In this document: piece by piece, positions 1 through 64,000 of the stretch
How positions within the stretch are numbered: position 1 is the stretch's first letter
How the letters are laid out: the number at the start of each line of letters is the position of its first letter
Assembly: GCA_964036195.1 (NCBI GenBank)
Contig: OZ038460.1
Location: forward strand, 4,715,504 to 4,779,503
Source: Sphaerolaimus hirsutus
Lineage: Eukaryota > Nematoda > Chromadorea > Monhysterida > Sphaerolaimidae
Direction: 5' to 3'
DNA: 64,000 bases
Notes under the pieces: generated by a model
The model's database searches: none
What the model was told of the DNA's origin: nothing
The model's input: only the letters and a program-made list of their open reading frames with translations
Made by a program: the position numbers and the translations under genes

Positions 1-207
1 AGCCACAACTAGAGCGAATTGAAAAATTCAATTTTTATCATTCCACGTCATCATCATTTCACGTCACAGTGTCAGGGAACAACTTGACATTTCACGTCAG
101 ACTATTGCTTGCAATAGTCTGACGTGAAATGTCAAGTTGTTCCCTGACGTAAAATGATGACGTGGAATGATAAAAATTGAATTTTTCAATTCGCTCTAGT
201 TGTGGCT
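1..207. repeat. Near-perfect palindromic foldback element
   Basis: The first 207 bases form one inverted repeat. The sequence starts AGCCACAACTAGAGCGAATT, and positions 188-207 are its exact reverse complement. The arms run about 100 bases to a tiny loop near 110-116 (GCTTGC). The arms contain repeated CACGTCA-type words (TTTCACGTCA), which recur singly at 308-340. This is the form of a foldback MITE. Its left edge coincides with the window edge, so its true end and any target duplication cannot be judged. No protein is encoded. Confidence 0.8.
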
Positions 208-574
208 GATAACACTCAGTATTGGACACGATTGAGGTATTGATTCATATATTATCCTTAGAAAATTGTAGACCCGTAGCATGATCCACACTTGTGTAAT
301 TAATTTCACGACATCATTTCACGTCATCATTTCACGTCGAATCGACGCTGAGCTCTAATTCCCGCTATAGAATTATGAAAGAGGTGAATTTTTTAACTTT
401 TTATGAAAATCGCATGCATAAAAATCGTTGGCACGCTTCCAGCAGGAACCACGCATGCAGGGTGTAAAGTGACTAGAGTATACCTATTTTTCCCTAGAAC
501 ATGTGAAAGCAAGTACTTTACTTCACAGAGTATGTAAAAAGTGGGTACTTTTTATGTAAAATGTAAAAAGTGAC

Positions 575-839
575 TACCATATTTCCTCAAAATACCACCC
601 CCCTCGAAATACCCCCTCAAAATGGGCACTATGAATCCGTGGTCTGGGAAATGCATAACAGTCATTCAAAACACTTACTGCATTACGTTAGAACATCGTT
701 TATATTTACCATCTACATCCTTATATAAGGCTGTAAAAACTTATAAATGGTGGTTATTGTTGCATTTTTCATGTTTCTCTCTCAAAATTTTCACTCTGAA
801 AAAATAAACCCCCAGGGGGTAATTCAAGGAAATATGGTA
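575..839. repeat. TACCGTATTTCC-family element, copy 1
   Basis: The copy begins TACCATATTTCCTC and ends GAGGAAATATGGTA-like (CAAGGAAATATGGTA), so the termini are inverted repeats with a TA at each edge. Just inside each end are C-rich (left) and G-rich (right) tracts with the word CTCGAAATACCCCC. At least ten related copies occur in the window. The terminal TA suggests a TA-targeting (Tc1/mariner/pogo-type) origin; that superfamily call is inference. Confidence 0.65.
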
Positions 840-1839
840 GGTACCTACTTTTTTCATTTGAAAGCAATTTTCACTCTCGAAGATATAACAGATGTCATTT
901 TTAATCATTTGTTCATGATTTCTATAGGAAAATGATGTGATTTCTTCAAGGTTTCTTTATTTTCCCAACAAAAATTGCAATTCGAAATTTCTGAAATACA
1001 TTTCTGTACACGTGTATTTTCTAAAAGTACGCGTACAGGTGAGTACATGTACTTCTTTAAAGTATATGTAAATGTATTCACCCAGTTCTCGAGTATACCG
1101 TGTCGAAATACGGGGGGAGGGGGTATTTCGAGGAAATACGGAATGTATTTTTGAGTAAATGTAAATACATTTTAACAACTGTGCAGTAGTGCCACATTTG
1201 TGGCTGGCGGCTTTGCTATATTCCAGGGGCGGCAGCACGTGTGGCGCCGCGGCGGCACGTTGTGAATTGATGGCACCCCTGTTGTTGTGCGCTGCCACTG
1301 TGCTCTGTTTGGGTTGTTCTGTCTGGGCTTTAATAACAATTTTTGTGTGTGGCATTGAAAGGTTTCAGATTTGGCAAGGTTCCAGCGCTTTGTTGTTGGT
1401 TTTTCTTGGCGCCAGTTTGTTCGTCCATAATTTGTATGCATTTGATGTATTTACGTATCTATCGGCGCGCCTCACACTTGTCATGTGCTTTTTGAATATT
1501 CTAAAAATATTTATTTCTCGTTAAAATTCCTAAAATCGCCCCATTCCTACATTTTTCTCTCGAAAACTCGCCTCGAAATATTACATAGGTAGATGCTGTT
1601 TTCAGTCCGCTCACAATAATTTGATGTCGTATTGTGGGCGACAAGCAATTGGCATGTAAATTGAATCACGGGTAATCACAAAATCCCCCTGTTTTTGCAC
1701 AACGTTCCAGAGGTACGTCGCGTTGTGACAATTTATTTTTTATTGCCGTCCAAGTCCAGTTTTGTACGCATGCGCCGCCGCCGCGGCAGGACTGCAGTTG
1801 CAGTTGCGCCGCTGCGGCGGCACATGCTGCCAGGACCTG

Positions 1840-2168
1840 GTGCCAGTCCCAGACCCTGTAAAATGTCATGTATCAAGTAAAAGACCTTGTAAAATGTCAT
1901 ATAAAATACCCTGAAAATTGTCATGTGTATCCATATCTTTATCTATTGTATCCAATTCTTATGTTTTGTATCCAAATATTATGTGCAAACGTAAGGTTTG
2001 GATACAAAAACATAAGATCTGGATGCTGTAAAATAATATTTGGATACACATGACACTTTGCAGGGTGTTTTACATGACATTTTACACTGTCTTTTACATG
2101 ACTTTTGTCACTTTGCATGACACATGACATTTTACAGGGTCATTTACAGCGTCTCGGACTGCCCCCAG
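1840..2168 (+). repeat. Introner-family palindromic element, long form
   Basis: The left end is CTG|GTGCCAGTCCCAGACC and the right end GGACTGCCCCCAG|G. These are the termini found at the ends of PEPCK intron 5. The interior is a broad palindrome of TGTAAAATGTCATG-type words. A central subrepeat (GTGTATCCAAAT...) is shared with the copy at 34272-34528. If transcribed on the + strand the termini read as donor GTGCCA and acceptor CCCCCAG. I cannot show that it interrupts an exon here; it could lie in 5' non-coding sequence of the tensin gene. Confidence 0.7.
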
Positions 2169-2658
2169 GAGAGTAGGAAACATATTTTACTGTGGTTCCT
2201 GAGGCAACCAATTGAAATCAAGTTGTCTGAAGGTCGGAGTTTGCCAAATTACGGTTAAAATTCATGGCGGGATTGACAAACAGATGTTGGGAAAGGGTTT
2301 AAAAAAAGAAGATATTTTCTGAAAAACTAAATGTAAATAAAAGACTATTCATTGGGAAATGAGGGTTGTATTTTCTTCACTATACCTGCTTTGATGGGAA
2401 GTTGAGTTGCGACACCGAACTATTACCGCAATTATTTTAGAACACTGCAGCAGAATTTTCAAAAACTATTTTTTTTAATATTAAATTCTCAAACACCATG
2501 CATTTCTCCCGCAATCCTCACGCATATTTCTCTTTACAAATCAAAACCGCGTGCGCCCGTTAGATGTTATTATATCTCATTACAATGTGTTTGTGTAACC
2601 GCCTGAAATATCTAGTGCCGGTTTGAGGTTGAAAAGTGTGAAATTATTTCGACAAAAA

Positions 2659-5600
2659 ATGAGTGATGCTGCAAAAATGGAACTTATTCTGGTTGAAGCT
2701 GCAGGGGGCGGGTATCGATTTCCGATTGACACGGATTGTAAGTTATTTCGGAGTGTTTGTTATTTGTGTTGGATAGTGATGTGAAGCTACCGTGGCGATT
2801 TGGAGTATTGCGTATTTTATTCTGTCAGCGCTGAGCTTTGTTCTATGCCTAGCTGAATGGTGCCAAAACCAATTTGGGGCTGACACCTATTTAGGTGCTA
2901 TTTACATGGTTATCCATGACCGCATACTAGCTGATTCTGATATAGTGGTGTCAAAAGCGCCAAGACTTGCTGCGCGATGGATGCGCTTTTGCTTATAATA
3001 TATACCGTATTTCCTCGAAATACCCCCCCCCCCAGATTGAGTGTAAAGAGAACGTACATGACAAATACTGCAGTTTGTGTTCTGCGTAGTGCAGAACACA
3101 CGTTAAAACAATGTCGGAATCACGTGAGAGCAGTGTTTATACCATCTACGTACTAATATTAGTATACAGGGGTCTAAACATGTCAGTTATTGATGCATTT
3201 TTCTACCCCAGCGCACATCACAAACAACGATTTTGTACTAGGATTTCAAAAAATTTCTGGCGAAATAATACCCCCCCCTCGAAATACCCCCCCCCCCCTC
3301 TCGGGAGCACTATGAAACAACCACCCCCCGGGGGGTATATAAATTGAATATAATCGCAGAAAATCTCTCAAAACAAAACATTAATAAATCTCTCTGAAAA
3401 TGCGAGAAAATATAAATAAATAGAAGATTTTTAATATTTTCTGATATTTTCGAAAATGTAAATCCCCGAGTTTTCCAACGCTAGGTAATTGTGCTTTGCT
3501 TCTTAGCTCATTAAAACAATAACCACTGCATTTTGTAAGGTTCCCAGACATTTTTTTGCATCGAAATAGGTATGCATTCGCTGTATTGTCTAGGCATTTA
3601 AAGGGGGGAAATTTCACCTTTCAGACTATTTAACTGATCGTCGAGTTGTATACAGTCTCAGTTATTGGCAATAAAACGCGTGTTTACGTTTCTCTGCGTA
3701 AATACAACTGAATGCAATGCAAACTAAAATGGTGATTCATTCAATGTGTATACTTTTCTTTCATTGTTCAGTGTGGCTGTTTACTTACAGTCGCTTTGAT
3801 ATTGCTCTGTAGTCTGCCGCATATTTTCTTATCTTTTGCGTTCATTTGTCAGTGTGATAAGCCTAGCGAAACTGCAGATTTTATATGATTAGTATTTATG
3901 TGATTAAGTGAAGTTATTCTGCTTGCATAATTATCTACATGTTGAAAATCACAGCGATGAATCGGTGATTGAAGTTACAAAGTTAACTTCAAGTGAGAAG
4001 AAAAGTTGCAAGTAACAAAAGTTTTTTAAATTAATTATACCTGCGTGTGAATTTCCAACTCTTCTTGCACATTGAATCCTTTCCAATATCATTTCACCCA
4101 GAGTCGACTTTCACCACCCCAAAATTTTCTCCAAAAATCCCTCCCCCTTCCAGGGGACATGGACACCCTAAGCAGCACATCGGCAGTATTCCTCAAGGAC
4201 ACCTCCCGCTACTGGTACAAGCCGCAGATCAGCCGCGACGATGCAATAACGGCCCTGAAGGACAAACCGGCGGGGTCTTTCGTGGTGCGCGACTCGAATA
4301 GCTTCCCGGGCGCGTACGGGCTGGCGCTCAAGGTGGACAGATTGCCGCAGGGCGTGCAGGTCAAGTCGAGTGAGTGGGTTTTTTGAAGTTTTTTTGTTGG
4401 ATGGGTTGTCGCTAGTTGCTAAAAATACGTATGTATTCATGCGAAAAGTGGTCAATTGATGTGGCAAGTCAAATGGCAGTGTCAAATTTGTAACGATGGC
4501 AAACCGTTTGGAAAAAGTGTTGATTTTTTTGTTCTAAAATGGCTTTTAGAATGTTCGGATGTTTCCCAGATATTAATTTACCATTAGATTTTGGCATGTA
4601 TTTCACTGATCAACATTGAATGTATCTTTGTTTTTCGGCCTCCAAGCTGCTGCCGCTTGCCGGGGGCGCATTTGCACCTTTTTGTTTTTCCTGGCGATTC
4701 AAAATGCACATGGAAAATAGGGTAATTTGCCCTTTTTGGTAATATCTGAGGCTAATTACGAAGCTTTTCAGGCGACAAATTTCAGGTGTTACGTAAATTG
4801 ACTACTCAATAACACCGCACACACTATTTGACATCGATACAAAATTTCAACTGGTTCCGTTCCTAATTCCAAGCTTGCATTTGAACGGCGTTCATTGGCT
4901 CGTCTGCAAGCTTCAATTGGGATCGGAACCAGTTGAAATTTGGTGTCGATGTCAACTAGGGTGTGTGGGCCCATTGCGTCAGTCAGAAGTATTTGGACTT
5001 TATGTTCACTCGGTAAATACACACAAGTTTCTCCTCACGTGCAAGCACACTGTGCATAATTACATGGGACAGAGCTAGCCTCTGAAAAATCCCAACCCGA
5101 CATCTCGCAACACCTCCCATCAGCATCAGTGAGTCGCCACGCACACACTCAAATACTCCCCCCCCCCCAGACGACGGCACGGAACTAGTGCGGCACTTCC
5201 TGATCGAGCCCACAGCCAAGGGGGTCAAGCTGAAGGGGTGCAACAACGAGCCCGTCTTCCCCAGTCTGGCCGCGCTCGTCTACCAGCACACGATCACCCA
5301 GTTGGCGCTGCCCTGCAAGCTCTTGGTGCCCGACAGCGACCCGGTGCAGTCGCTGGAGCATGGGTCCGCTGCCCAGGCGCTTTTGGAGCAGGGCGCTGGT
5401 GGGTGGGGAGGGTTTTTGTGTGTAGATTGAATTATTTTTGAGGTATTTTTTGGCTACCTCCTAGTAGGTATATTCCCCAATTTGTCAAGTAAAGTGACAA
5501 GTAAACATGTAAGTGGTGTGCTAAGTGACAAGTATTCTAATTTACATGTTTACTTGTCACTTGGGTTATTAGACTATTTACATAAGGAATATATATATAC

Positions 5601-7366
5601 ACATATTTGCACCTCGTTGCTAAATCCGCGACAGAGATTTCTCTGAAACAAAACTTAATTTGAAATGTCCTCACGATATTCGTCGTGAAAATTTGTGAAA
5701 AGCAGCGTAATCACATAAAACCCCTCAACTCAATCCAAATACCCCCCCCCCCCCAGCCTGCAACGTGACCTACATCGGTTCAGTGGACTGCGAGTCTCTC
5801 ACCGGGCCCGAAGCAGTACGCAGGGCCGTCGGGCACGCTTTCAACATGTTCCACGAGCAGGGCGACGCCGTGCCCGTCACCAGCACCCACTTCAAAGTGT
5901 CCGCCGCGGGGGTCACTTTGACGGATAATCAGAGGAGAGCCTTCTTTAGACGACACTATGCTACTAATCTAGTCACTCATTGCGGATTGGATCCTGAAGA
6001 TAGGAGGTTGGGGGTTGGGTGGCTTTTTTCCTATTTTTGGGGTGATTGTGATGACTTTCGGGCGTAAATTTAGATAGACTTTGGACTTTTTTGCTGGCTC
6101 ACCACTTCTGGCTTTCCAATGACAATGTTGATTACCTACATCAAATGGCTGTGTAAAATGTTGTGGGTAAACAGTATTTCCACTGTGAAAATTACAGGTT
6201 ACTTGCAACTTGTGAATAATTCATATAAATTCTGTTTTCGTCCCGGTGAATTTTGCGAACCACTGATTTTACTTAAAACATCGTCTACACAAATTAAATT
6301 ACCTAATATACCGATCTAGAAATGCCAAGAAAAGAGCTGGTGCCAGCCCCGCAAAATGAGAAGTGAAATGGCAAAGGCGAAGTAAAAGCGCAAAGGCGAA
6401 GTGAAATGGCAAAAGCGAAGAGTATTAAATTACCGTATTACCTCGAATTATCCCCCCTTGAATCAACCCCCCCATCGAATTAACCCCCTCTCAAAATGGG
6501 CTGGGGAAATAATACCCCCCCTCGAAATACCCCCCCCCCTTCGGAATGATGTACGTCATGTACATAATAAATACGTCATGTACGCAATGTACATGATGTA
6601 TATTACTGTTAATTTGCATTGCAGCTACACATAGAGTAGTTTGTGTAGCTATCTACGTTTTTAAGTCCAAATATATCCTGTTTGGACACATTTATTACCT
6701 ATTTTGGGTACGCAAATGCCTACATTTTACTAAGATCCTTACGAAAATTTCTGACGAAATAATAAACCCCCCCTCGAATTAACCCCCCCCTCAAATTTTG
6801 CTGGCGAAATAATTAACCCCCATGGGGGTATTTCGAGGTAATACGGTAGGTACTTTTTTTTTTACTTCGCTTTTGCCAATTCACTTACCGTTTCACTTCG
6901 CCTTTGCCATTTCACTTCTCATTTTGCGGAACTGGCTCCTGGAAGACTGGTGTCACTCCTCTACCTTGTAAAATGTCAAATTATCTTTTTTACTTGACGT
7001 TTTACATTTCTGATGACGTTCTACATCACTTTTGACACTTCATGATATTTTACATCGTCTGAAAGTCATACCACTCATCAAAACCCCTCACCACCCCACC
7101 ATACCCTCACCCTCAATCTACCCCCCCCCCCCCCCAGATGGACAGTACCCGCCGCATCAGCCACCAACAGCCCAGTAGTGTGCGAAGCTCGTCTATTCGG
7201 CTTCGTCGCCCGCAAGCCCGGCGTCAACTCGGGCAACGCGTGCCACGTGTTCGCAGAGTTGGAGCCCGAACAGCCGGCAACTGCGATCGTCAACTTCGTG
7301 ACCAAGGTGCTGTTGACGGGCGGGGTCAATGGACATCAGATGCAGCGTAATGGCGCCGCGGCGTGA
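2659..7366 (+). CDS. TNS: Tensin-family SH2-PTB adaptor protein
   Basis: Five coding exons join in frame: 2659-2737, 4154-4369, 5171-5398, 5757-6006, 7138-7366, stop TGA at 7364. Intron phases are 1,1,1,2; the product is 333 residues. Exons 2-3 encode an SH2 domain (about residues 46-155) with the phosphotyrosine-binding Arg in FVVRDS (R72) and the tensin signature [12 protein letters not shown]. Exons 3-5 encode the C-terminal PTB domain (about 176-322; [32 protein letters not shown]). Tensins link integrin tails and phosphotyrosine proteins to actin at focal adhesions. I see no PTEN-like or actin-binding region, so this is a short, cten-like form, or an isoform whose longer 5' exons lie outside the window. 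The start exon (from ATG 2659, perfect GTAAGT donor, matching phase 1) is inferred from frame and splice site. The 3' exon is followed by a MITE at 7407. Introns hold several transposon copies. Confidence 0.9.
3003..3342. repeat. TACCGTATTTCC-family element in tensin intron 1
   Basis: It starts TACCGTATTTCCTCGAAATA and closes in CCCCGGGGGGTATATA after C-homopolymer tracts. The interior (GAGTGTAAAGAGAACGTACA..., ACTAATATTAGTA) is shared almost word for word with the copies at 48028-48735 and, inverted, 54056-54506. It encodes no protein. It is the uninterrupted version of the 48028 copy and so serves as the empty-site reference for the nested insertion there. Confidence 0.7.
4811..4972. repeat. 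Harbinger-related MITE in tensin intron 2
   Basis: Inverted termini: left ACACCGCACACACTATTTGACATCGATAC, right (reverse strand) GGGCCCACACACCCTAGTTG. The arms continue as an inverted repeat (AAATTTCAACTGGTTCCG on both sides). The GGGCCCACACAC..TAGTTGACA end is the same as that of the Harbinger element at 17218-20755. A clean target duplication is not visible. Confidence 0.65.
5475..5572. repeat. AAGTGACAAGT hairpin element in tensin intron 3
   Basis: The word AAGTGACAAGTAAACATGTAA is mirrored by TTACATGTTTACTTGTCACTT about 40 bases on, giving a long hairpin. Looser relatives occur at about 47310-47395, 45380-45510 and 50690-50815. It is a small inverted-repeat family of unknown class. Confidence 0.55.
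6341..6941. repeat. GGTGCCAGYYCCGCAAAATGAG element with nested insertion
   Basis: The left end (GGTGCCAGCCCCGCAAAATG) and right end (CATTTTGCGGAACTGGCTCC) are inverted repeats, followed inward by AGAAGTGAAATGGCAAAGG. An intact relative is at 49692-49913. This copy is split by a TACCGTATTACC-type element at 6431-6848, so two insertion events are stacked in tensin intron 4. Its terminal GGTGCCA resembles the donor-side end of the introner family, but here both ends match each other. Confidence 0.6.
6431..6848. repeat. TACCGTATTACC-family element nested in 6341-6941
   Basis: It begins TACCGTATTACCTCGAATTA and ends GAGGTAATACGGTA, with C- and G-rich subterminal tracts. The interior (GTAGCTATCTACGTTTTTAA and a TACGTCATGTAC repeat at 6550-6600) is partly shared with 17850-18060, in reverse orientation, inside the Harbinger element. 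Confidence 0.65.
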
Positions 7367-7406
7367 TGGGGTGGTTGTTTTGGGGTGGGTTTGGTGGTTC
7401 TGGTTT

Positions 7407-7635
7407 GGGCCCATGCACAGTAGTTGACATAAAAATTCGTGTCAACTGAATTCTGCTTAAATGTGATTTCGACCTTCCTGTGTGACAGAGCATTTATTTA
7501 GAAGTTGATTTTATATATTTACCTTGTGGCACTTAGTCTTCATTGTTTCTGTCAAGTGTGACGTTTTAAATTTCTTTTGATTTAGTTGACATTCAGTTGA
7601 CATTTATTTGCGATGTCACTAGTGTGTGTGGGCCC
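7407..7635. repeat. Harbinger-related MITE with TTT target duplication
   Basis: The 229-bp element begins GGGCCCATGCACAGTAGTTGACA and ends TGTCACTAGTGTGTGTGGGCCC, flanked by TTT on each side. The 3-bp duplication and ends match the PIF/Harbinger element at 17218-20755, its probable source of transposase. It lies 40 bp after the tensin stop codon, so it is probably part of the 3' UTR. Confidence 0.75.
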
Positions 7636-8879
7636 TTTGATTTGACCGTTGCGTGAATTTGTTGCAGGACTGTGCCAATTGATTGAGCTCATTACATTTT
7701 TCAACGAGTTTAGTCAACTGAATAGAAAGACGCAAGTACATAGTATTTATTTTTTATCGAATTCACATTGTAGCTGCAATTCAGCTTATTACAGTAATTA
7801 AGTGCGGCGTAAGCCGAAACGTGCCTAAATATATAATGTCGTTGTTTTTACCGCACTGTATACATAACGTTTGTGAAAGTTACGACAGAAATGTATTAGG
7901 TCTATTCGGAAATCAGAAAAGTCGGTCCAAAAGTATCGTATTTAGCGATGTCCAATGTCCCTCCCACTATTTGACCCGAATTCGGGTGAATGCTACTTTT
8001 AATTTTTGGACAAAATCTTCATGTCATGTGAAAATTGAGGAAACAAATAAATAAAAACTAAAACGCCGCGAAAGGAAAATAAAAATCCCCAGTATCATAG
8101 TAAATGGACATTTTTATCCCAGAATGCTATAAATGGATTTTTCGAACGGACCCAGTACTCTACATTGTCAGTGCTTTATGGCAGCCAAACTTTTTATTGT
8201 GTCAGAATCAGAATGGTGTAACAGATTATCTAGATATTTTTACTGAATGATTCGTTTAATGCGATTGGCCATAAATTTACCAGTAAATAAAAACCTTCAA
8301 TGTGTCAATTATCACTGCAAATCAAAATGTGTGAACGACATGAACAAATGTGCAACTTTTCTACGCTTACCATAACTTCACAATTCAAATGGACGGACGA
8401 CAAATTAAAAGTAGAAACACATACCGGAAAATGAGCATATCACATGTGAAAATGACAGTCTCTCAGCGCTCAGCCTACTTGTAACCCTCAGCAAAAACAA
8501 GAAAAAAAAATGGTGCAGATTCACAATAAAACTCACGAAATCTCAATTTTCAATGAATCTGCACCAGCACTAGTATTTACGATAGTGTGCCCACTGTCGA
8601 CTGCCAAATGTTCCAAAAAAGCTAAAAGTAAAATTCCAGGTAAAGCGATTCAATTAAATTTTTTGACCCTTGACATTCGAGCATTGAAACTTTACCAGCT
8701 CCTCGACAGGGCATTTTGAAACTTTACGTTTGACTTTTACGCGAGATATGAAACTTGAACGGGCGCAACAATGGGTACCGTATGGGTAAAAAACACGAGA
8801 AAGCCGTGCGGAATAAATACAATACACTTTCAAAAAAATTGTTTGACGAAAACAACGCGACCAAAACGGGCCAGGCCTC

Positions 8880-9436
8880 CTACGCACAAACGCCCGGCGC
8901 GCACAAACGCCCGGCACGCACAAAATTGAGCCCGCCACGCACAAATGTCCGGTACGCACAAATCTGCTGCTCTGTGCGTACCGTGAATACACGTGAATAC
9001 ACGTGAATGCACCCAACATGCACTCAAAAACTCGGTGAGATTGGTGGCAACGTTATACTCGGCGGATATGATACTCTGCCCTCGCACTCATTTATGTCTC
9101 ACGTTGGAAGCGTGCCAACGATGATAAAGCATGCGATTTTTGTATAAAAGATGAGAGAAATCATTGTGTGAATAAGTATCGTTAGAGTAAATGAGTATCG
9201 TTAGAGAGATGACTTTTTTCAACTTTTCAACCTTGAAAATCGCATGGGTAAAACATCGTTGGCACGCTTCCAGCGGGAACCACGCGTGCAGGGTGTAAAG
9301 TGACTGGAGTATAGAAATACATAACGACTGGCACGCACACAGCTACAATTTTTGTGCATACCGGGCGTTTGTGCGTACCGGACTTCCATTTTGTGCGTGC
9401 CAGGCGTTTGTGCGCGCCGGGCGTTTGTGCGTACAG
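8880..9436. repeat. Inverted pair of CGCACAAACGCCCGG tandem blocks
   Basis: Block one (about 8880-8970) has five to six units of roughly 15-18 bp around CGCACAAACGCCCGGCACG. Block two (about 9350-9436) has the same unit on the opposite strand. The blocks flank a MITE (9056-9311). Subterminal tandem arrays in opposite orientation are typical of some DNA transposons, so the whole could be one element; outer ends are not resolved. Confidence 0.6.
9056..9311. repeat. TACTCGGCGG-family MITE
   Basis: It starts TACTCGGCGGATATGATAC and ends GTGTAAAGTGACTGGAGTA. Both arms contain the inverted word TTGGAAGCGTGCCAACGAT / ATCGTTGGCACGCTTCCA. TA dinucleotides border it. A sibling is nested at 48254-48499 and a one-arm fragment lies at about 410-483. 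Confidence 0.7.
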
Positions 9437-9577
9437 GTGCGGAGCCACCAAAACAGCCCCATGGGAAAACTAGAAAAAGGCCCCACCAACAAACGCTGCA
9501 CTCAGCTCCGCCCACAGCGCTACGAAACCTGACGCAAAACACGTAACCTTGCCTAAAAGTTCCCAAGTGGGCGGAGT

Positions 9578-12500
9578 CTAATCGATTTTCACCGCCGCGT
9601 AAATCTTGCAAATAAACCAGTAGGTGGAGTAGAAGCCAATACAGGCGGTGACCATGAAAAACGCGAGCGACATCAGCGCGGAATAGGTGAAAAACAGCAG
9701 GCACGGCGTGAAGCCCACGATGTCCAGCTGCAAGGGATTCAAGTAGTTGGATATCGATATTTATCATATAATAGGTAGGTACCTAATATTGTATTGCATT
9801 TATCATATCAAAATAATAATAAATTCGATATTAAGGTTCTTATATGAAAACGGTGCTTGACTAGTGTATTTTTGCACCCATATTAGGTCGGTAATCAAAG
9901 CCGTATCAAGGGGGGGGGGCGGGGGGAAGCTGCAGCCCCCCCCCCCTTCCAGGCGTGAGACCAGAAAGAGACCGGAAAATGTGACTTTTTCGGCATCAGC
10001 GTAACAAATTTTCCGCGCATTTTTCACCAGACATAAGGTTCATATTATCATCAGCTTCCCTAAATGTGGCCGCAAATCGTTATAAATACACACAATGTTG
10101 AGCTTTTTGCTGTTGTTTGTATGTATATTTACATATATATACAGCGTTCCACGGCGCTGGCGCCAACGCCAATGGCGCCATGGCGTGGCGCCTACCAGGG
10201 ACGTACGCAGGATTTTTGAGCGGGGGGGCAGATTGTATACGGAGCCCGGCGAACGGGGGGGGCGGCGCCCCCCCCCCCCTAAAATTTGGCCCTATAGTAA
10301 AGGAATAAAGCCATGGCGCTGGCGCCATTTGTAGGCGCCAACGCCATGGCAGTATTGGCGTTGGCGTTGGCGCCAACGCTTACTATATAGGTATCTATTT
10401 ATACCTATATACATATATGGTACTAGGACCACTTTCGGCACTGTTGGACGGTTGAGTAATGGAATTTGACACCTGAAAAGACATATTAAAGAATGGGGAG
10501 GCGAGTTGCGCGCTTGCGCGCAAAAATTTTTTCAAAGTGCCCACAAATTCGCCTCAGAAAAGTGCCATTTCCGGTATATTTTTCTGTCCGGCCCGGGAAC
10601 GGGGGGGGGGGGCGGCCGCCCCCCCCCCTGCGTACGTCCTTGGCGCCTACTAATTCCGCCACTCTGTAGATAAAATTTTAGGGGGGAGGGGGCTGAGCCC
10701 TGTCGGTAATTATATTTATATCAACCACAGGGGTATATTTTGTAGAATTTCAGCATTGGCGCGGCGTACTAATACCAGTAAACTCACAACAGAGTACTCG
10801 TGAATCTTTGCTTTGAACGTATTTGAGTTACATTTTCAGTTTGATTTTTATCTTCATTCGGCGGCTCTTAAAAAGCAAACTCAAATACCGTATTTCCCCG
10901 AACTACCCCCAGGGGGGTTTATTTTGTCAGAGTGAAATTTTGAGCGGGGGGGGGGGGTTTCGAGGGGGGGGGGGGTTATTATTTCGCCAGAAATTTGCGC
11001 GAAGTATCGTAGTAAAGAATAGGCTATATCATACCCCAAACTGGTGATAAATGCAGCAAAAGAGGTTATACTTGTGCGCATCGACGTGTATACCTACACG
11101 AACTACTCTATGCGTAGCAGCGATACAAATTTGACCATATTTATAGATCATCTATAATCATGTACCTTATTCCAGACGGGGGGTATTTCGGGGAGGGGTA
11201 ATTCAAGGGGGGTATTTCGAGGAAATACGGTTCGTACAAAGCTGATTTATAAGTCGTCAAGTGTTTACTGGTTGGTACTAGTAAACTAGCGTGCGAATTG
11301 ACACTAAGACCAGTAAATTTTACACAAAAAAAACGTGGAAACAATCGTCCCGTCTCACCTTCGTAAAGTAGAAGAAAACGGCATACGCGAAGACTGAAAA
11401 AGGAATATCATTGACAAAATACATTTCGATGGTGAAAAAAAAGAAATTTCAATCACAAACCATAAATCGCACTGCTGCCGGCAATAATCCAAGATCTCCA
11501 CCACCAGTGATGATTCTGTAAATCAAAATTTGCATAACCTCAAAAAGGACATTCAGACCAACGCGAAAAAAAACATTAAAAAAATCAAACCTCTGCGCAA
11601 AGTTGGAAGTAGGTCACAACGATGGAAATTTCAGCAGTGGATATCGCCAGTATGATGATGACCAAAAACAGGAAGCCAAACAAATAATAGAACTGATTTT
11701 CCCACAACGCCTGCGAGCAATTAAAATAAATGAAACGACGCAATGTCGTGATCATGAAACAATTTAATTGCCGGCGCGGCGCCGCCGCACTAATTAAATG
11801 CAAACGATGGGAGAAACGTACGGAGAAAATGAAAAACAGCTCCAGGAACATGGCGCCGAACGGCAGCACGCCAGCCATGGCCATGCTGCAAATTAAAGGA
11901 AGGGAGGTCTGAGTGAGAGCATCATAGGGATGGCAATATATAAAAAACCTTTTTTTGAAAAAATCACGGGTGGTTACTGTTTGTTTAAAAAAATCATAAG
12001 CTATTTTTAGTGCCTCATGACGACAAATGGATTTTTAGCATTCTGTCGGAACTTTGAATTACTCAGCGGACCGCAAACTATACGCCCAAAATTATTTATG
12101 TCTGCGTCGATAACGCGCGAGCTGGATACTTATGTACCTATGCACTTTCACAAAAAGAAAAATATTTTAAAAAAGAATTTTTTTATTATTAATGATGACG
12201 TCATGATGGAGTGTTTCCTTCAGAAAAATACATAGCATGAGGTACGCCGAGTATACGAATGTTTCACTTGACTTTAAATACAAATAATGAAACCCACCAC
12301 GGCAAAAGTTTGAGATACCACGGCTGCTCGGGCACCTGCCGCGGAATTTGATTAGTCCTCACCGGGTGCTGGTATGCCTGCGCATAAATATAAAATACCT
12401 TAAAAAGGAAATCCCATAATCACCTAAAAGAAATAAAACGAAAAAGTCAATCTCCCACCCACTTGTTTCCTGTATCCAAAATAGAAGCCCAAAAACACCA

Positions 12501-15500
12501 GCGGCAAGTCAATGCCGAACCACATTGCCATCAAAGCGACCATGGTGCCAAATGGCACCGCGCCAGACGAGTGCTTGCCCATTAGAAAGAAGTTCATCAC
12601 CAAGCCGGTGCCCAAAATTGTCGCTGGAAACACGAAGCCAGTCTGCGAGGGGTTGCTTTAAGTTGAGTTGACTTTTGGCGGCAAAAGGCTTTAAACGGCA
12701 CATTTGAGGTCGGGAAATGTTGATCGCGTATGTGAAACCTAAATTTCCACTCTACACGGTACAATAAACTTGACGTGATGTAACGAAAGATTGCCGGAAC
12801 TTTTGAAAATTGAGATTGTGGCATGGCCGCTAGGTGTTTTACAAGCATAGTTTTTTCACAATTTCCCACGAAAGTGTAATTCCTACCATATTTTCTGAAA
12901 ATTTGAGGCACATTGGTAGCTGAAAACATTGAAACAATATGGGATGAACAGCAAACAGTTGTAAATTTCGGAAGGTAACAAAAATTTAAAGGAAAGGTAA
13001 CAAAAATTTATCCGCCTCTGTACCCGACCACAAAAAAATCAATATAATTTCGCACGATCCACAAACACACTCACAACACCAAACCCCCCCCCCCCCCCCA
13101 CACAACCCACCTGAAAAGCGGCCCTTTTCCACTGGGTACCCCTGAGGGCCTTATAAAGCCTGCCGGCGTAGTAGCCAGCGATGAGCCCCATGAAGCAGTA
13201 TAGAAAAAGGCCGGCCGTCATGAGCGAGCCCCGCGACGACGGCGACAACATGCCCAGCATGGCGAACGCTAAGGGATGTAGTGATTAGTGATGTGCGTAT
13301 TTGGGTGGGTGGAAAGTGACAAAGTGGGGGTGATTGAGTGAGGCTTAAAGTGACAAGAAAAGTGGTGAGTGGTGAAAGGTTTTTTATTTTACTTGACTGT
13401 CGCGACTAGTCTCTGATCAGTCATCGGTAATTTTCGTCAGTTTTATACCTTTTCACTTTCATAATCGTTTATATTCGTTTTGTCTATGTTCAGCTGTTTT
13501 TTGTACTATGTTCTTATATACCCACTTTTAGCTATTTTCTCACTTTTCTGCTTTCTACACATTGAAAATGGATATAATATACAGCCATTAGCTCAAAAAT
13601 TAGTACATGGAACGATTCGCCGAGAATGCCTTAAGTGTGGAGGTAAAATACGCACCCGCGTCAAAATTTTTGCTCAAACGTTGATAAGTTCGTACCGTAA
13701 GTTGCATTTTCGTGGATTTTTCAGGCCTCACCACGCTGGGTGATGGGGCAAGCTGCAGCCCCCCTGGGTACGCCCTTGCGTCATTCCATACCAACTAAAC
13801 TCCGCCCAACTCACTGACAGTAATAGCGACCATGGCGGCCAGCTGAATGCCCGTGCCCACCAAACTGGTGAGCAACTTCTGGTAGGGCGGCGGGCGGAAA
13901 ACGTCCCCGTGCACCAATTTCCAGCCAGTTTCTTCCATGGCATCTTCCATTTCCAGTTCATCGCGATTGTAGGAGGCGATGTCTCGCCGCACAGTGCGCA
14001 CCATTATTACGGCGACGAAACCTGGGGGTGATTTTTTATTTTTCTATTTTTTCTAAAATTTTTTAAAATTTAAAGTGTTGAGTTATGTTGATTTCAACAA
14101 TGGAACAGTGTTCAGACAAGCTTAGAAGACATTTTGAATAGATTGGGAGTGATGTTTCATCCTCCAGAAGCATGTGGAAGGCGATACAAAAATAGAAGCA
14201 GTTTTGACACAAAAAAGTTCCACAAAATAGATGAAAACCATCAGTGTAAAATTCAGAATATCGAGTGACGCACTAAAAATATCAACTGCCCCTGTTCAAT
14301 GAGGTTTCGATGCTTGCTGTTTTTAATTTTCTTCTATGCTTGCCCTTTTTAAACAACGATAAAAAGAAATCAGGATAATATAGTTCGAAATTCCTGCCAT
14401 GACACTTATCAAAATAACAACATTGCCCAGAAAATGCGGGACCTATTCAACTAACCAGACAAACAGAACACAACAATAATGGAGTTCACAATAGAGAACC
14501 AATGAATATGCGCATCTTTCATGGCCAAGTAAGTGTCCCAGCGGCTGGCCCACTTGACTGGAGACTCCTCCCACCTCACTGAATATGTCCACACAATTTG
14601 AGATTCACTGTTCGCATTCAAAACCATTGGCGACGCCTGAAAATAGTGTGAAATGTGACTATCTTGGTAAATGTAAGGAAATGGCATAGGTTTGTCGCGG
14701 CAAAACATTAACCATTGCCCCCGGCCGCCCCCCCACTTTCCCGGGCCAGACAGAAAAGTTGCCGAGAATGGCACTTTTCTATAGTGATTTTACAGGTTGT
14801 TTACAAAAACTTCGCGCATTTCGTACCACACGATCACTCTAATTGTTATGTACCTCGCCGGAAAATAAATACCCTTAAAATTACTAAATGCGGTATCAAT
14901 TTTGATACATTTATGTACAGGGCCGTATCCAGGGGGGGGCGGGGGGGGCTGCAGCCCCCCCCCCCCCTCCCGGGGTGAGACCTAAAAAGTCCCGGAAAAT
15001 GCAATTTTTCCTATACATTTTTCGATGTTTTTTAAAAATTTTGCGCGCAAGCGCGCATTTCCTTCCCCATGCATTGTATTTTTAGCGGATCAGTCCCCGT
15101 AAACGAATATCCTTGAAAATGAACAGATTTTTGCGACTTTCGCTGCGTATGAATGCATATTTACATCTATATAAAGCGGTTCCTGGCGCTGGCGCCAACG
15201 CCAATAGCGCCATGGCATGGCGCCTTGGTATGGCGCTAGCGCCAAAACACCTTTCCGTCTCTATATAGGGAAAAAATTTAGGGGGGGGGGCTGAGCCCCC
15301 CCCCCCTCGCCGGCCCCCGTAAACAAGCAGCCCCCCCCGCTCAAAAATCCTGGATACGTCCCTGTTTATGTATTGATATTTGCTTATCTTGTAGGCATAG
15401 GCGCCAACGCCAATCACGCCATGGCGCGGCGCCTACGAATGGCGCCGGCGCCATAACTCTATTCCGCAACTAGGGGCCAAATTTTGCGGGTCGGGCCAAA

Positions 15501-18500
15501 AAATGTGACAGAAATGGCACTTCCAGAAGACGATTTTGTTGGAGTTACCCCCCACCCCAAACGCTCCAGCTATCTATCTATCCTGGAGCAATTTTTGAGA
15601 AATTTACCCTAATTTTCACTCAAAATCGCTGCTTTTCATACCTTTTCACAGTCAAAATCATCAATGTGCATGTCTTATCGCACATTTTCAGCTATTTTTG
15701 GCTATTTATGTGCTTATGTACCTATTTGTACCTACTCTTAACCTCAAAATAGCCTTTATATTGAATCCCCCCCAACATCACATAACATGTATTTTTAGTT
15801 GACCAGTATCCGCAGCTTCAAAGCCAGTAAAAAAACCCTAAATTCCTGGTGGTGACAGTGCCATGGCGTCATTCCCTTACTGCAGAGGCATTTTAGGGGG
15901 GGGGGGCGCCGCCCCTGAAAAACAAATCCCTTTGAATTCACATTCCAAAACCCACCCAAACACACCTTGCTAACAGTAGACTCCGAACACGCAGCTGCAG
16001 ACCACTGCAGCTGTTTATAGTCGATCGAGCGAGGTTCAACTTCGAAGAGAACGACCCTGTACTCGCCCTCGGCGTGCTCGTGGTAGTGCAGCACCAGGGT
16101 CACGTGGTTGTTCACGTAGACCTGCCCGTCGGCACCCACGTAGCCCAGTCTGAGTGGGGGGGGGCAGAGTTTTGGGGGTAGAACTTCGGGGGTAGAACTT
16201 TGGAGGCTTGGAACTAGGGGAATTGGCTGGTGTTCTTCTGCACGGTTTTCTTATTTTTTTTGACGCAAATCGAATGTTTCTGCCCAGCGCCCAGGCGGTT
16301 TTTTTTGTCAGCGATTAATTGAACCCCCGCAACCCCATCCAAAAAAAATTATTATCAGCTATCTATCCCTCTAGAGGAGCGATCCATCCAACCCCTGGAG
16401 GGTCAAAGTCTGGAATACCCCAGAAATCAGATTCTTCGCGCATTCTTCACCAGATAATTTATAAGGTATTATCATCAGATTTGCTCCATGTGGCCGCAAA
16501 TCATTAAAAATGTTGTGCTTTTTGCTGTTTTGTAAGTATATTTACATACATATAAAAGCGTTCCATGGCGCTGACGCCAACGCCAATGGCGCCATGGCGT
16601 GGCGCCTACTAATGGCGCCAGCGCCATGGCGCCATTCCGCCACTTTGTAGCTAAAATTTTAGGGGGGGGGGGCTGAGCCCCCCCCTCGCCGGGCTCCGTA
16701 AACAAGCAGCCCCCCCACCGCTCAAAAATCCTGGATATTTACGTCCCTGCCCAGAAACACAGTTACGCTTAAATAGTCTTCCTTAAACAGTTCAGGATCA
16801 ACAAGCAAACGCAACAAACCTATAACCGTTATCATATATAACTTGATCCTGGTGAAGCACTGGCACTCGAGTGGCACACGGCAGATTGTCAACTAATAAA
16901 TGCACGTGATATTCCTCCATTATCATTTTTCTCAAGTTTGCAGTTTGGTCAGCGTCCAAACTAGTGGGCTTTTCGTTTGAACCGCATACCGCTGCGCATG
17001 CGACATGCTTGCGCATGAACACCTGTGATAGTTGGATTTTGGAGACGTGTATTATTCGATTGGATTTAGAATGAGACACGGGAAATGTGTGCTTTTGGGA
17101 AAACGGTGGTGCACACACTTGGAAGTTCGCATTTTTGTCAGGAAAGTGGAAGTTAAGTAAAAAGAATTTGAATAAGATAAAAGCGATAAATAAACATCCG
17201 TTTTCTGTAGGTTTAATGGGCCCACACACGCTAATTGACATTCGTTTTGATGTATTGATAATGTCAATTCAGAGTCAACTGCCAATTTCGTGATTGACGC
17301 GGTGACACTTTTAGTTGAAAACGTGCGCAATAATTTTGTGTCAACTAGCATTTTTGTGTAGTAGACATTTTGTGTGGTAGTGTTTGAGTCAACTAAAGTG
17401 TACGCGTGCGTTTTAGTTTGCACGCGTTCGCAAAAAAGCGGATGCGTTCGTTTTTCTGCGCACGCGTTCGCGAAAATACTAATGTGTGCATAAGTTTCTG
17501 AGCAGTATGCCAATTTAATTGCTAAATGTAAATCGTTGAAAAACTGAAGTAGATCTTGTGTTTAAAAGTACATATGAAAAGTTTGCTTTATTAATTTTGT
17601 AGTATTTTACAAGTTTTATATGTGATTTTTTGTGATATTCCTCATGTATTTTCCTTTTTGTTTATATTTCCATGTATATATTTTAAAGTCATTTTAAATT
17701 ACATTTTTAAAGATCAGTTCACAAAGTTGCAAGATGAAATAAAGTAAAATTTTACAACATTTAAATGGATCAAGAGACTGAAACTGATTTTCAAAATGCA
17801 AGTTATTGCAAACTGTCAAACCTGTAAATTACGTAATATGTATCAAGGGAATGAAATCACGGGGGGGGGGGGGGGGTTATTTTTTTGTCAGAAATTTTCA
17901 TATGGATTGTAGTAAATTGTGGGCATTTGCTTACCCAAAACAGGTAATAAATGTGGCCCAACAGGATATATTTGGACAAAAAATGTAGATAGCTACACAC
18001 TAGTATCTATGTGTATCTGGGATGCAAATTAGCAGTAATAAATACATAGTATGTAATTGACTTACTATGGTAGCTTGATGGTTCATTCATCCACACACTT
18101 TGCCTTTTCAGTTGACATTAAACATTTTAAATAATGCATAAGAAGCATAAAAATTGGCAAATAAACCTACACAAAATACCAATGTGTCATGACAAATGTC
18201 AACTGAAGTTAAGTTGACAATGTTTGGACATACAGACATATTATGTAAAAGTTATAATTTAATTGACATTTTTAGGTGTGGTGTCAACTGCAGTTGCAAT
18301 GGTTCAAGAATGGAAAATGTCTACTGAGGGTATCAAAAATGTCAACTGACTGAAAAGTGTACGCTGCGAACGTTTTTTCACCCAAATTTTGCGTGCAGTT
18401 GACACAAGTTTGTTGCGAACTATTTCAATTGAGAAAAACGTGCTAAAATATGCGAATTTTGAGCAGTTGACACAGCGCTCGCCGACTTACTAAAAGTAAC

Positions 18501-21500
18501 TTAATTAATGCAGTTTGTATGCAAATTTTATGAAATTAAAGGTGCTGTAAGAGAAAAATATGATGCACATTTTTCCTAAGAGAACTTTTCATGTGCAAAG
18601 TCTCCAAAATCAAATTAGAATTTTTTTTCTGAAATCTAAAAAGTTCAATTGACATTGGGTTTTTAGTATACAATGGATGCGAACTCATAGTTGACACAGG
18701 TTAAATGTAAATTTTTTCAACTGGAAATTTGTTTTAGGGATAAATGTGTATAGAAAAGTACTTTTATGCATGCAAATTCAATATGTTTCATGTGCAGGCA
18801 GTGGGACTCAATTACAAAGGACATTATTTGATAATTATGTTGATTGTGTCTGCTGATTTGAAGGTCCAGTACATGGATATCAGTGCTCCTGGTGTACAGT
18901 CTGATTCGGGTGTTTTGCTGACATCAACTTTTGGGCAAGACCTGATGTGAATTGACTTTAATTGTACTTATTATATCAATATATCTTATTTTACCCTTAT
19001 TCAGTTGACAAATTAGTTTGTGCTTTATGTTGTTTTTCTATCATTCAGAAATGGCTCATTGTCATTTCCCTTACATGTGCTACTCCCTGGCAGTGACCCT
19101 ACGATCACACCAACTACATCCCCAGCTGCTTTTTGGGTGTCCAAGGGTTTTTGTTGAGCTGCTGGTGTTTGGTGCCATATGTTGTTAAAACTAGCATGGC
19201 CAACAGGCACTTCAATACAAGGTGACTGCTCAATTTTGTTTTGTTGGTGTAATGGGTGTTGTGAACTTTTTTCATACACATTTGGACTTACATTGCTGTT
19301 TCAGTTGACAAAGTATGGGTTATACAAAAATGAAAAATTTTGTATCAAATTGATTTCTACTGATATACTTAACTCGACTTATATTCTTTGTTTTCAGGTT
19401 GTCTCATGTTTGGAGTACTGTTGAATCCATCTTGGTATGCTGGCTGCTTGCTGGCAAATTTTGCTCGGCACCATCTGCATGGAACCGGACCGCGTCAGCA
19501 GGATGGTGATGGCGTTGTGCATGCTGCACAACTGGCTACAAGTGATGCGCGGCACCACAATCGATGATCACTTCAACAAGGATGGTGATGAAAGGGAGTA
19601 GCTGCAGGGTGTGATTGCTCACCATTCACTTCGTGGCTGCAATGTGAGACTTACATTTTACTCTGCATTTCTTGTTAAATTTTACTTTTTATAAATGATG
19701 TCAACTGCTGCTGCAGCTTGGTTGGCGTGCCACAGTTGACAATATGATCAACTAAGAGCCAGCTGACCAGCGTGCTGCTGAAATCATTTGCCAGATGAGG
19801 GAGTGCGCGAGAAGATCAAGGAGTGGATGAAAGAGGGTGATGGCAGAGTGCCATGTATAAACTGGCGCAATTGCTGAATTGACATTTTTGAATTTCAAAA
19901 TGATATCAAGTATTCTAAATGTCAATAGAAACAAATTCAGTTGACACATTTGATGTATTTGTTGATGTCAATTCAGCAATATTTTTGGCAATTTACAAAT
20001 TTAATTTTAAAAATTTGAAAACACTTACATTTCATCAAATTTTTGGTGGAGCATGTTAGGAAAATTTTGCTCTATTGATCTATAGATATAGCACTTTAAT
20101 AGTTCTTGTCCAAATTTTTTCAAAAATGTTTACATATTTAAGCTGTGAAAAATCATATCTTTTGTTTTCCAAGTTCGATTCTTTCAAAAAAAATACTGGT
20201 ATGTAGTGCTTTCTTTTGCCATCATGTTGTTATCTTTGTTTTTGTTACATTGCAAAAATTCGTTCAATGAAAAATAAAATTTGATTTTAAGAAATATAAT
20301 TTTCAATCTTGGAAACAATTTTATTTAAACTTGACGTATGTATTAAAAAAATCACTGACATTTATACTACATGAAATGATTATAAAATTAACAATTTATC
20401 ACACATGTAATGAATAAAAAATGTTTCAATATCAAAAGTGAAAATATTTTTTAAAAGTGTAGTGTTCTCACAATCTTTGATAATAAAGTGGCACAAAGTC
20501 AAATTAATTATGCTCCATTGCACAACAGCTTTTAAATCACCCAAATCGAGTCATAGAAGGCAGGGTCAATTCGTTTCTGAAAAGGGGTTTGGTCAGTTGA
20601 CTTTTCCGGTTAACTACTTGGCACAAGTAGTGGTTAAATGCCTTAACACGTTCGAAGGTAATGAAAATGTCAATTAGGAACCCGATTGTGTCAACTAAAA
20701 CCTATTTGACGCTGAATTGACGCTAATTCCAGTGTCAATTAGTGTGTGCGGCCCCAATGAGGGGTTGTTTGGAAGTCAGATGGTCGTCACTTCAATTCGA
20801 GTAACACACCAATTTACAAACTTTTGGTACGAAGTCTTTTGAGTGGGCCTTTCTCGCATTTTTTTCAAAAAACATAGAATTTGCACAATCAAAAAGTTCA
20901 CCTTGAATGCAGTGCTAGTTATCCGGTCGCCGCGAAGTACCTCACCCAAATTTTCAGAGTAATGCGTTATACCCTCGGGCGGCACGCAGAACGGCACTGA
21001 GTAATACTCATATGGTATTTGCGTTTTGACGCTCGTCAACTTGATTGCCTGAGAAAAAAGTTAGTGTCATGAAGAATCTTTGATGTTGAAAGTGCAGAAC
21101 ACTGGGCACATATTTCAGCGCAAATCATAGTATTCAGGTTTTTACGTAAGTTTTTTTCCACTTTCTGCACGTTCAACAGGATGATTCCGTCAAAATTCCA
21201 CATTTTTCTACTGTTTCGATGTCTAAACGACAAAATGCCGAAACCGTTGCGTATTAAGTTGTTCGAATACTTCTTTCTAACTATTCGATGTCTACATCAA
21301 TGAGGGAAACGAGTTTCATATCCGATTCGATAAGTCGGCTTTTTAATATCCGTATTCTGTATTTATGCCAATTTTCGATGTCGGTGTACAACTTTCCCAA
21401 TATATCAAGCGACACACGACACTCAAATTCCACCTCATTCACATTTGGCGAATTGCCAACCAAACACATCACCAATCCACCACACTCCACTCACGCGAAC

Positions 21501-21626
21501 TTCAACAGGGGCGCCCTCTTTGAACTCCGACGGCGCCACACCGGGTATGTAGAAGCCGTGGTCGCTGGACACGAACAGGGACGCGACCAGGAACGACAGC
21601 AGGGCCAGGCGGCCGCGCGACGGCAT
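9578..21626 (-). CDS. TM9SF4: Transmembrane 9 superfamily member 4
   Basis: Fourteen exons, in gene order: 21626-21495, 21048-20902, 17022-16820, 16149-15966, 14636-14456, 14021-13815, 13268-13111, 12642-12463, 12377-12298, 11885-11822, 11710-11591, 11515-11461, 11393-11359, 9727-9578. All have GT-AG borders and conserved phase; the sum is 632 codons, 631 residues. A signal peptide (about 1-23) precedes [11 protein letters not shown], the mature nonaspanin start. The lumenal domain holds LPYEYYS-like [11 protein letters not shown] and [32 protein letters not shown] precedes the first membrane span, then come multiple spans with [40 protein letters not shown]. The C-terminus is KIYAAVKID, the Golgi-retention type tail of TM9SF4. 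TM9SF proteins sort glycine-rich membrane segments, and fly/amoeba homologues act in phagocytosis and adhesion. ATG 21626 has a good context (AAAATGCC). Intron 2 contains a 3.5-kb Harbinger element. Confidence 0.95.
10196..10642. mobile_element. hAT-type non-autonomous element, TSD GCGCCTAC
   Basis: The 447-bp element starts CAGGGACGTACGCAGG and ends CCTGCGTACGTCCTTG. It is flanked by an exact 8-bp duplication GCGCCTAC (10188-10195 and 10643-10650), the hAT hallmark. Inside are GGGGGGGCGGCGCCCCCCC-type palindromes and GGCGCC-rich words. It sits in TM9SF4 intron 13, itself inserted in older GGCGCCATGGCGCC-rich repeat sequence. Confidence 0.85.
10886..11231. repeat. TACCGTATTTCC-family element in TM9SF4 intron 13
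   Basis: It starts TACCGTATTTCCCCGAA and ends TTTCGAGGAAATACGG, with G-homopolymer tracts at 10945-10975 and C/G-rich inner ends. The interior (TACACGAACTACTCTATGCGT) is related to the 6431-6848 copy in inverse order. Confidence 0.6.
14918..15364. mobile_element. hAT-type non-autonomous element, TSD TTTATGTA
   Basis: The 447-bp element starts CAGGGCCGTATCCAGG and ends CCTGGATACGTCCCTG, with an exact 8-bp duplication TTTATGTA (14910-14917, 15365-15372). It has the same length as the copy at 10196 and the same internal order: G/C palindrome, GCGCGCAAGCGCGCATTT, GGCGCC repeats. It lies in TM9SF4 intron 4. Another right end (GGATATTTACGTCCCTG) is at about 16749. Confidence 0.85.
17218..20755 (+). 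mobile_element. PIF/Harbinger DNA transposon, decayed
   Basis: Terminal inverted repeats GGGCCCACACACGCTAATTG (left) and, reversed, GGGGCCGCACACACTAATTG (right) bound 3538 bp, flanked by AAT on both sides, a 3-bp target duplication as in PIF/Harbinger. Inside are many GTCAACTG/CAGTTGAC words and, at 18780-19601, fragments of a DDE transposase. A TACCGTA-family fragment is nested at 17850-18060. The element occupies most of TM9SF4 intron 2 in the opposite orientation to that gene. Confidence 0.8.
18780..19601 (+). pseudogene. Harbinger (HARBI1-like) transposase remnants
   Basis: Three blocks in different frames resemble the DDE nuclease of Harbinger transposases. At 18798-18945 the frame reads [19 protein letters not shown], then [16 protein letters not shown], holding the expected acidic residues. 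At 19049-19156 it reads [15 protein letters not shown] and then hits TGA. At 19397-19601 it reads [20 protein letters not shown], then MLHNWLQ, ending in TAG. Frames and stops between blocks could reflect introns or decay; I see no intact reading frame across them and no N-terminal DNA-binding part. The partner MADF/Myb-like protein of Harbinger elements was not recognised. Confidence 0.7.
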
Positions 21627-22818
21627 TTTGACGTGGGGCGACTGGAGAGCCGCCGGGAGAGGATACACTCGTGCTGGAGGGAGGAAAGTTGTCGAGATGT
21701 GTACTTGTAGCTTGGACGTTGTGTGCGTGAAATATCGATGGCAGATTTAGAATTTCACATTGTTTGTGAGTTGTTTGTAATTTGTGCAGAAGAAACGGTA
21801 AAAATGTTTCTTGGGAATCTGTGTTTTTGTTTCTGGCAATATGCCAGATATAGAAAGTTATGATAGCAGTATGAGTGACGGTACCCACAACGAAATTCCT
21901 TTTTTATATTTTACCGGAACAGTTATGATTCAAAGATAGTGAGTGACATAGCGATATGTAGAAACTTCGTTTCTCAGTCTAAATTTCCAGAAAATCAAAA
22001 GAGAGTACCAAAAAACATTGAACGCGACACCAAATTATATATTTTTGCCGAAATTTGCTCAAATATTATGACGTCATATTTTTCGAAATATCTAAACTTA
22101 TGTTCACGATTTCCGGCGATATAAAAGGGCTCTACACGTCCCATTTATCGGCTAATTTTATTTATTTAGCTTTCAAGCTAAGAGCTTCTGTTTGCTTTTC
22201 TTGCCTAGATCTGTGAAACAAATATTATATCCCTCTCTTGAAATATTCGCAGGTCCCAAACGAGGACACACTCCTAGGAAACGAATTTTTATTCCTATTT
22301 GAATACCAGGTTTGTGACAATTTTGAATTGAAGATTGAATTACATAAGAATGTGCCATGTTTCATTATTCATACGCTTTTCCATATTTTTTGTTGGTTCC
22401 TGTCTTGCTTGCTGCGAACTATCCAGCAAAAATTGGGTGTCCGAAAGTCCTGTACAAAAATTCGTTTTAGGTCGCTTACTGCTAATTAGATTTACTATGC
22501 CTCGCTCGCAACTCCACTTACAAATTGACAAAGAAATTTTTACCGCGAACTTGTAACCGGTGCCAATTCCGCGAGTAAACTTAGTGAAAAGTGAATTTGT
22601 GAATGAAAATACTTCACTTGTCATTTGTGACTTAACGTATAAGCTTGCGGAACTGACACCTAAGCACAAACCCAGCTTACCCTACAAACACCCTATAACA
22701 CAGACCCTACTCACCCTACTCACTGCGCAAAAAGCTCAAAAAAATACCTCTAAAATAATAGTGCAGTTCAATTTAATTTCACCTTTAAAACAATCCCAAA
22801 GCCAAAGGTACCAAAAAC
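21627..22818. promoter_or_regulatory. Divergent promoter region between TM9SF4 and PEPCK
   Basis: The 1.2-kb gap separates the start codons of TM9SF4 (-) and PEPCK isoform a (+). It must hold both 5' UTRs and promoters, unless PEPCK is driven mainly from its second start at 23928. It is AT-rich with no transposon termini recognised. I could not identify a convincing TATA box or initiator. Confidence 0.5.
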
Positions 22819-22911
22819 ATGGATAGCCAATGTCTGCGACCGATGACGGAGGACATCGTCGTGGTGCACGAGGTGGTCACCAGGAAGCTCGGCCACATCC
22901 CCATCGCCAAG
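22819..22911 (+). CDS. PEPCK: PEPCK alternative first exon 1a
   Basis: It encodes 31 residues beginning [20 protein letters not shown] and ending GHIPIAK, phase 0, donor GTGAAA. It aligns with exon 1b over its second half ([15 protein letters not shown] against [15 protein letters not shown]). The pair therefore looks like a duplicated first exon used mutually exclusively from separate promoters. Neither N-terminus is obviously a mitochondrial targeting peptide. Confidence 0.85.
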
Positions 22912-25900
22912 GTGAAAGGAGGTTGAGGTTTTGTGTTGTTGGGTGGTTGTGTTGTGAATATTGTTTTTTTTTGTGTTGTTTTGTTGTGGGCGTTTTTATA
23001 CTCGGCTGACCGCAAATTTTGAAAAGTATTGAGAAATGTGTTCAGGATCCTACCGTAATTAAATGAATAAAATTTTGGGATAAATTTTGTAAGTTTTTTT
23101 CCATAAAAAACGGAATATTATGATGAAAAGACGGTATTAGTAGGGTTCCACACTGAGTGTGATGTCCGCCGAGTATAGATAGTTTGTTTTTATTTTTGTG
23201 TTGTTTTTGTTTAGTAAGAAATTCAACTTGAACCAAGCAGGGACGTAGTCAGGATTTTTGAGCGGGGGGCGGATTGTATACGAAGCCCGGCGAACGCCCC
23301 CCCCCCTAAAATTTTGTATATGTCTGTATTTTACAGGCAGAAACAGCGACATCGACAAATATTGAGTGTTTTTACGGGCGTTAAAGCTCAGCCAAATATA
23401 TCTGTTGCGTGAGAGGAAAATGCGCGCTTGCGCGCTAAATTTTTCCAAACTGGGGCAAAATCGTCTTCTGGAAGTGCCATATCTGGCAAGTTTTTTGGTC
23501 CGGCCCGGGAAGGGGGGGCGGCCGCCCCCCCCTGACTACGCCCGTGGAACCAAGGCGCCGGCGCGTGAAATTGTACGCGTAAAATGTACTTTTGTGTTGG
23601 TGTCGTCTGACGTTCAAATTGAGTTTTTTGTTTAGTGCTATCCCTGCATGCATGCTTCACTGCAACTTTCTGGTGTATGTAAAAAAAGTGTTTTTGAAAA
23701 TTTGCATACGCAAAGTTCACTGATGAGTGATGACGGTTTTCAAACGAAAAATTGTTTCACAGCCTACTTATAAAATGTTCTTTTTGCATATGCATCACAT
23801 TCACACTCTAATGAGAGTATTTCGAACTTTCAAATGAGAGTATTGTATTGTACTTTTGTATTTCTCTGTCTGTATAGTAACCTCCAAAATCCCGCCGCGT
23901 CTGCCTAGGCTACAACGATAAGCCACAATGTCGCAACCTTCGGTTTGCCTGAGCGAGATGCCGCAAGGCTCGTACTACGTTGTCAATGAAGTTGTCACCA
24001 AGCGACTTGGCCACTTGCCAATTGCCAAGGTCGGTTTTTGTAGATGTTTAGTGGTTTTTGAGGGCGGTTTGGTTCCGTGTTAAGTGACTTTTTTGGAGTG
24101 GTTGATTTTAGAGAAAATTTTGCAGATTCCAGTACAATCAATGTCTAAATAAAGTAAGAATAAAAGTAGAAAATGGGAGGCCAGGACACTTCTCATACTG
24201 GCCACTTTATATACTGTCAAAAACGACACTTCTTGGTGGAAAGTCTGATTGTTGTCGTCACAGAAAAAACATGTGACCAGCGCGTAACAGTTATTATCGA
24301 GGGATATGGTAATTTAGCTGTTTGTCATGCCCATTTTTACATTTGTTTTATACATTTTGGCGGTGTTAGTTTGATATGTAGTTGTAACAGTATCAATTTT
24401 GTGTTCGTGCATGTATTATTGACGGATCAGTATTTACACGTCACAAATTAAAAATGACAAAAACCTCAAAAAATCCCCCCAGGGCGACTTCCACGAGCTG
24501 CCGCCCAAAGCGCAACGTTTCATCGCCGAAAAGGCGGAGCTTCTGCGGCCGCGCGGCATCTACATCTGCGATGGGTCGCACCACGAGGCTGAAGAGATCA
24601 CGCACAAGCTGATTGAGCGCGGATCCATGTCCCCGCTCAAGAAGCTGGACAATTGGTGAGTGTTGATGACACGTACTCTTGTCAACTGAATACTCATTCC
24701 GGTGAACTCAAATGCGTTCAAAGCTGAATTATCAGTTTCCAAGGTTTTGAGTGTAAAGTAGTGTGCACGCGCTTTGTTGTTGTATATTATGGGACATTTA
24801 TATATCGAAAAAAAGTCAGAAAATATCAGTTATTTATGATTTAATTGTTGCAGGATTTGCCAAATATATAGCTATAATTTTTTTTGTTGAGATTTAGCGA
24901 AGTGTCGAAAAAATTACATTGCATTTATTTTAACTTTTAGGGATTTTTCCAACAAAAACATTAATTCCTTTTTGAGAGGTTTTTCGACACCATATATATT
25001 ATATATTCTCAAAATCACCATTTCCACAAAATCACATAAATTATCAGTGCCAATTCGTAAATCGTAAATTCAAATTCTTGGCACTCTTCCAATTTCGCAC
25101 CCCTTTCTCAGCTACATCGTCCGCACGGACCCCCGCGATGTGGCCCGCGTGGAGAGCAAAACGTGGATTGTCACCCCCGAGCGGCACCAAACCGTGACGC
25201 ACACCCCGCCGGGTGTGGACCCCGAAATGGGACATTGGATGGCCCCCGATCAGTTTTGCAAGGAACTCGATTCTAGGTTCCCTGGATGCATGGCTGGTTT
25301 GTTTTTTGTTTTGTGCGTGTTCTTGGAGGGTGTAGTGGCCACTCCCAGACCCTGTAAATTGTCAAATGTCATGGAAAATGTTATGCAAAGTGTCAAACGT
25401 GACTTCGAAAATGTCAAATATCATGCAGAGTGTCAAACGTGTCCTGCAAATGTGAAATTTCATTTTGATTTTTGACTGGACTTTTGACATTTTTCATGAT
25501 ATTTTAATGACTTGACAATTTGCTACCGGGAATTTTGCAGAGTTTGAAAGTGGCATCTTATCTGCTGGCAGGGGTTTCCTGCTTTTTCAGCTTATTTTTA
25601 CGCTTTTTGTAGATGTGTCTTGTAGTCGTCTCTAAACCCCCCCCCCCCACCATATGGTTTGAGTAGAAAAGCACGAGAGGAAAAACGTTGAAAAACCGCG
25701 TTTTCGCAACCGATCCGTATTAATGTGGGATCAGCAAAGCCGAGTGTTGGGTGGTTTGATTTTATCTTAAAATTTAACGACCATAATTTTCAATGGACGG
25801 CTAATTTTTGATCTTTCAACCGCAAGAACGCGGAACTTTGCGAGCAATAAACTTTTTTATCTACAGCTTAGCATAGCATAGCATATGCCCTGTATAGCTT

Positions 25901-28900
25901 ATGCCATCTTTTTGGGTTTCGACACTTTAAAGTGTCTTTCAAGTGTCTTCACTATGGTAGTGTTTGCTTTGTAGTGTTTGTCAAGAGCTACTTACGGCCT
26001 AAAGTTTCAGCGCAGGTATCAATTTCCTGAAACTGTGCAGCAGTGAGCCCTGTGTACACAATATTTAGGAGCTAAGCCCGGGGCAGATAGATAGATACAG
26101 GGTGTTTCATTTTAATTGAGTACACAGGATAGTACATAAATATTTTATTTAGTGTGTTGCCGGGCGCATTTGATCTGAGAAATGTGTTTTGCGGGGTAGC
26201 AGAATCCCTTCTGTTGTGTTTCTGTCTTTGACGTCTGTTTTGAGGTATAATTTACATTTGCTGTATGACGGCTGTTCGCTTCTGTTTTGAGGTGATTCCG
26301 GAACTTTTTCCCGTCATCAGATAGCTGAATAATTCCCTCAGATGTGTACATCTGTTCCCTAAAATGAGTTTTTTTATCGTTCGGTGCAAAGAAAAACGAT
26401 TGTTCGGTTAACGCAAAAAAACGTTCGAAAATTTGCGACAAATCTAGTTCGATCAACGAACGTCAGTTGTTATTTCAATACGCGAACGTCAGTTGTTATT
26501 CCAAAATTCCAAGGTGAAAAAAACGACATACACGCCTAGCGTAGATACCTTTCAATGTTGTTTACTGATTTACAATGTTCCGGGGACGGGGAACCGCGTT
26601 CACACGAGAGACTGTGTACGCATTCTAGAAGCATATGGCGTTTTTATTTATTGGTTATTATCCCCCAAATTAGCTGGTTAAAAAGTTCCTCAATTTGACA
26701 GCCGCAAATGCTTCTAAGATTGAAACCGTTGTTTACGCGCAAAATGCGCAGCTGCTGACGCAGATGTGGAAACACTATAGTGGCTGCGCTGCGCCAATGT
26801 TTTGGCGCTGGCGCCATGGTACTATTTAGTGTCATTTTAAAAAGGAAATTGTCAGATGGTGCACGAATATTGTTTTCACACTGAATTCCTGGAGGTTTTC
26901 CTAAAAAAATTCAACCCAACTATCAATTCATACTTCACCATAAAACCATGGCGCCAAAAAGGCGCCGTTTCAATTTCGCGAACCCTCAAAGCTCTATTTT
27001 CGTCTGGGTTTCGCTGTGGACGCGCGTCAGCGGCAGCGGTTGTCTGACTGCAGTTTTCTGTGCGGGGGGTGTGCTTTGGTATGAATAGAATAGAGCCAAT
27101 TTGTGCGCCGTAAAAGTCCTGAATGTTATCAGTAGACGGGGTTCGGGTGTTTTATATGTATTTTCTGTTTTATCAGCGAATTGCTGCTGAATGTTTGTTT
27201 TAGCTAGCAAGAGACGCCTTGTTGCTAAAATATCGATTTCAGTTGGCTGTATGATATTTCGAACACAATTCCATGTTGCGAACGCTGCGATGTGACCCCT
27301 CACAGATAAAATGTGTCCATGCTAAGCTCGATCCAGATGCCAGACGCATGTGATGCTACGGCGAGATAATCCCTAAATATCCCGTGCACATGCGCTAATT
27401 TGCATGTGCACTGTTGTTGCAGACTGCGGTGCCATGTACGATGCACTGCGTTCCCAGTCGGTGCCGGGTGGCTTTGGGCTGGGTAGACATTTATTGATAA
27501 GGGGTGGTATATGGGGTGGAAATTTGCATTGAATATGTGCAGTGCATGTGTGAAATTGGTCAACGGTTTGACTTTGGGGGCGCACGTTTCCATTTATCAA
27601 AACGCTAAATGTGTGTGTAGGGGACGGTCCAACGTTGAATAAATATGAAAGGAAAACGGCAAAAATTCAGAAGGCACATTTTTGTGACGACTCGACAACA
27701 CTTGAAAAAGTCAAGTAAAAAGTTCCATATCCATTAGAAAAAGTGGTCAAGATCCCACATTTCGAATTGCAGATGAATCGTTCAATTGGTCAAAAAATTT
27801 CAAACGTTACTACTCTTGAGGGACTAGTATCATTCATCTACATTTTGGCGTGCGTATATGCTTAGGTGGATCCTAAACCTGACCACTTTTTCTCATGATA
27901 TGGAACTCTTTATTCGACTTTTTCGTGTCTTCGTAAATGTTGTCGAGTCGTCACATAAAAAACGTGTAAAAGGTCCTAACTTCAACGAGTTGTGGTTTGA
28001 AAACTATGCACAGAATGGGCACACAACATCACAACCTCCCCCAACAACCACCACCTCCCCCAACAACCACCACCTCCCCCAACAACCACCACCTCCCCCA
28101 ACAACCACCACCTCCCCCCCTCGCAGGCCGCATGATGTACGTGATCCCGTTCAGCATGGGCCCCATCGGCTCGCCCCTGTCCAAGATCGGCATCCAGGTG
28201 ACCGACTCCAACTACGTGGTGCTGTGCATGCGCGTCATGACTCGTGTGTCCCACCACGTGTGGGACGCCCTTGGCGAGGACGACTTTGTGCGCTGCATTC
28301 ACTCGGTGGGACTGCCCCGTCCAGTGCTTAGTTGGTTTGGTTTGAGAAGGGTTTTTGGGGTGGTCTGGGAAAAGTGAAGTGAAGTGAAGTGAAAAGCGAA
28401 GTGAAGTGGGAGGTGGAAAGTGAAGTGAAAAGCGAAGTGAAGAGAGGTGGAAAGTGTAATGAAAAGTGAAGTGAGAAGCGGAAAGTGAAATGAAAAGTGA
28501 AGTGAAAAGCGAAGTGAAATGGGAAGTGAAAATAAACAAAAATAAAATAATAATAATAAACGTTGAGAATGAATTCTGAATAAGAAAACATTATTTCTGC
28601 TTTGACTATTTCACTACGCTTTTTGTGGAATTGGCACCTGGATTTGAATGTAAACACCTTCCCGGACAAGTTCACCACCCAATTTTTTCTTTCACTTCGG
28701 ATGTAATATCTCCTTCTATGGGGGTGTTATAAAGCTGAAACTTTGAATATATAAAGTTGTAACACCCCCCTACTCTGCTTCAATGGGGGGGAGGTGGGGC
28801 GACTCACTGCAGGGTGGGTTGCCCTATACGCAACAATTTTTTTGGGTTTTTTGCTGTCCCAAACAAGTTCACCACCCACTTGATTAGCTACACTCCGAGG

Positions 28901-31900
28901 GTCGTATCTGCAGCTGTGAGGCTGGTATGACGCTGTAATTTGGGGGATGTCTTGCCAAAAAAAACCCTTACGATACACCAGTGGGGCTGCCTGCCAGCGA
29001 CCCACTACAGTATCCATTGCTGCATGTACAGTTGTTCATTTTTTGAAAACAACCCAAGCGTTCCAAACAAGTTTGCCATCAAACTGCATTATAAAAAATG
29101 TTGTGAGAACATACCTGGTATAAAATTGAGTCAGATTTGAACCCTAATTCTGCTCATTAAGAATTTTCAGCAGGGCACCCACCCTGTCCCATAAACAGCA
29201 GTCCGAAAATTTCACTTTAAACCAATTTTTTGTTTCACACTTAAAAAGTTGGTTTACAAAGTTCATTAGGGAAGGGTCCAATGTTCAAAGTTACGTATAC
29301 AACATGACTTCTAAAATGCCTTCATAAGGAAATTTATTTGTGGTGAAAATTATGGTGTCATAATGACATCATCACAGGAACAAAATTTGACAAAATTTCC
29401 ATTTTTTCATTCACCCCAAATAAATTTCCTTATGCAGGCATTTTAGAGGTTATGTTGTTTACATAACTTTGAACCTTCAACCCTTCCCTAGTGAACTTTG
29501 TAAACCAACTTTTTAAGTGTGAAACAACAAATTGGTTTAAAGTGAAAATTTCAGTCTACTGTTTATGGGACGGGGTGGGTGCCCTACTGAAAAAATTTTA
29601 ATGAGCAGAACTAGGGTTCAAATTTTATTCAATTTTATATCAGGTACATTCTCACAACATTTTTTATAATGCGGACGGATGGCAAACTTGTTTGGGAGAC
29701 TTAGGTTGTCTTAAAAAAATTAACAACTTTATATGCGGCGACCCATGCTGTGGTGGGTCGTCGGCGGCCACCCACTGATGTATTGTGAGAGGGGGTTGTT
29801 TGCAAGACATCCCCCAAATTTCAGCTTTCTATCGCCCACACAGCTGGAGATATAGCCTTCGTAGTGTAGCCAATCAAGTGAGTGGTGAACTTGTTTGGGA
29901 CACCGAAAAAGCCAAAAAATGTTTGCATGTAGGGCGACCCACTCTGTAGTGAGTCGCCGCACCTCCCCCCAATAATACGGAGTAGCGGAGTGTTAGGACT
30001 ATATACCTACCAACCAAATATTAGCTTTATACGGTTCCCATAGCCAGAGATATTGCATCTGAAGTGAAATAAAAAAATGGGTGGTGAACTTGTCCGGGAA
30101 GGTGTTTACTATGGCAATGTTTATTTTTTTATGCAGACGGGGTATGGTAGATATCTTTGTATAGGCGATGCACACACTAATTTACCGCCAGTAAACTAAA
30201 AATAGGGTAAACTAAACAATTGGGTAAACTGAATTTTGGATGGCATTTGAGTTTACGGACATTGGGTGCTCGTAGGGTTCAAACGGGATCGGTATTGTTT
30301 GTTTTTTAGTTTTCGAAATCCGGACTGCCAAACCACGAAATGTTCAGGGATGCGGTATCGAGATCTCGTTTCTACCCTGGTGCTCGTCAACTACAGTTGA
30401 CGTAAAGTAAAAGTAACTCATTCCAGTAAACTCAATTGCGTCAAAAAGCTGATTTACGAGTTAACCAACTTTTTAAAAATTTCATCGACCAACTAGTGTG
30501 CCACCAACACTTCACAATCTCCAACTGGCCCAACTCACAACCCCCCCCCCCCCAAGACATACACCCCCAAACATACACCCCCCAACACACAACCCCCCGC
30601 CCGTCTCAGCCAAGGTGGTCAACCACTGGCCGTGCAACCCGGAGCGCGTGATGATCGCCCACCGGCCGGCCGAGCGCGAGATCTGGTCGTTCGGCTCCGG
30701 CTACGGCGGCAACTCGCTGCTCGGCAAGAAGTGCTTCGCGCTGCGCATCGCCTCGGTGATCGCCCGCGACGAGGGCTGGTGCCAATCTCAGACCCTGTAA
30801 AACGCACTGGAATATGTCAAATGTCACGCAAAGTGTCAAATGTCATGGAAAATGCCCTGCAAAATGGCAACCGAGTTGCCATTTTGCAGGGCATTTTACA
30901 TGACTTTTGACACTTTGCACGACATTCGACATTTTACAGGGCGTTTTGCAGAGTCTGGGACTGCCCCCCAGGATGGCCGAGCACATGCTCATCACCGGCG
31001 TGACCCACTCCAAGGGCACTGAGCATTTCATGGCTGCCGCTTTCCCGTCCGCGTGCGGAAAGACCAATTTGGCTATGATTAAGCCCGGACTGGCCGATTT
31101 CCGCGTCCGCTGCGTTGGTAGGTTGACCATTGAGGCATTCGTTTCGTTTTAATGGGTGGAATGGGAGGAATGTCTTTAAAAACTCAGATAAAAAGTAAAT
31201 ATAAATGAGATTTTTTACATATAAAATAAATCATTCGATCTATGGATAAAAAAAACCCGAAGAAAATATAAATGAGTATAAGATTTTATTTTATATTAAA
31301 AAATACATTACTCTCCCGATATTTTTGAACCGCAGTCACATCCAAGACCCATTTTCAACCTAACCACAACCTCCAAACCTACAAAACCTCCACAACCTAC
31401 CCCCCCCCCCCCACCACCAGGCGACGACATCGCGTGGATGCGCTTCGACAAGTCCGGCACGCTGCGCGGCATCAACCCGGAAGCGGGACTTTTTGGTGTC
31501 GCGCCAGGCACCAACCTGAAGACCAACCCCAACGCGATGGCCACGTTCCAGCGCAATTCCATCTTCACCAACGTGGCTGAAACTGCCGATGGAATGTACT
31601 TTTGGGAGGGACTGGAGGATGAGATGGAGAACCCCGTTTGTGAGGGGTTTAGAAGTGGGGGTTGGGGTCTAACCCATCCCTGGAAGGCTCACCAAATCGG
31701 GCTGTCTGGAACGATTTTCGGGATTTGCCCCAATTTTCGCTCACAATCTCTTGTTCGCTCACAATATCGTGCGCTGATTTTCATTTATTCTTGCCATTTT
31801 TGCCTTCAAAATCCTAGTTCATGTGCCTTATTGCCTATTTTCAGCTATTGAAAAACAGCTACAAATATGCATTTGTGATTTGGGGGGGGGGGGTAACCTC

Positions 31901-34738
31901 CCCTTTCCTACCCCTGGTTGACATAATGCATTCATGCATCAAGTTGATTCCAAGTTTTCCGAGGAAAAAATTACCCCCTCCTACTCTAATATCCCCCCTC
32001 AATAACTCCCCTGCGGTCTAATTCGATGACATACGGTGATAATTTAATCCCCGCGATGCCATACCTAATACATACAATACAGTACCCTACCACCCCGCAG
32101 AAAGTGGAGATCACCACGTGGCTGAACCAAACCGGCTGGCACGTGGGCGACCCCGGCAAAGCGGCGCACCCCAACTCTCGCTTCACCACGCCCGCCAGTC
32201 AGTGCCCCATCATCCACCCCCTGTGGGAGGACAGCGATGGTGTCCCAATTGAGGCGATCATTTTCGGTGGACGCCGCCCCAAGGGTGTCCCATTGATTTA
32301 CGAGGCGTTTAGGTGAGGTTTTTTTTTGGGGGGGGGGGGTTTGGAGGGGTTTATTGAATGTCATTTGAGATGTGTGATTTTTGATGTTTTTATTTTATTT
32401 TTTGAATTGAGTTTTAAACGCTGTCGAGTGCCTTTGTTGTAAGGACGTGTCTAGGGGCTGCACCACAAATTTACATTATTGGCGATTGCATGGCGCCAGT
32501 GCCAGCGCCATAGCGCTATTTCTGTACTGTGGGAAAACATTTTTGTGGCTTTTGCCGGGATCCCTGTACAAAGGGCCTGTGCCTCTGTGCATGTTTACCC
32601 GCTGTGCATGTCGGGGGTATTCTAGATTTAGACCCTCCAGGGGATTGGATAGATAGCTAATCGCTCTTTTGGAAGGATAGATAGCTGGAAAAAATTTAGG
32701 GGGGTTGGGGGTTCAATATATATGCTTTTTCATGATGTAGAAAAACGGTCAAAAAACCGCAAAAAGTAGGTGAAAAATACTAAAAATGGGTATATAAGCA
32801 GATATACTACAAAAAAAAGCTGAAAATAGACAAAAAAAACGCATGAACTAGTGATTTTGAAGGTGAAAAATCTTTAAAAAGGTATGGAAATTAGTGATTT
32901 TGAGTGAAAATAAGGGTCAACATGCACACCGGGTAAACATGCACAGAAGGCCTCAGTCCTGTACAAATCACCTCCCCTGAAAGAAGTTCTGGATACGTCC
33001 CTTACATTGAATAGAGTGTTACACCATTTTATCTGGCTAAAAGAAAACCTAAACAAATACCGTATATCCTCGAATATGACCACAGGGAGGTTATTTTGAC
33101 AGTGTAGCATTCCGCAAAAAAGCCCATTCCGCATTTTTGCCCATCCCGCAAATTATGTGACCCATCCCGCAAGTTGCATCACCTGTTTGCGGAATGGGCA
33201 CATTTGCGGGATGGGTCACATAATTTGCGGGATGGGCAAAAATGCGGAATGGGCTTTTTTGCGGAATGGGCCCTTGCCGTTATTTTTTCGTCAGAAGTTT
33301 AGGAGGGAGTTATTCAACGGGGGTCTTATTCAAGGAAATACAGTAATCCAAATAAAAGTCACCCATTTTAAATAACGCCTCACTCCTCCCAACATCCCAG
33401 CTGGGCGCACGGCGTGTTCGTGGGCGCGTGCCTGAAATCTGAGGCGACCGCGGCCGCCGAGCAAACCGTCGGCCAGGTGATGCACGACGCGTTCGCCATG
33501 CGCCCCTTCATGGGCTACAACTTCGGCAACTACATGCAGCACTGGCTCGACATGAACCAGACCGGACGCAAGGTGGGTTGTTTTTTTTTGTGAATTTGGC
33601 AGTGTTCCAAATGTGTGATGGATGAGCGGCGGGTCGCGGCGCTTTTCGAGATTCCAGGAAAAACCATTTGGCACCCTCAAGGCGCCAATAAATTGCTTAC
33701 TTCAACTGGTGCATTAAAACTACTGTATTTTCACGATATACCCCTACCCTCGAAACACCGCCCTCAAAATCAACACTCTGAAAAATGAACTGCCTCGAAA
33801 AAAGCCTCCCTCGATTAACCCACCCCTATCAAAATCAGCACTCTGAAAAATAAACCCCCTCGATTAACCCACCCCCCTCAAAATTTGGTGGAGTAAACCC
33901 CCCTGGAGCTATTTCGAGGAAATACGGTATCCACAACAATCACCCAACGACCCCCCCCCCCCTTAAAACCAGATGCCGCGCATCTACCACGTGAACTGGT
34001 TCCGTCTGGACAAAGCCGGTCACTTCCTGTGGCCGGGATTCGGCGAGAACATCCGCGTACTCGACTGGATCATCAGACGCGTCGAGGGCGACGAGAGCAT
34101 CGGCGTCAAATCGCCGCTTGGCATCCTGCCAACTAAGGGCTCGCTGGACCTGTCCGGCCTGGGCGACATCAAGTGGGACGAGCTGTTCAACTTGCCCAAG
34201 GAGTATTACATGGAGGACATGAAGGAGCAGCGCAAGTGGTTCGAGGCGCAGGTGAGCCGGTTTTTTATTTGCTGCAGTGGGCAGTTCCAGACCCTGAAGA
34301 TGTAAAAGTCCCTGTAAAATGTAAAAAGTCATAAAAGACCATGTAAAGTGTCATGTGTATCCAAATCATTCTATAGTATCCAAATCTTATGTTTTTGTAT
34401 CCAAATGTTATTTCCAGATCTTCAAATCAAATAAGATTTGGACACAAAAACTATTTGGATTTGGATATTATTGAATAAGATTTGGATACACATCATACAT
34501 AAGCTCTTAAAGGGCCTAGGACTGGCACCAGATTGATCTACTGAGATGATGTGCTCATTTAAGGTTGCTTTTACGGATGGATTTTTAACCTTTTTTAAAA
34601 AACATCGTTTTTTGAAAACGGAGTAGTAGACAACAATATCATTTCATGCATTTATTCACTCCGCAGGTCGGTCCCGACATGCCGGCGCCAATCCGCGCGG
34701 AACTGGACGCCTACGAGCAGCGCATCAAGGACATGTAA
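22819..34738 (+). CDS. PEPCK: Phosphoenolpyruvate carboxykinase (GTP)
   Basis: Exons: first exon 1a 22819-22911 or 1b 23928-24029, then 24483-24655, 25112-25296, 28127-28330, 30610-30778, 30972-31117, 31421-31635, 32101-32312, 33401-33572, 33973-34251, 34667-34738 (stop TAA). All junctions are GT-AG and in frame; products are 639 (1a) or 642 (1b) residues. The enzyme converts oxaloacetate and GTP to phosphoenolpyruvate, GDP and CO2, the first committed step of gluconeogenesis. Visible landmarks in 1b numbering: [15 protein letters not shown] (249-263), P-loop [12 protein letters not shown] (299-310) with reactive Cys306 and Lys308, metal/kinase-2 DDIAWM (328-333), ASQCPI, lid loop SEATAAAE (482-489), and HVNWFR near the C-terminus. 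No active-site residue appears lost. Intron 5 is a transposon (see 30779-30971). Confidence 0.96.
22999..23175. repeat. TACTCGGCKGACCGCA MITE, short form
   Basis: The left end is TACTCGGCTGACCGCA and the right end TGATGTCCGCCGAGTA, with TA on both borders. The interior contains CGGAATATTATGATGAAAA. A near-identical relative is at 62475-62652. It lies between the two alternative PEPCK first exons. Confidence 0.75.
23238..23546. mobile_element. hAT-type non-autonomous element, TSD GAACCAAG
   Basis: The 309-bp element starts CAGGGACGTAGTCAGG and ends CTGACTACGCCCGTG, between exact 8-bp repeats GAACCAAG (23230-23237, 23547-23554). It contains GAGCGGGGGG and GGGCGGCCGCCCCCC tracts like the 10196 and 14918 copies but lacks their GGCGCC middle. 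It sits between PEPCK exons 1a and 1b. Confidence 0.85.
23928..24029 (+). CDS. PEPCK: PEPCK alternative first exon 1b
   Basis: It encodes 34 residues beginning [20 protein letters not shown] and ending GHLPIAK, phase 0, donor GTCGGT. The ATG context (CACAATGTC) is reasonable. It joins the same exon 2 acceptor at 24483 as exon 1a. Its upstream start would give a second PEPCK promoter within the interval after the hAT element at 23238-23546. Confidence 0.85.
25331..28126. other. PEPCK intron 3 content
   Basis: This is most of a 2.8-kb intron. A degraded introner-family copy (CCACTCCCAGACCCTGTAAA at about 25337, CATGATATTTTAATG further on) lies near the 5' end. A GGCGCC/GGCGCCATGG repeat scrap is at 26790-26965. 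The rest is AT-rich without recognised genes. Immediately before exon 4 a 19-bp unit (CTCCCCCAACAACCACCAC) is repeated about four to five times (28034-28120). Confidence 0.5.
28034..28120 (+). repeat. CTCCCCCAACAACCACCAC minisatellite at the exon 4 acceptor
   Basis: Four to five tandem copies of a 19-bp pyrimidine/A unit end directly in the acceptor tract CCCCCCCTCGCAG of PEPCK exon 4 (28127). The array therefore forms the branch-point and polypyrimidine region of intron 3. Copy-number change would alter the length of that region. Confidence 0.8.
28650..30109. repeat. 1.46-kb foldback element in PEPCK intron 4
   Basis: Both ends read GTAAACACCTTCCCGGACAA (left forward, right reverse). The inverted similarity continues over almost the full arm length. 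Examples are CAAGTTCACCACCCA with TGGGTGGTGAACTTG, GGGGGATGTCTTGC with CAAGACATCCCCC, and AATTTCACTTTAAACCAA with TTGGTTTAAAGTGAAAATT. The arms meet near 29370. It has no coding capacity that I recognise. The superfamily is unknown; no clear target duplication. Confidence 0.75.
30779..30971 (+). mobile_element. Introner-like element forming PEPCK intron 5
   Basis: The 193-bp intron equals one full palindromic element. Its left end, GTGCCAATCTCAGACCCTG, is the donor; its right end, AGTCTGGGACTGCCCCCCAG, is the acceptor. The middle is a hairpin (CCCTGCAAAATGGCAACC / GGTTGCCATTTTGCAGGG-type). Removal joins TG and G into the Trp codon of EGW-MAEHML, phase 2, matching the conserved PEPCK sequence. 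Unlike other introns here, no unrelated sequence flanks the element inside the intron. Siblings occur at 1840, 34272 (reverse), 40995, 55989 and 56842 (reverse). Confidence 0.85.
33058..33345. repeat. TACCGTATATCC element with GCGGAATGGGC hairpin inside
   Basis: Outer ends TACCGTATATCCTCGAATA and CAAGGAAATACAGTA are inverted. Inside, 33110-33272 is a second palindrome built from repeated CCCATTCCGCAA / TTGCGGAATGGGC words of about 20 bp. It lies in PEPCK intron 8. Confidence 0.6.
33721..33930. repeat. TACCGTATTTCC-family element in PEPCK intron 9
   Basis: It starts TACTGTATTTTCACGATATA and ends TTTCGAGGAAATACGGTA. The interior repeats CCTCGATTAACCCACCCC and CAAAATCAGCACTCTGAAAA in tandem, so this copy is largely a short tandem array between the conserved ends. 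Confidence 0.6.
34272..34528 (-). repeat. Introner-family element, reverse orientation, PEPCK intron 10
   Basis: Read on the - strand it starts GTGCCAGTCCTAGGCCC and ends GGTCTGGAACTGCCCACTGCAG. The centre carries the GTGTATCCAAAT palindrome of the 1840 copy. It sits wholly inside intron 10 and antisense to the gene, so here it is only a passenger and does not define the splice sites. Confidence 0.65.
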
Positions 34739-34760
34739 AGCTCCGAGTGTGAAATACTGG

Positions 34761-34842
34761 GCTCAGATTCAATTGAAACGTAAGGTGCCTGTAAATCATC
34801 GAGTAGTTTGCTGCAATCGTGCGCCTTACGTTCCAATTGGAT
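34761..34842. repeat. ACGTAAGGTGC hairpin in the PEPCK 3' region
   Basis: CAGATTCAATTGAAACGTAAG is mirrored by CTTACGTTCCAATTGGAT-type sequence, beginning about 23 bases after the PEPCK stop codon. A relative is at 50420-50547. If transcribed in the 3' UTR it would form a strong hairpin. Confidence 0.6.
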
Positions 34843-37800
34843 AGGTGATTTACGTGAATTTGGGTAGTGAAATTTGGCTAGGTTTTTTCTTCTGAGAGGC
34901 GCCAGCATTTTGGTGGGTTATTTGTGGATTTGTCTTAACAAATAAGAGTTTCTTCTGTTAGTTTCTTTTTTAGGCTGGTCGGCCTCATTTATATATTTAT
35001 TTGAGTGCTTAACGGATTTTTTCTTTTTTTCTGTGTTGTTCTTAGTGTTTCGTTATCAATTTGACGCGATTTGAACATTCTCGTTAGAAGATATGCATAC
35101 ATTTATGTGTATCGATAAAAGGTGTGATAGGGTAGTTTTTCCTACCATTTTTTGCTAGCAGGGTTAGCGGATCTAAAATGACTGAATCATTACATCAGAT
35201 GTGAAAGCAGGTAGCACGAACAATGATACTCTGGTTCTGGTCAATAATTGGTGTTTTACATATTCATGACATTTAAATACAAGTACTAGACACATTTCTA
35301 GCTCGTGTATCGATTTGTCCTCATAAAATGACCACTTGTATTATTTATTATCTAAACAGCTCAAATATTTAGTTTTATCGGAAACATTGGTGTTGTAACG
35401 GAAATGAAAGTGAAAATGAAATACCTAGCTATGAATTGAAAAAAAAGAAATATGAAATCTGGGTAGCTTACGTGAAGAGAACTGAAATTCTCCAAATGCG
35501 TCGCTGTTTTTTGCTATTCTACGCAGCACCGGGAAAAAGACTTCCGCGTCCATAGTGCCTTTGGAATTCCGTAAAGCTTTATAAATGCGGAAGCTATTAA
35601 TCAGTAATTACATAGAACTACATCCAAAGGGGTTAGCTTACTACGGACTTGACGAGAGGCTTATATACCATATTCCATGCCAATAACGGACCAAACTGAA
35701 AATAATTGATGCGTTCGTTTCACTCCGGGTTGGTTTGACACAATTTTTCACGATCTTTATTCGTCAGTGGTTTAGTGGGAACCCCCCCACCCCCCAAAAA
35801 AAGAAAGCGACAACTAACGCTCCAGCTACCCCTCATGTGTGAAATGATAAATACAAAAGAGTAAGCTTACCTAGGCGTGCTGACGACGGATATTTACAAT
35901 GTGTGTGTGTGAATGAACCCTGTGCCGATGAACGATGATTGTTTGTCTTTGTTGTTGTCGAACTGTTGCTAGATTTGGGGGTTGAATAGTTTTAGTCGTT
36001 TATAATGTTGGAATTGTATTCCTGGATACCTGGACGTTGACGGAATGAAATTATTTTCCTGATACTTGTGAGGAAAAATAAACTCTTCCCGTTGAATAAC
36101 TTCCTCCTTAAATAACTCTCCCCTCCCTCAAAAACACATACCGTTTAAGTCTACCCTAAACCCTGGAATAAAACCCCAGGGAAGTTGTTTTCTTTGTCCA
36201 CATCCTGCCCCAATATACGTATGCAGTTTTTGTCATTTACACTCTATTTGAGTGGGGGTATTTCAAAGGGGGTCTATTATTGCCTCAGCTCGCTTAGACC
36301 TGGGGCATTTCGAGGGGGTCAATTCGAGGAAATACGGTATATGGTGCTGCGTCAGTGGCGCATGCAGTGGCCCACATTACGACTGGAGCGATGACTCACG
36401 CAATGCACCGCAATGATGACCTGTCGGTGAAATTCGAGCAAATTTGGACATTTTAAAATTTATCTGCATTGGCGTGCACTCAATCATTGCTTTTTGTGCA
36501 GCCGCTGAGTGAATCACGAATCAGAACGGGCTGCAATCGCGCTTGTACATACCTGCGGTGAATCACCTATGATCGCATTTTGATCCGTTCTTGAAGGCCT
36601 TTGTATCATATCAACAATTTGGAGGCTTAGAGGCTCAATCTATCGAGGTAGGTTTAGTTTTTTTTATCGACGTGTGAGCTGCATTTGCGCATGCGATGAG
36701 GTTACGCGCCGCGGATAATTCTTGCCAATTCCGCAACTTAGTAAGTAAAAAACCTTATCTTTTAACGCTAACGTTAACGTAAAAGAAGTTAAAAGCGAGA
36801 GGTAAACTTCTACATTTCTCTTCTAAATTTACTTTGTATTCAACTTTTTGCCCCTCACTTTAAAAAGTTTTACTCTTCAGCTTGCGGAATTGAACAATGG
36901 AAAGCTTCTCGCTGCCGCGGTGCGTGGGAGGCTTCACTGCGCATTTTTTATTTGTCTACCGTATTTCTTCTAATAGAAGAGCACCGTTCTATTTTTTTCG
37001 ACAACTTTTTTTACCTGCCGTTCTATTGGAGGTGCCGTTCTATTGGAGGTATGCCGTTCTATTGAAAGAAATACGGTATGCGGTTTTACGTTTACGCATG
37101 TAAATTTGCATTCAGGTCAAGACGCACTGCTACATTTCCCCCGTCATCAATTTACTTGGTCATTTTACGCTTAATCTGCGCCAAAAATGTCGTAAATCCC
37201 CAAAGTCGTAAATTTCGCTTACTCAATTGGCACGAAGCCAAAAGTGGTCATAGTTTCACATTAGTGCGCGCACACAAAGACCTTATGACACTGCCAGTTT
37301 TAATACGTGGAAATGCCTAGTGTGGTTTCTCAGTTATGCACCCCCCAAATGGCGCGTGTTGGGTGGCTGCACTGCATGACCACAGGTGGACTGATGTGTC
37401 AATAAGATTTTTGGGCATTTTGATGCTTTATAACATTGTCTATTTGCATATGGAACACTAACTGGTTCTGCAAGCTATTGCTGGTGAGCATAGCTTGGGG
37501 ATAAAAAGTCTTCATTGCTGTAGCTATGATTTTTCTGATGGTGTTGCAGATGATGCAATTGCAAATGCATTAATGCAAATTGATGATGGTTCAATTTCCA
37601 AGCAACGTTGTTACAGTTGTAAACATCTTTGTTGTTATAATTAGCAATAGCCAGTGCTAAAAAGTTGCAAAAATTGGATATATGATCATAAAGACAATAT
37701 CCTGGCAAAAAGCATCAAAATGCAGCACTATGTATCCAATCAGCTTATCTTGTCATATTTCATAACATTTTGACATTTTATGAATTATGTGACATTTTGA

Positions 37801-40800
37801 CATGCAGCATTAGTCAGCAAAGAATTCAGTGTTATGCCGAATATGCTTGGATCCAGTTGCCATTGTTTTTTTTCTAAATTCCACTTAGCAAATTATGACA
37901 TCTCTCACATGGATTACATAAACTCCCAGTGCTATGCGCAAATTTTCATTGTTTCAATTTGTAATTTACTTTGGGGGCCCCCATCCCCCCAGTGAACAAC
38001 TCTGCCCCCCAAACATGTATACACAGCGAGCGGTAATGCAGTGTATCATGCGCGCGGAGGGGCGGCCGTTCGGCGGGTTGGCTGACCGGCCCCAGCTTGA
38101 TGCATCCGTCCATGTGCAATTTCGCACACGCATTCTCTTTCTGTTTGTTGTGTACTACACGGTGGGTCACATGCTTTGGCGATTTGTTGTGAAATATTGT
38201 TTGGGAAAATTTAAGTGGGTTTGTAGTTTTAATGCTGGGTTTAGTGTTTACAGACTAGTATGATTTTTTCTTTCATCTCCATATCAATTATGAGTAACCG
38301 CTTACCCAAAAAAGTTATGTACCTAAATAAATATGTCACAGTTATCTCCCCAATCGAATTTGTGTGCGTGCAATCATGCCATCAAGCTGTACCCTGTGTT
38401 CAAAAGAGGGTGCATGCACATGCTGTGGGTTGGGACAGACATGTCAATGAGTGGGGAATACCACTTGACAGGGTATATAGTTGACTGCTGACAGGTTATT
38501 ATTCAATTATGGAGAGGTTATGTGCTGAGAAATATCTCCAGTGTATGTCATCATGCATTTTCTAAGTGAACTTCAACGTTTCCCATGCAATGCTGTGGAA
38601 AAACTGCTTATATGGTTTCTAGTTCTTATTGGTACACAATGATGGACCAGTCAGATGTGAATTCATGTGTATTTACTTCCCGATCCTGATTCCGGATCCC
38701 GTGAAATTCCGGGATTTAGCAGTCCCGATCCCGAAACCCCGATCCCGATCCCAATCCAGAAATCCAAAAAAAACAATCCCTATCTGGATCCCGAAAACTT
38801 TCAAATCCCGATCCCGATCCCAAGAATCTCCCAAGTCTGGGATCCCGATACCGGAAAAAATAGTGGAAATTATAAAAAGTGAAAAAAGGACATTTTTGCA
38901 AGCAAAAATGTGAATGCAAACCCCCAGCATCCATTTTATGTCACTTTTCTGGCATCCAACAGTGTTTTGAGACCTTTATGAACAACTGTGAATGCCAGAA
39001 CAGTGACGAAAATCTCTATCCCTAGACCCCAATCCTGATCCCGAAAAAATGTCAATCCCATCCTGATCCCGATCCCCTGGCCTCAATCCTAGCCAATCCC
39101 GATCCCAATCCCGAAATCTCAAAATACCAATCCCGATCCCGATCCCGAAACCTCAATCCCGATCCCGAAATTTCAAAAAGTGAATCCCGATCCCGATCCC
39201 GAAAAGTCAATCCCGTTTGAACCCTAGATACACATCTATTTTACCCGACCTGGCACTTTCTGTGTGACAGGGGTCTGTACCTAGGTGTTGGGTGCAAATC
39301 TGGAACTGTGTAAAATGTTGCATAAAATGTAAAATATCAAATAAATCTAGCAAATTTTGTGTAAAATGTCTGGTAAAACATTTTACTGCACTCCACTGAG
39401 CATTTACATTTGAAATATATTTACATGCACTGGAAAAGTTATGTGACATTTCCTATTTTGCATGAGAACATATGGAACCCAACACACCAATGAGCGCACA
39501 TCATGCACCTTTCATTGCAATTCAATTAGACCCCAGGCGCCAACTCCAAGCACCAAACCCTGTGCGCATGCATGTGCACCGATGCGTGTGCATGTACACG
39601 CGCAGCCCTCCCTCTACCCCGGGTGCGATCATTGACGCTTGTGTGTGCTTGATTTTCGAATTACATTTGCAATATTAGCGGGCCGGCCTTGTAAGGATTT
39701 TGCATGTGCACTGGGTTTTGTGATTGCGCCTCTGAGACTTGTGAACGTCTTTTGTAAATTGATTGAGTGGATAATTGGGTGATTTGTTGGTTGTCGAGTA
39801 TTTTAATTAAGTATTTGATTAATTAAAAATTCAGTTATTCTCTGAAGGCAATATATTTAAATGACGAGAAAGATATAACTATGTATCACTTCGAAATTCA
39901 TCCGCGAAATTTTGCATGCAATTCGTCGTGGCTTGAAATTTAACCAGCCCGACACGTTTTTTTCGGGTAACCCGATGCATTTCTGCGCTGCCCAATTTTT
40001 GCCACATTTCAATGGGCAGCACAATAAGAATCGATCTGTGTGCCCGGAAAACGTGTCGGGCAAATTACGTTTGCACCCTGAAGCAGATTGAGCCTTAGTA
40101 AGTGCCACTTGTGTGTTCATGCAAAATCGATAAGTTTTGTGTTTCTTAGGTTTAATGGCGACCACTCTTGGCATTTTATGATGTGTGTCTAGTAGTTTGA
40201 TATGACGCCACTAGTGCTTTATCATGTTGTAAATGTGTGTTTTTTATGAATGTCGTTTTTTAAATATTTTATTTGATAATTACCTGAGTGTAATTTAGTG
40301 GGGTCGGTTAGCGCTTTTTTGCAAGCGACTTTAAATAGGTAGCGTTCATTTGAAAAACGTTTAAAATACCAGTTCTTTAAATGAGTGGCTAAATTTCACG
40401 TAGAAATTGGCCTGAAAAGTATACTTATAAAAAAGCTACTGTTTTTGTTTACATAAGCTACTGCTACTGTAAATCACAACTTTCTTGTCAGTTTCTCACA
40501 ACTAATATTCCCGATACAGTTTGTTTTAAAATGATTTTAAGTGTTCCTTTAAAAAAGAGAAAGACGTTTTTCCCGCCCTCAATTTGTCAAAAGTGTTCCT
40601 TTTTACTGGGTAATAACGTCAAACAATGTCCTTGAAATATTTCTAAGTAGGTAGTTGTCTTTAGTTAACATTGTACAGTAAACAAATGTACTATTGTACA
40701 CTTTACACGGCACATCACTTCTCAATTTTATTCACAAATGTTTTTTTGCCATCATCTACATAATGGTTTTCTCTCATTACAAGGTTTTTCATTGGTAGAG

Positions 40801-40994
40801 AATTCAAATACAACTAGCGTGCGGCAATTGTAAAAAGCGGTATTTCTATTAATACAATTTCTCTGATGACAATTTGTAATGGCAATGATTGTAATGTCAT
40901 ACTCCATCCCTGTCTACTGGTTGGGTGCAGCTGCCACCTACATAGTAGCAAATGGTGATGGGAACATGCCATACTTCTGCCAAATAGCTCCCAG
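34843..40994. other. Intergenic DNA, no gene recognised
   Basis: AT-rich sequence. It holds two elements with TACCG...CGGTA ends (36138-36340 and 36957-37078; the latter with CCGTTCTATTGGAGG words), a run of ATCCCGATCCCG units (about 38675-39228), and a GC-rich patch at 38030-38100. Short open frames such as those at 37475-37708 and 37934-38263 show no family I recognise. No convincing polyadenylation signal for PEPCK was pinned down. Confidence 0.45.
38675..39228. repeat. (GATCCC)n degenerate simple repeat ending in TTTGAACCCTA
   Basis: CCCGATCCCGAAA-type words are repeated with interruptions over about 550 bp. The right edge reads CCCGTTTGAACCCTAG, the same terminal word found at the right end of 41588-42163 and near 47298. 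It is probably the inner satellite of an hAT-like element whose left end I cannot locate. Confidence 0.55.
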
Positions 40995-41172
40995 GTGTCA
41001 GTCCCACACACTGTAAAATGTCATGGAAACTTCATGTGAAATGTGTTTTAATTTTCCAGTTAAACCCTCCAGTTTTACATGGCATTTTACTTTTTACATG
41101 ACACTCCATTTTTAACATGACACTTTTTTTATTTTACATGACATTTGTTAGGGTGTGGGACTGCCCCTGGAG
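40995..41172 (+). repeat. Introner-family element, intergenic copy
   Basis: The left is CCAG|GTGTCAGTCCCACACACTG and the right GTGTGGGACTGCCCCTGGAG, with arms of GTAAAATGTCATG / CATGACA words. The donor-like left end is intact. The right end has CCCCTGGAG instead of CCCCCAG. No exon is recognised around it. Confidence 0.6.
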
Positions 41173-41587
41173 GGTAGCAACTCCCCCATTTTGCATGAGG
41201 GGGAAAGCTGGGAAAGCTAAATATCAGGACACTAACTTATTTAAAATGGGCAGATTAATGAAGCTATGCAGAAACAGGGTCAACAATTGTACTCACCTAT
41301 TAATCTCATGTAGTTCAATGAAATAATTTGAACTAGGTTTAATTTGTTACTCATCAAAGTTACTTCACACATAATTAAATTCATGCTGTTGCAATTGAGC
41401 CAGAAGTGCTATTTACATTCTGTAAAGTGATTTGGCTGTCTTTTGTGAAATGATAAGTAAATGATTGTGGGCCATGCTTATAATGTGATTAAGTTGTTCA
41501 CATCAAGTGATTACAGCAAGTGGACACAAAGTTCACATGAATCTATGCAAGTGGTTGTGGACCAATGATGACATGAACTTCATATTA

Positions 41588-42163
41588 AGGTTCAAACAGG
41601 ACCTCTTTTTCAGGCTGGGACTGGGACCTGGACCATAATTTTTTTTATCGGGACTGGGACTGGGGGATTGTACCAGGACTGGGACCAGGACTGGCATTTT
41701 CTTATTGTTGGGACCGGGACTGGGACTGGGGTGTCGGGAACTGGACTAGGACTGGGGTGTCGGGAACTGGACTAGGACTGGTGCTGCCTCAGTCCCTGAA
41801 TGACACTGAAACATCTACCAGACAGGACTGAGGTATTGGGATCAGAAATACTATGTAATAATAGGCCTAATATATCCTTAGAAAAGACAAATTTATTAAA
41901 AAAACATTATAAAAAACATAAACAGGTCATTGAAAAACAATGTTTTTTAATCCCTTATAAAATACTATAAAATTCCAGGACCAGGACTGGGAGCGGGACT
42001 GAGGCATCGTACCGGGAGCGGGACTGAGGCATCATACCCGGACCTGACAGGGACTGGGACTGGCTTTTTTTTCCGTACCGGGACTGGGACTGGGACTGGT
42101 ACCGCCCCAGTCCCGGATTTTTGCCAAACCATCTACCGAGACCGTGGTCCTGTTTGAACCCTA
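41588..42163. mobile_element. hAT-like element rich in (GGGACT)n
   Basis: Ends are AAGGTTCAAACAGGACC and GGTCCTGTTTGAACCCTA. The interior repeats GGGACTGGGACTGG words. The flanking 8-mers CTTCATAT and CTTCACAA agree at six of eight positions, suggesting an old 8-bp duplication. The superfamily is inferred from end sequence and duplication length. Confidence 0.6.
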
Positions 42164-44798
42164 CTTCACAAGTGGTTGGCAGACCAATGACGTCATGAAT
42201 GAAGAGACTGCTGGGTGCCACATGCATCAAATTAAACTGAATGAAGCGTTGTGGCGCCTTTTGCTGAGGCCCCAAAATGGCGCCAGCGCCATTGTATCAT
42301 TCCCAACACTAGTTAGTGCCCAGTCGCATTTGATGGTCACGTTTTTGAAATGACGCCTTGATTTGCCATTCTCGCGTGTTTCCCCTCACCTCATTGCCGC
42401 CCGCGCCATAATTCGTTTCAAAATATTTTATTTCATTTTCCTTCGCATGACAAACTGCCGGCGAGTTCGTTGAACTTGTGAAATTGTTCGGGTTTTTTTG
42501 CCTCTGATTTTGGCACTAAACTCCATTGAAATTCGCGATTTTTTGGGATAATTTGATTATTTGAATAATGTTATGGTTTACGGTTTATGTCCACCAAAAT
42601 TTTTATTTTACGGTTATGTCCACCAACGATCATTATATCTCGTGTATTAGTGCAAAATAACCCCGTAAACTTGTCTTGCGCGCGCATATTTTCTCTGCGT
42701 TGCTGTATTTTTTGTTTAAGGGTTTTTTTGCGGGAAAACGTTTACATCAAATAAATAGGCGGCGGTGTGTTGAACTGTGTAAAATGAAATTGATTGATGA
42801 TTTATACATAAGATTTTAGCGCACTTATGTTGTTGTCAGTGCGAAATGTCATTATTCTGCACATCGACATTATGCGGCGTGTTTAAATTTGCGTGATACT
42901 TGTAAATATCAGTGTTTCCCGGTCTCGCGTTAAGACAACAATCTTTCAAATTATAAATATTTTGAGTGAAATTGTGCACCTGAAAGTGCACTGGGGGAAT
43001 CGTAAATTTAATGAATTTTGTATTTTATATTGACAAAAAAATGAACTCTTGAATTGAGTGAACTTCACAAAAAATTTCTGCATTGTTGTACGCTTTTTGT
43101 GCAGTTTTCTACGTGATTTCTGCGTCTTTATCAACTTCAACGATTGACGTTTATGTTTTTTATCTACTTGGTTATTTTGGCATTACCTTTTTTTGCATTC
43201 ATGTAAAATACGTTCCACGACTTTCGTTAGATAATATCGTCTATCCGCACATTAGTTTAAATCATAGTTGTTAAAACTATTTACGTTTAGTCGAAAGATA
43301 CGTATACTGAGTAGTGCGTAAATACGTTTACGTTTCCTCTTGAAAGAAAGTTTCCTTTTCTTAAAGTACTCGAGTACGGAAAACGTATTTCGTATAGGCT
43401 TTTATATTGGCTTTATCAAGGCATAGAAGGAAAAAGGAATACAGAAATTAAAAATATCAAAATAGGTAGTCAAAAATTTGGTATATAAGAACATATTTAC
43501 ATAGTCAATAATAGCTGAAAATAGGCAAAAAAAAACCCAGATGAACTAGTGAATTTTAAGGGGAAATGGGCAAAAATGCATGAAAATTAGTGATTTTGAG
43601 TGAAAATTGGTGCAAAAATTTTCAAAAAGTGAAAAAGTATTTACCTACTCACGTTTACACATGACATAAGTAAAAGTAAAAAAATTTACTTTACGTTTTC
43701 TGTAATCAAGTATTCTCTGTACTCAAGGGTGAGTAATAAATAAATACTTTACGTTGAAAAAAGTTCAGTACTTTTTACAACTCTGGTTGAGATTTAAAAA
43801 AGTCCAATAGTAGTTTGTAAGCCTAAAAACCATGAGTTAAATATAACGCGATTATCTCCGAAAATGTTTTTCACAATCCAGTATGCACAATTGCGTTTTT
43901 TTTTCATATTACCATCGGACGGGAAAAATTGGTTTCGGGCCGACCTATACACGTTCAACTGCGACATTTCGTCATGTTCTAAATTATTCTGATAAAACGC
44001 GGTCACACTGATTCCAGTTTAGACTGGCAAACGGGAACGAGTGTTGCCGTCTGTTTTTTTCCGGATTGTGGTTGTCAATCTAATTCGATGGGATAGTCTT
44101 CTATTTACTTGAACGAATTTTAATATTAGCTTAATAGAGTTTGCCAGAAATCGTTGTATAATAACTGACATGATATTTATGCTGTTCGGTTGGCTGATAC
44201 GTTTGAAAATTCGTTTCGATTCGTTTGAAAATTGCGTTTTTTTAAACAGGAGGTTGCCAATCAGAACCACGTAGAATCGAGCAGCCAAGTATCATGTCAG
44301 GTTTTCTACGATTTTGGGGAAATTGAATTTCGTACCCATACTCGTATTTAGCATTTAATTATTTCTTTTTCTTTTGAAATCTCTAGGTACAAATTATTAT
44401 ACAAGTTTGGATTTTTAGCGTCGAGCGTCAAAATTAGCCGCCGTGTCTAATTCACTGAAATCTCTTCAGAAGATTTTATTGTTTCTTTGTCACCGCTGCC
44501 GACATTTTATAAAAATCATTCATCTCAGAATTGTCGGGTTTTCAATCGAATTCACATTTGAGTTAGGTATAATTTTTATTTTTCGTCCGGCGAACATTTC
44601 AAATTATAATCCCACCTTTGGGAATCTGCGCAGATGAGATTTCATTCACATCCGCGAAATGGGTAGAACTGCAATCACACTTATTATATCTCTCACTAAA
44701 TATCTGTATTATTATACCAACAAAAAAATTCATTTTGACCAATTTCGCACGTTTAGTAAAGTGATAGGGAACTGGTAAGAGATGTACAGGTTGTAAGT
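42164..44798. other. Intergenic DNA, no gene recognised
   Basis: A GGCGCC scrap lies at 42250-42290. From about 43266 to 43785 there are inverted ends ATAGTTGTTAAAAC and TTTTTACAACTCTG with ACGTTTACGTTT words between them, resembling the hAT elements at 53768 and 55078 but without a clear target duplication. The rest is AT-rich without recognised features. Confidence 0.4.
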
Positions 44799-45370
44799 AG
44801 GGTGTCAAAACAATTTTTTGACGGAAAACGGAAACGGAAAAAAAAATTTCAGAGGCCGGAAAATGGAAAAAGAGGCCGGAAAAACGGAAACGGAAAAATC
44901 AAATTTGCACGGAAATAGAAAAACTTGCTGAAATTTTGCCAGAAATTGGAAAAAATTTGCAGTAATTTTGCTGGAAACAGAAATTTTTTTACATCATTGA
45001 CAATCTGCATGAATTTTCACCAGTTTGGCTGATCAGAAAACAGAAAGTTGAGCCACAAAAAGGTAAAATGAGGCGGAAAAATGGAAAATTGAGGCGGAAA
45101 ATGGAAAAAAAGCGGAAAAACTGGAAATTGAGGCGGAAAATGGAAAAAAGGCGGAAAAACTGGAAATTGAGGTGGAAAACGGAAAAAAAGGCGGAAAAAC
45201 TGAAAATTCAGCCGGAAAACGGAAAATGAGCCGGAAAAACGGAAACGGAAAAAAAAGTTGCCGGAAAACGGAATGGAAAATGGAGAAAAAAATTCAGCAG
45301 CCGGAAAACGGAACGGAAAACGGAAAAAATTTGCCTGCGGAAAACGGAAAACGGAAATTTGACACCCTAG
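44799..45370. mobile_element. hAT-type element rich in CGGAAAA, TSD TTGTAAGT
   Basis: The 572-bp element starts AGGGTGTCAAAAC and ends TTTGACACCCTAG. It is flanked by exact 8-bp repeats TTGTAAGT (44791-44798 and 45371-45378). The interior is a degenerate array of CGGAAAACGGAAA and GGCGGAAAAATGG words. No transposase is present. Confidence 0.85.
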
Positions 45371-46129
45371 TTGTAAGTGGCATGTGAAGTGACCAGTAAA
45401 CTTATATGGAGTAAGAAAATCGAACGAAAACACTTTTTACTTGGCACTTCCCTATCAGTGTAATGACATTGATTATCACTATCACTTTTCTTCTCACTTG
45501 TCCACTTGCAGAATTGGTACCACACCTTCAAAAGGCAGCCAATCATTCACACAATTTGTCCGTCGCAATCCACACGCACCTGACCGAGCTGATCACCTAG
45601 CGCAGCTCAGCGGTGGTGTTCGAGCAATCCATCTCCATAGTATTTGGTTGTAAACGCATCAATGTAAAGTGTATCATGTCAGCCGTGTCGCTTGCGTGCA
45701 GTGGGGGGGGGGGGGTGGATGTGTCGTGTGTAAGTGCGGTTTGTTGTGCACGCGGCGGCGGCGGTGTTACATCCATGTGCCCCCCTCCCCCCAAATCTGC
45801 AGACGCGGCAATGTAAATAGGTGACCCCCATTTGTGTGTCGGACGGACTGCCACCCCCCCCCCCTCCCCCAGTCAGTGTGAATTTGTGTGTATTTACACC
45901 GCGGATAACCATTAACGCATGTTGTGATTATTGCAACCTTGACTTCATTTGTTTTGTCACAATTTTCCAGGTTTTGGTTTATTTTCAATCAACAGAGCCT
46001 TTTGCAGACAAGCTACTGGGAATAAGAAACTTATGGGAATATGAATTAACAATCTCAAGGTAGAGAGTTTTGCATTAACTTGAATCAATAGGGTTTCAAT
46101 CATACAAATGATACCAATTATAACTTATA

Positions 46130-47080
46130 CATTAGCGGTCAGAATAGTTGAGACTTTCCACCATTGTCTCATTAGGGAAATTTGTTCAGGTGAGGTCCAA
46201 CTGTGTTCGCGTGCACGTCACTCCTCAACCGCTGAGTGATAATTGTTGATATTTGAATATAATGTAATTTTATGTCGGGGCTAAGGTGAAAATCGATGGC
46301 ATCTTACTACGACTTCCCTGACCCAAGATATGGTGGGTCTGAAAAAGTTTGGGTGTCCCCCAGAAATAACACAATTTGCACGCCAATAACTTTTTCATTT
46401 GTCAACTGATTTTTGTCAATCAACCTTTAAAATGATCACAAGTGATTGGATAGTTCATTTTTGAGGTCAAATCGGTGATGTAGAGTTGCACATATATCGA
46501 TTTGACCCTGCAGTTGTTGATATGAATGAGAGGCAGAAGTGTGAAGTGCTATGACTTTTGATTGGTAAGAGATATTGATATGATTCTTGTGGTATGGGGT
46601 TTCTCTTGATCAAGAGTATATAATAGCATGTACAAACAAAATTCCAAAAACATTTCTGAAATTGGGCCAAATCGATATATGCACAATTCTACATCACTGA
46701 TTTGACTACAAAAATGAACTCTCCAATCATTTGTGATCATTTTAAAAGTCATTTGACAAAAATCAGTCGACAAATGAATGAGTTATTGACATGCAAACTT
46801 TGTGTTTCTGGGCGACACCCAATTTTTTTGGAAAAGTTTACTTTTTTTCAGACACCATATCTCGGGTCAGGGGAGTCATAGAAAGATGCCATCGATTTTC
46901 CGCTGCCATTTTCCATCGATGCCAGCGAGCCCCGACATAAAATTACATTATATTCAAATATCAACAATTTTCACTCAGCGGTTGAGGAGTGACATGCACA
47001 CAAACACTGTCGGACCTCACCTGAACAAATTTCCCTTATGAGATGGTGGTGGAGAGTCTCAACTATTCTGGCCGCTAGTG
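46130..47080. mobile_element. 951-bp foldback element flanked by TA
   Basis: Ends CATTAGCGGTCAGAATAGTT and, reversed, CACTAGCGGCCAGAATAGTT are bordered by TA on both sides. The inverted similarity runs through both arms (AATGTAATTTTATGTCGGGG with CCCCGACATAAAATTACATT) to a centre near 46600. TA duplication and terminal sequence suit a Tc1/mariner-type non-autonomous element. No transposase is encoded. Confidence 0.8.
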
Positions 47081-48027
47081 TATTTCATTGATTGTAAAAT
47101 TATGAAAAGTTATGATGATCGATTAATTGAAAAAATTATCAAATACAAGTGAATGCAAATGCTGCAGGTTGTTACAGGATCAGTTTTTACAGGACTGGAT
47201 ATTTTTTCTCAGGACCGGGCCGGGGACTAGGACCCGGACTGCCTCAGTCCAGGAAATTTGCTCACCTATGTGTGGGACAATTGTCCCATTTGAACCCTAA
47301 GTACAAGTACAGTAAGTAAAGTGACAAGTGAACTCATAAGTGGAAGTATACTTCTAAATATATAACTTGTCACTGATGAGTTTATTTGTCACATAGATTA
47401 CCATACTCATTATCACATACTGGCCAACAGCCCATCAATTAGATGTTTAATGCAACAGTATGTCAAAATCACCTATCGGGGTGGGGGCATGCGCAACTGG
47501 TGTAAAATGTGATGTATTTCCATGATATGTACACACGCAGCGCGATTATGTGCATAGATCGATTGGATTGTCGGCAAAGTAGCGTTTGTGTTTGGTGTCA
47601 CATGCAAAGTGACTGCTGACTACTTTATGCCTGATTTGTTGTCGTCAAACAGGTTACAAATGAGTGATTTTACTTGATTTCGTGTGTGTTTAGTTTGGCA
47701 CCTTAAATGTGTTTATTTGAGAAGATTCTGCGGCATTTAAGGTGTAGGTTTGGAGTAGTTTAGTTTACTTAAATTATGCCTGCAGTTATATAAATTCTGC
47801 ACTGTGTAAAAGTGATAAAAAATTTCATGTGTTGAAACAACATGTGACAAAATTTCATGTGTTGAAATTATGTGACCAAATTTTGTTTTTTTGAGAAGTG
47901 TTTTCATGTCACTCGTTTTTTACTCTTGCAGCAAAGTATTTTGTCGTCGTTTACAGATTCTCTCATCAGTTGACAATGTGCATACCTAATTAGATCCTCA
48001 AAATTGCCCAACATTATTGAATCCAAC

Positions 48028-48735
48028 TACCGTATTTCCTCGAATTACCCCCCCTCGAAATACCCCCCCCCCCTCGTTTGCCCCCCCCCTCTCGAGACCA
48101 CTATGAAACAATCACCCCCCCTCGAAATACCCCCCCCCAAATTGAGTGTGAAGAGAACGTACATGACAAATACTGCAGTTTGTGTTCTGCGTAGTGCAGA
48201 ACATACGTTAAAACAATGTCGGAATCACGTTAGAACAGTGTTCATACCATCTATACTCGGCGTACATGATACTCTGCCCTCGCACTGATTTATGTCTCGT
48301 GTTGGAAGCGTGCCAATGATTATTAAATCATGCGATTTCCATAAAAAGATTTAAAAAATTAATCGATGTGAATATGTTAATGAATAACATTAAAACAACA
48401 ATCAATTTTATTATCTTTTTGTGAAACTCGCACGCGTTAACCATCGTTGGCACACATCCAGCGGGAACCACGCGTGCAAGGTGTAAAGTAACCGGAGTAT
48501 GCGTACTAATATTAGTCTACAGGAGTCTTTACATGTCAGTTATTGATGCACTTTTCTACCCCAGCGCACATCACAAACAACGATTTTGTACTAGGATTTC
48601 AAAAAAGTTCTTGTGAAATAATAACCCCCCCTCGAAATACCCCCCTCGAAATACCCCCCTCGTTTAACCCCCCCCCCCCTCTCGGGAGCACTATGAAACA
48701 ATCACCCCCGGGGGGTATTTCGAGGAAATATGGTA
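48028..48735. repeat. TACCGTATTTCC-family element interrupted by a MITE
   Basis: It starts TACCGTATTTCCTCGAATTA and ends TTTCGAGGAAATATGGTA. The interior matches the 3003-3342 copy, except that a TACTCGGCG-type MITE (48254-48499) is inserted at CCATCTA|CGTACTAATATT. The nesting dates the TACCGTA family insertion before that MITE's activity. Confidence 0.75.
48254..48499. repeat. TACTCGGCG-family MITE, nested
   Basis: It starts TACTCGGCGTACATGATACT and ends GTAAAGTAACCGGAGTA, with TA at both borders, inside the element at 48028-48735. Its arms share TTGGAAGCGTGCCAATGAT / ATCGTTGGCACACATCCA with the copy at 9056-9311. Confidence 0.75.
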
Positions 48736-49691
48736 TCAATTTTTATTCAATCGCTCTTACATGCAAGTATGATGAGTGCGCACAATGTGTATTCCCCTGT
48801 ATTGTACTCCCTTGAAAAATTCTATATCTTTATCCTTTCCACATTAATCTACTTTTTTTCAGGTGTAAATCTACTCCAATTAAGTGCAATTTTTTCCCAC
48901 GTGAATACATTTCAATTTCATAACTATCATGATTTATTATCTCCCATTCTGTTCAAGTACCCCTAACAGCTCAAAAAAAATCTCACTCTCATGAACCACC
49001 ATGTACATAAACACATTTCGATCAAGCATAACCAGACATAAGCTGAACTAAAAGCATGATGCCATTAGAGCGTTGAAATCGACGCGAACCCCACGTTTGC
49101 TCGGCTAGACTAAAATAGGTCCTGTGAACCTCGGCGCCTTTTAAATAGGCGTGGAATTGACGCCAAAATTGTTCACTGGGGGGGGGGGTAATGGCGTTTT
49201 GTAAGGTGCCCGTTGGACATCTTGTGCTAGACGTCCTTGAGCATTTTTAGTGGATGATGCAAAGTCTGGGGCCAATTACGCATTGTCTGTGCTGCTTCGT
49301 CAAGTGACAATTGTGAGAAAATGTTTAAAACTTTTCAGTGAAAATTTACGGGGCATCAGTCTTTACAGAGTGGACGGTTGTTGTTAGCGATCGTTGATAG
49401 GTTTGCAGGCTATCTAAAATATATCCTTTGATAGATGCATCCATTTGCAATATGTCTGGCGCAAAGTGCCAAAAACCTCACACCAAATGTGAAAGTGAGT
49501 GACAACGACATTTCCTTCCAAAACCGCCTAGACATTCCCTTCCCATCTCCAATCCGCAGCCTCAGTACACAAGTGAGCTCATGAAATGGCGCGTGCGCTC
49601 AACTGAGGGCCCAATGTCAGCCAGTGGGGCGGCGCGGCGGCTCTTGGTATGTGCCGCTCTATTGCCAGCCCCCCTCCCCCATACAACAGCT

Positions 49692-49913
49692 GGTGCCAGT
49701 TCCGCAAAATGAGAAGTGAGAAGTGAAATGGCAAAGGCGAAGTGAAACGGTAAGTGAATTGGCAAAAGTGAAGTAAAAATAAAAATAAAATGTAAATTCT
49801 CTTCGCTTTTGCCATTTCACTTGCCAATTCACTTGCCATTTCACTTCGCGTTTGCGCTTTTACTTCGCCTTTGCTATTTCACTTCTCACTTCTCATTTTG
49901 CGGAACTGGCACC
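49692..49913. repeat. GGTGCCAGTTCCGC element, intact copy
   Basis: Inverted ends GGTGCCAGTTCCGCAAAATG and CATTTTGCGGAACTGGCACC are followed inward by AGAAGTGAGAAGTGAAATGG and its complement. Both ends are the same, so on either strand the right end reads GGCACC, not an acceptor-like CAG. Relatives: 6341-6941, about 28370-28642 (right end only, GGAATTGGCACC), and about 54597-54833. Confidence 0.75.
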
Positions 49914-50419
49914 TGGTGTATAAGTGCAGCGCAGCGCATGCGTTGCACTGCATGCGCCGTGCCGCGCGGCGACAATGCACACGCGCAATCAAAATGTGAG
50001 CACATGCATTTTTCAATGTGTTTTTTTGTGTGTGTACTGGAGATTTGATGGGGTGCTTAGAGCCCCCGATGTGGCTGCTTATCGATGATGGCTTTTAAGT
50101 GATTAGATGGCGACAATCGAATTGAACATAATGATATTACCTACTCAATTTTGGTCGCTATCGGGGCCGACTTTTTATCTCCACTAAAAGTCACCATTTC
50201 TAATTGATATGCCTAGCCTCAGTACCTTAAAAATAAATAGCACACTCCACTGCGCGAAAGCAAAATATTGCCAGTACACTTACGCAAAACGGATCTGAAA
50301 TGAGTGCATTCTCATCGCAACTATATCAGTGGCCGTAGCTAAATTGCTTTTGAAACACTAGGCGGACATGCGAAAGCTTGTGCAGATATGCACATGCATG
50401 CGCTGCCGCCGTGCCCTGG

Positions 50420-50547
50420 TCCCAGATCCAATTTGGACGTAAGGTGCACGTAAGGCGCCCGACACGTGAGTAAGCGCATGAAATTGTGCGCAGAAAGCCC
50501 ACCTGCTGATCGCCTTGTGGGCGCCTTACGCTCTAATTGAATCCAGG
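50420..50547. repeat. ACGTAAGGTGC hairpin element
   Basis: CAGATCCAATTTGGACGTAAG and GGCGCCTTACGCTCTAATTG with ATCCAGG form inverted ends, matching the hairpin in the PEPCK 3' region (34761-34842). Class unknown. Confidence 0.55.
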
Positions 50548-52017
50548 CCCTGGTCTTGGTTGCAAGCGTCAGCGGAGCCTGGTGTGCTGCCGCGAGTCAA
50601 ATGTGCCGGCTGGTTCAAAATGAAACGCCATCATGGGTTAATCCCGAAAGTGGCCAAGACGAGAGGCAAGTACAATCATGTTGAAGTTTCAAGTGAAGTG
50701 ACAAGTCCACATAAGTGTACAAATCTAAATGAAAATAAATACTTGCGACTTATGAGTCTACCTGTCACTTGAGTCTCCACATAATTTTCCTGACCACTTA
50801 ACACTTTTCCTGTCACTTGTCCACTTTCGTAAGTGGCACCTTGTTTCCACTCGAAACTCAGTTTTGAACATGCGTGCAGTGCCCTGTGTGTTGATATTCA
50901 TATCCAACTGCTGTAGCAGTGCACTACACTGCTTGTTTCTGTTCACCGGTGATCATTACTTTGGTCCGCTTCAATCGGCCTATCGTAGGTTGCGATCTTT
51001 AGAACACACTTTGAAACACAGAAAGTGATTTAAATTTGAGTTAGTTTCTGTGTTTTTGTGTAATTAACACAGAAATTGTTTGGTCACCACCACCAGCTGT
51101 TTTTGTTTCCGTTCATCCTCACTGGAATCAGATTTGTTCTTGTGAAAATCATGAATTTAATTGAACATGTTGTTGCTTTTGTGGTAGTTGATTGAAATTA
51201 GTTACAAAATTGTAGTAAGTTCCATCAACTACTACTCTTTGTTTCAAATTGTAAATGTATTTTGCAGGCATTTAATCCAATACCAATACAAAATACCAAC
51301 ACATAAACTTTAAAAACTCAAAACACAGAAGATATTGTAAAAATAAAGCTCTTCCATCCTAGCTAATATCATAGGTCAGCTGAAATCTCATGAATACAAC
51401 ACACTTTGTCAGGGAACCAACATCAAACACCGTCATCATTTATATTCCCCAGATTACGGTATTCATGCGCGGGAGCCATTCGCCTTTCGATTTATATCAC
51501 GTCACAAGCTAACCACTGAAAGCTTGTGCATTTCGTGACTTTCCTATTTTGATGCATTGTAGGATATTTTACTATTTATTTTAGTCGTATTTTCTTTGTT
51601 GCATTTTTATATTTAAGTGTGTTTCTTTATTGATATTTTGCCTTGATAATGACTGATTATTCTAGTGTAAATTGTTGGTTTTTCAAATTAATTTTAGTTA
51701 AATTGTAGTAGGTTTTTGTAGTTTTGCGCAAAAAGATTTTTGTGGTAAGTTCTATCAACTATAATACTACAAAGTAATTAAACAAAGACGAAAAATTAGT
51801 CTTTTAATGATGAAATTGTGTTTGAATACAACACCTTGGAACATCTTGAACATTTTATTCTATTTAAGTAATTTTATTTACATTCAAGGGTACCTAAATA
51901 CGTTCTTGAATCGAGTCATCAAGTATCGTTGCGACTAAATATAAAGGGTGGCTTTTAGACTCTTAGCACTTTTGGCCAATAAAAGCTAAATTCAAGTGCT
52001 ACGCTTACACAATTATA

Positions 52018-52097
52018 CTAGGTTGTCAACTAAGTAACCTTAATTTTTTGCATATGTGTGATCGCAAAAAATTAATGTTACTTAGTTGACAACCTAA
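52018..52097. mobile_element. 80-bp mariner-like hairpin MITE
   Basis: CTAGGTTGTCAACTAAGTAAC at the left and GTTACTTAGTTGACAACCTAA at the right are a near-perfect inverted repeat, meeting across TTTTTTGCATATGTGTGATCGC. TA flanks both sides. The end word TTAGGTTGxCAACTAAGT is that of cecropia/irritans-type mariners, from established knowledge of those families. Confidence 0.8.
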
Positions 52098-53767
52098 TAC
52101 TTATTGCATGATAAGTGCTTGTGGCTAGTGTTTATGCGTGCATGATTGCCTGCGTTAAGATATTCATTTGCTTTCATGACGTCCATTGGTGAATCGTTGC
52201 TAATTGTCATTACTTTACGTGCGCTTTTTGCACCGTTGCACTAAGTTTACAGGGAAAACATGATACTTTGTCAAGAACTTTTCTGACATTTCACTAATTA
52301 GGATACATGAACATGATTATTTATGTGTGGAAACAGTCTCATACTGTGCTGTAAAACTTAAGTTTTACACTCCGCTTTTGGGCGTCTGCATCCGCGTCTA
52401 ATCCCAGCACACATGTACACTTACCATTAGAAACCAAATATTTATGCTGTGAGCAAATGTGCAGTTCCTTGTAAAATCGAATACTAAACACTAGTGGGAA
52501 AATGACGCCATGGCGCTGGTGTGCTTTAATGGCGCCACTATTCTTGACTGTGCCATGGCGCCCGGCGCCATTTTCCTCAATGGCGCACTGGCGCCATTTT
52601 CTTGGCGCTTTTCCATCCCTACCGACCACCCAGACATTGGGGTGTCAGCGTGTGTCAGTAAGCAAACACAAAATGACCCGCTGTTGTCCTGTGCTAACTG
52701 GCGACTGCGATATAACCGCTGCGCGCTAAATAACTGCACTTGCCCGTTCCATTGGGATTTGAGGTGCTCGGAAAGTTTGCGGGCGTGTGGCTTTTTATTT
52801 TATTTTTTTGCTGCAGCAGGTGGATTTTTGTTTAAATTCAATTGTGTTTAAATTAAATTAAATTTGTGCAGCAGCTGGAGTTCATTAAATTGAGACCAGG
52901 CTGATTTTATTGAGACATTTAATTGAGACAAGTGATTAACCATTTGCAGAAGCACGCAATTGTTGTTTTATGTTGTCTACACTGTTATCTGTGTGTCACC
53001 AAAAAGTGTACCTTCTATTGAAGACCTGCATTCTATTAGACGAAATATGGTAACATAAAGCAAAAAGGTTTCATGCATTAAAAGTGCATTTTTATTTTTA
53101 AATACCTTTTTGAAAGTGCATACATAAGTGCTGCATTGTTTCGCAAGACTGTATCTGTGCATGTAAAATGTGCTGTCCACAGAGTATATGTGCTTCTATT
53201 TACTAGCTGAGGAATTTTTTATTATATTGTACTGAGATGACATTTTTGTTGATGTTCACCTCCATGTAAAAAAAGTTTGCATTAGATTTCATAACAATGT
53301 CATGTACATTTCTTAAACGTGTCTCACCATTTTTGGGACCCATCTATCACACTCGCCACTATTCCGACGGATCTAAATTCAGCAAAATTTATAAAATCGT
53401 CACACCGCGCCGCGCCATCTAAGTACTGTCACCGTGTGCGGCAGCATGCCAAAAACGAGCCTTGTGATTGAGCAGTTACGCAAACACGCCGCCCGCACCG
53501 ACAATTTTCGCCTTCTCAACGCAACACGCGGCGATATCCATTTGGCGCCCATGCGGCGGCGCGCGTGCATCGCACTGCTCAACGGCTGCGCGGCGCACTG
53601 CATTGTGTAGTGGCAGTCACGACCTACGGCCGCGGCGGCGGTTATTAGCCTACGCTGGTTTGGTTTGCTTGCCGCACGGCTGAATGTATTCGAATTAATG
53701 CAGCCAGAGAGATAAACTAGTGTGAAGATTCGATTCTGGCGGCTGAGATTTGGTGCTGGGTGAGTGG

Positions 53768-55058
53768 CAGAGTTGTACAAATACTGGTATTTTTGGAAAA
53801 CGTAAACGTAAACGTAAATACCTTTTCAAATTTTGGAGTATAAATACTAAAACGTAAGGTATTTTGAAAATACCTGGGAATACGTAAAATAAAACGTAAA
53901 CGTAAAAATCAATATTGTTTGTTGTGCAAAGCACAGAGTTCTTCCACTATCACTGAATAAAAAAGGACATTTTTACAACATTATGTATGTTCCTATGATC
54001 TTCATTGACATCATCTGTTTTTTCCTACATACCTGTATTTTACCTATATTTTATATACCGTATTTCCTCGAAATACCCCCCATGTTTCATAGTGGTCCCG
54101 AGAGGGGGGGGGGTTAAACGAGGGGGGGGGTATTTCGAGGGGGGGGGGGTTATTATTTCACAAGAAATTTTTTGAAAACCAGGTACGAAATTGTCGTCTG
54201 AAACGTACGCAGACGTCGAAAAATGCAACAAAAACCGCCATTTATAAGGTTCTGTAGACTAATATTAGTATGTAGATGGTATGTACACTGTTCTAACGTG
54301 ACACCGACATAGTTTTAACGTGTGTTCTGCAGTACACAGAACACAAACTACAGTTATTGTCATGTACGTTCCCTTTACACTCAATTTGGGGGGGGGGTAT
54401 TTCGAGGGGGGGGGGTGATTGTTTCATAGTGGTCCCGAGAGGGGGGGGGGTCAAACGAGGGGGGGGGGTATTTCGAGGGGGGGGGGTATTTTGAGGAAAT
54501 ACGGTAGATCTATGGGATCGGGATATTGAGTTGGGATATGATCGAAACCGGTTGAGATTTGGCGTCGTTGTCAACTAGTGCGTGTAGGGTCATATGGTGC
54601 CAATTCCCTAAGTGGACAATGGCAAGTTGAATGGCAGATGAAAAGTAAAAAAACAGTATATTTATAAGTGGCAAATGAAATGGCAAGTTAAAGGACACAT
54701 GGCAGGTCACAAGAAGACACTAGTTTTTGACTTTTGACTTCATTTCACTTCTCACTCATAAATTTACATTCCTCTCAAATTTTAACTTATAATTTTTAAA
54801 TTGTTTCGGTTCTCCACTTGCGGAATTGGCACCCTCTCATCATTTAAGCATGATGAACTCATCATAATACACTACATTTGTCAAATAATACAGTTCCGTA
54901 AACTTAATTTTTACGTTTTCTCTGGTACCCGGGTAATTGTGCCAGGAAAACGTAACAAAACGTAACGGTATTTTTGGAAAGCGTAAACGTAAACGTAAGT
55001 ATAAATACCCGAATAACCGGGTATTTCGGGTAAACGTGAATACGTTTTTGCAACTCTG
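53768..55058. mobile_element. hAT-type element with nested insertions, TSD GTGAGTGG
   Basis: It starts CAGAGTTGTACAAATAC and ends GTTTTTGCAACTCTG. It is flanked by exact 8-bp repeats GTGAGTGG (53760-53767, 55059-55066). ACGTAAACGTAAATACC words fill the outer arms. Nested inside are a TACCGTA-family element (54056-54506) and a GGTGCCAATTCC element (about 54597-54833), accounting for most of its 1291 bp. Confidence 0.85.
54056..54506 (-). repeat. TACCGTATTTCC-family element nested in the hAT element
   Basis: It starts TACCGTATTTCCTCGAAATA and ends TTTTGAGGAAATACGGTA. The interior is the reverse complement of the 3003-3342 copy (ACTAATATTAGTA, CATGTACGTTC). Long G runs replace the C runs. It lies inside the element at 53768-55058. 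Confidence 0.75.
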
Positions 55059-55077
55059 GTGAGTGGCGACTGCAGAC

Positions 55078-55569
55078 CACAGTTGTTCAAACGTATTTAC
55101 GTTCACTCGATAAATACGTATACTTGAGTACTGCGTAAATACGTTTACGTTTCCTCCCAAAAAAATACTGGTACGGACTTTGAATTTGAATTTTGAGATT
55201 GAATTTTGACAACTTTGGCATTTTGACAGACAGAAAGTGACAAAAAAAGGACATCTTACTAAGAAATACTTAGGGAGAGTAAAACATGTCTTTGATGTAT
55301 TCTAGAATAAGCAAAAAACTTTCTGACTTTAACGTTTTCTGTGAGAAAAATACTCACTTTCACATTTTCTGTGAGAAAAATACTCATTTTTACGTTTTCT
55401 GTGAGAAAAATCCTCAGTTTTACATTTTCACAGGAAAAAAGTATTTTACTCACGTTTTACACGTGCCAAAGTAAAAAGTTTTTACTTAACGTTTTCTGTA
55501 CTCAGGGTGAGTAAAAAAAAAGTACTTTACGTTTACTTTGAAAAAAGTTCAGTACTTTTAACAACTGTG
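55078..55569. mobile_element. hAT-type element, TSD CTGCAGAC/CTGCAGGC
   Basis: The 492-bp element starts CACAGTTGTTCAAACG and ends CTTTTAACAACTGTG. It is flanked by 8-mers CTGCAGAC and CTGCAGGC (seven of eight identical). The interior has ACGTTTTCTGTGAGAAAAATA in three to four tandem units (55333-55420). It is the same family as 53768-55058, whose target duplication ends only 11 bp upstream. Confidence 0.8.
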
Positions 55570-55577
55570 CTGCAGGC

Positions 55578-55988
55578 CGCCTCTGAGATGCTCTCGCAGA
55601 TTTCATTAGTGTAGTTGTGCCAGATAAATACATAAACGTGTGTATTTTTGACGTGTGCGCGCCATCGCTAATAAAAATGGAAGCCGCCTACATTTAGATG
55701 AGATTTGGCCACAATTTCGCACTTGTGTATTGACACCCCCCCCCCCCCGCATGTCTCAACGTAATGCACCATTTAGCAATGTCTTGTTCACTGGGCAAAG
55801 TGTTTCTGCGGCTGCGTTGTGACGCTGCCGCACGATGAACGCCCGTTAAGCCAGCTAACACAGTGGCATAATTCAAAGGCGACTTTTATACGCTCGTGAA
55901 GCGACCGCGGCGGGAAAGTTTCGGACACTGCGAGGTTTATTTTAAGAGCCTGTTCATTTATGCGGGTACCCTCTAACAGGACCCCCCG
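55578..55988. other. Intergenic DNA, no gene recognised
   Basis: Sequence with a C homopolymer at 55735-55748 and a GC-rich stretch at 55800-55920. Frames on both strands are open over short distances, but I recognise no protein family and see no convincing splice structure. Confidence 0.4.
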
Positions 55989-56149
55989 GTGCCAATCCCA
56001 GACCCTGTAAAATGTCAAATGTCACGCAAAGTGTCAAAAGTCATGTAAAATGCCCTGCAAAATGGCAATTCGGTTGCCATTTTGCAGGGCATTTTACATG
56101 ACTTTTGACACTTTGCGTGACATTTTACAGGGTCTGGGACTGCCCCCAG
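55989..56149 (+). repeat. Introner-family element, cleanest palindrome
   Basis: The 161-bp element starts G|GTGCCAATCCCAGACCCTG and ends AGGGTCTGGGACTGCCCCCAG. Between them is an almost perfect palindrome centred on GGCAATTCGGTTGCC (56065-56080). This copy is closest in sequence to PEPCK intron 5. Flanks are GC-rich but no exon is recognised. Confidence 0.75.
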
Positions 56150-56841
56150 AGCACTCCTTTTCTCCCATGCTGCATTTCTAGTCAATTTTGCGTCGCCCGC
56201 CAACCCCGAAAGTTGCCGCCCCGCCGCCGCGGCCCGACTGCAATTCGCCGCGGCTGCAGCCAGCGAGTCACCGTGAATAATGGAGCGCGCGCGGGGCCGA
56301 CCCGCGTAGGTAGCTTTTCGCCCCTCCAATGAGCACAAATACCCTTGCTGTGCGGACTTGGGGAGGCGATTTTTCAGTGGATAATTTGAGATAAGATGTT
56401 TAGGTTATCTTGATATTGTAGTGATGTTGGAAATTTGCGTTGAAATAGGCTGCATAGTTCAGTATATCAGTAGTTACCTAATTAATAATGAATGCTCGAA
56501 TTTTTTTTATTTTTAAGCATCCGCGTTGCGTGTATTTTCGAATAGGGCTCTCTCAAATATCCGTTCCTTCCCCAGCTGCTTTGTCCCAGAAAAATACTTT
56601 TATTTAGAATCCTCAACATAACAAAATCCCCAGGCAAAAAAATCGCATCATCAATTTCAGCGACCATCTATGTAAATTTTCCAATTACCGCAGCCCCCCC
56701 CACCAAACAACTCTGACGTCACCTGAATATAACTACGTATGTATTTAGGTTGCGCCGCTAAAGCACGCAAGTAGGTAAGCGGGCGCATTCGAAGTGCTTC
56801 TCGCCTTGGGTCCGCGCGCCCAGTGTCTATGTTTGAGCGGC

Positions 56842-57100
56842 CTGGGGGCAGTGCCAGGCACTGTGTAATGTCAAATGTCATGCAAAGTGTAAAAAGTCAT
56901 GTAAAATGCACTGGCAAATGAAGTTTGCCATAAAACAGGGTGTTTTTTGACTTTTGACACTTTTTCATGACATTTAACATTTTACAGGGCATTTTCATTA
57001 CTTTTGACACTTTGCGTGACATTTAACATTTTACAGGGAATTTTACATGGCTTTAGACACTGCATTACATTTGACATTTTACAGGGTCTGGGAGTGGCAC
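56842..57100 (-). repeat. Introner-family element, reverse orientation
   Basis: Read on the - strand the left is CAG|GTGCCACTCCCAGACCC and the right CCTGGCACTGCCCCCAG|G, with consensus-like splice-site bases on both sides. The interior has an extra repeated arm (TGACATTTAACATTTTACAGG twice). Whether any - strand transcript uses it cannot be judged. Confidence 0.65.
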
Positions 57101-59302
57101 CTGGCTGCCATGCCGCGTGCCTTGTGTACATAGCTTAAGCAAGTAAGTAAAGGACTTTGCTTAGTATTTACTTACTAATGTGCAGAAGGAGCTATGCAGA
57201 ATCGTAACTAAGCCCGTAATCTATTTTTACTGTGAAAAGTTGTGTTTCCGCTACACACTACTAGCGTATATGTAGGTAAACATCACGTCAGTCATCAACT
57301 ACCTGTAACTGCGCAACTATGGCTTTGCAAATGCTCTTTTGCATATGCAAATAAACTAGTAGGCGTGACCACCAAACTGTGCAGGGGGTCTAAGCTGTTC
57401 ACTGCGGCTACCACAAGTCAACACACTGATGTCCATTGAATCGACGCCATGATTGGCACCTGGCTTTTTGGTGTGTTTGGCGCCGCTTTCCCTGAGTTTC
57501 AAGGTGGCATAACGCTGGATTTTTTGGCTGAAAGTTTTAGTTGTATTTGGCGGTGAAATAGTTTACTTGGCACTTAGCCAACTACCCAAATAGTGTCAGT
57601 TGTCATCGCTCAGTCAGACCCCACCTTGCGTTTGGTTGCGTTTTGCGCCGCCGCGGCTGTCATATTTGCGCTTGTTCGCGGCCGGTCTTATTTACGCCTG
57701 TTTTTCTGTATTCTTTCTCAATCAGCTACAATCTAGGAGATTTTGACAAATTGTTAAAGTGTCAGAATTTGTAAACAGTCAAGTTTGAGTTGAGTTTTTA
57801 GCCGTCATTTGACTTCTTGTATTCATCTCGTGCCCATCAAGTTCTGTCCAGTAAAGTTGCAGTTTCAGACCCAAAAATGTCGTTGTTTTCAACTTCTGAC
57901 TCAATCTGAAATTGGAATTGGGCCCAGACTTCAAACGGGGTTCAGCGCGGCGCGGCAGCTTTATGCTGATGCTGGCACTGCGCGGCGGCGGCCGCCTGCT
58001 AACGCGGCCACATTGTTTGCCATTTATCATGCAATTCAGTCACGATTTCGGACGTTTTTGAGATCGTTTTTTTAGATTTTTGCTGGACAGTTAATTTTGA
58101 ATGGTTGGGTGAGGTTTTTGGCGTGTTTTTTTCGGATATTTGTGTTTCGTCATGGTTGATGACTGTTATTTAAATGCTTATTTATTTAGATGCTTATCAA
58201 TTTTAAATTAGTTATGCCAGAAAACTAATTGTCTAATTATATGATCCCAAAAATGTAAACAAGGCTTAAAATTTTCCACCAATGCCTATTCGTTGCTACA
58301 AAATAGACAAGTGTAAAATGATTTGAAAGTTATACATTTCATACAATGGCAGCGCATGGTGGGGGCGCCGTTTAAGCTACAGAAGCTGATAACTGTTTTT
58401 TTTGTGTTCATAGTGTTTTATGTTTGTATGCAATGCAAATACTTGGCAAATTATTTACCTATATCCACTTCACTGGGTGGCTTCAGTTCATGTTTATGTG
58501 TGAGTGTATTCATTTTTATTCGAATTTAAATTTCACACATCGCAGCTTAAGTGCCTGTTTCCGAAGGTTTAAACATATAAATACCTAATACCTTTAATAT
58601 GTAAGTACTTGTATTGTACTTGTTTACATACATTTTGAAATGCATACATATGTATTTACCTACATTCTCTATTTCTAACACGTGCAAATGTGATATTTTG
58701 CTTGCATCTTACTTTTTCCAGTGTGTTTGTTTTTGAGCGTAAACAATTTTAGAAAGTAATTCGTTTCACAGACGATTATTCTTCACTGTCAAAGAAAAAG
58801 TAGATGCAAGTAGTTTTTACCCTAATTTTTAGGAGTAATTTTTTCCTATTTCATTCAACCTGACTTTCTTACAGTAATATGACAATTTTTCTTTAGAGTA
58901 TACTTGCCTCCCCACAAAAACCATCAAATTATTCAAAAAATCAGGATATTTTCAAATTTTTCTCTCACCACCATGCAATCCCGTCAAAAACGCCACCGAC
59001 ACCAAATGCTGTGGCCAGTGCGATGTGTATTTTATGCACAATTTCGCAGCTGTCGCCAAACCGTTTGCCTTCACACTGCGCCCATTTTTTCGGCCGCGCG
59101 CCGCCGCCGCACAAAGTGCAGCGTAGTTTCGATGTTATTTCGGCTCGCCCGACACGAATTTCAATTGTCCACCGTGAAATCAAATCGATCACTTATAAAC
59201 TATCTTAAATTCCAGGCCGCAAGCGGCAAACCCAAGCCAATCTAAATTATCTACGCAATAAAAAAATCAACAACAATTCTTCCAAATCTAATCCGATCCA
59301 AA
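57101..59302. other. Upstream region of the Gln-rich gene
   Basis: GC-rich patches at 57640-57690, 57940-58010 and 59085-59120 stand out from AT-rich surroundings and may mark promoter or 5' UTR of the gene starting at 59344. AATTCCAG at 59207-59214 is a possible acceptor for a 5' UTR exon that runs into the start codon exon. No protein domain is recognised. Confidence 0.45.
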
Positions 59303-59347
59303 ATGAATCGCGCGCGGCAACAGCACCAGCCGCCCCGGCGACGATGA
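59303..59347 (+). promoter_or_regulatory. Upstream ORF overlapping the main start (ATGA)
   Basis: ATG at 59303 opens a 14-codon frame (MNRARQQHQPPRRR) whose TGA at 59345-59347 overlaps the main ATG at 59344 as ATGA. Ribosomes starting here would terminate on top of the main start, so the uORF could reduce or re-initiate translation. Whether it is in the mRNA is not shown. Confidence 0.55.
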
Positions 59348-62300
59348 GCCTGGAGGCGGTGCCGTGCGTGCTGCGCCGCGGCGAGAACGGCAACGTTATC
59401 GGCTTCCTGATACGGCCCGCCGGCGCCGCCCAGTCTGCCGCGACTGCAGTTGGTGGTCACTCGGCGGCAGCGTTCCCGCCGCCGGTCGCCGCCGCCGCGC
59501 CGCCGGCCCCGGCCGCGCTGCCAACGAGCTGCGCCGCTGCGACGGATTCAGGTAGGGGTGCGATGTTGCCGTGGGTACGCACACAGTAGTTGACATGTCT
59601 AATTCGTGTCAACTGAATGTCAACTAAATGATACAAAATGTGTTTTCAAAGCATCACGCTTTTTTCAGGCGGCGTCGACGGCGGCTGCAGGCAGACGTCC
59701 GCCGTTTTTACGCTTGCCTCTGGCGCCGCGGCGACAGTTCCAGACAATAACACTCTTTTTATACAGACTGTTCCTAGCAGTTCAAATGTGCAGGTGAAGT
59801 TTTGACTTAATGTGACATTATGATTGATTTTTATTGGATATTTATCGACAACTTTTCTGACTAGGGATTTATTCGAGCGGATATTTTCGTCAAAAAATTA
59901 CAGCTTTAAATTTCTTTTAGTTGACGGGTGCATGAATATGGTCTAGGGGTACTATACTAATTTGTAGTATTTTAAATTACTTGTCAACGTTGTTCACACT
60001 GCACGGAATTCGCATTCCGTTATTCAAGCGTGGAATTTGCCTAGTATGCCCTTTGTTCTATTGTAGTGTTCTACATATTACGCTGCTTTTTTTCAGGGCT
60101 GTTTTCTATTTACAGAAGAGTAAGGGGGGTTATTTTATACTCAAAGACGGAGTTATTGAAGGGGGGGGGGGGAGTTGTTCGAGGTAATGCAGTGTTTCAA
60201 CGGCACTCAGGTCAAAACCAAGCCAGCAGCCATCCGTCCACGCGGCGACCGCCCCATCCAACCCAAGCCGGTCGGATCCGCAGCGCGGCAGAATGCTGCA
60301 GCGGCGTCGTCAACATCGACATCAACATCAGCATCGACATCAGCATCGACATCGACATCAACAGTCGACAATGGCAACAACAACATCGGCGGCACTGTGA
60401 ACAGAACGGCGGCAAGGCGGCCGGCTGCCGCGCGCCCGCGCAAGCCGAAGGGCGGCGATGCGAGGCTGCTGCCCGCTGCGACGGCCGACTGCAGCGCCGC
60501 CGCCAACGACGGCCTGCCCAGTATCATCGACAACACCAGCCAGCACTTTATCAATTCGTGCAGTCTAGGCGGCAGCGCGTCCATGCAGCAGCAACATGTG
60601 AGTGGATATTTTTTGGTGGCGTTTGAGCGTTAGGTTTTGTTCTTCGGAATATTGTTTTTCAATGCATTTTGTTTTAGTATGATATATGCAAAATCGGTTT
60701 GAATAACTTTACTGGGTAAAACTCATTTCCATGCTCAATACTTAGACATTGAGCTTTTACACATATTACCGTATTTTCTCGAATTAGAGTTATTTTCCAT
60801 CAGAAGTTTTTGAGGAGGAGTAATTTTTCCTCGGGATACTTGGACTTCATTCATTGTATGAATGTTTTCTGTCAACTCATGTAATTCAGGTATTTACTGT
60901 TCAGCAATAACAAAAAAAATGTGTATAAACTGGTGGACAATTTAAATGGAAAATTGACTACATAAATTTATGTATCTGCCGTCGCTCCTTACACTTTTTT
61001 GTATCGTTTTCAACCAGAAGGGGTTAATTTTTTCTCACCTGGTCAACAGGGGTAGTTATTCGAGGATACACGGTATATTAATGAACTATTAAAAATTGCC
61101 GTAGTTCATCCACACTTCCCAGGCACACCAAAGCAACTACGACTACAACACGCACCAGAACGGCGCCAGCGAGCTGAGCCAACTCCTAGAAGACATCCCC
61201 TCATCCGACCTCGTCCGACTCCTCGCCGAGAGCGAGTCCGTGCTGGGCGCAGACAGTGGCGGCAAAGCGGCGCCCGGCGGCACAACCGTCGTCGAGGCGT
61301 CCGGCTACCAGCAGCACTACGCCGCCGCCACCGGGTGCGACACGCTGCGCGACCAGCTGCTCGGCACCGCCGCCGGCCACCAGCTCAACGTGGACACGCT
61401 CGTCGACCGGCCCAGCTGCCAGTACGCCCGAGGGGATAGTTCGCACGCGGGTGCGCAGCCGCGGCAGCAGCACGATGGTGGCTATGCGCAGCGGCAGGCG
61501 GCCGACGCCGCGCTGCAGCAACAGCAGCAGATGCACATTTCGGTGCCGCCGTCGCCGCAGCAACGATTTGGGCAGTATCAACAGCAGCAGGTTTGGATAA
61601 TTCATTTTCATATATGCGTTTCTGGTTGTCATTTAGTTGACATTGAGTCGACACGGATTTGCGATGTCAACTAGCGTGTGTGGGCCCATAAACCCGTAAC
61701 AACCAAGTGCTTCACACAACCACCAAAAACAGCTGTAATTTCGAGTATACCGAATGAAGCGCATACTTTGCACAGAACCCTACCATAATTTAATGAAAAA
61801 AATCTCGTGATAAATTTCGTAATTAATTATTCTATGTACCAATCCAGAGTACGTCGCGGCAGCAATTCGGCATGGGTCTAACCTCAGTGGGCACGCCCGA
61901 CTCGGGCGTTCACTCAGTGGCGGGCAGCCCGCAAACGTGTTCCAGTTCAGCGCAACAGCACGTGCAGCATCACCCGCAGCAGCAACAACACCAGCAGCAG
62001 TTCGGCGCGCCGCCGGGCCTCATGTCGCCCGGCTTGAAGGCGCCGTGCGGCACGCAAATCTCGCCGTCGTGCAGTTCGTCGGCTGGGTCCGTGCCGCCGC
62101 CGCCCATGCGCTATGATGGGTACGCGGCTGCAGCGAGTACCAGTTGTGCACCCGTACCGACCCCTCTGGCTGTGGAAAGTCGATACGAGCCGATTAGTGA
62201 CGCTGAGTCGATTAATTTGCCGCCCATGCCGTGTCAGCCTGATGCGCAGCAGCTACAACAGCAGCAATCGAAGTTGGTGCAACTGGGTTTATTCTTTCAA

Positions 62301-64000
62301 TTAGTTGGAGGGTTGAAGGGTTAGAGAATGATATAGCATAAATATAAATCTCAACATTCGATATCTTTGAAATTATCGACATTTGAAGTGAAAAACTATT
62401 GATAGTCGATGTCCGATACTAGGTATACATATGTCGTTTTGGCCATAGTGTTCAATTTTTATTTTGTAATTACTTACTCGGCGGACCGCAGAGTATGTGC
62501 AGAATCTTGCCATGATTTAATGTATAAAATCTTGTGATAAATTTCTTTATTAGTCCATAGTAAAAACGGAATATTATGATGAAAAAAACTGTGTCACTAT
62601 TCAGATGGGTTATTGTAGGTTTCCATTTACTAAGTGTAATGTCCGCCGAGTATAGGTATTTACTGTTGATTACTTTGTAGGAGAGAAACCCAGACAATTT
62701 GCAATATGCAAACTTGCAATGTAAATCAAAAATTAACGAAATCGTGCACTAGTATTTAAACAGGACATGTCACATGACATGATGCTATATGGCAGTCGTT
62801 ACTAGGGATACATAAAAACCATAACTTTCCTAAAAAGCTGTAGTGCATAGATACTGTTTGGTCAGTGTAACTTTGCAGACAAGTTTACCATGAAAAAGCA
62901 ACCCAGCCAAAACATGTCGCATGAAATGGCACTTTACACACTATTTTACTAATGGTAAACTTATAATTTAGTGAACTCATTTTTCAACTTCTGAGCGTAT
63001 CTGAGTTTTACCGAAATGAGCTGTTCGTTAACTGCAGATGACGGAGATTAAAAATAACGCATTAAAAATTAAATTAAAAAATTAAATTAAAAAATTAAAA
63101 TTAAAAAAACTCAGATGCACTCAGAAATTGAAAAATGAGTTTATCAAATTCTTTGTTTACACTTAGTATGTTAGTATGTTGCATCAATATGTTACATAAA
63201 AAGTACATTTAATTGTCAATTAAGTATATGTAGGTATATTTATAGGTATTTAAAATAACCGTCCCTCAAACCTGCAGCGCCGCCGACGAAAGACCAACTT
63301 CATCTAGCTCAACTGCCACAGGAATTATCGAAGAAACTGCACCGACATTGGCGCAGCATTTCGAAACATCTCAGACTGCAGGAAGGAGTAAAAGAAAGCG
63401 AAAGAGATTAAAGAAAAAAAGAGTGAAAGTTCCCGCTGGTGGAGATTTTACGGATATGCCCAAATTGACGCCGATTTGTTCGAGTAATGATGAAATTAGC
63501 GAGCAGGAGATCGACACTCGTGAGTTATTTTGATTTACATTTGAGCGGCGTAATTTTCTAGAAACAATTAATAAATAATTAAGTAATTAATAAAGGTTTT
63601 CAACAATATCTTTCATATCTTTTTATTATATATATTTAAATCCGGTGTCCATCAGCGATGACTTTATTAATACAAATTTATTTAATAATTCATTAAGTAA
63701 GGTAATGAAAAAGAAAAATAATTAATTTTGCGTGTCTGAACCTTTTTTTATCGAATCAACGCTCACTACGATGATATCTACAAACTAAATAATTTCCCAA
63801 TATCCAGGCTCCAAAACCCGCTCGGACGGAAGGAGGAGCTCCAGCGAACGTTTCGAATCCGTCTGCAAGGAAGTATTAGCTGGAAAATCAAACACCACTC
63901 CACCACCTGCAGAATCTCACAGCAGCACCACAGTGGCTGCTGGCACAGCTGCCACTGCTGCCACCTGCAACTTGGATCCCTGCCAAGATCCTGGCACCCT
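59344..64000 (+). CDS. Gln/Ser/Ala-rich probable nuclear protein, 5' part
   Basis: Seven exons join in frame: 59344-59551, 59669-59793, 60211-60597, 61123-61590, 61848-62272, 63278-63519, 63808-beyond 64000 (phases 1,0,0,0,2,1). About 682 residues are visible and the gene is open at the window end. I do not recognise the family. Visible are a non-repetitive N-terminus (MSLEAVPCVLRRGENGNVIG), Ala/Pro-rich and Ser/Thr-rich runs, a Leu-rich acidic stretch ELSQLLEDIPSSDLVRLLAE (about 256-275), poly-Gln tracts, TPDSGVHSVAGSP (about 412-424), and a strongly basic cluster SKRKRKRLKKKRVKV (about 575-589), a likely nuclear localisation signal. Such composition is common in transcription and chromatin regulators; an ash1/SET-type protein is only a guess. 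The exon 5 donor (AA|GTTGGT) is weak and was chosen on phase, so an extra exon in 62273-63277 is possible. Confidence 0.75.
59572..59630. repeat. Left-end fragment of a Harbinger-related MITE
   Basis: GTGGGTACGCACACAGTAGTTGACATG... resembles the left end of the element at 7407 (CACAGTAGTTGACAT, TTCGTGTCAACTGAAT). It lies just inside intron 1 of the Gln-rich gene. The matching right-end fragment is 2 kb away at 61630-61687. Confidence 0.5.
60767..61075. repeat. TACCGTATTTTC-family element in intron 3 of the Gln-rich gene
   Basis: It starts TACCGTATTTTCTCGAATTA and ends TTCGAGGATACACGGTA, with degenerate interior. A separate fragment (GGTTATTTTATACTCAAAGA, G-run) lies at about 60120-60190, directly before the exon 3 acceptor. 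Confidence 0.6.
61630..61687. repeat. Right-end fragment of a Harbinger-related MITE
   Basis: TTTAGTTGACATTGAGTCGA and GCGATGTCAACTAGCGTGTG ending in GGGCCC match the right end of the 7407-7635 element. No matching target duplication with the 59572 fragment (flanks differ), so they are more likely two separate remnants. Confidence 0.5.
62475..62652. repeat. TACTCGGCGGACCGCA MITE, short form
   Basis: The left is TACTCGGCGGACCGCAGAGT and the right AATGTCCGCCGAGTA, TA-bordered. The interior is shared with 22999-23175 (CGGAATATTATGATGAAAAA). A degraded half copy is at about 61743-61840. It lies in intron 5 of the Gln-rich gene. Confidence 0.75.
62950..63180. repeat. Inverted-repeat element in intron 5 of the Gln-rich gene
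   Basis: AACTCATTTTTCAACTTCTG and ATCTGAGTTTT on the left are mirrored by AAAACTCAGATGCACTCAGA and AATTGAAAAATGAGTTT on the right. The centre is a degenerate ATTAAAAATTAAATTAAAAA run. Class unknown. Confidence 0.55.

Follow-up and report, generated by a model that had tools for sequence, protein, structure and literature searches.

The window, by which we mean the whole 64-kb stretch of DNA that was analysed (C16:4715504-4779503 of the 348.5-Mb host assembly, which was also the genome searched), carries on its forward strand a gene for GTP-dependent PEPCK (25112-34251, +) modelled in eight exons, the ends of the gene and the exon 2/3 junction being approximate. The spliced model encodes 523 residues and scores up to 745 bits against PEPCK chains in the PDB; the best-matching PEPCK proteins among the matches listed are 74% identical to it. 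Upstream of PEPCK, SH2 and PTB exons read by eye from the open reading frames at 4168-6067 may belong to a tensin-like gene. Nested long palindromes lie in the modelled PEPCK introns at 28956-29802 and 33108-33268, with arms of 212, 184 and 65 nt that are 77%, 91% and 100% complementary, respectively.

Intron 5 of PEPCK (30779-30971, 193 bp) consists of a single palindromic element and one 3-bp copy of a CWG target. The upstream exon (30610-30778, +) ends in GAG GGC TG, and the left target copy, CTG at 30776-30778 (+), stays exonic within GGC TGG. The palindromic element follows (30779-30968, +), with the donor GTGCCA at its first base and a run of C at its end, and then the right target copy (30969-30971, +), now CAG, which supplies the AG acceptor of the predicted intron; the downstream exon (30972-31117, +) begins with G ATG GCC. 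The original prediction had the sequence and coordinates right, as direct reading of the DNA confirms. It further held that the element brings its own splice sites, which is borne out for the donor GTGCCA and the C-run and fails for the acceptor AG, as this comes from the right copy of the target. As the last three intron bases duplicate the target, the element measures 190 bp rather than 193, and we rejected the reading of the whole 193 bp as an element that carries both splice sites.

Excision was predicted to restore EGW-MAEHML, and the joined exons, GAG GGC TG and G ATG GCC, indeed align there without a gap to the top-scoring PEPCK chain in the PDB. The Trp encoded across the junction is conserved in 119 of 119 homologues in which the motif is readable (120 homologues among the matches listed), in agreement with a putative insertion into CTGG. 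As the insert carries a stop codon in the frame of the upstream exon and its 193 bp are not a multiple of three, an active enzyme needs the insert to be removed. The two arms of the palindrome (30778-30871 and 30875-30968) are 94 nt each and 3 nt apart, and are 85% complementary, compared with up to 97% in other copies; the nearest relative of the PEPCK copy within the sampled copies is 93% identical. Set against these figures, the recent gain by an active family that the original prediction proposed is a conjecture. The RNA of the element folds at -118.3 kcal/mol (z = -16.4), a value that none of 200 shuffled sequences equalled.

The five siblings with the same ends that had been predicted elsewhere in the window are roughly right in number, as blastn detects eight clear relatives, four with both ends, one with its ends partly kept and three decayed or partial. 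Both ends are kept at 1840-2168 (+; CTG left, CAG right; longer than the PEPCK copy), at 40995-41169 (+; CAG left, CTG right), at 55989-56149 (+; CCG left, CAG right), whose inner arms at 56013-56068 and 56074-56129 are 98% complementary, and at 56842-57100 (-; CAG on both sides). The relative with partly kept ends lies just 3' of the last modelled PEPCK exon (34275-34528, -), and a decayed one lies in the first modelled PEPCK intron (25297-28126), at approximately 25337-25562 (+). No coding context was recognised at the ends of the window copies other than that of PEPCK. Additional inverted-repeat elements at 6339-6939, 49686-49919, 54579-54850 and 28634 end in GGTGCCA/TGGCACC or close variants and differ in their interiors; the shared termini suggest that related transposases have mobilised more than one family.

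In this animal genome the family numbers some two thousand copies or more. Exact 22-nt left ends occur at 2,099 genome sites (980 CTG and 1,119 CAG) and exact 22-nt right ends at 853 CAG and 589 CTG sites, while the reversed end patterns used as controls occur at 0 places in the whole genome. A similarity search returned 2,880 first-look candidates, and the 40 that were scored were all 88-100% identical on the better strand. The ends of the element read GTGCCAGTCCCAG.../...CTGGGACTGCCCC. A profile of 53 copies displays a near-constant core, with GTGCC on the left and the C-run on the right, and CWG on either flank inside a looser ACCWGGT consensus; the terminal inverted repeats (TIRs) start with GTGCC at one end and GGGGC at the other. 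The zebrafish Harbinger transposon has a similar target with an ACCWGGT core.

To pair the two ends of single copies on C1 we used 100 left-CTG, 90 left-CAG, 80 right-CAG and 51 right-CTG places, taking in the listed places up to about 31.0-31.8 Mb. The W base was the same at both ends in 31 of the 33 exact-ended copies (p = 1.3e-7), the left/right states being 16 A/A, 15 T/T, 2 T/A and 0 A/T, the pattern typical of a 3-bp CWG target duplication. A duplication of 2 bp (GG) or 1 bp was rejected, since both the match matrix of the 53 copies and the C1 pairs favour CWG. Genome-wide, A accounts for 59.2% of the W bases at the right end and for 53.3% at the left, a modest excess (p = 6.5e-4); in the first sample the share of A at the left end was 43%, a larger gap between the two ends than the genome-wide one.

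A 5'-CWG-3' target duplication and a TIR that begins with GGG characterise the NuwaI group of PHIS transposons in the PIF/Harbinger clan, a group reported from animals only, according to the passages on that group (PMC4482050). The present family has in common with it the CWG duplication and the animal host, and possibly, given GTGCC at one end and GGGGC at the other, the G-rich start of the TIR; by its sequence features it is a MITE that duplicates its target in the same way as NuwaI/PHIS transposons. It differs in being a MITE that has no coding capacity and no linked autonomous partner or transposase, and in that it would make introns, a property not mentioned for NuwaI in the passages concerned (PMC4482050).

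Matches to PF13359 are abundant in the genome, and a flanking pair of TIRs of this family was not seen in 11 PF13359 loci (3.6-4.6 kb), the transposon ends of which are mostly unplaced. The DDE_Tnp_4 loci L099-L106 were rejected as the autonomous partner, as no such pair flanks them, and so were L107 and L108, in which the end, as inferred from the point where both copies diverge, reads CCAATGGCCCC. At least 13 short PF13359 matches, including L107 and L108, have an open frame of 257 residues. L107 and L108 are copies of a multi-exon DDE_Tnp_4-type gene (633-4563 and 671-4601, respectively) that are 99.98% identical over 3.9 kb. Their reading frame holds, as an apparent intron, a related palindrome of the CTG/CAG type, CTG-GTGGCA...CCCCCAG-GAC (hyphens mark the borders; L107 3978-4175, minus strand). 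As a recently spread transposon would need this palindrome to be removed, L107 and L108 may lend support to removal. More than 100 of the DDE_Tnp_4 matches listed, for example L099-L106 (e.g., C47:89409-90041), contain four in-frame TGA codons, possibly reflecting an unrecognised intron, recoding or editing.

For the analysis of coding context we sampled 98 copies (L001-L098), comprising the best 28 of the 40 scored by similarity to the PEPCK copy and 70 chosen by end pattern; the latter are 70 of the first 72, in genome order, among 327 listed places, the two omitted sharing the cluster of L061. Both ends could be placed in 88 of the 98 copies, and the 10 that have no placeable pair of ends were dropped from the counts, so that 28 of the 88 resolved copies were selected by likeness to the PEPCK copy. 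The near-duplicates L036/L037, L073/L074 and L003/L006 were tallied separately, L003 alone belonging to the 20 coding copies described below. Removing the element together with the right target copy yielded 202 frames that cross the junction in the 88 copies, 111 in sense and 91 in antisense orientation, of which 50 sense frames (partly picked by eye) and 30 antisense frames were tested singly against Pfam.

A domain match spans the joined junction in 20 of the 88 resolved copies, PEPCK by its PDB alignment and 19 by Pfam. Thirteen of the Pfam matches exceed the curated cut-off (CAP, innexin, guanylate cyclase, Kir channel, laminin EGF, TIL, Srx GPCR, xanthine/uracil permease, AMP-binding, GT92, PLOD, DNA polymerase B subunit and DOMON) and six fall short of it (PDE, cadherin, RGS, RQC, VWA and Cast). 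In the sample chosen by pattern only, a domain was crossed in 11 of 60 resolved copies, seven of them above the cut-off. In all 20 domain-crossing copies the GT end lies upstream on the coding strand, and junction-crossing matches were obtained with 19 of 50 sense frames compared with 1 of 30 antisense frames (Fisher p = 4e-4). The lone antisense crosser is a kelch match below the cut-off in L019 (C6:14914019-14917209), the coding strand of which also starts with GT (CCG-GTGGCA); as its targets are CCG, the intron would have CG at its 3' border and may represent a GT-CG case. In L043 an antisense frame has a GDT1 match, which does not cross the junction. L003 (C14:1521316) and L006 (C14:4207201) are 98% identical and have the right-hand PDE exon in common, whereas their left flanks differ, a pattern that a rearrangement at the element would leave.

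In-frame joining is not in itself proof of splicing, because it is expected after any insertion into an exon. At least one stop codon lies inside the element in the coding frame in all 28 coding-type copies that were read. The density of CCWGG in the PEPCK exons is about twice that across the window (3.2 compared with 1.4 per kb), and the presence of the element in exons is therefore partly explicable by the choice of target; the orientation bias is not accounted for in this way, since the target is a palindrome. The proposal that the PEPCK intron is an introner thus finds support in protein conservation, with about two thousand exact-ended copies in the genome and all of the domain-splitting copies having GT upstream at their borders. 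The ends of the element coincide with those of putative introns in these 20 of 88 resolved copies, the intron borders being deduced from protein domains. If the rate of 11/60 applied to all 2,099 exact left ends, several hundred introns would result, Pfam missing many exons.

The 5' end reads CWG-GTGCCA in 20 of 20 coding copies, GTGCCA agreeing with the usual donor consensus at the first three bases only. Fourteen of these copies have CAG at the 3' end and six have CTG, and the left/right states are eight CAG/CAG, six CTG/CAG, six CTG/CTG and no CAG/CTG; the 49 other copies with W at both ends comprise 19 A/A, 20 T/T, 5 T/A and 5 A/T. Enrichment of CAG at the right end of coding copies (14/20 compared with 24/49 of these others) is not significant (p = 0.18). 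The T/A state was found in 6/20 coding copies compared with 2/33 intact C1 copies (p = 0.04, L049 being counted in both), and the p value of its enrichment lies between 0.03 and 0.12 according to which copies are compared. As judged from the borders, the predicted donor and the pyrimidine run are part of the element, and the predicted AG is provided by the target duplication when the target is CAG. The Trp codon of PEPCK points to CTG as the original target, and CAG now stands in the right copy; our reading of this CTG/CAG state is an insertion followed by a T to A change under selection for an acceptor. Since CTG and CAG are complementary to each other within the palindrome, it is conceivable that the right copy was corrected using the left one as a template across the hairpin.

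Since TG forms the 3' end in six of the 20 (L003, L020, L038, L039, L087 and L090), canonical splicing as drawn here cannot cover all of them. The identity of their arms is 72% in L087, 80% in L038, 84% in L039, 90% in L020, 93% in L090 and 97% in L003, and by this measure L087, L038 and L039 look old. Scanning 70 nt upstream and 60 nt downstream of the TG ends for an alternative AG, we found in-frame alternatives that would keep 3 residues in L003 and 6 in L087, and lose 7 or keep 14 in L020; the alternatives of L038 and L039 lose 20 and 11 residues, respectively, or run into a stop, and L090 has no in-frame alternative AG within this range. A CAG is located 18-19 nt upstream of the end in 11 of 12 TG-ending copies, L087 having AAG at 18. 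The six TG-ending coding copies may be GT-TG introns, users of other AGs, or broken.

Several other accounts of these observations can be given. SOS splicing recognises inverted repeats. This pathway is described as removing transposons from mRNA (PMC13247085), and the hairpin may similarly be excised by an SOS-like pathway, independently of the spliceosome, its ends being rejoined by RTCB. The long hairpin of the PEPCK element, with its z of -16.4, agrees with this account, as does the lack of a border AG in the TG-ending coding copies. However, recognition of a hairpin gives no obvious orientation preference, and we would expect an SOS substrate to be excised regardless of orientation and splice signals, yet GT is upstream in 20/20 crossing copies. 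Moreover, the A/T state, which leaves no AG, is present in 0/20 coding copies and T/A in six. We therefore consider an SOS-like excision improbable.

If instead the coding insertions stay unspliced, the genes, or this assembled haplotype of them, would be broken, as the stops within the element (28/28) and the six of 20 coding copies that have no AG where expected could indicate. Yet the conserved domains are kept in the exons on both sides and the orientation is sense in 20/20, and three of the TG copies look old (arms 72-84%), whereas a dead gene is expected to decay; breakage is accordingly quite an unlikely explanation. It could also be argued that the element landed in an older intron, the remainder of which was lost, and that the matching ends are secondary, and another relative does lie in an older PEPCK intron (25337-25562). 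But the 3-bp target copies sit exactly at the exon borders in PEPCK, and the same coincidence of borders recurs in 19 further sampled genes, making such a history very improbable indeed.

We propose, with high confidence, that PEPCK intron 5 arose when a hairpin MITE, a kind of non-autonomous DNA transposon, inserted into the gene, and its membership in a high-copy introner family in an animal is supported by the conserved domains on both sides of its relatives. According to the proposed mechanism, the MITE would insert at a CWG target, duplicating 3 bp, and formation of a hairpin in the transcript would draw both ends of the element together. The major spliceosome would then cut at the first base of the element (CWG-GTGCCA) and where the right target copy stops (NG), taking out the element and one target copy and thereby bringing back the original codons. 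A CAG target would give an immediate GT-AG intron, whereas a CTG target would give an intron ending in TG, the right copy of which would have been changed to CAG in part of the coding copies, including PEPCK. Taken jointly, the proposal that hundreds of new introns arose in this way, GT-AG from CAG and GT-TG from CTG targets, that the spliceosome tolerates TG as the sole or main acceptor, and that TG is turned into AG by a T-to-A substitution in the right copy, for which the complementary left copy may serve as template across the hairpin, is put forward tentatively, and we regard it as possible rather than probable.

Introners were found in 175 of 3,325 genomes and, among animals and land plants, in two groups only, both of them animal, as given in the survey passages of Gozashti et al. 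2022 (PMC9860276), which also describe families in which the 5' site belongs to the element and the 3' site is co-opted, e.g., in Chrysochromulina with a 4-bp target-site duplication (TSD). In common with the introners of these passages, the present family is a short non-autonomous element with TIRs and a TSD, has many copies, and its ends coincide with those of the putative introns with the coding length unaltered. Unlike them, it resides in an animal, duplicates 3 bp (CWG) and is a palindrome over its full length, and the outcome would be set by a CAG or CTG target, with coding copies that end in TG. The titles and abstract openings of the introner literature since 2022, most subscription papers lying outside, contain no animal family with CWG duplications. 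The introners of Amoebophrya, in the passages on their structure (PMC7789003), likewise have inverted repeats that form a hairpin joining the exon ends, non-AG ends and direct repeats of 3-5 nt that overlap the exon/intron border. Their splice sites are highly variable, whereas here the 5' end is GT in 20/20 coding copies and the 3' end would be AG or TG (CG in L019), as set by the target copy. In human U2 introns TG was reported to serve as a 3' splice site in 36 genes, with an AG within 28 nt and never as the sole acceptor (PMC2374985). The CAG 18-19 nt upstream of our TG ends resembles this arrangement, yet these TG ends, if spliced at all, would be by-products of the target site.

The origin of new introns is a question of long standing, and transposons that make introns have rarely been found in animals. 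In this genome, many insertions of one element at targets that differ by one base, CAG or CTG, constitute a natural experiment, and as such may bear on which 3' splice sites work and on how selection refines new introns.
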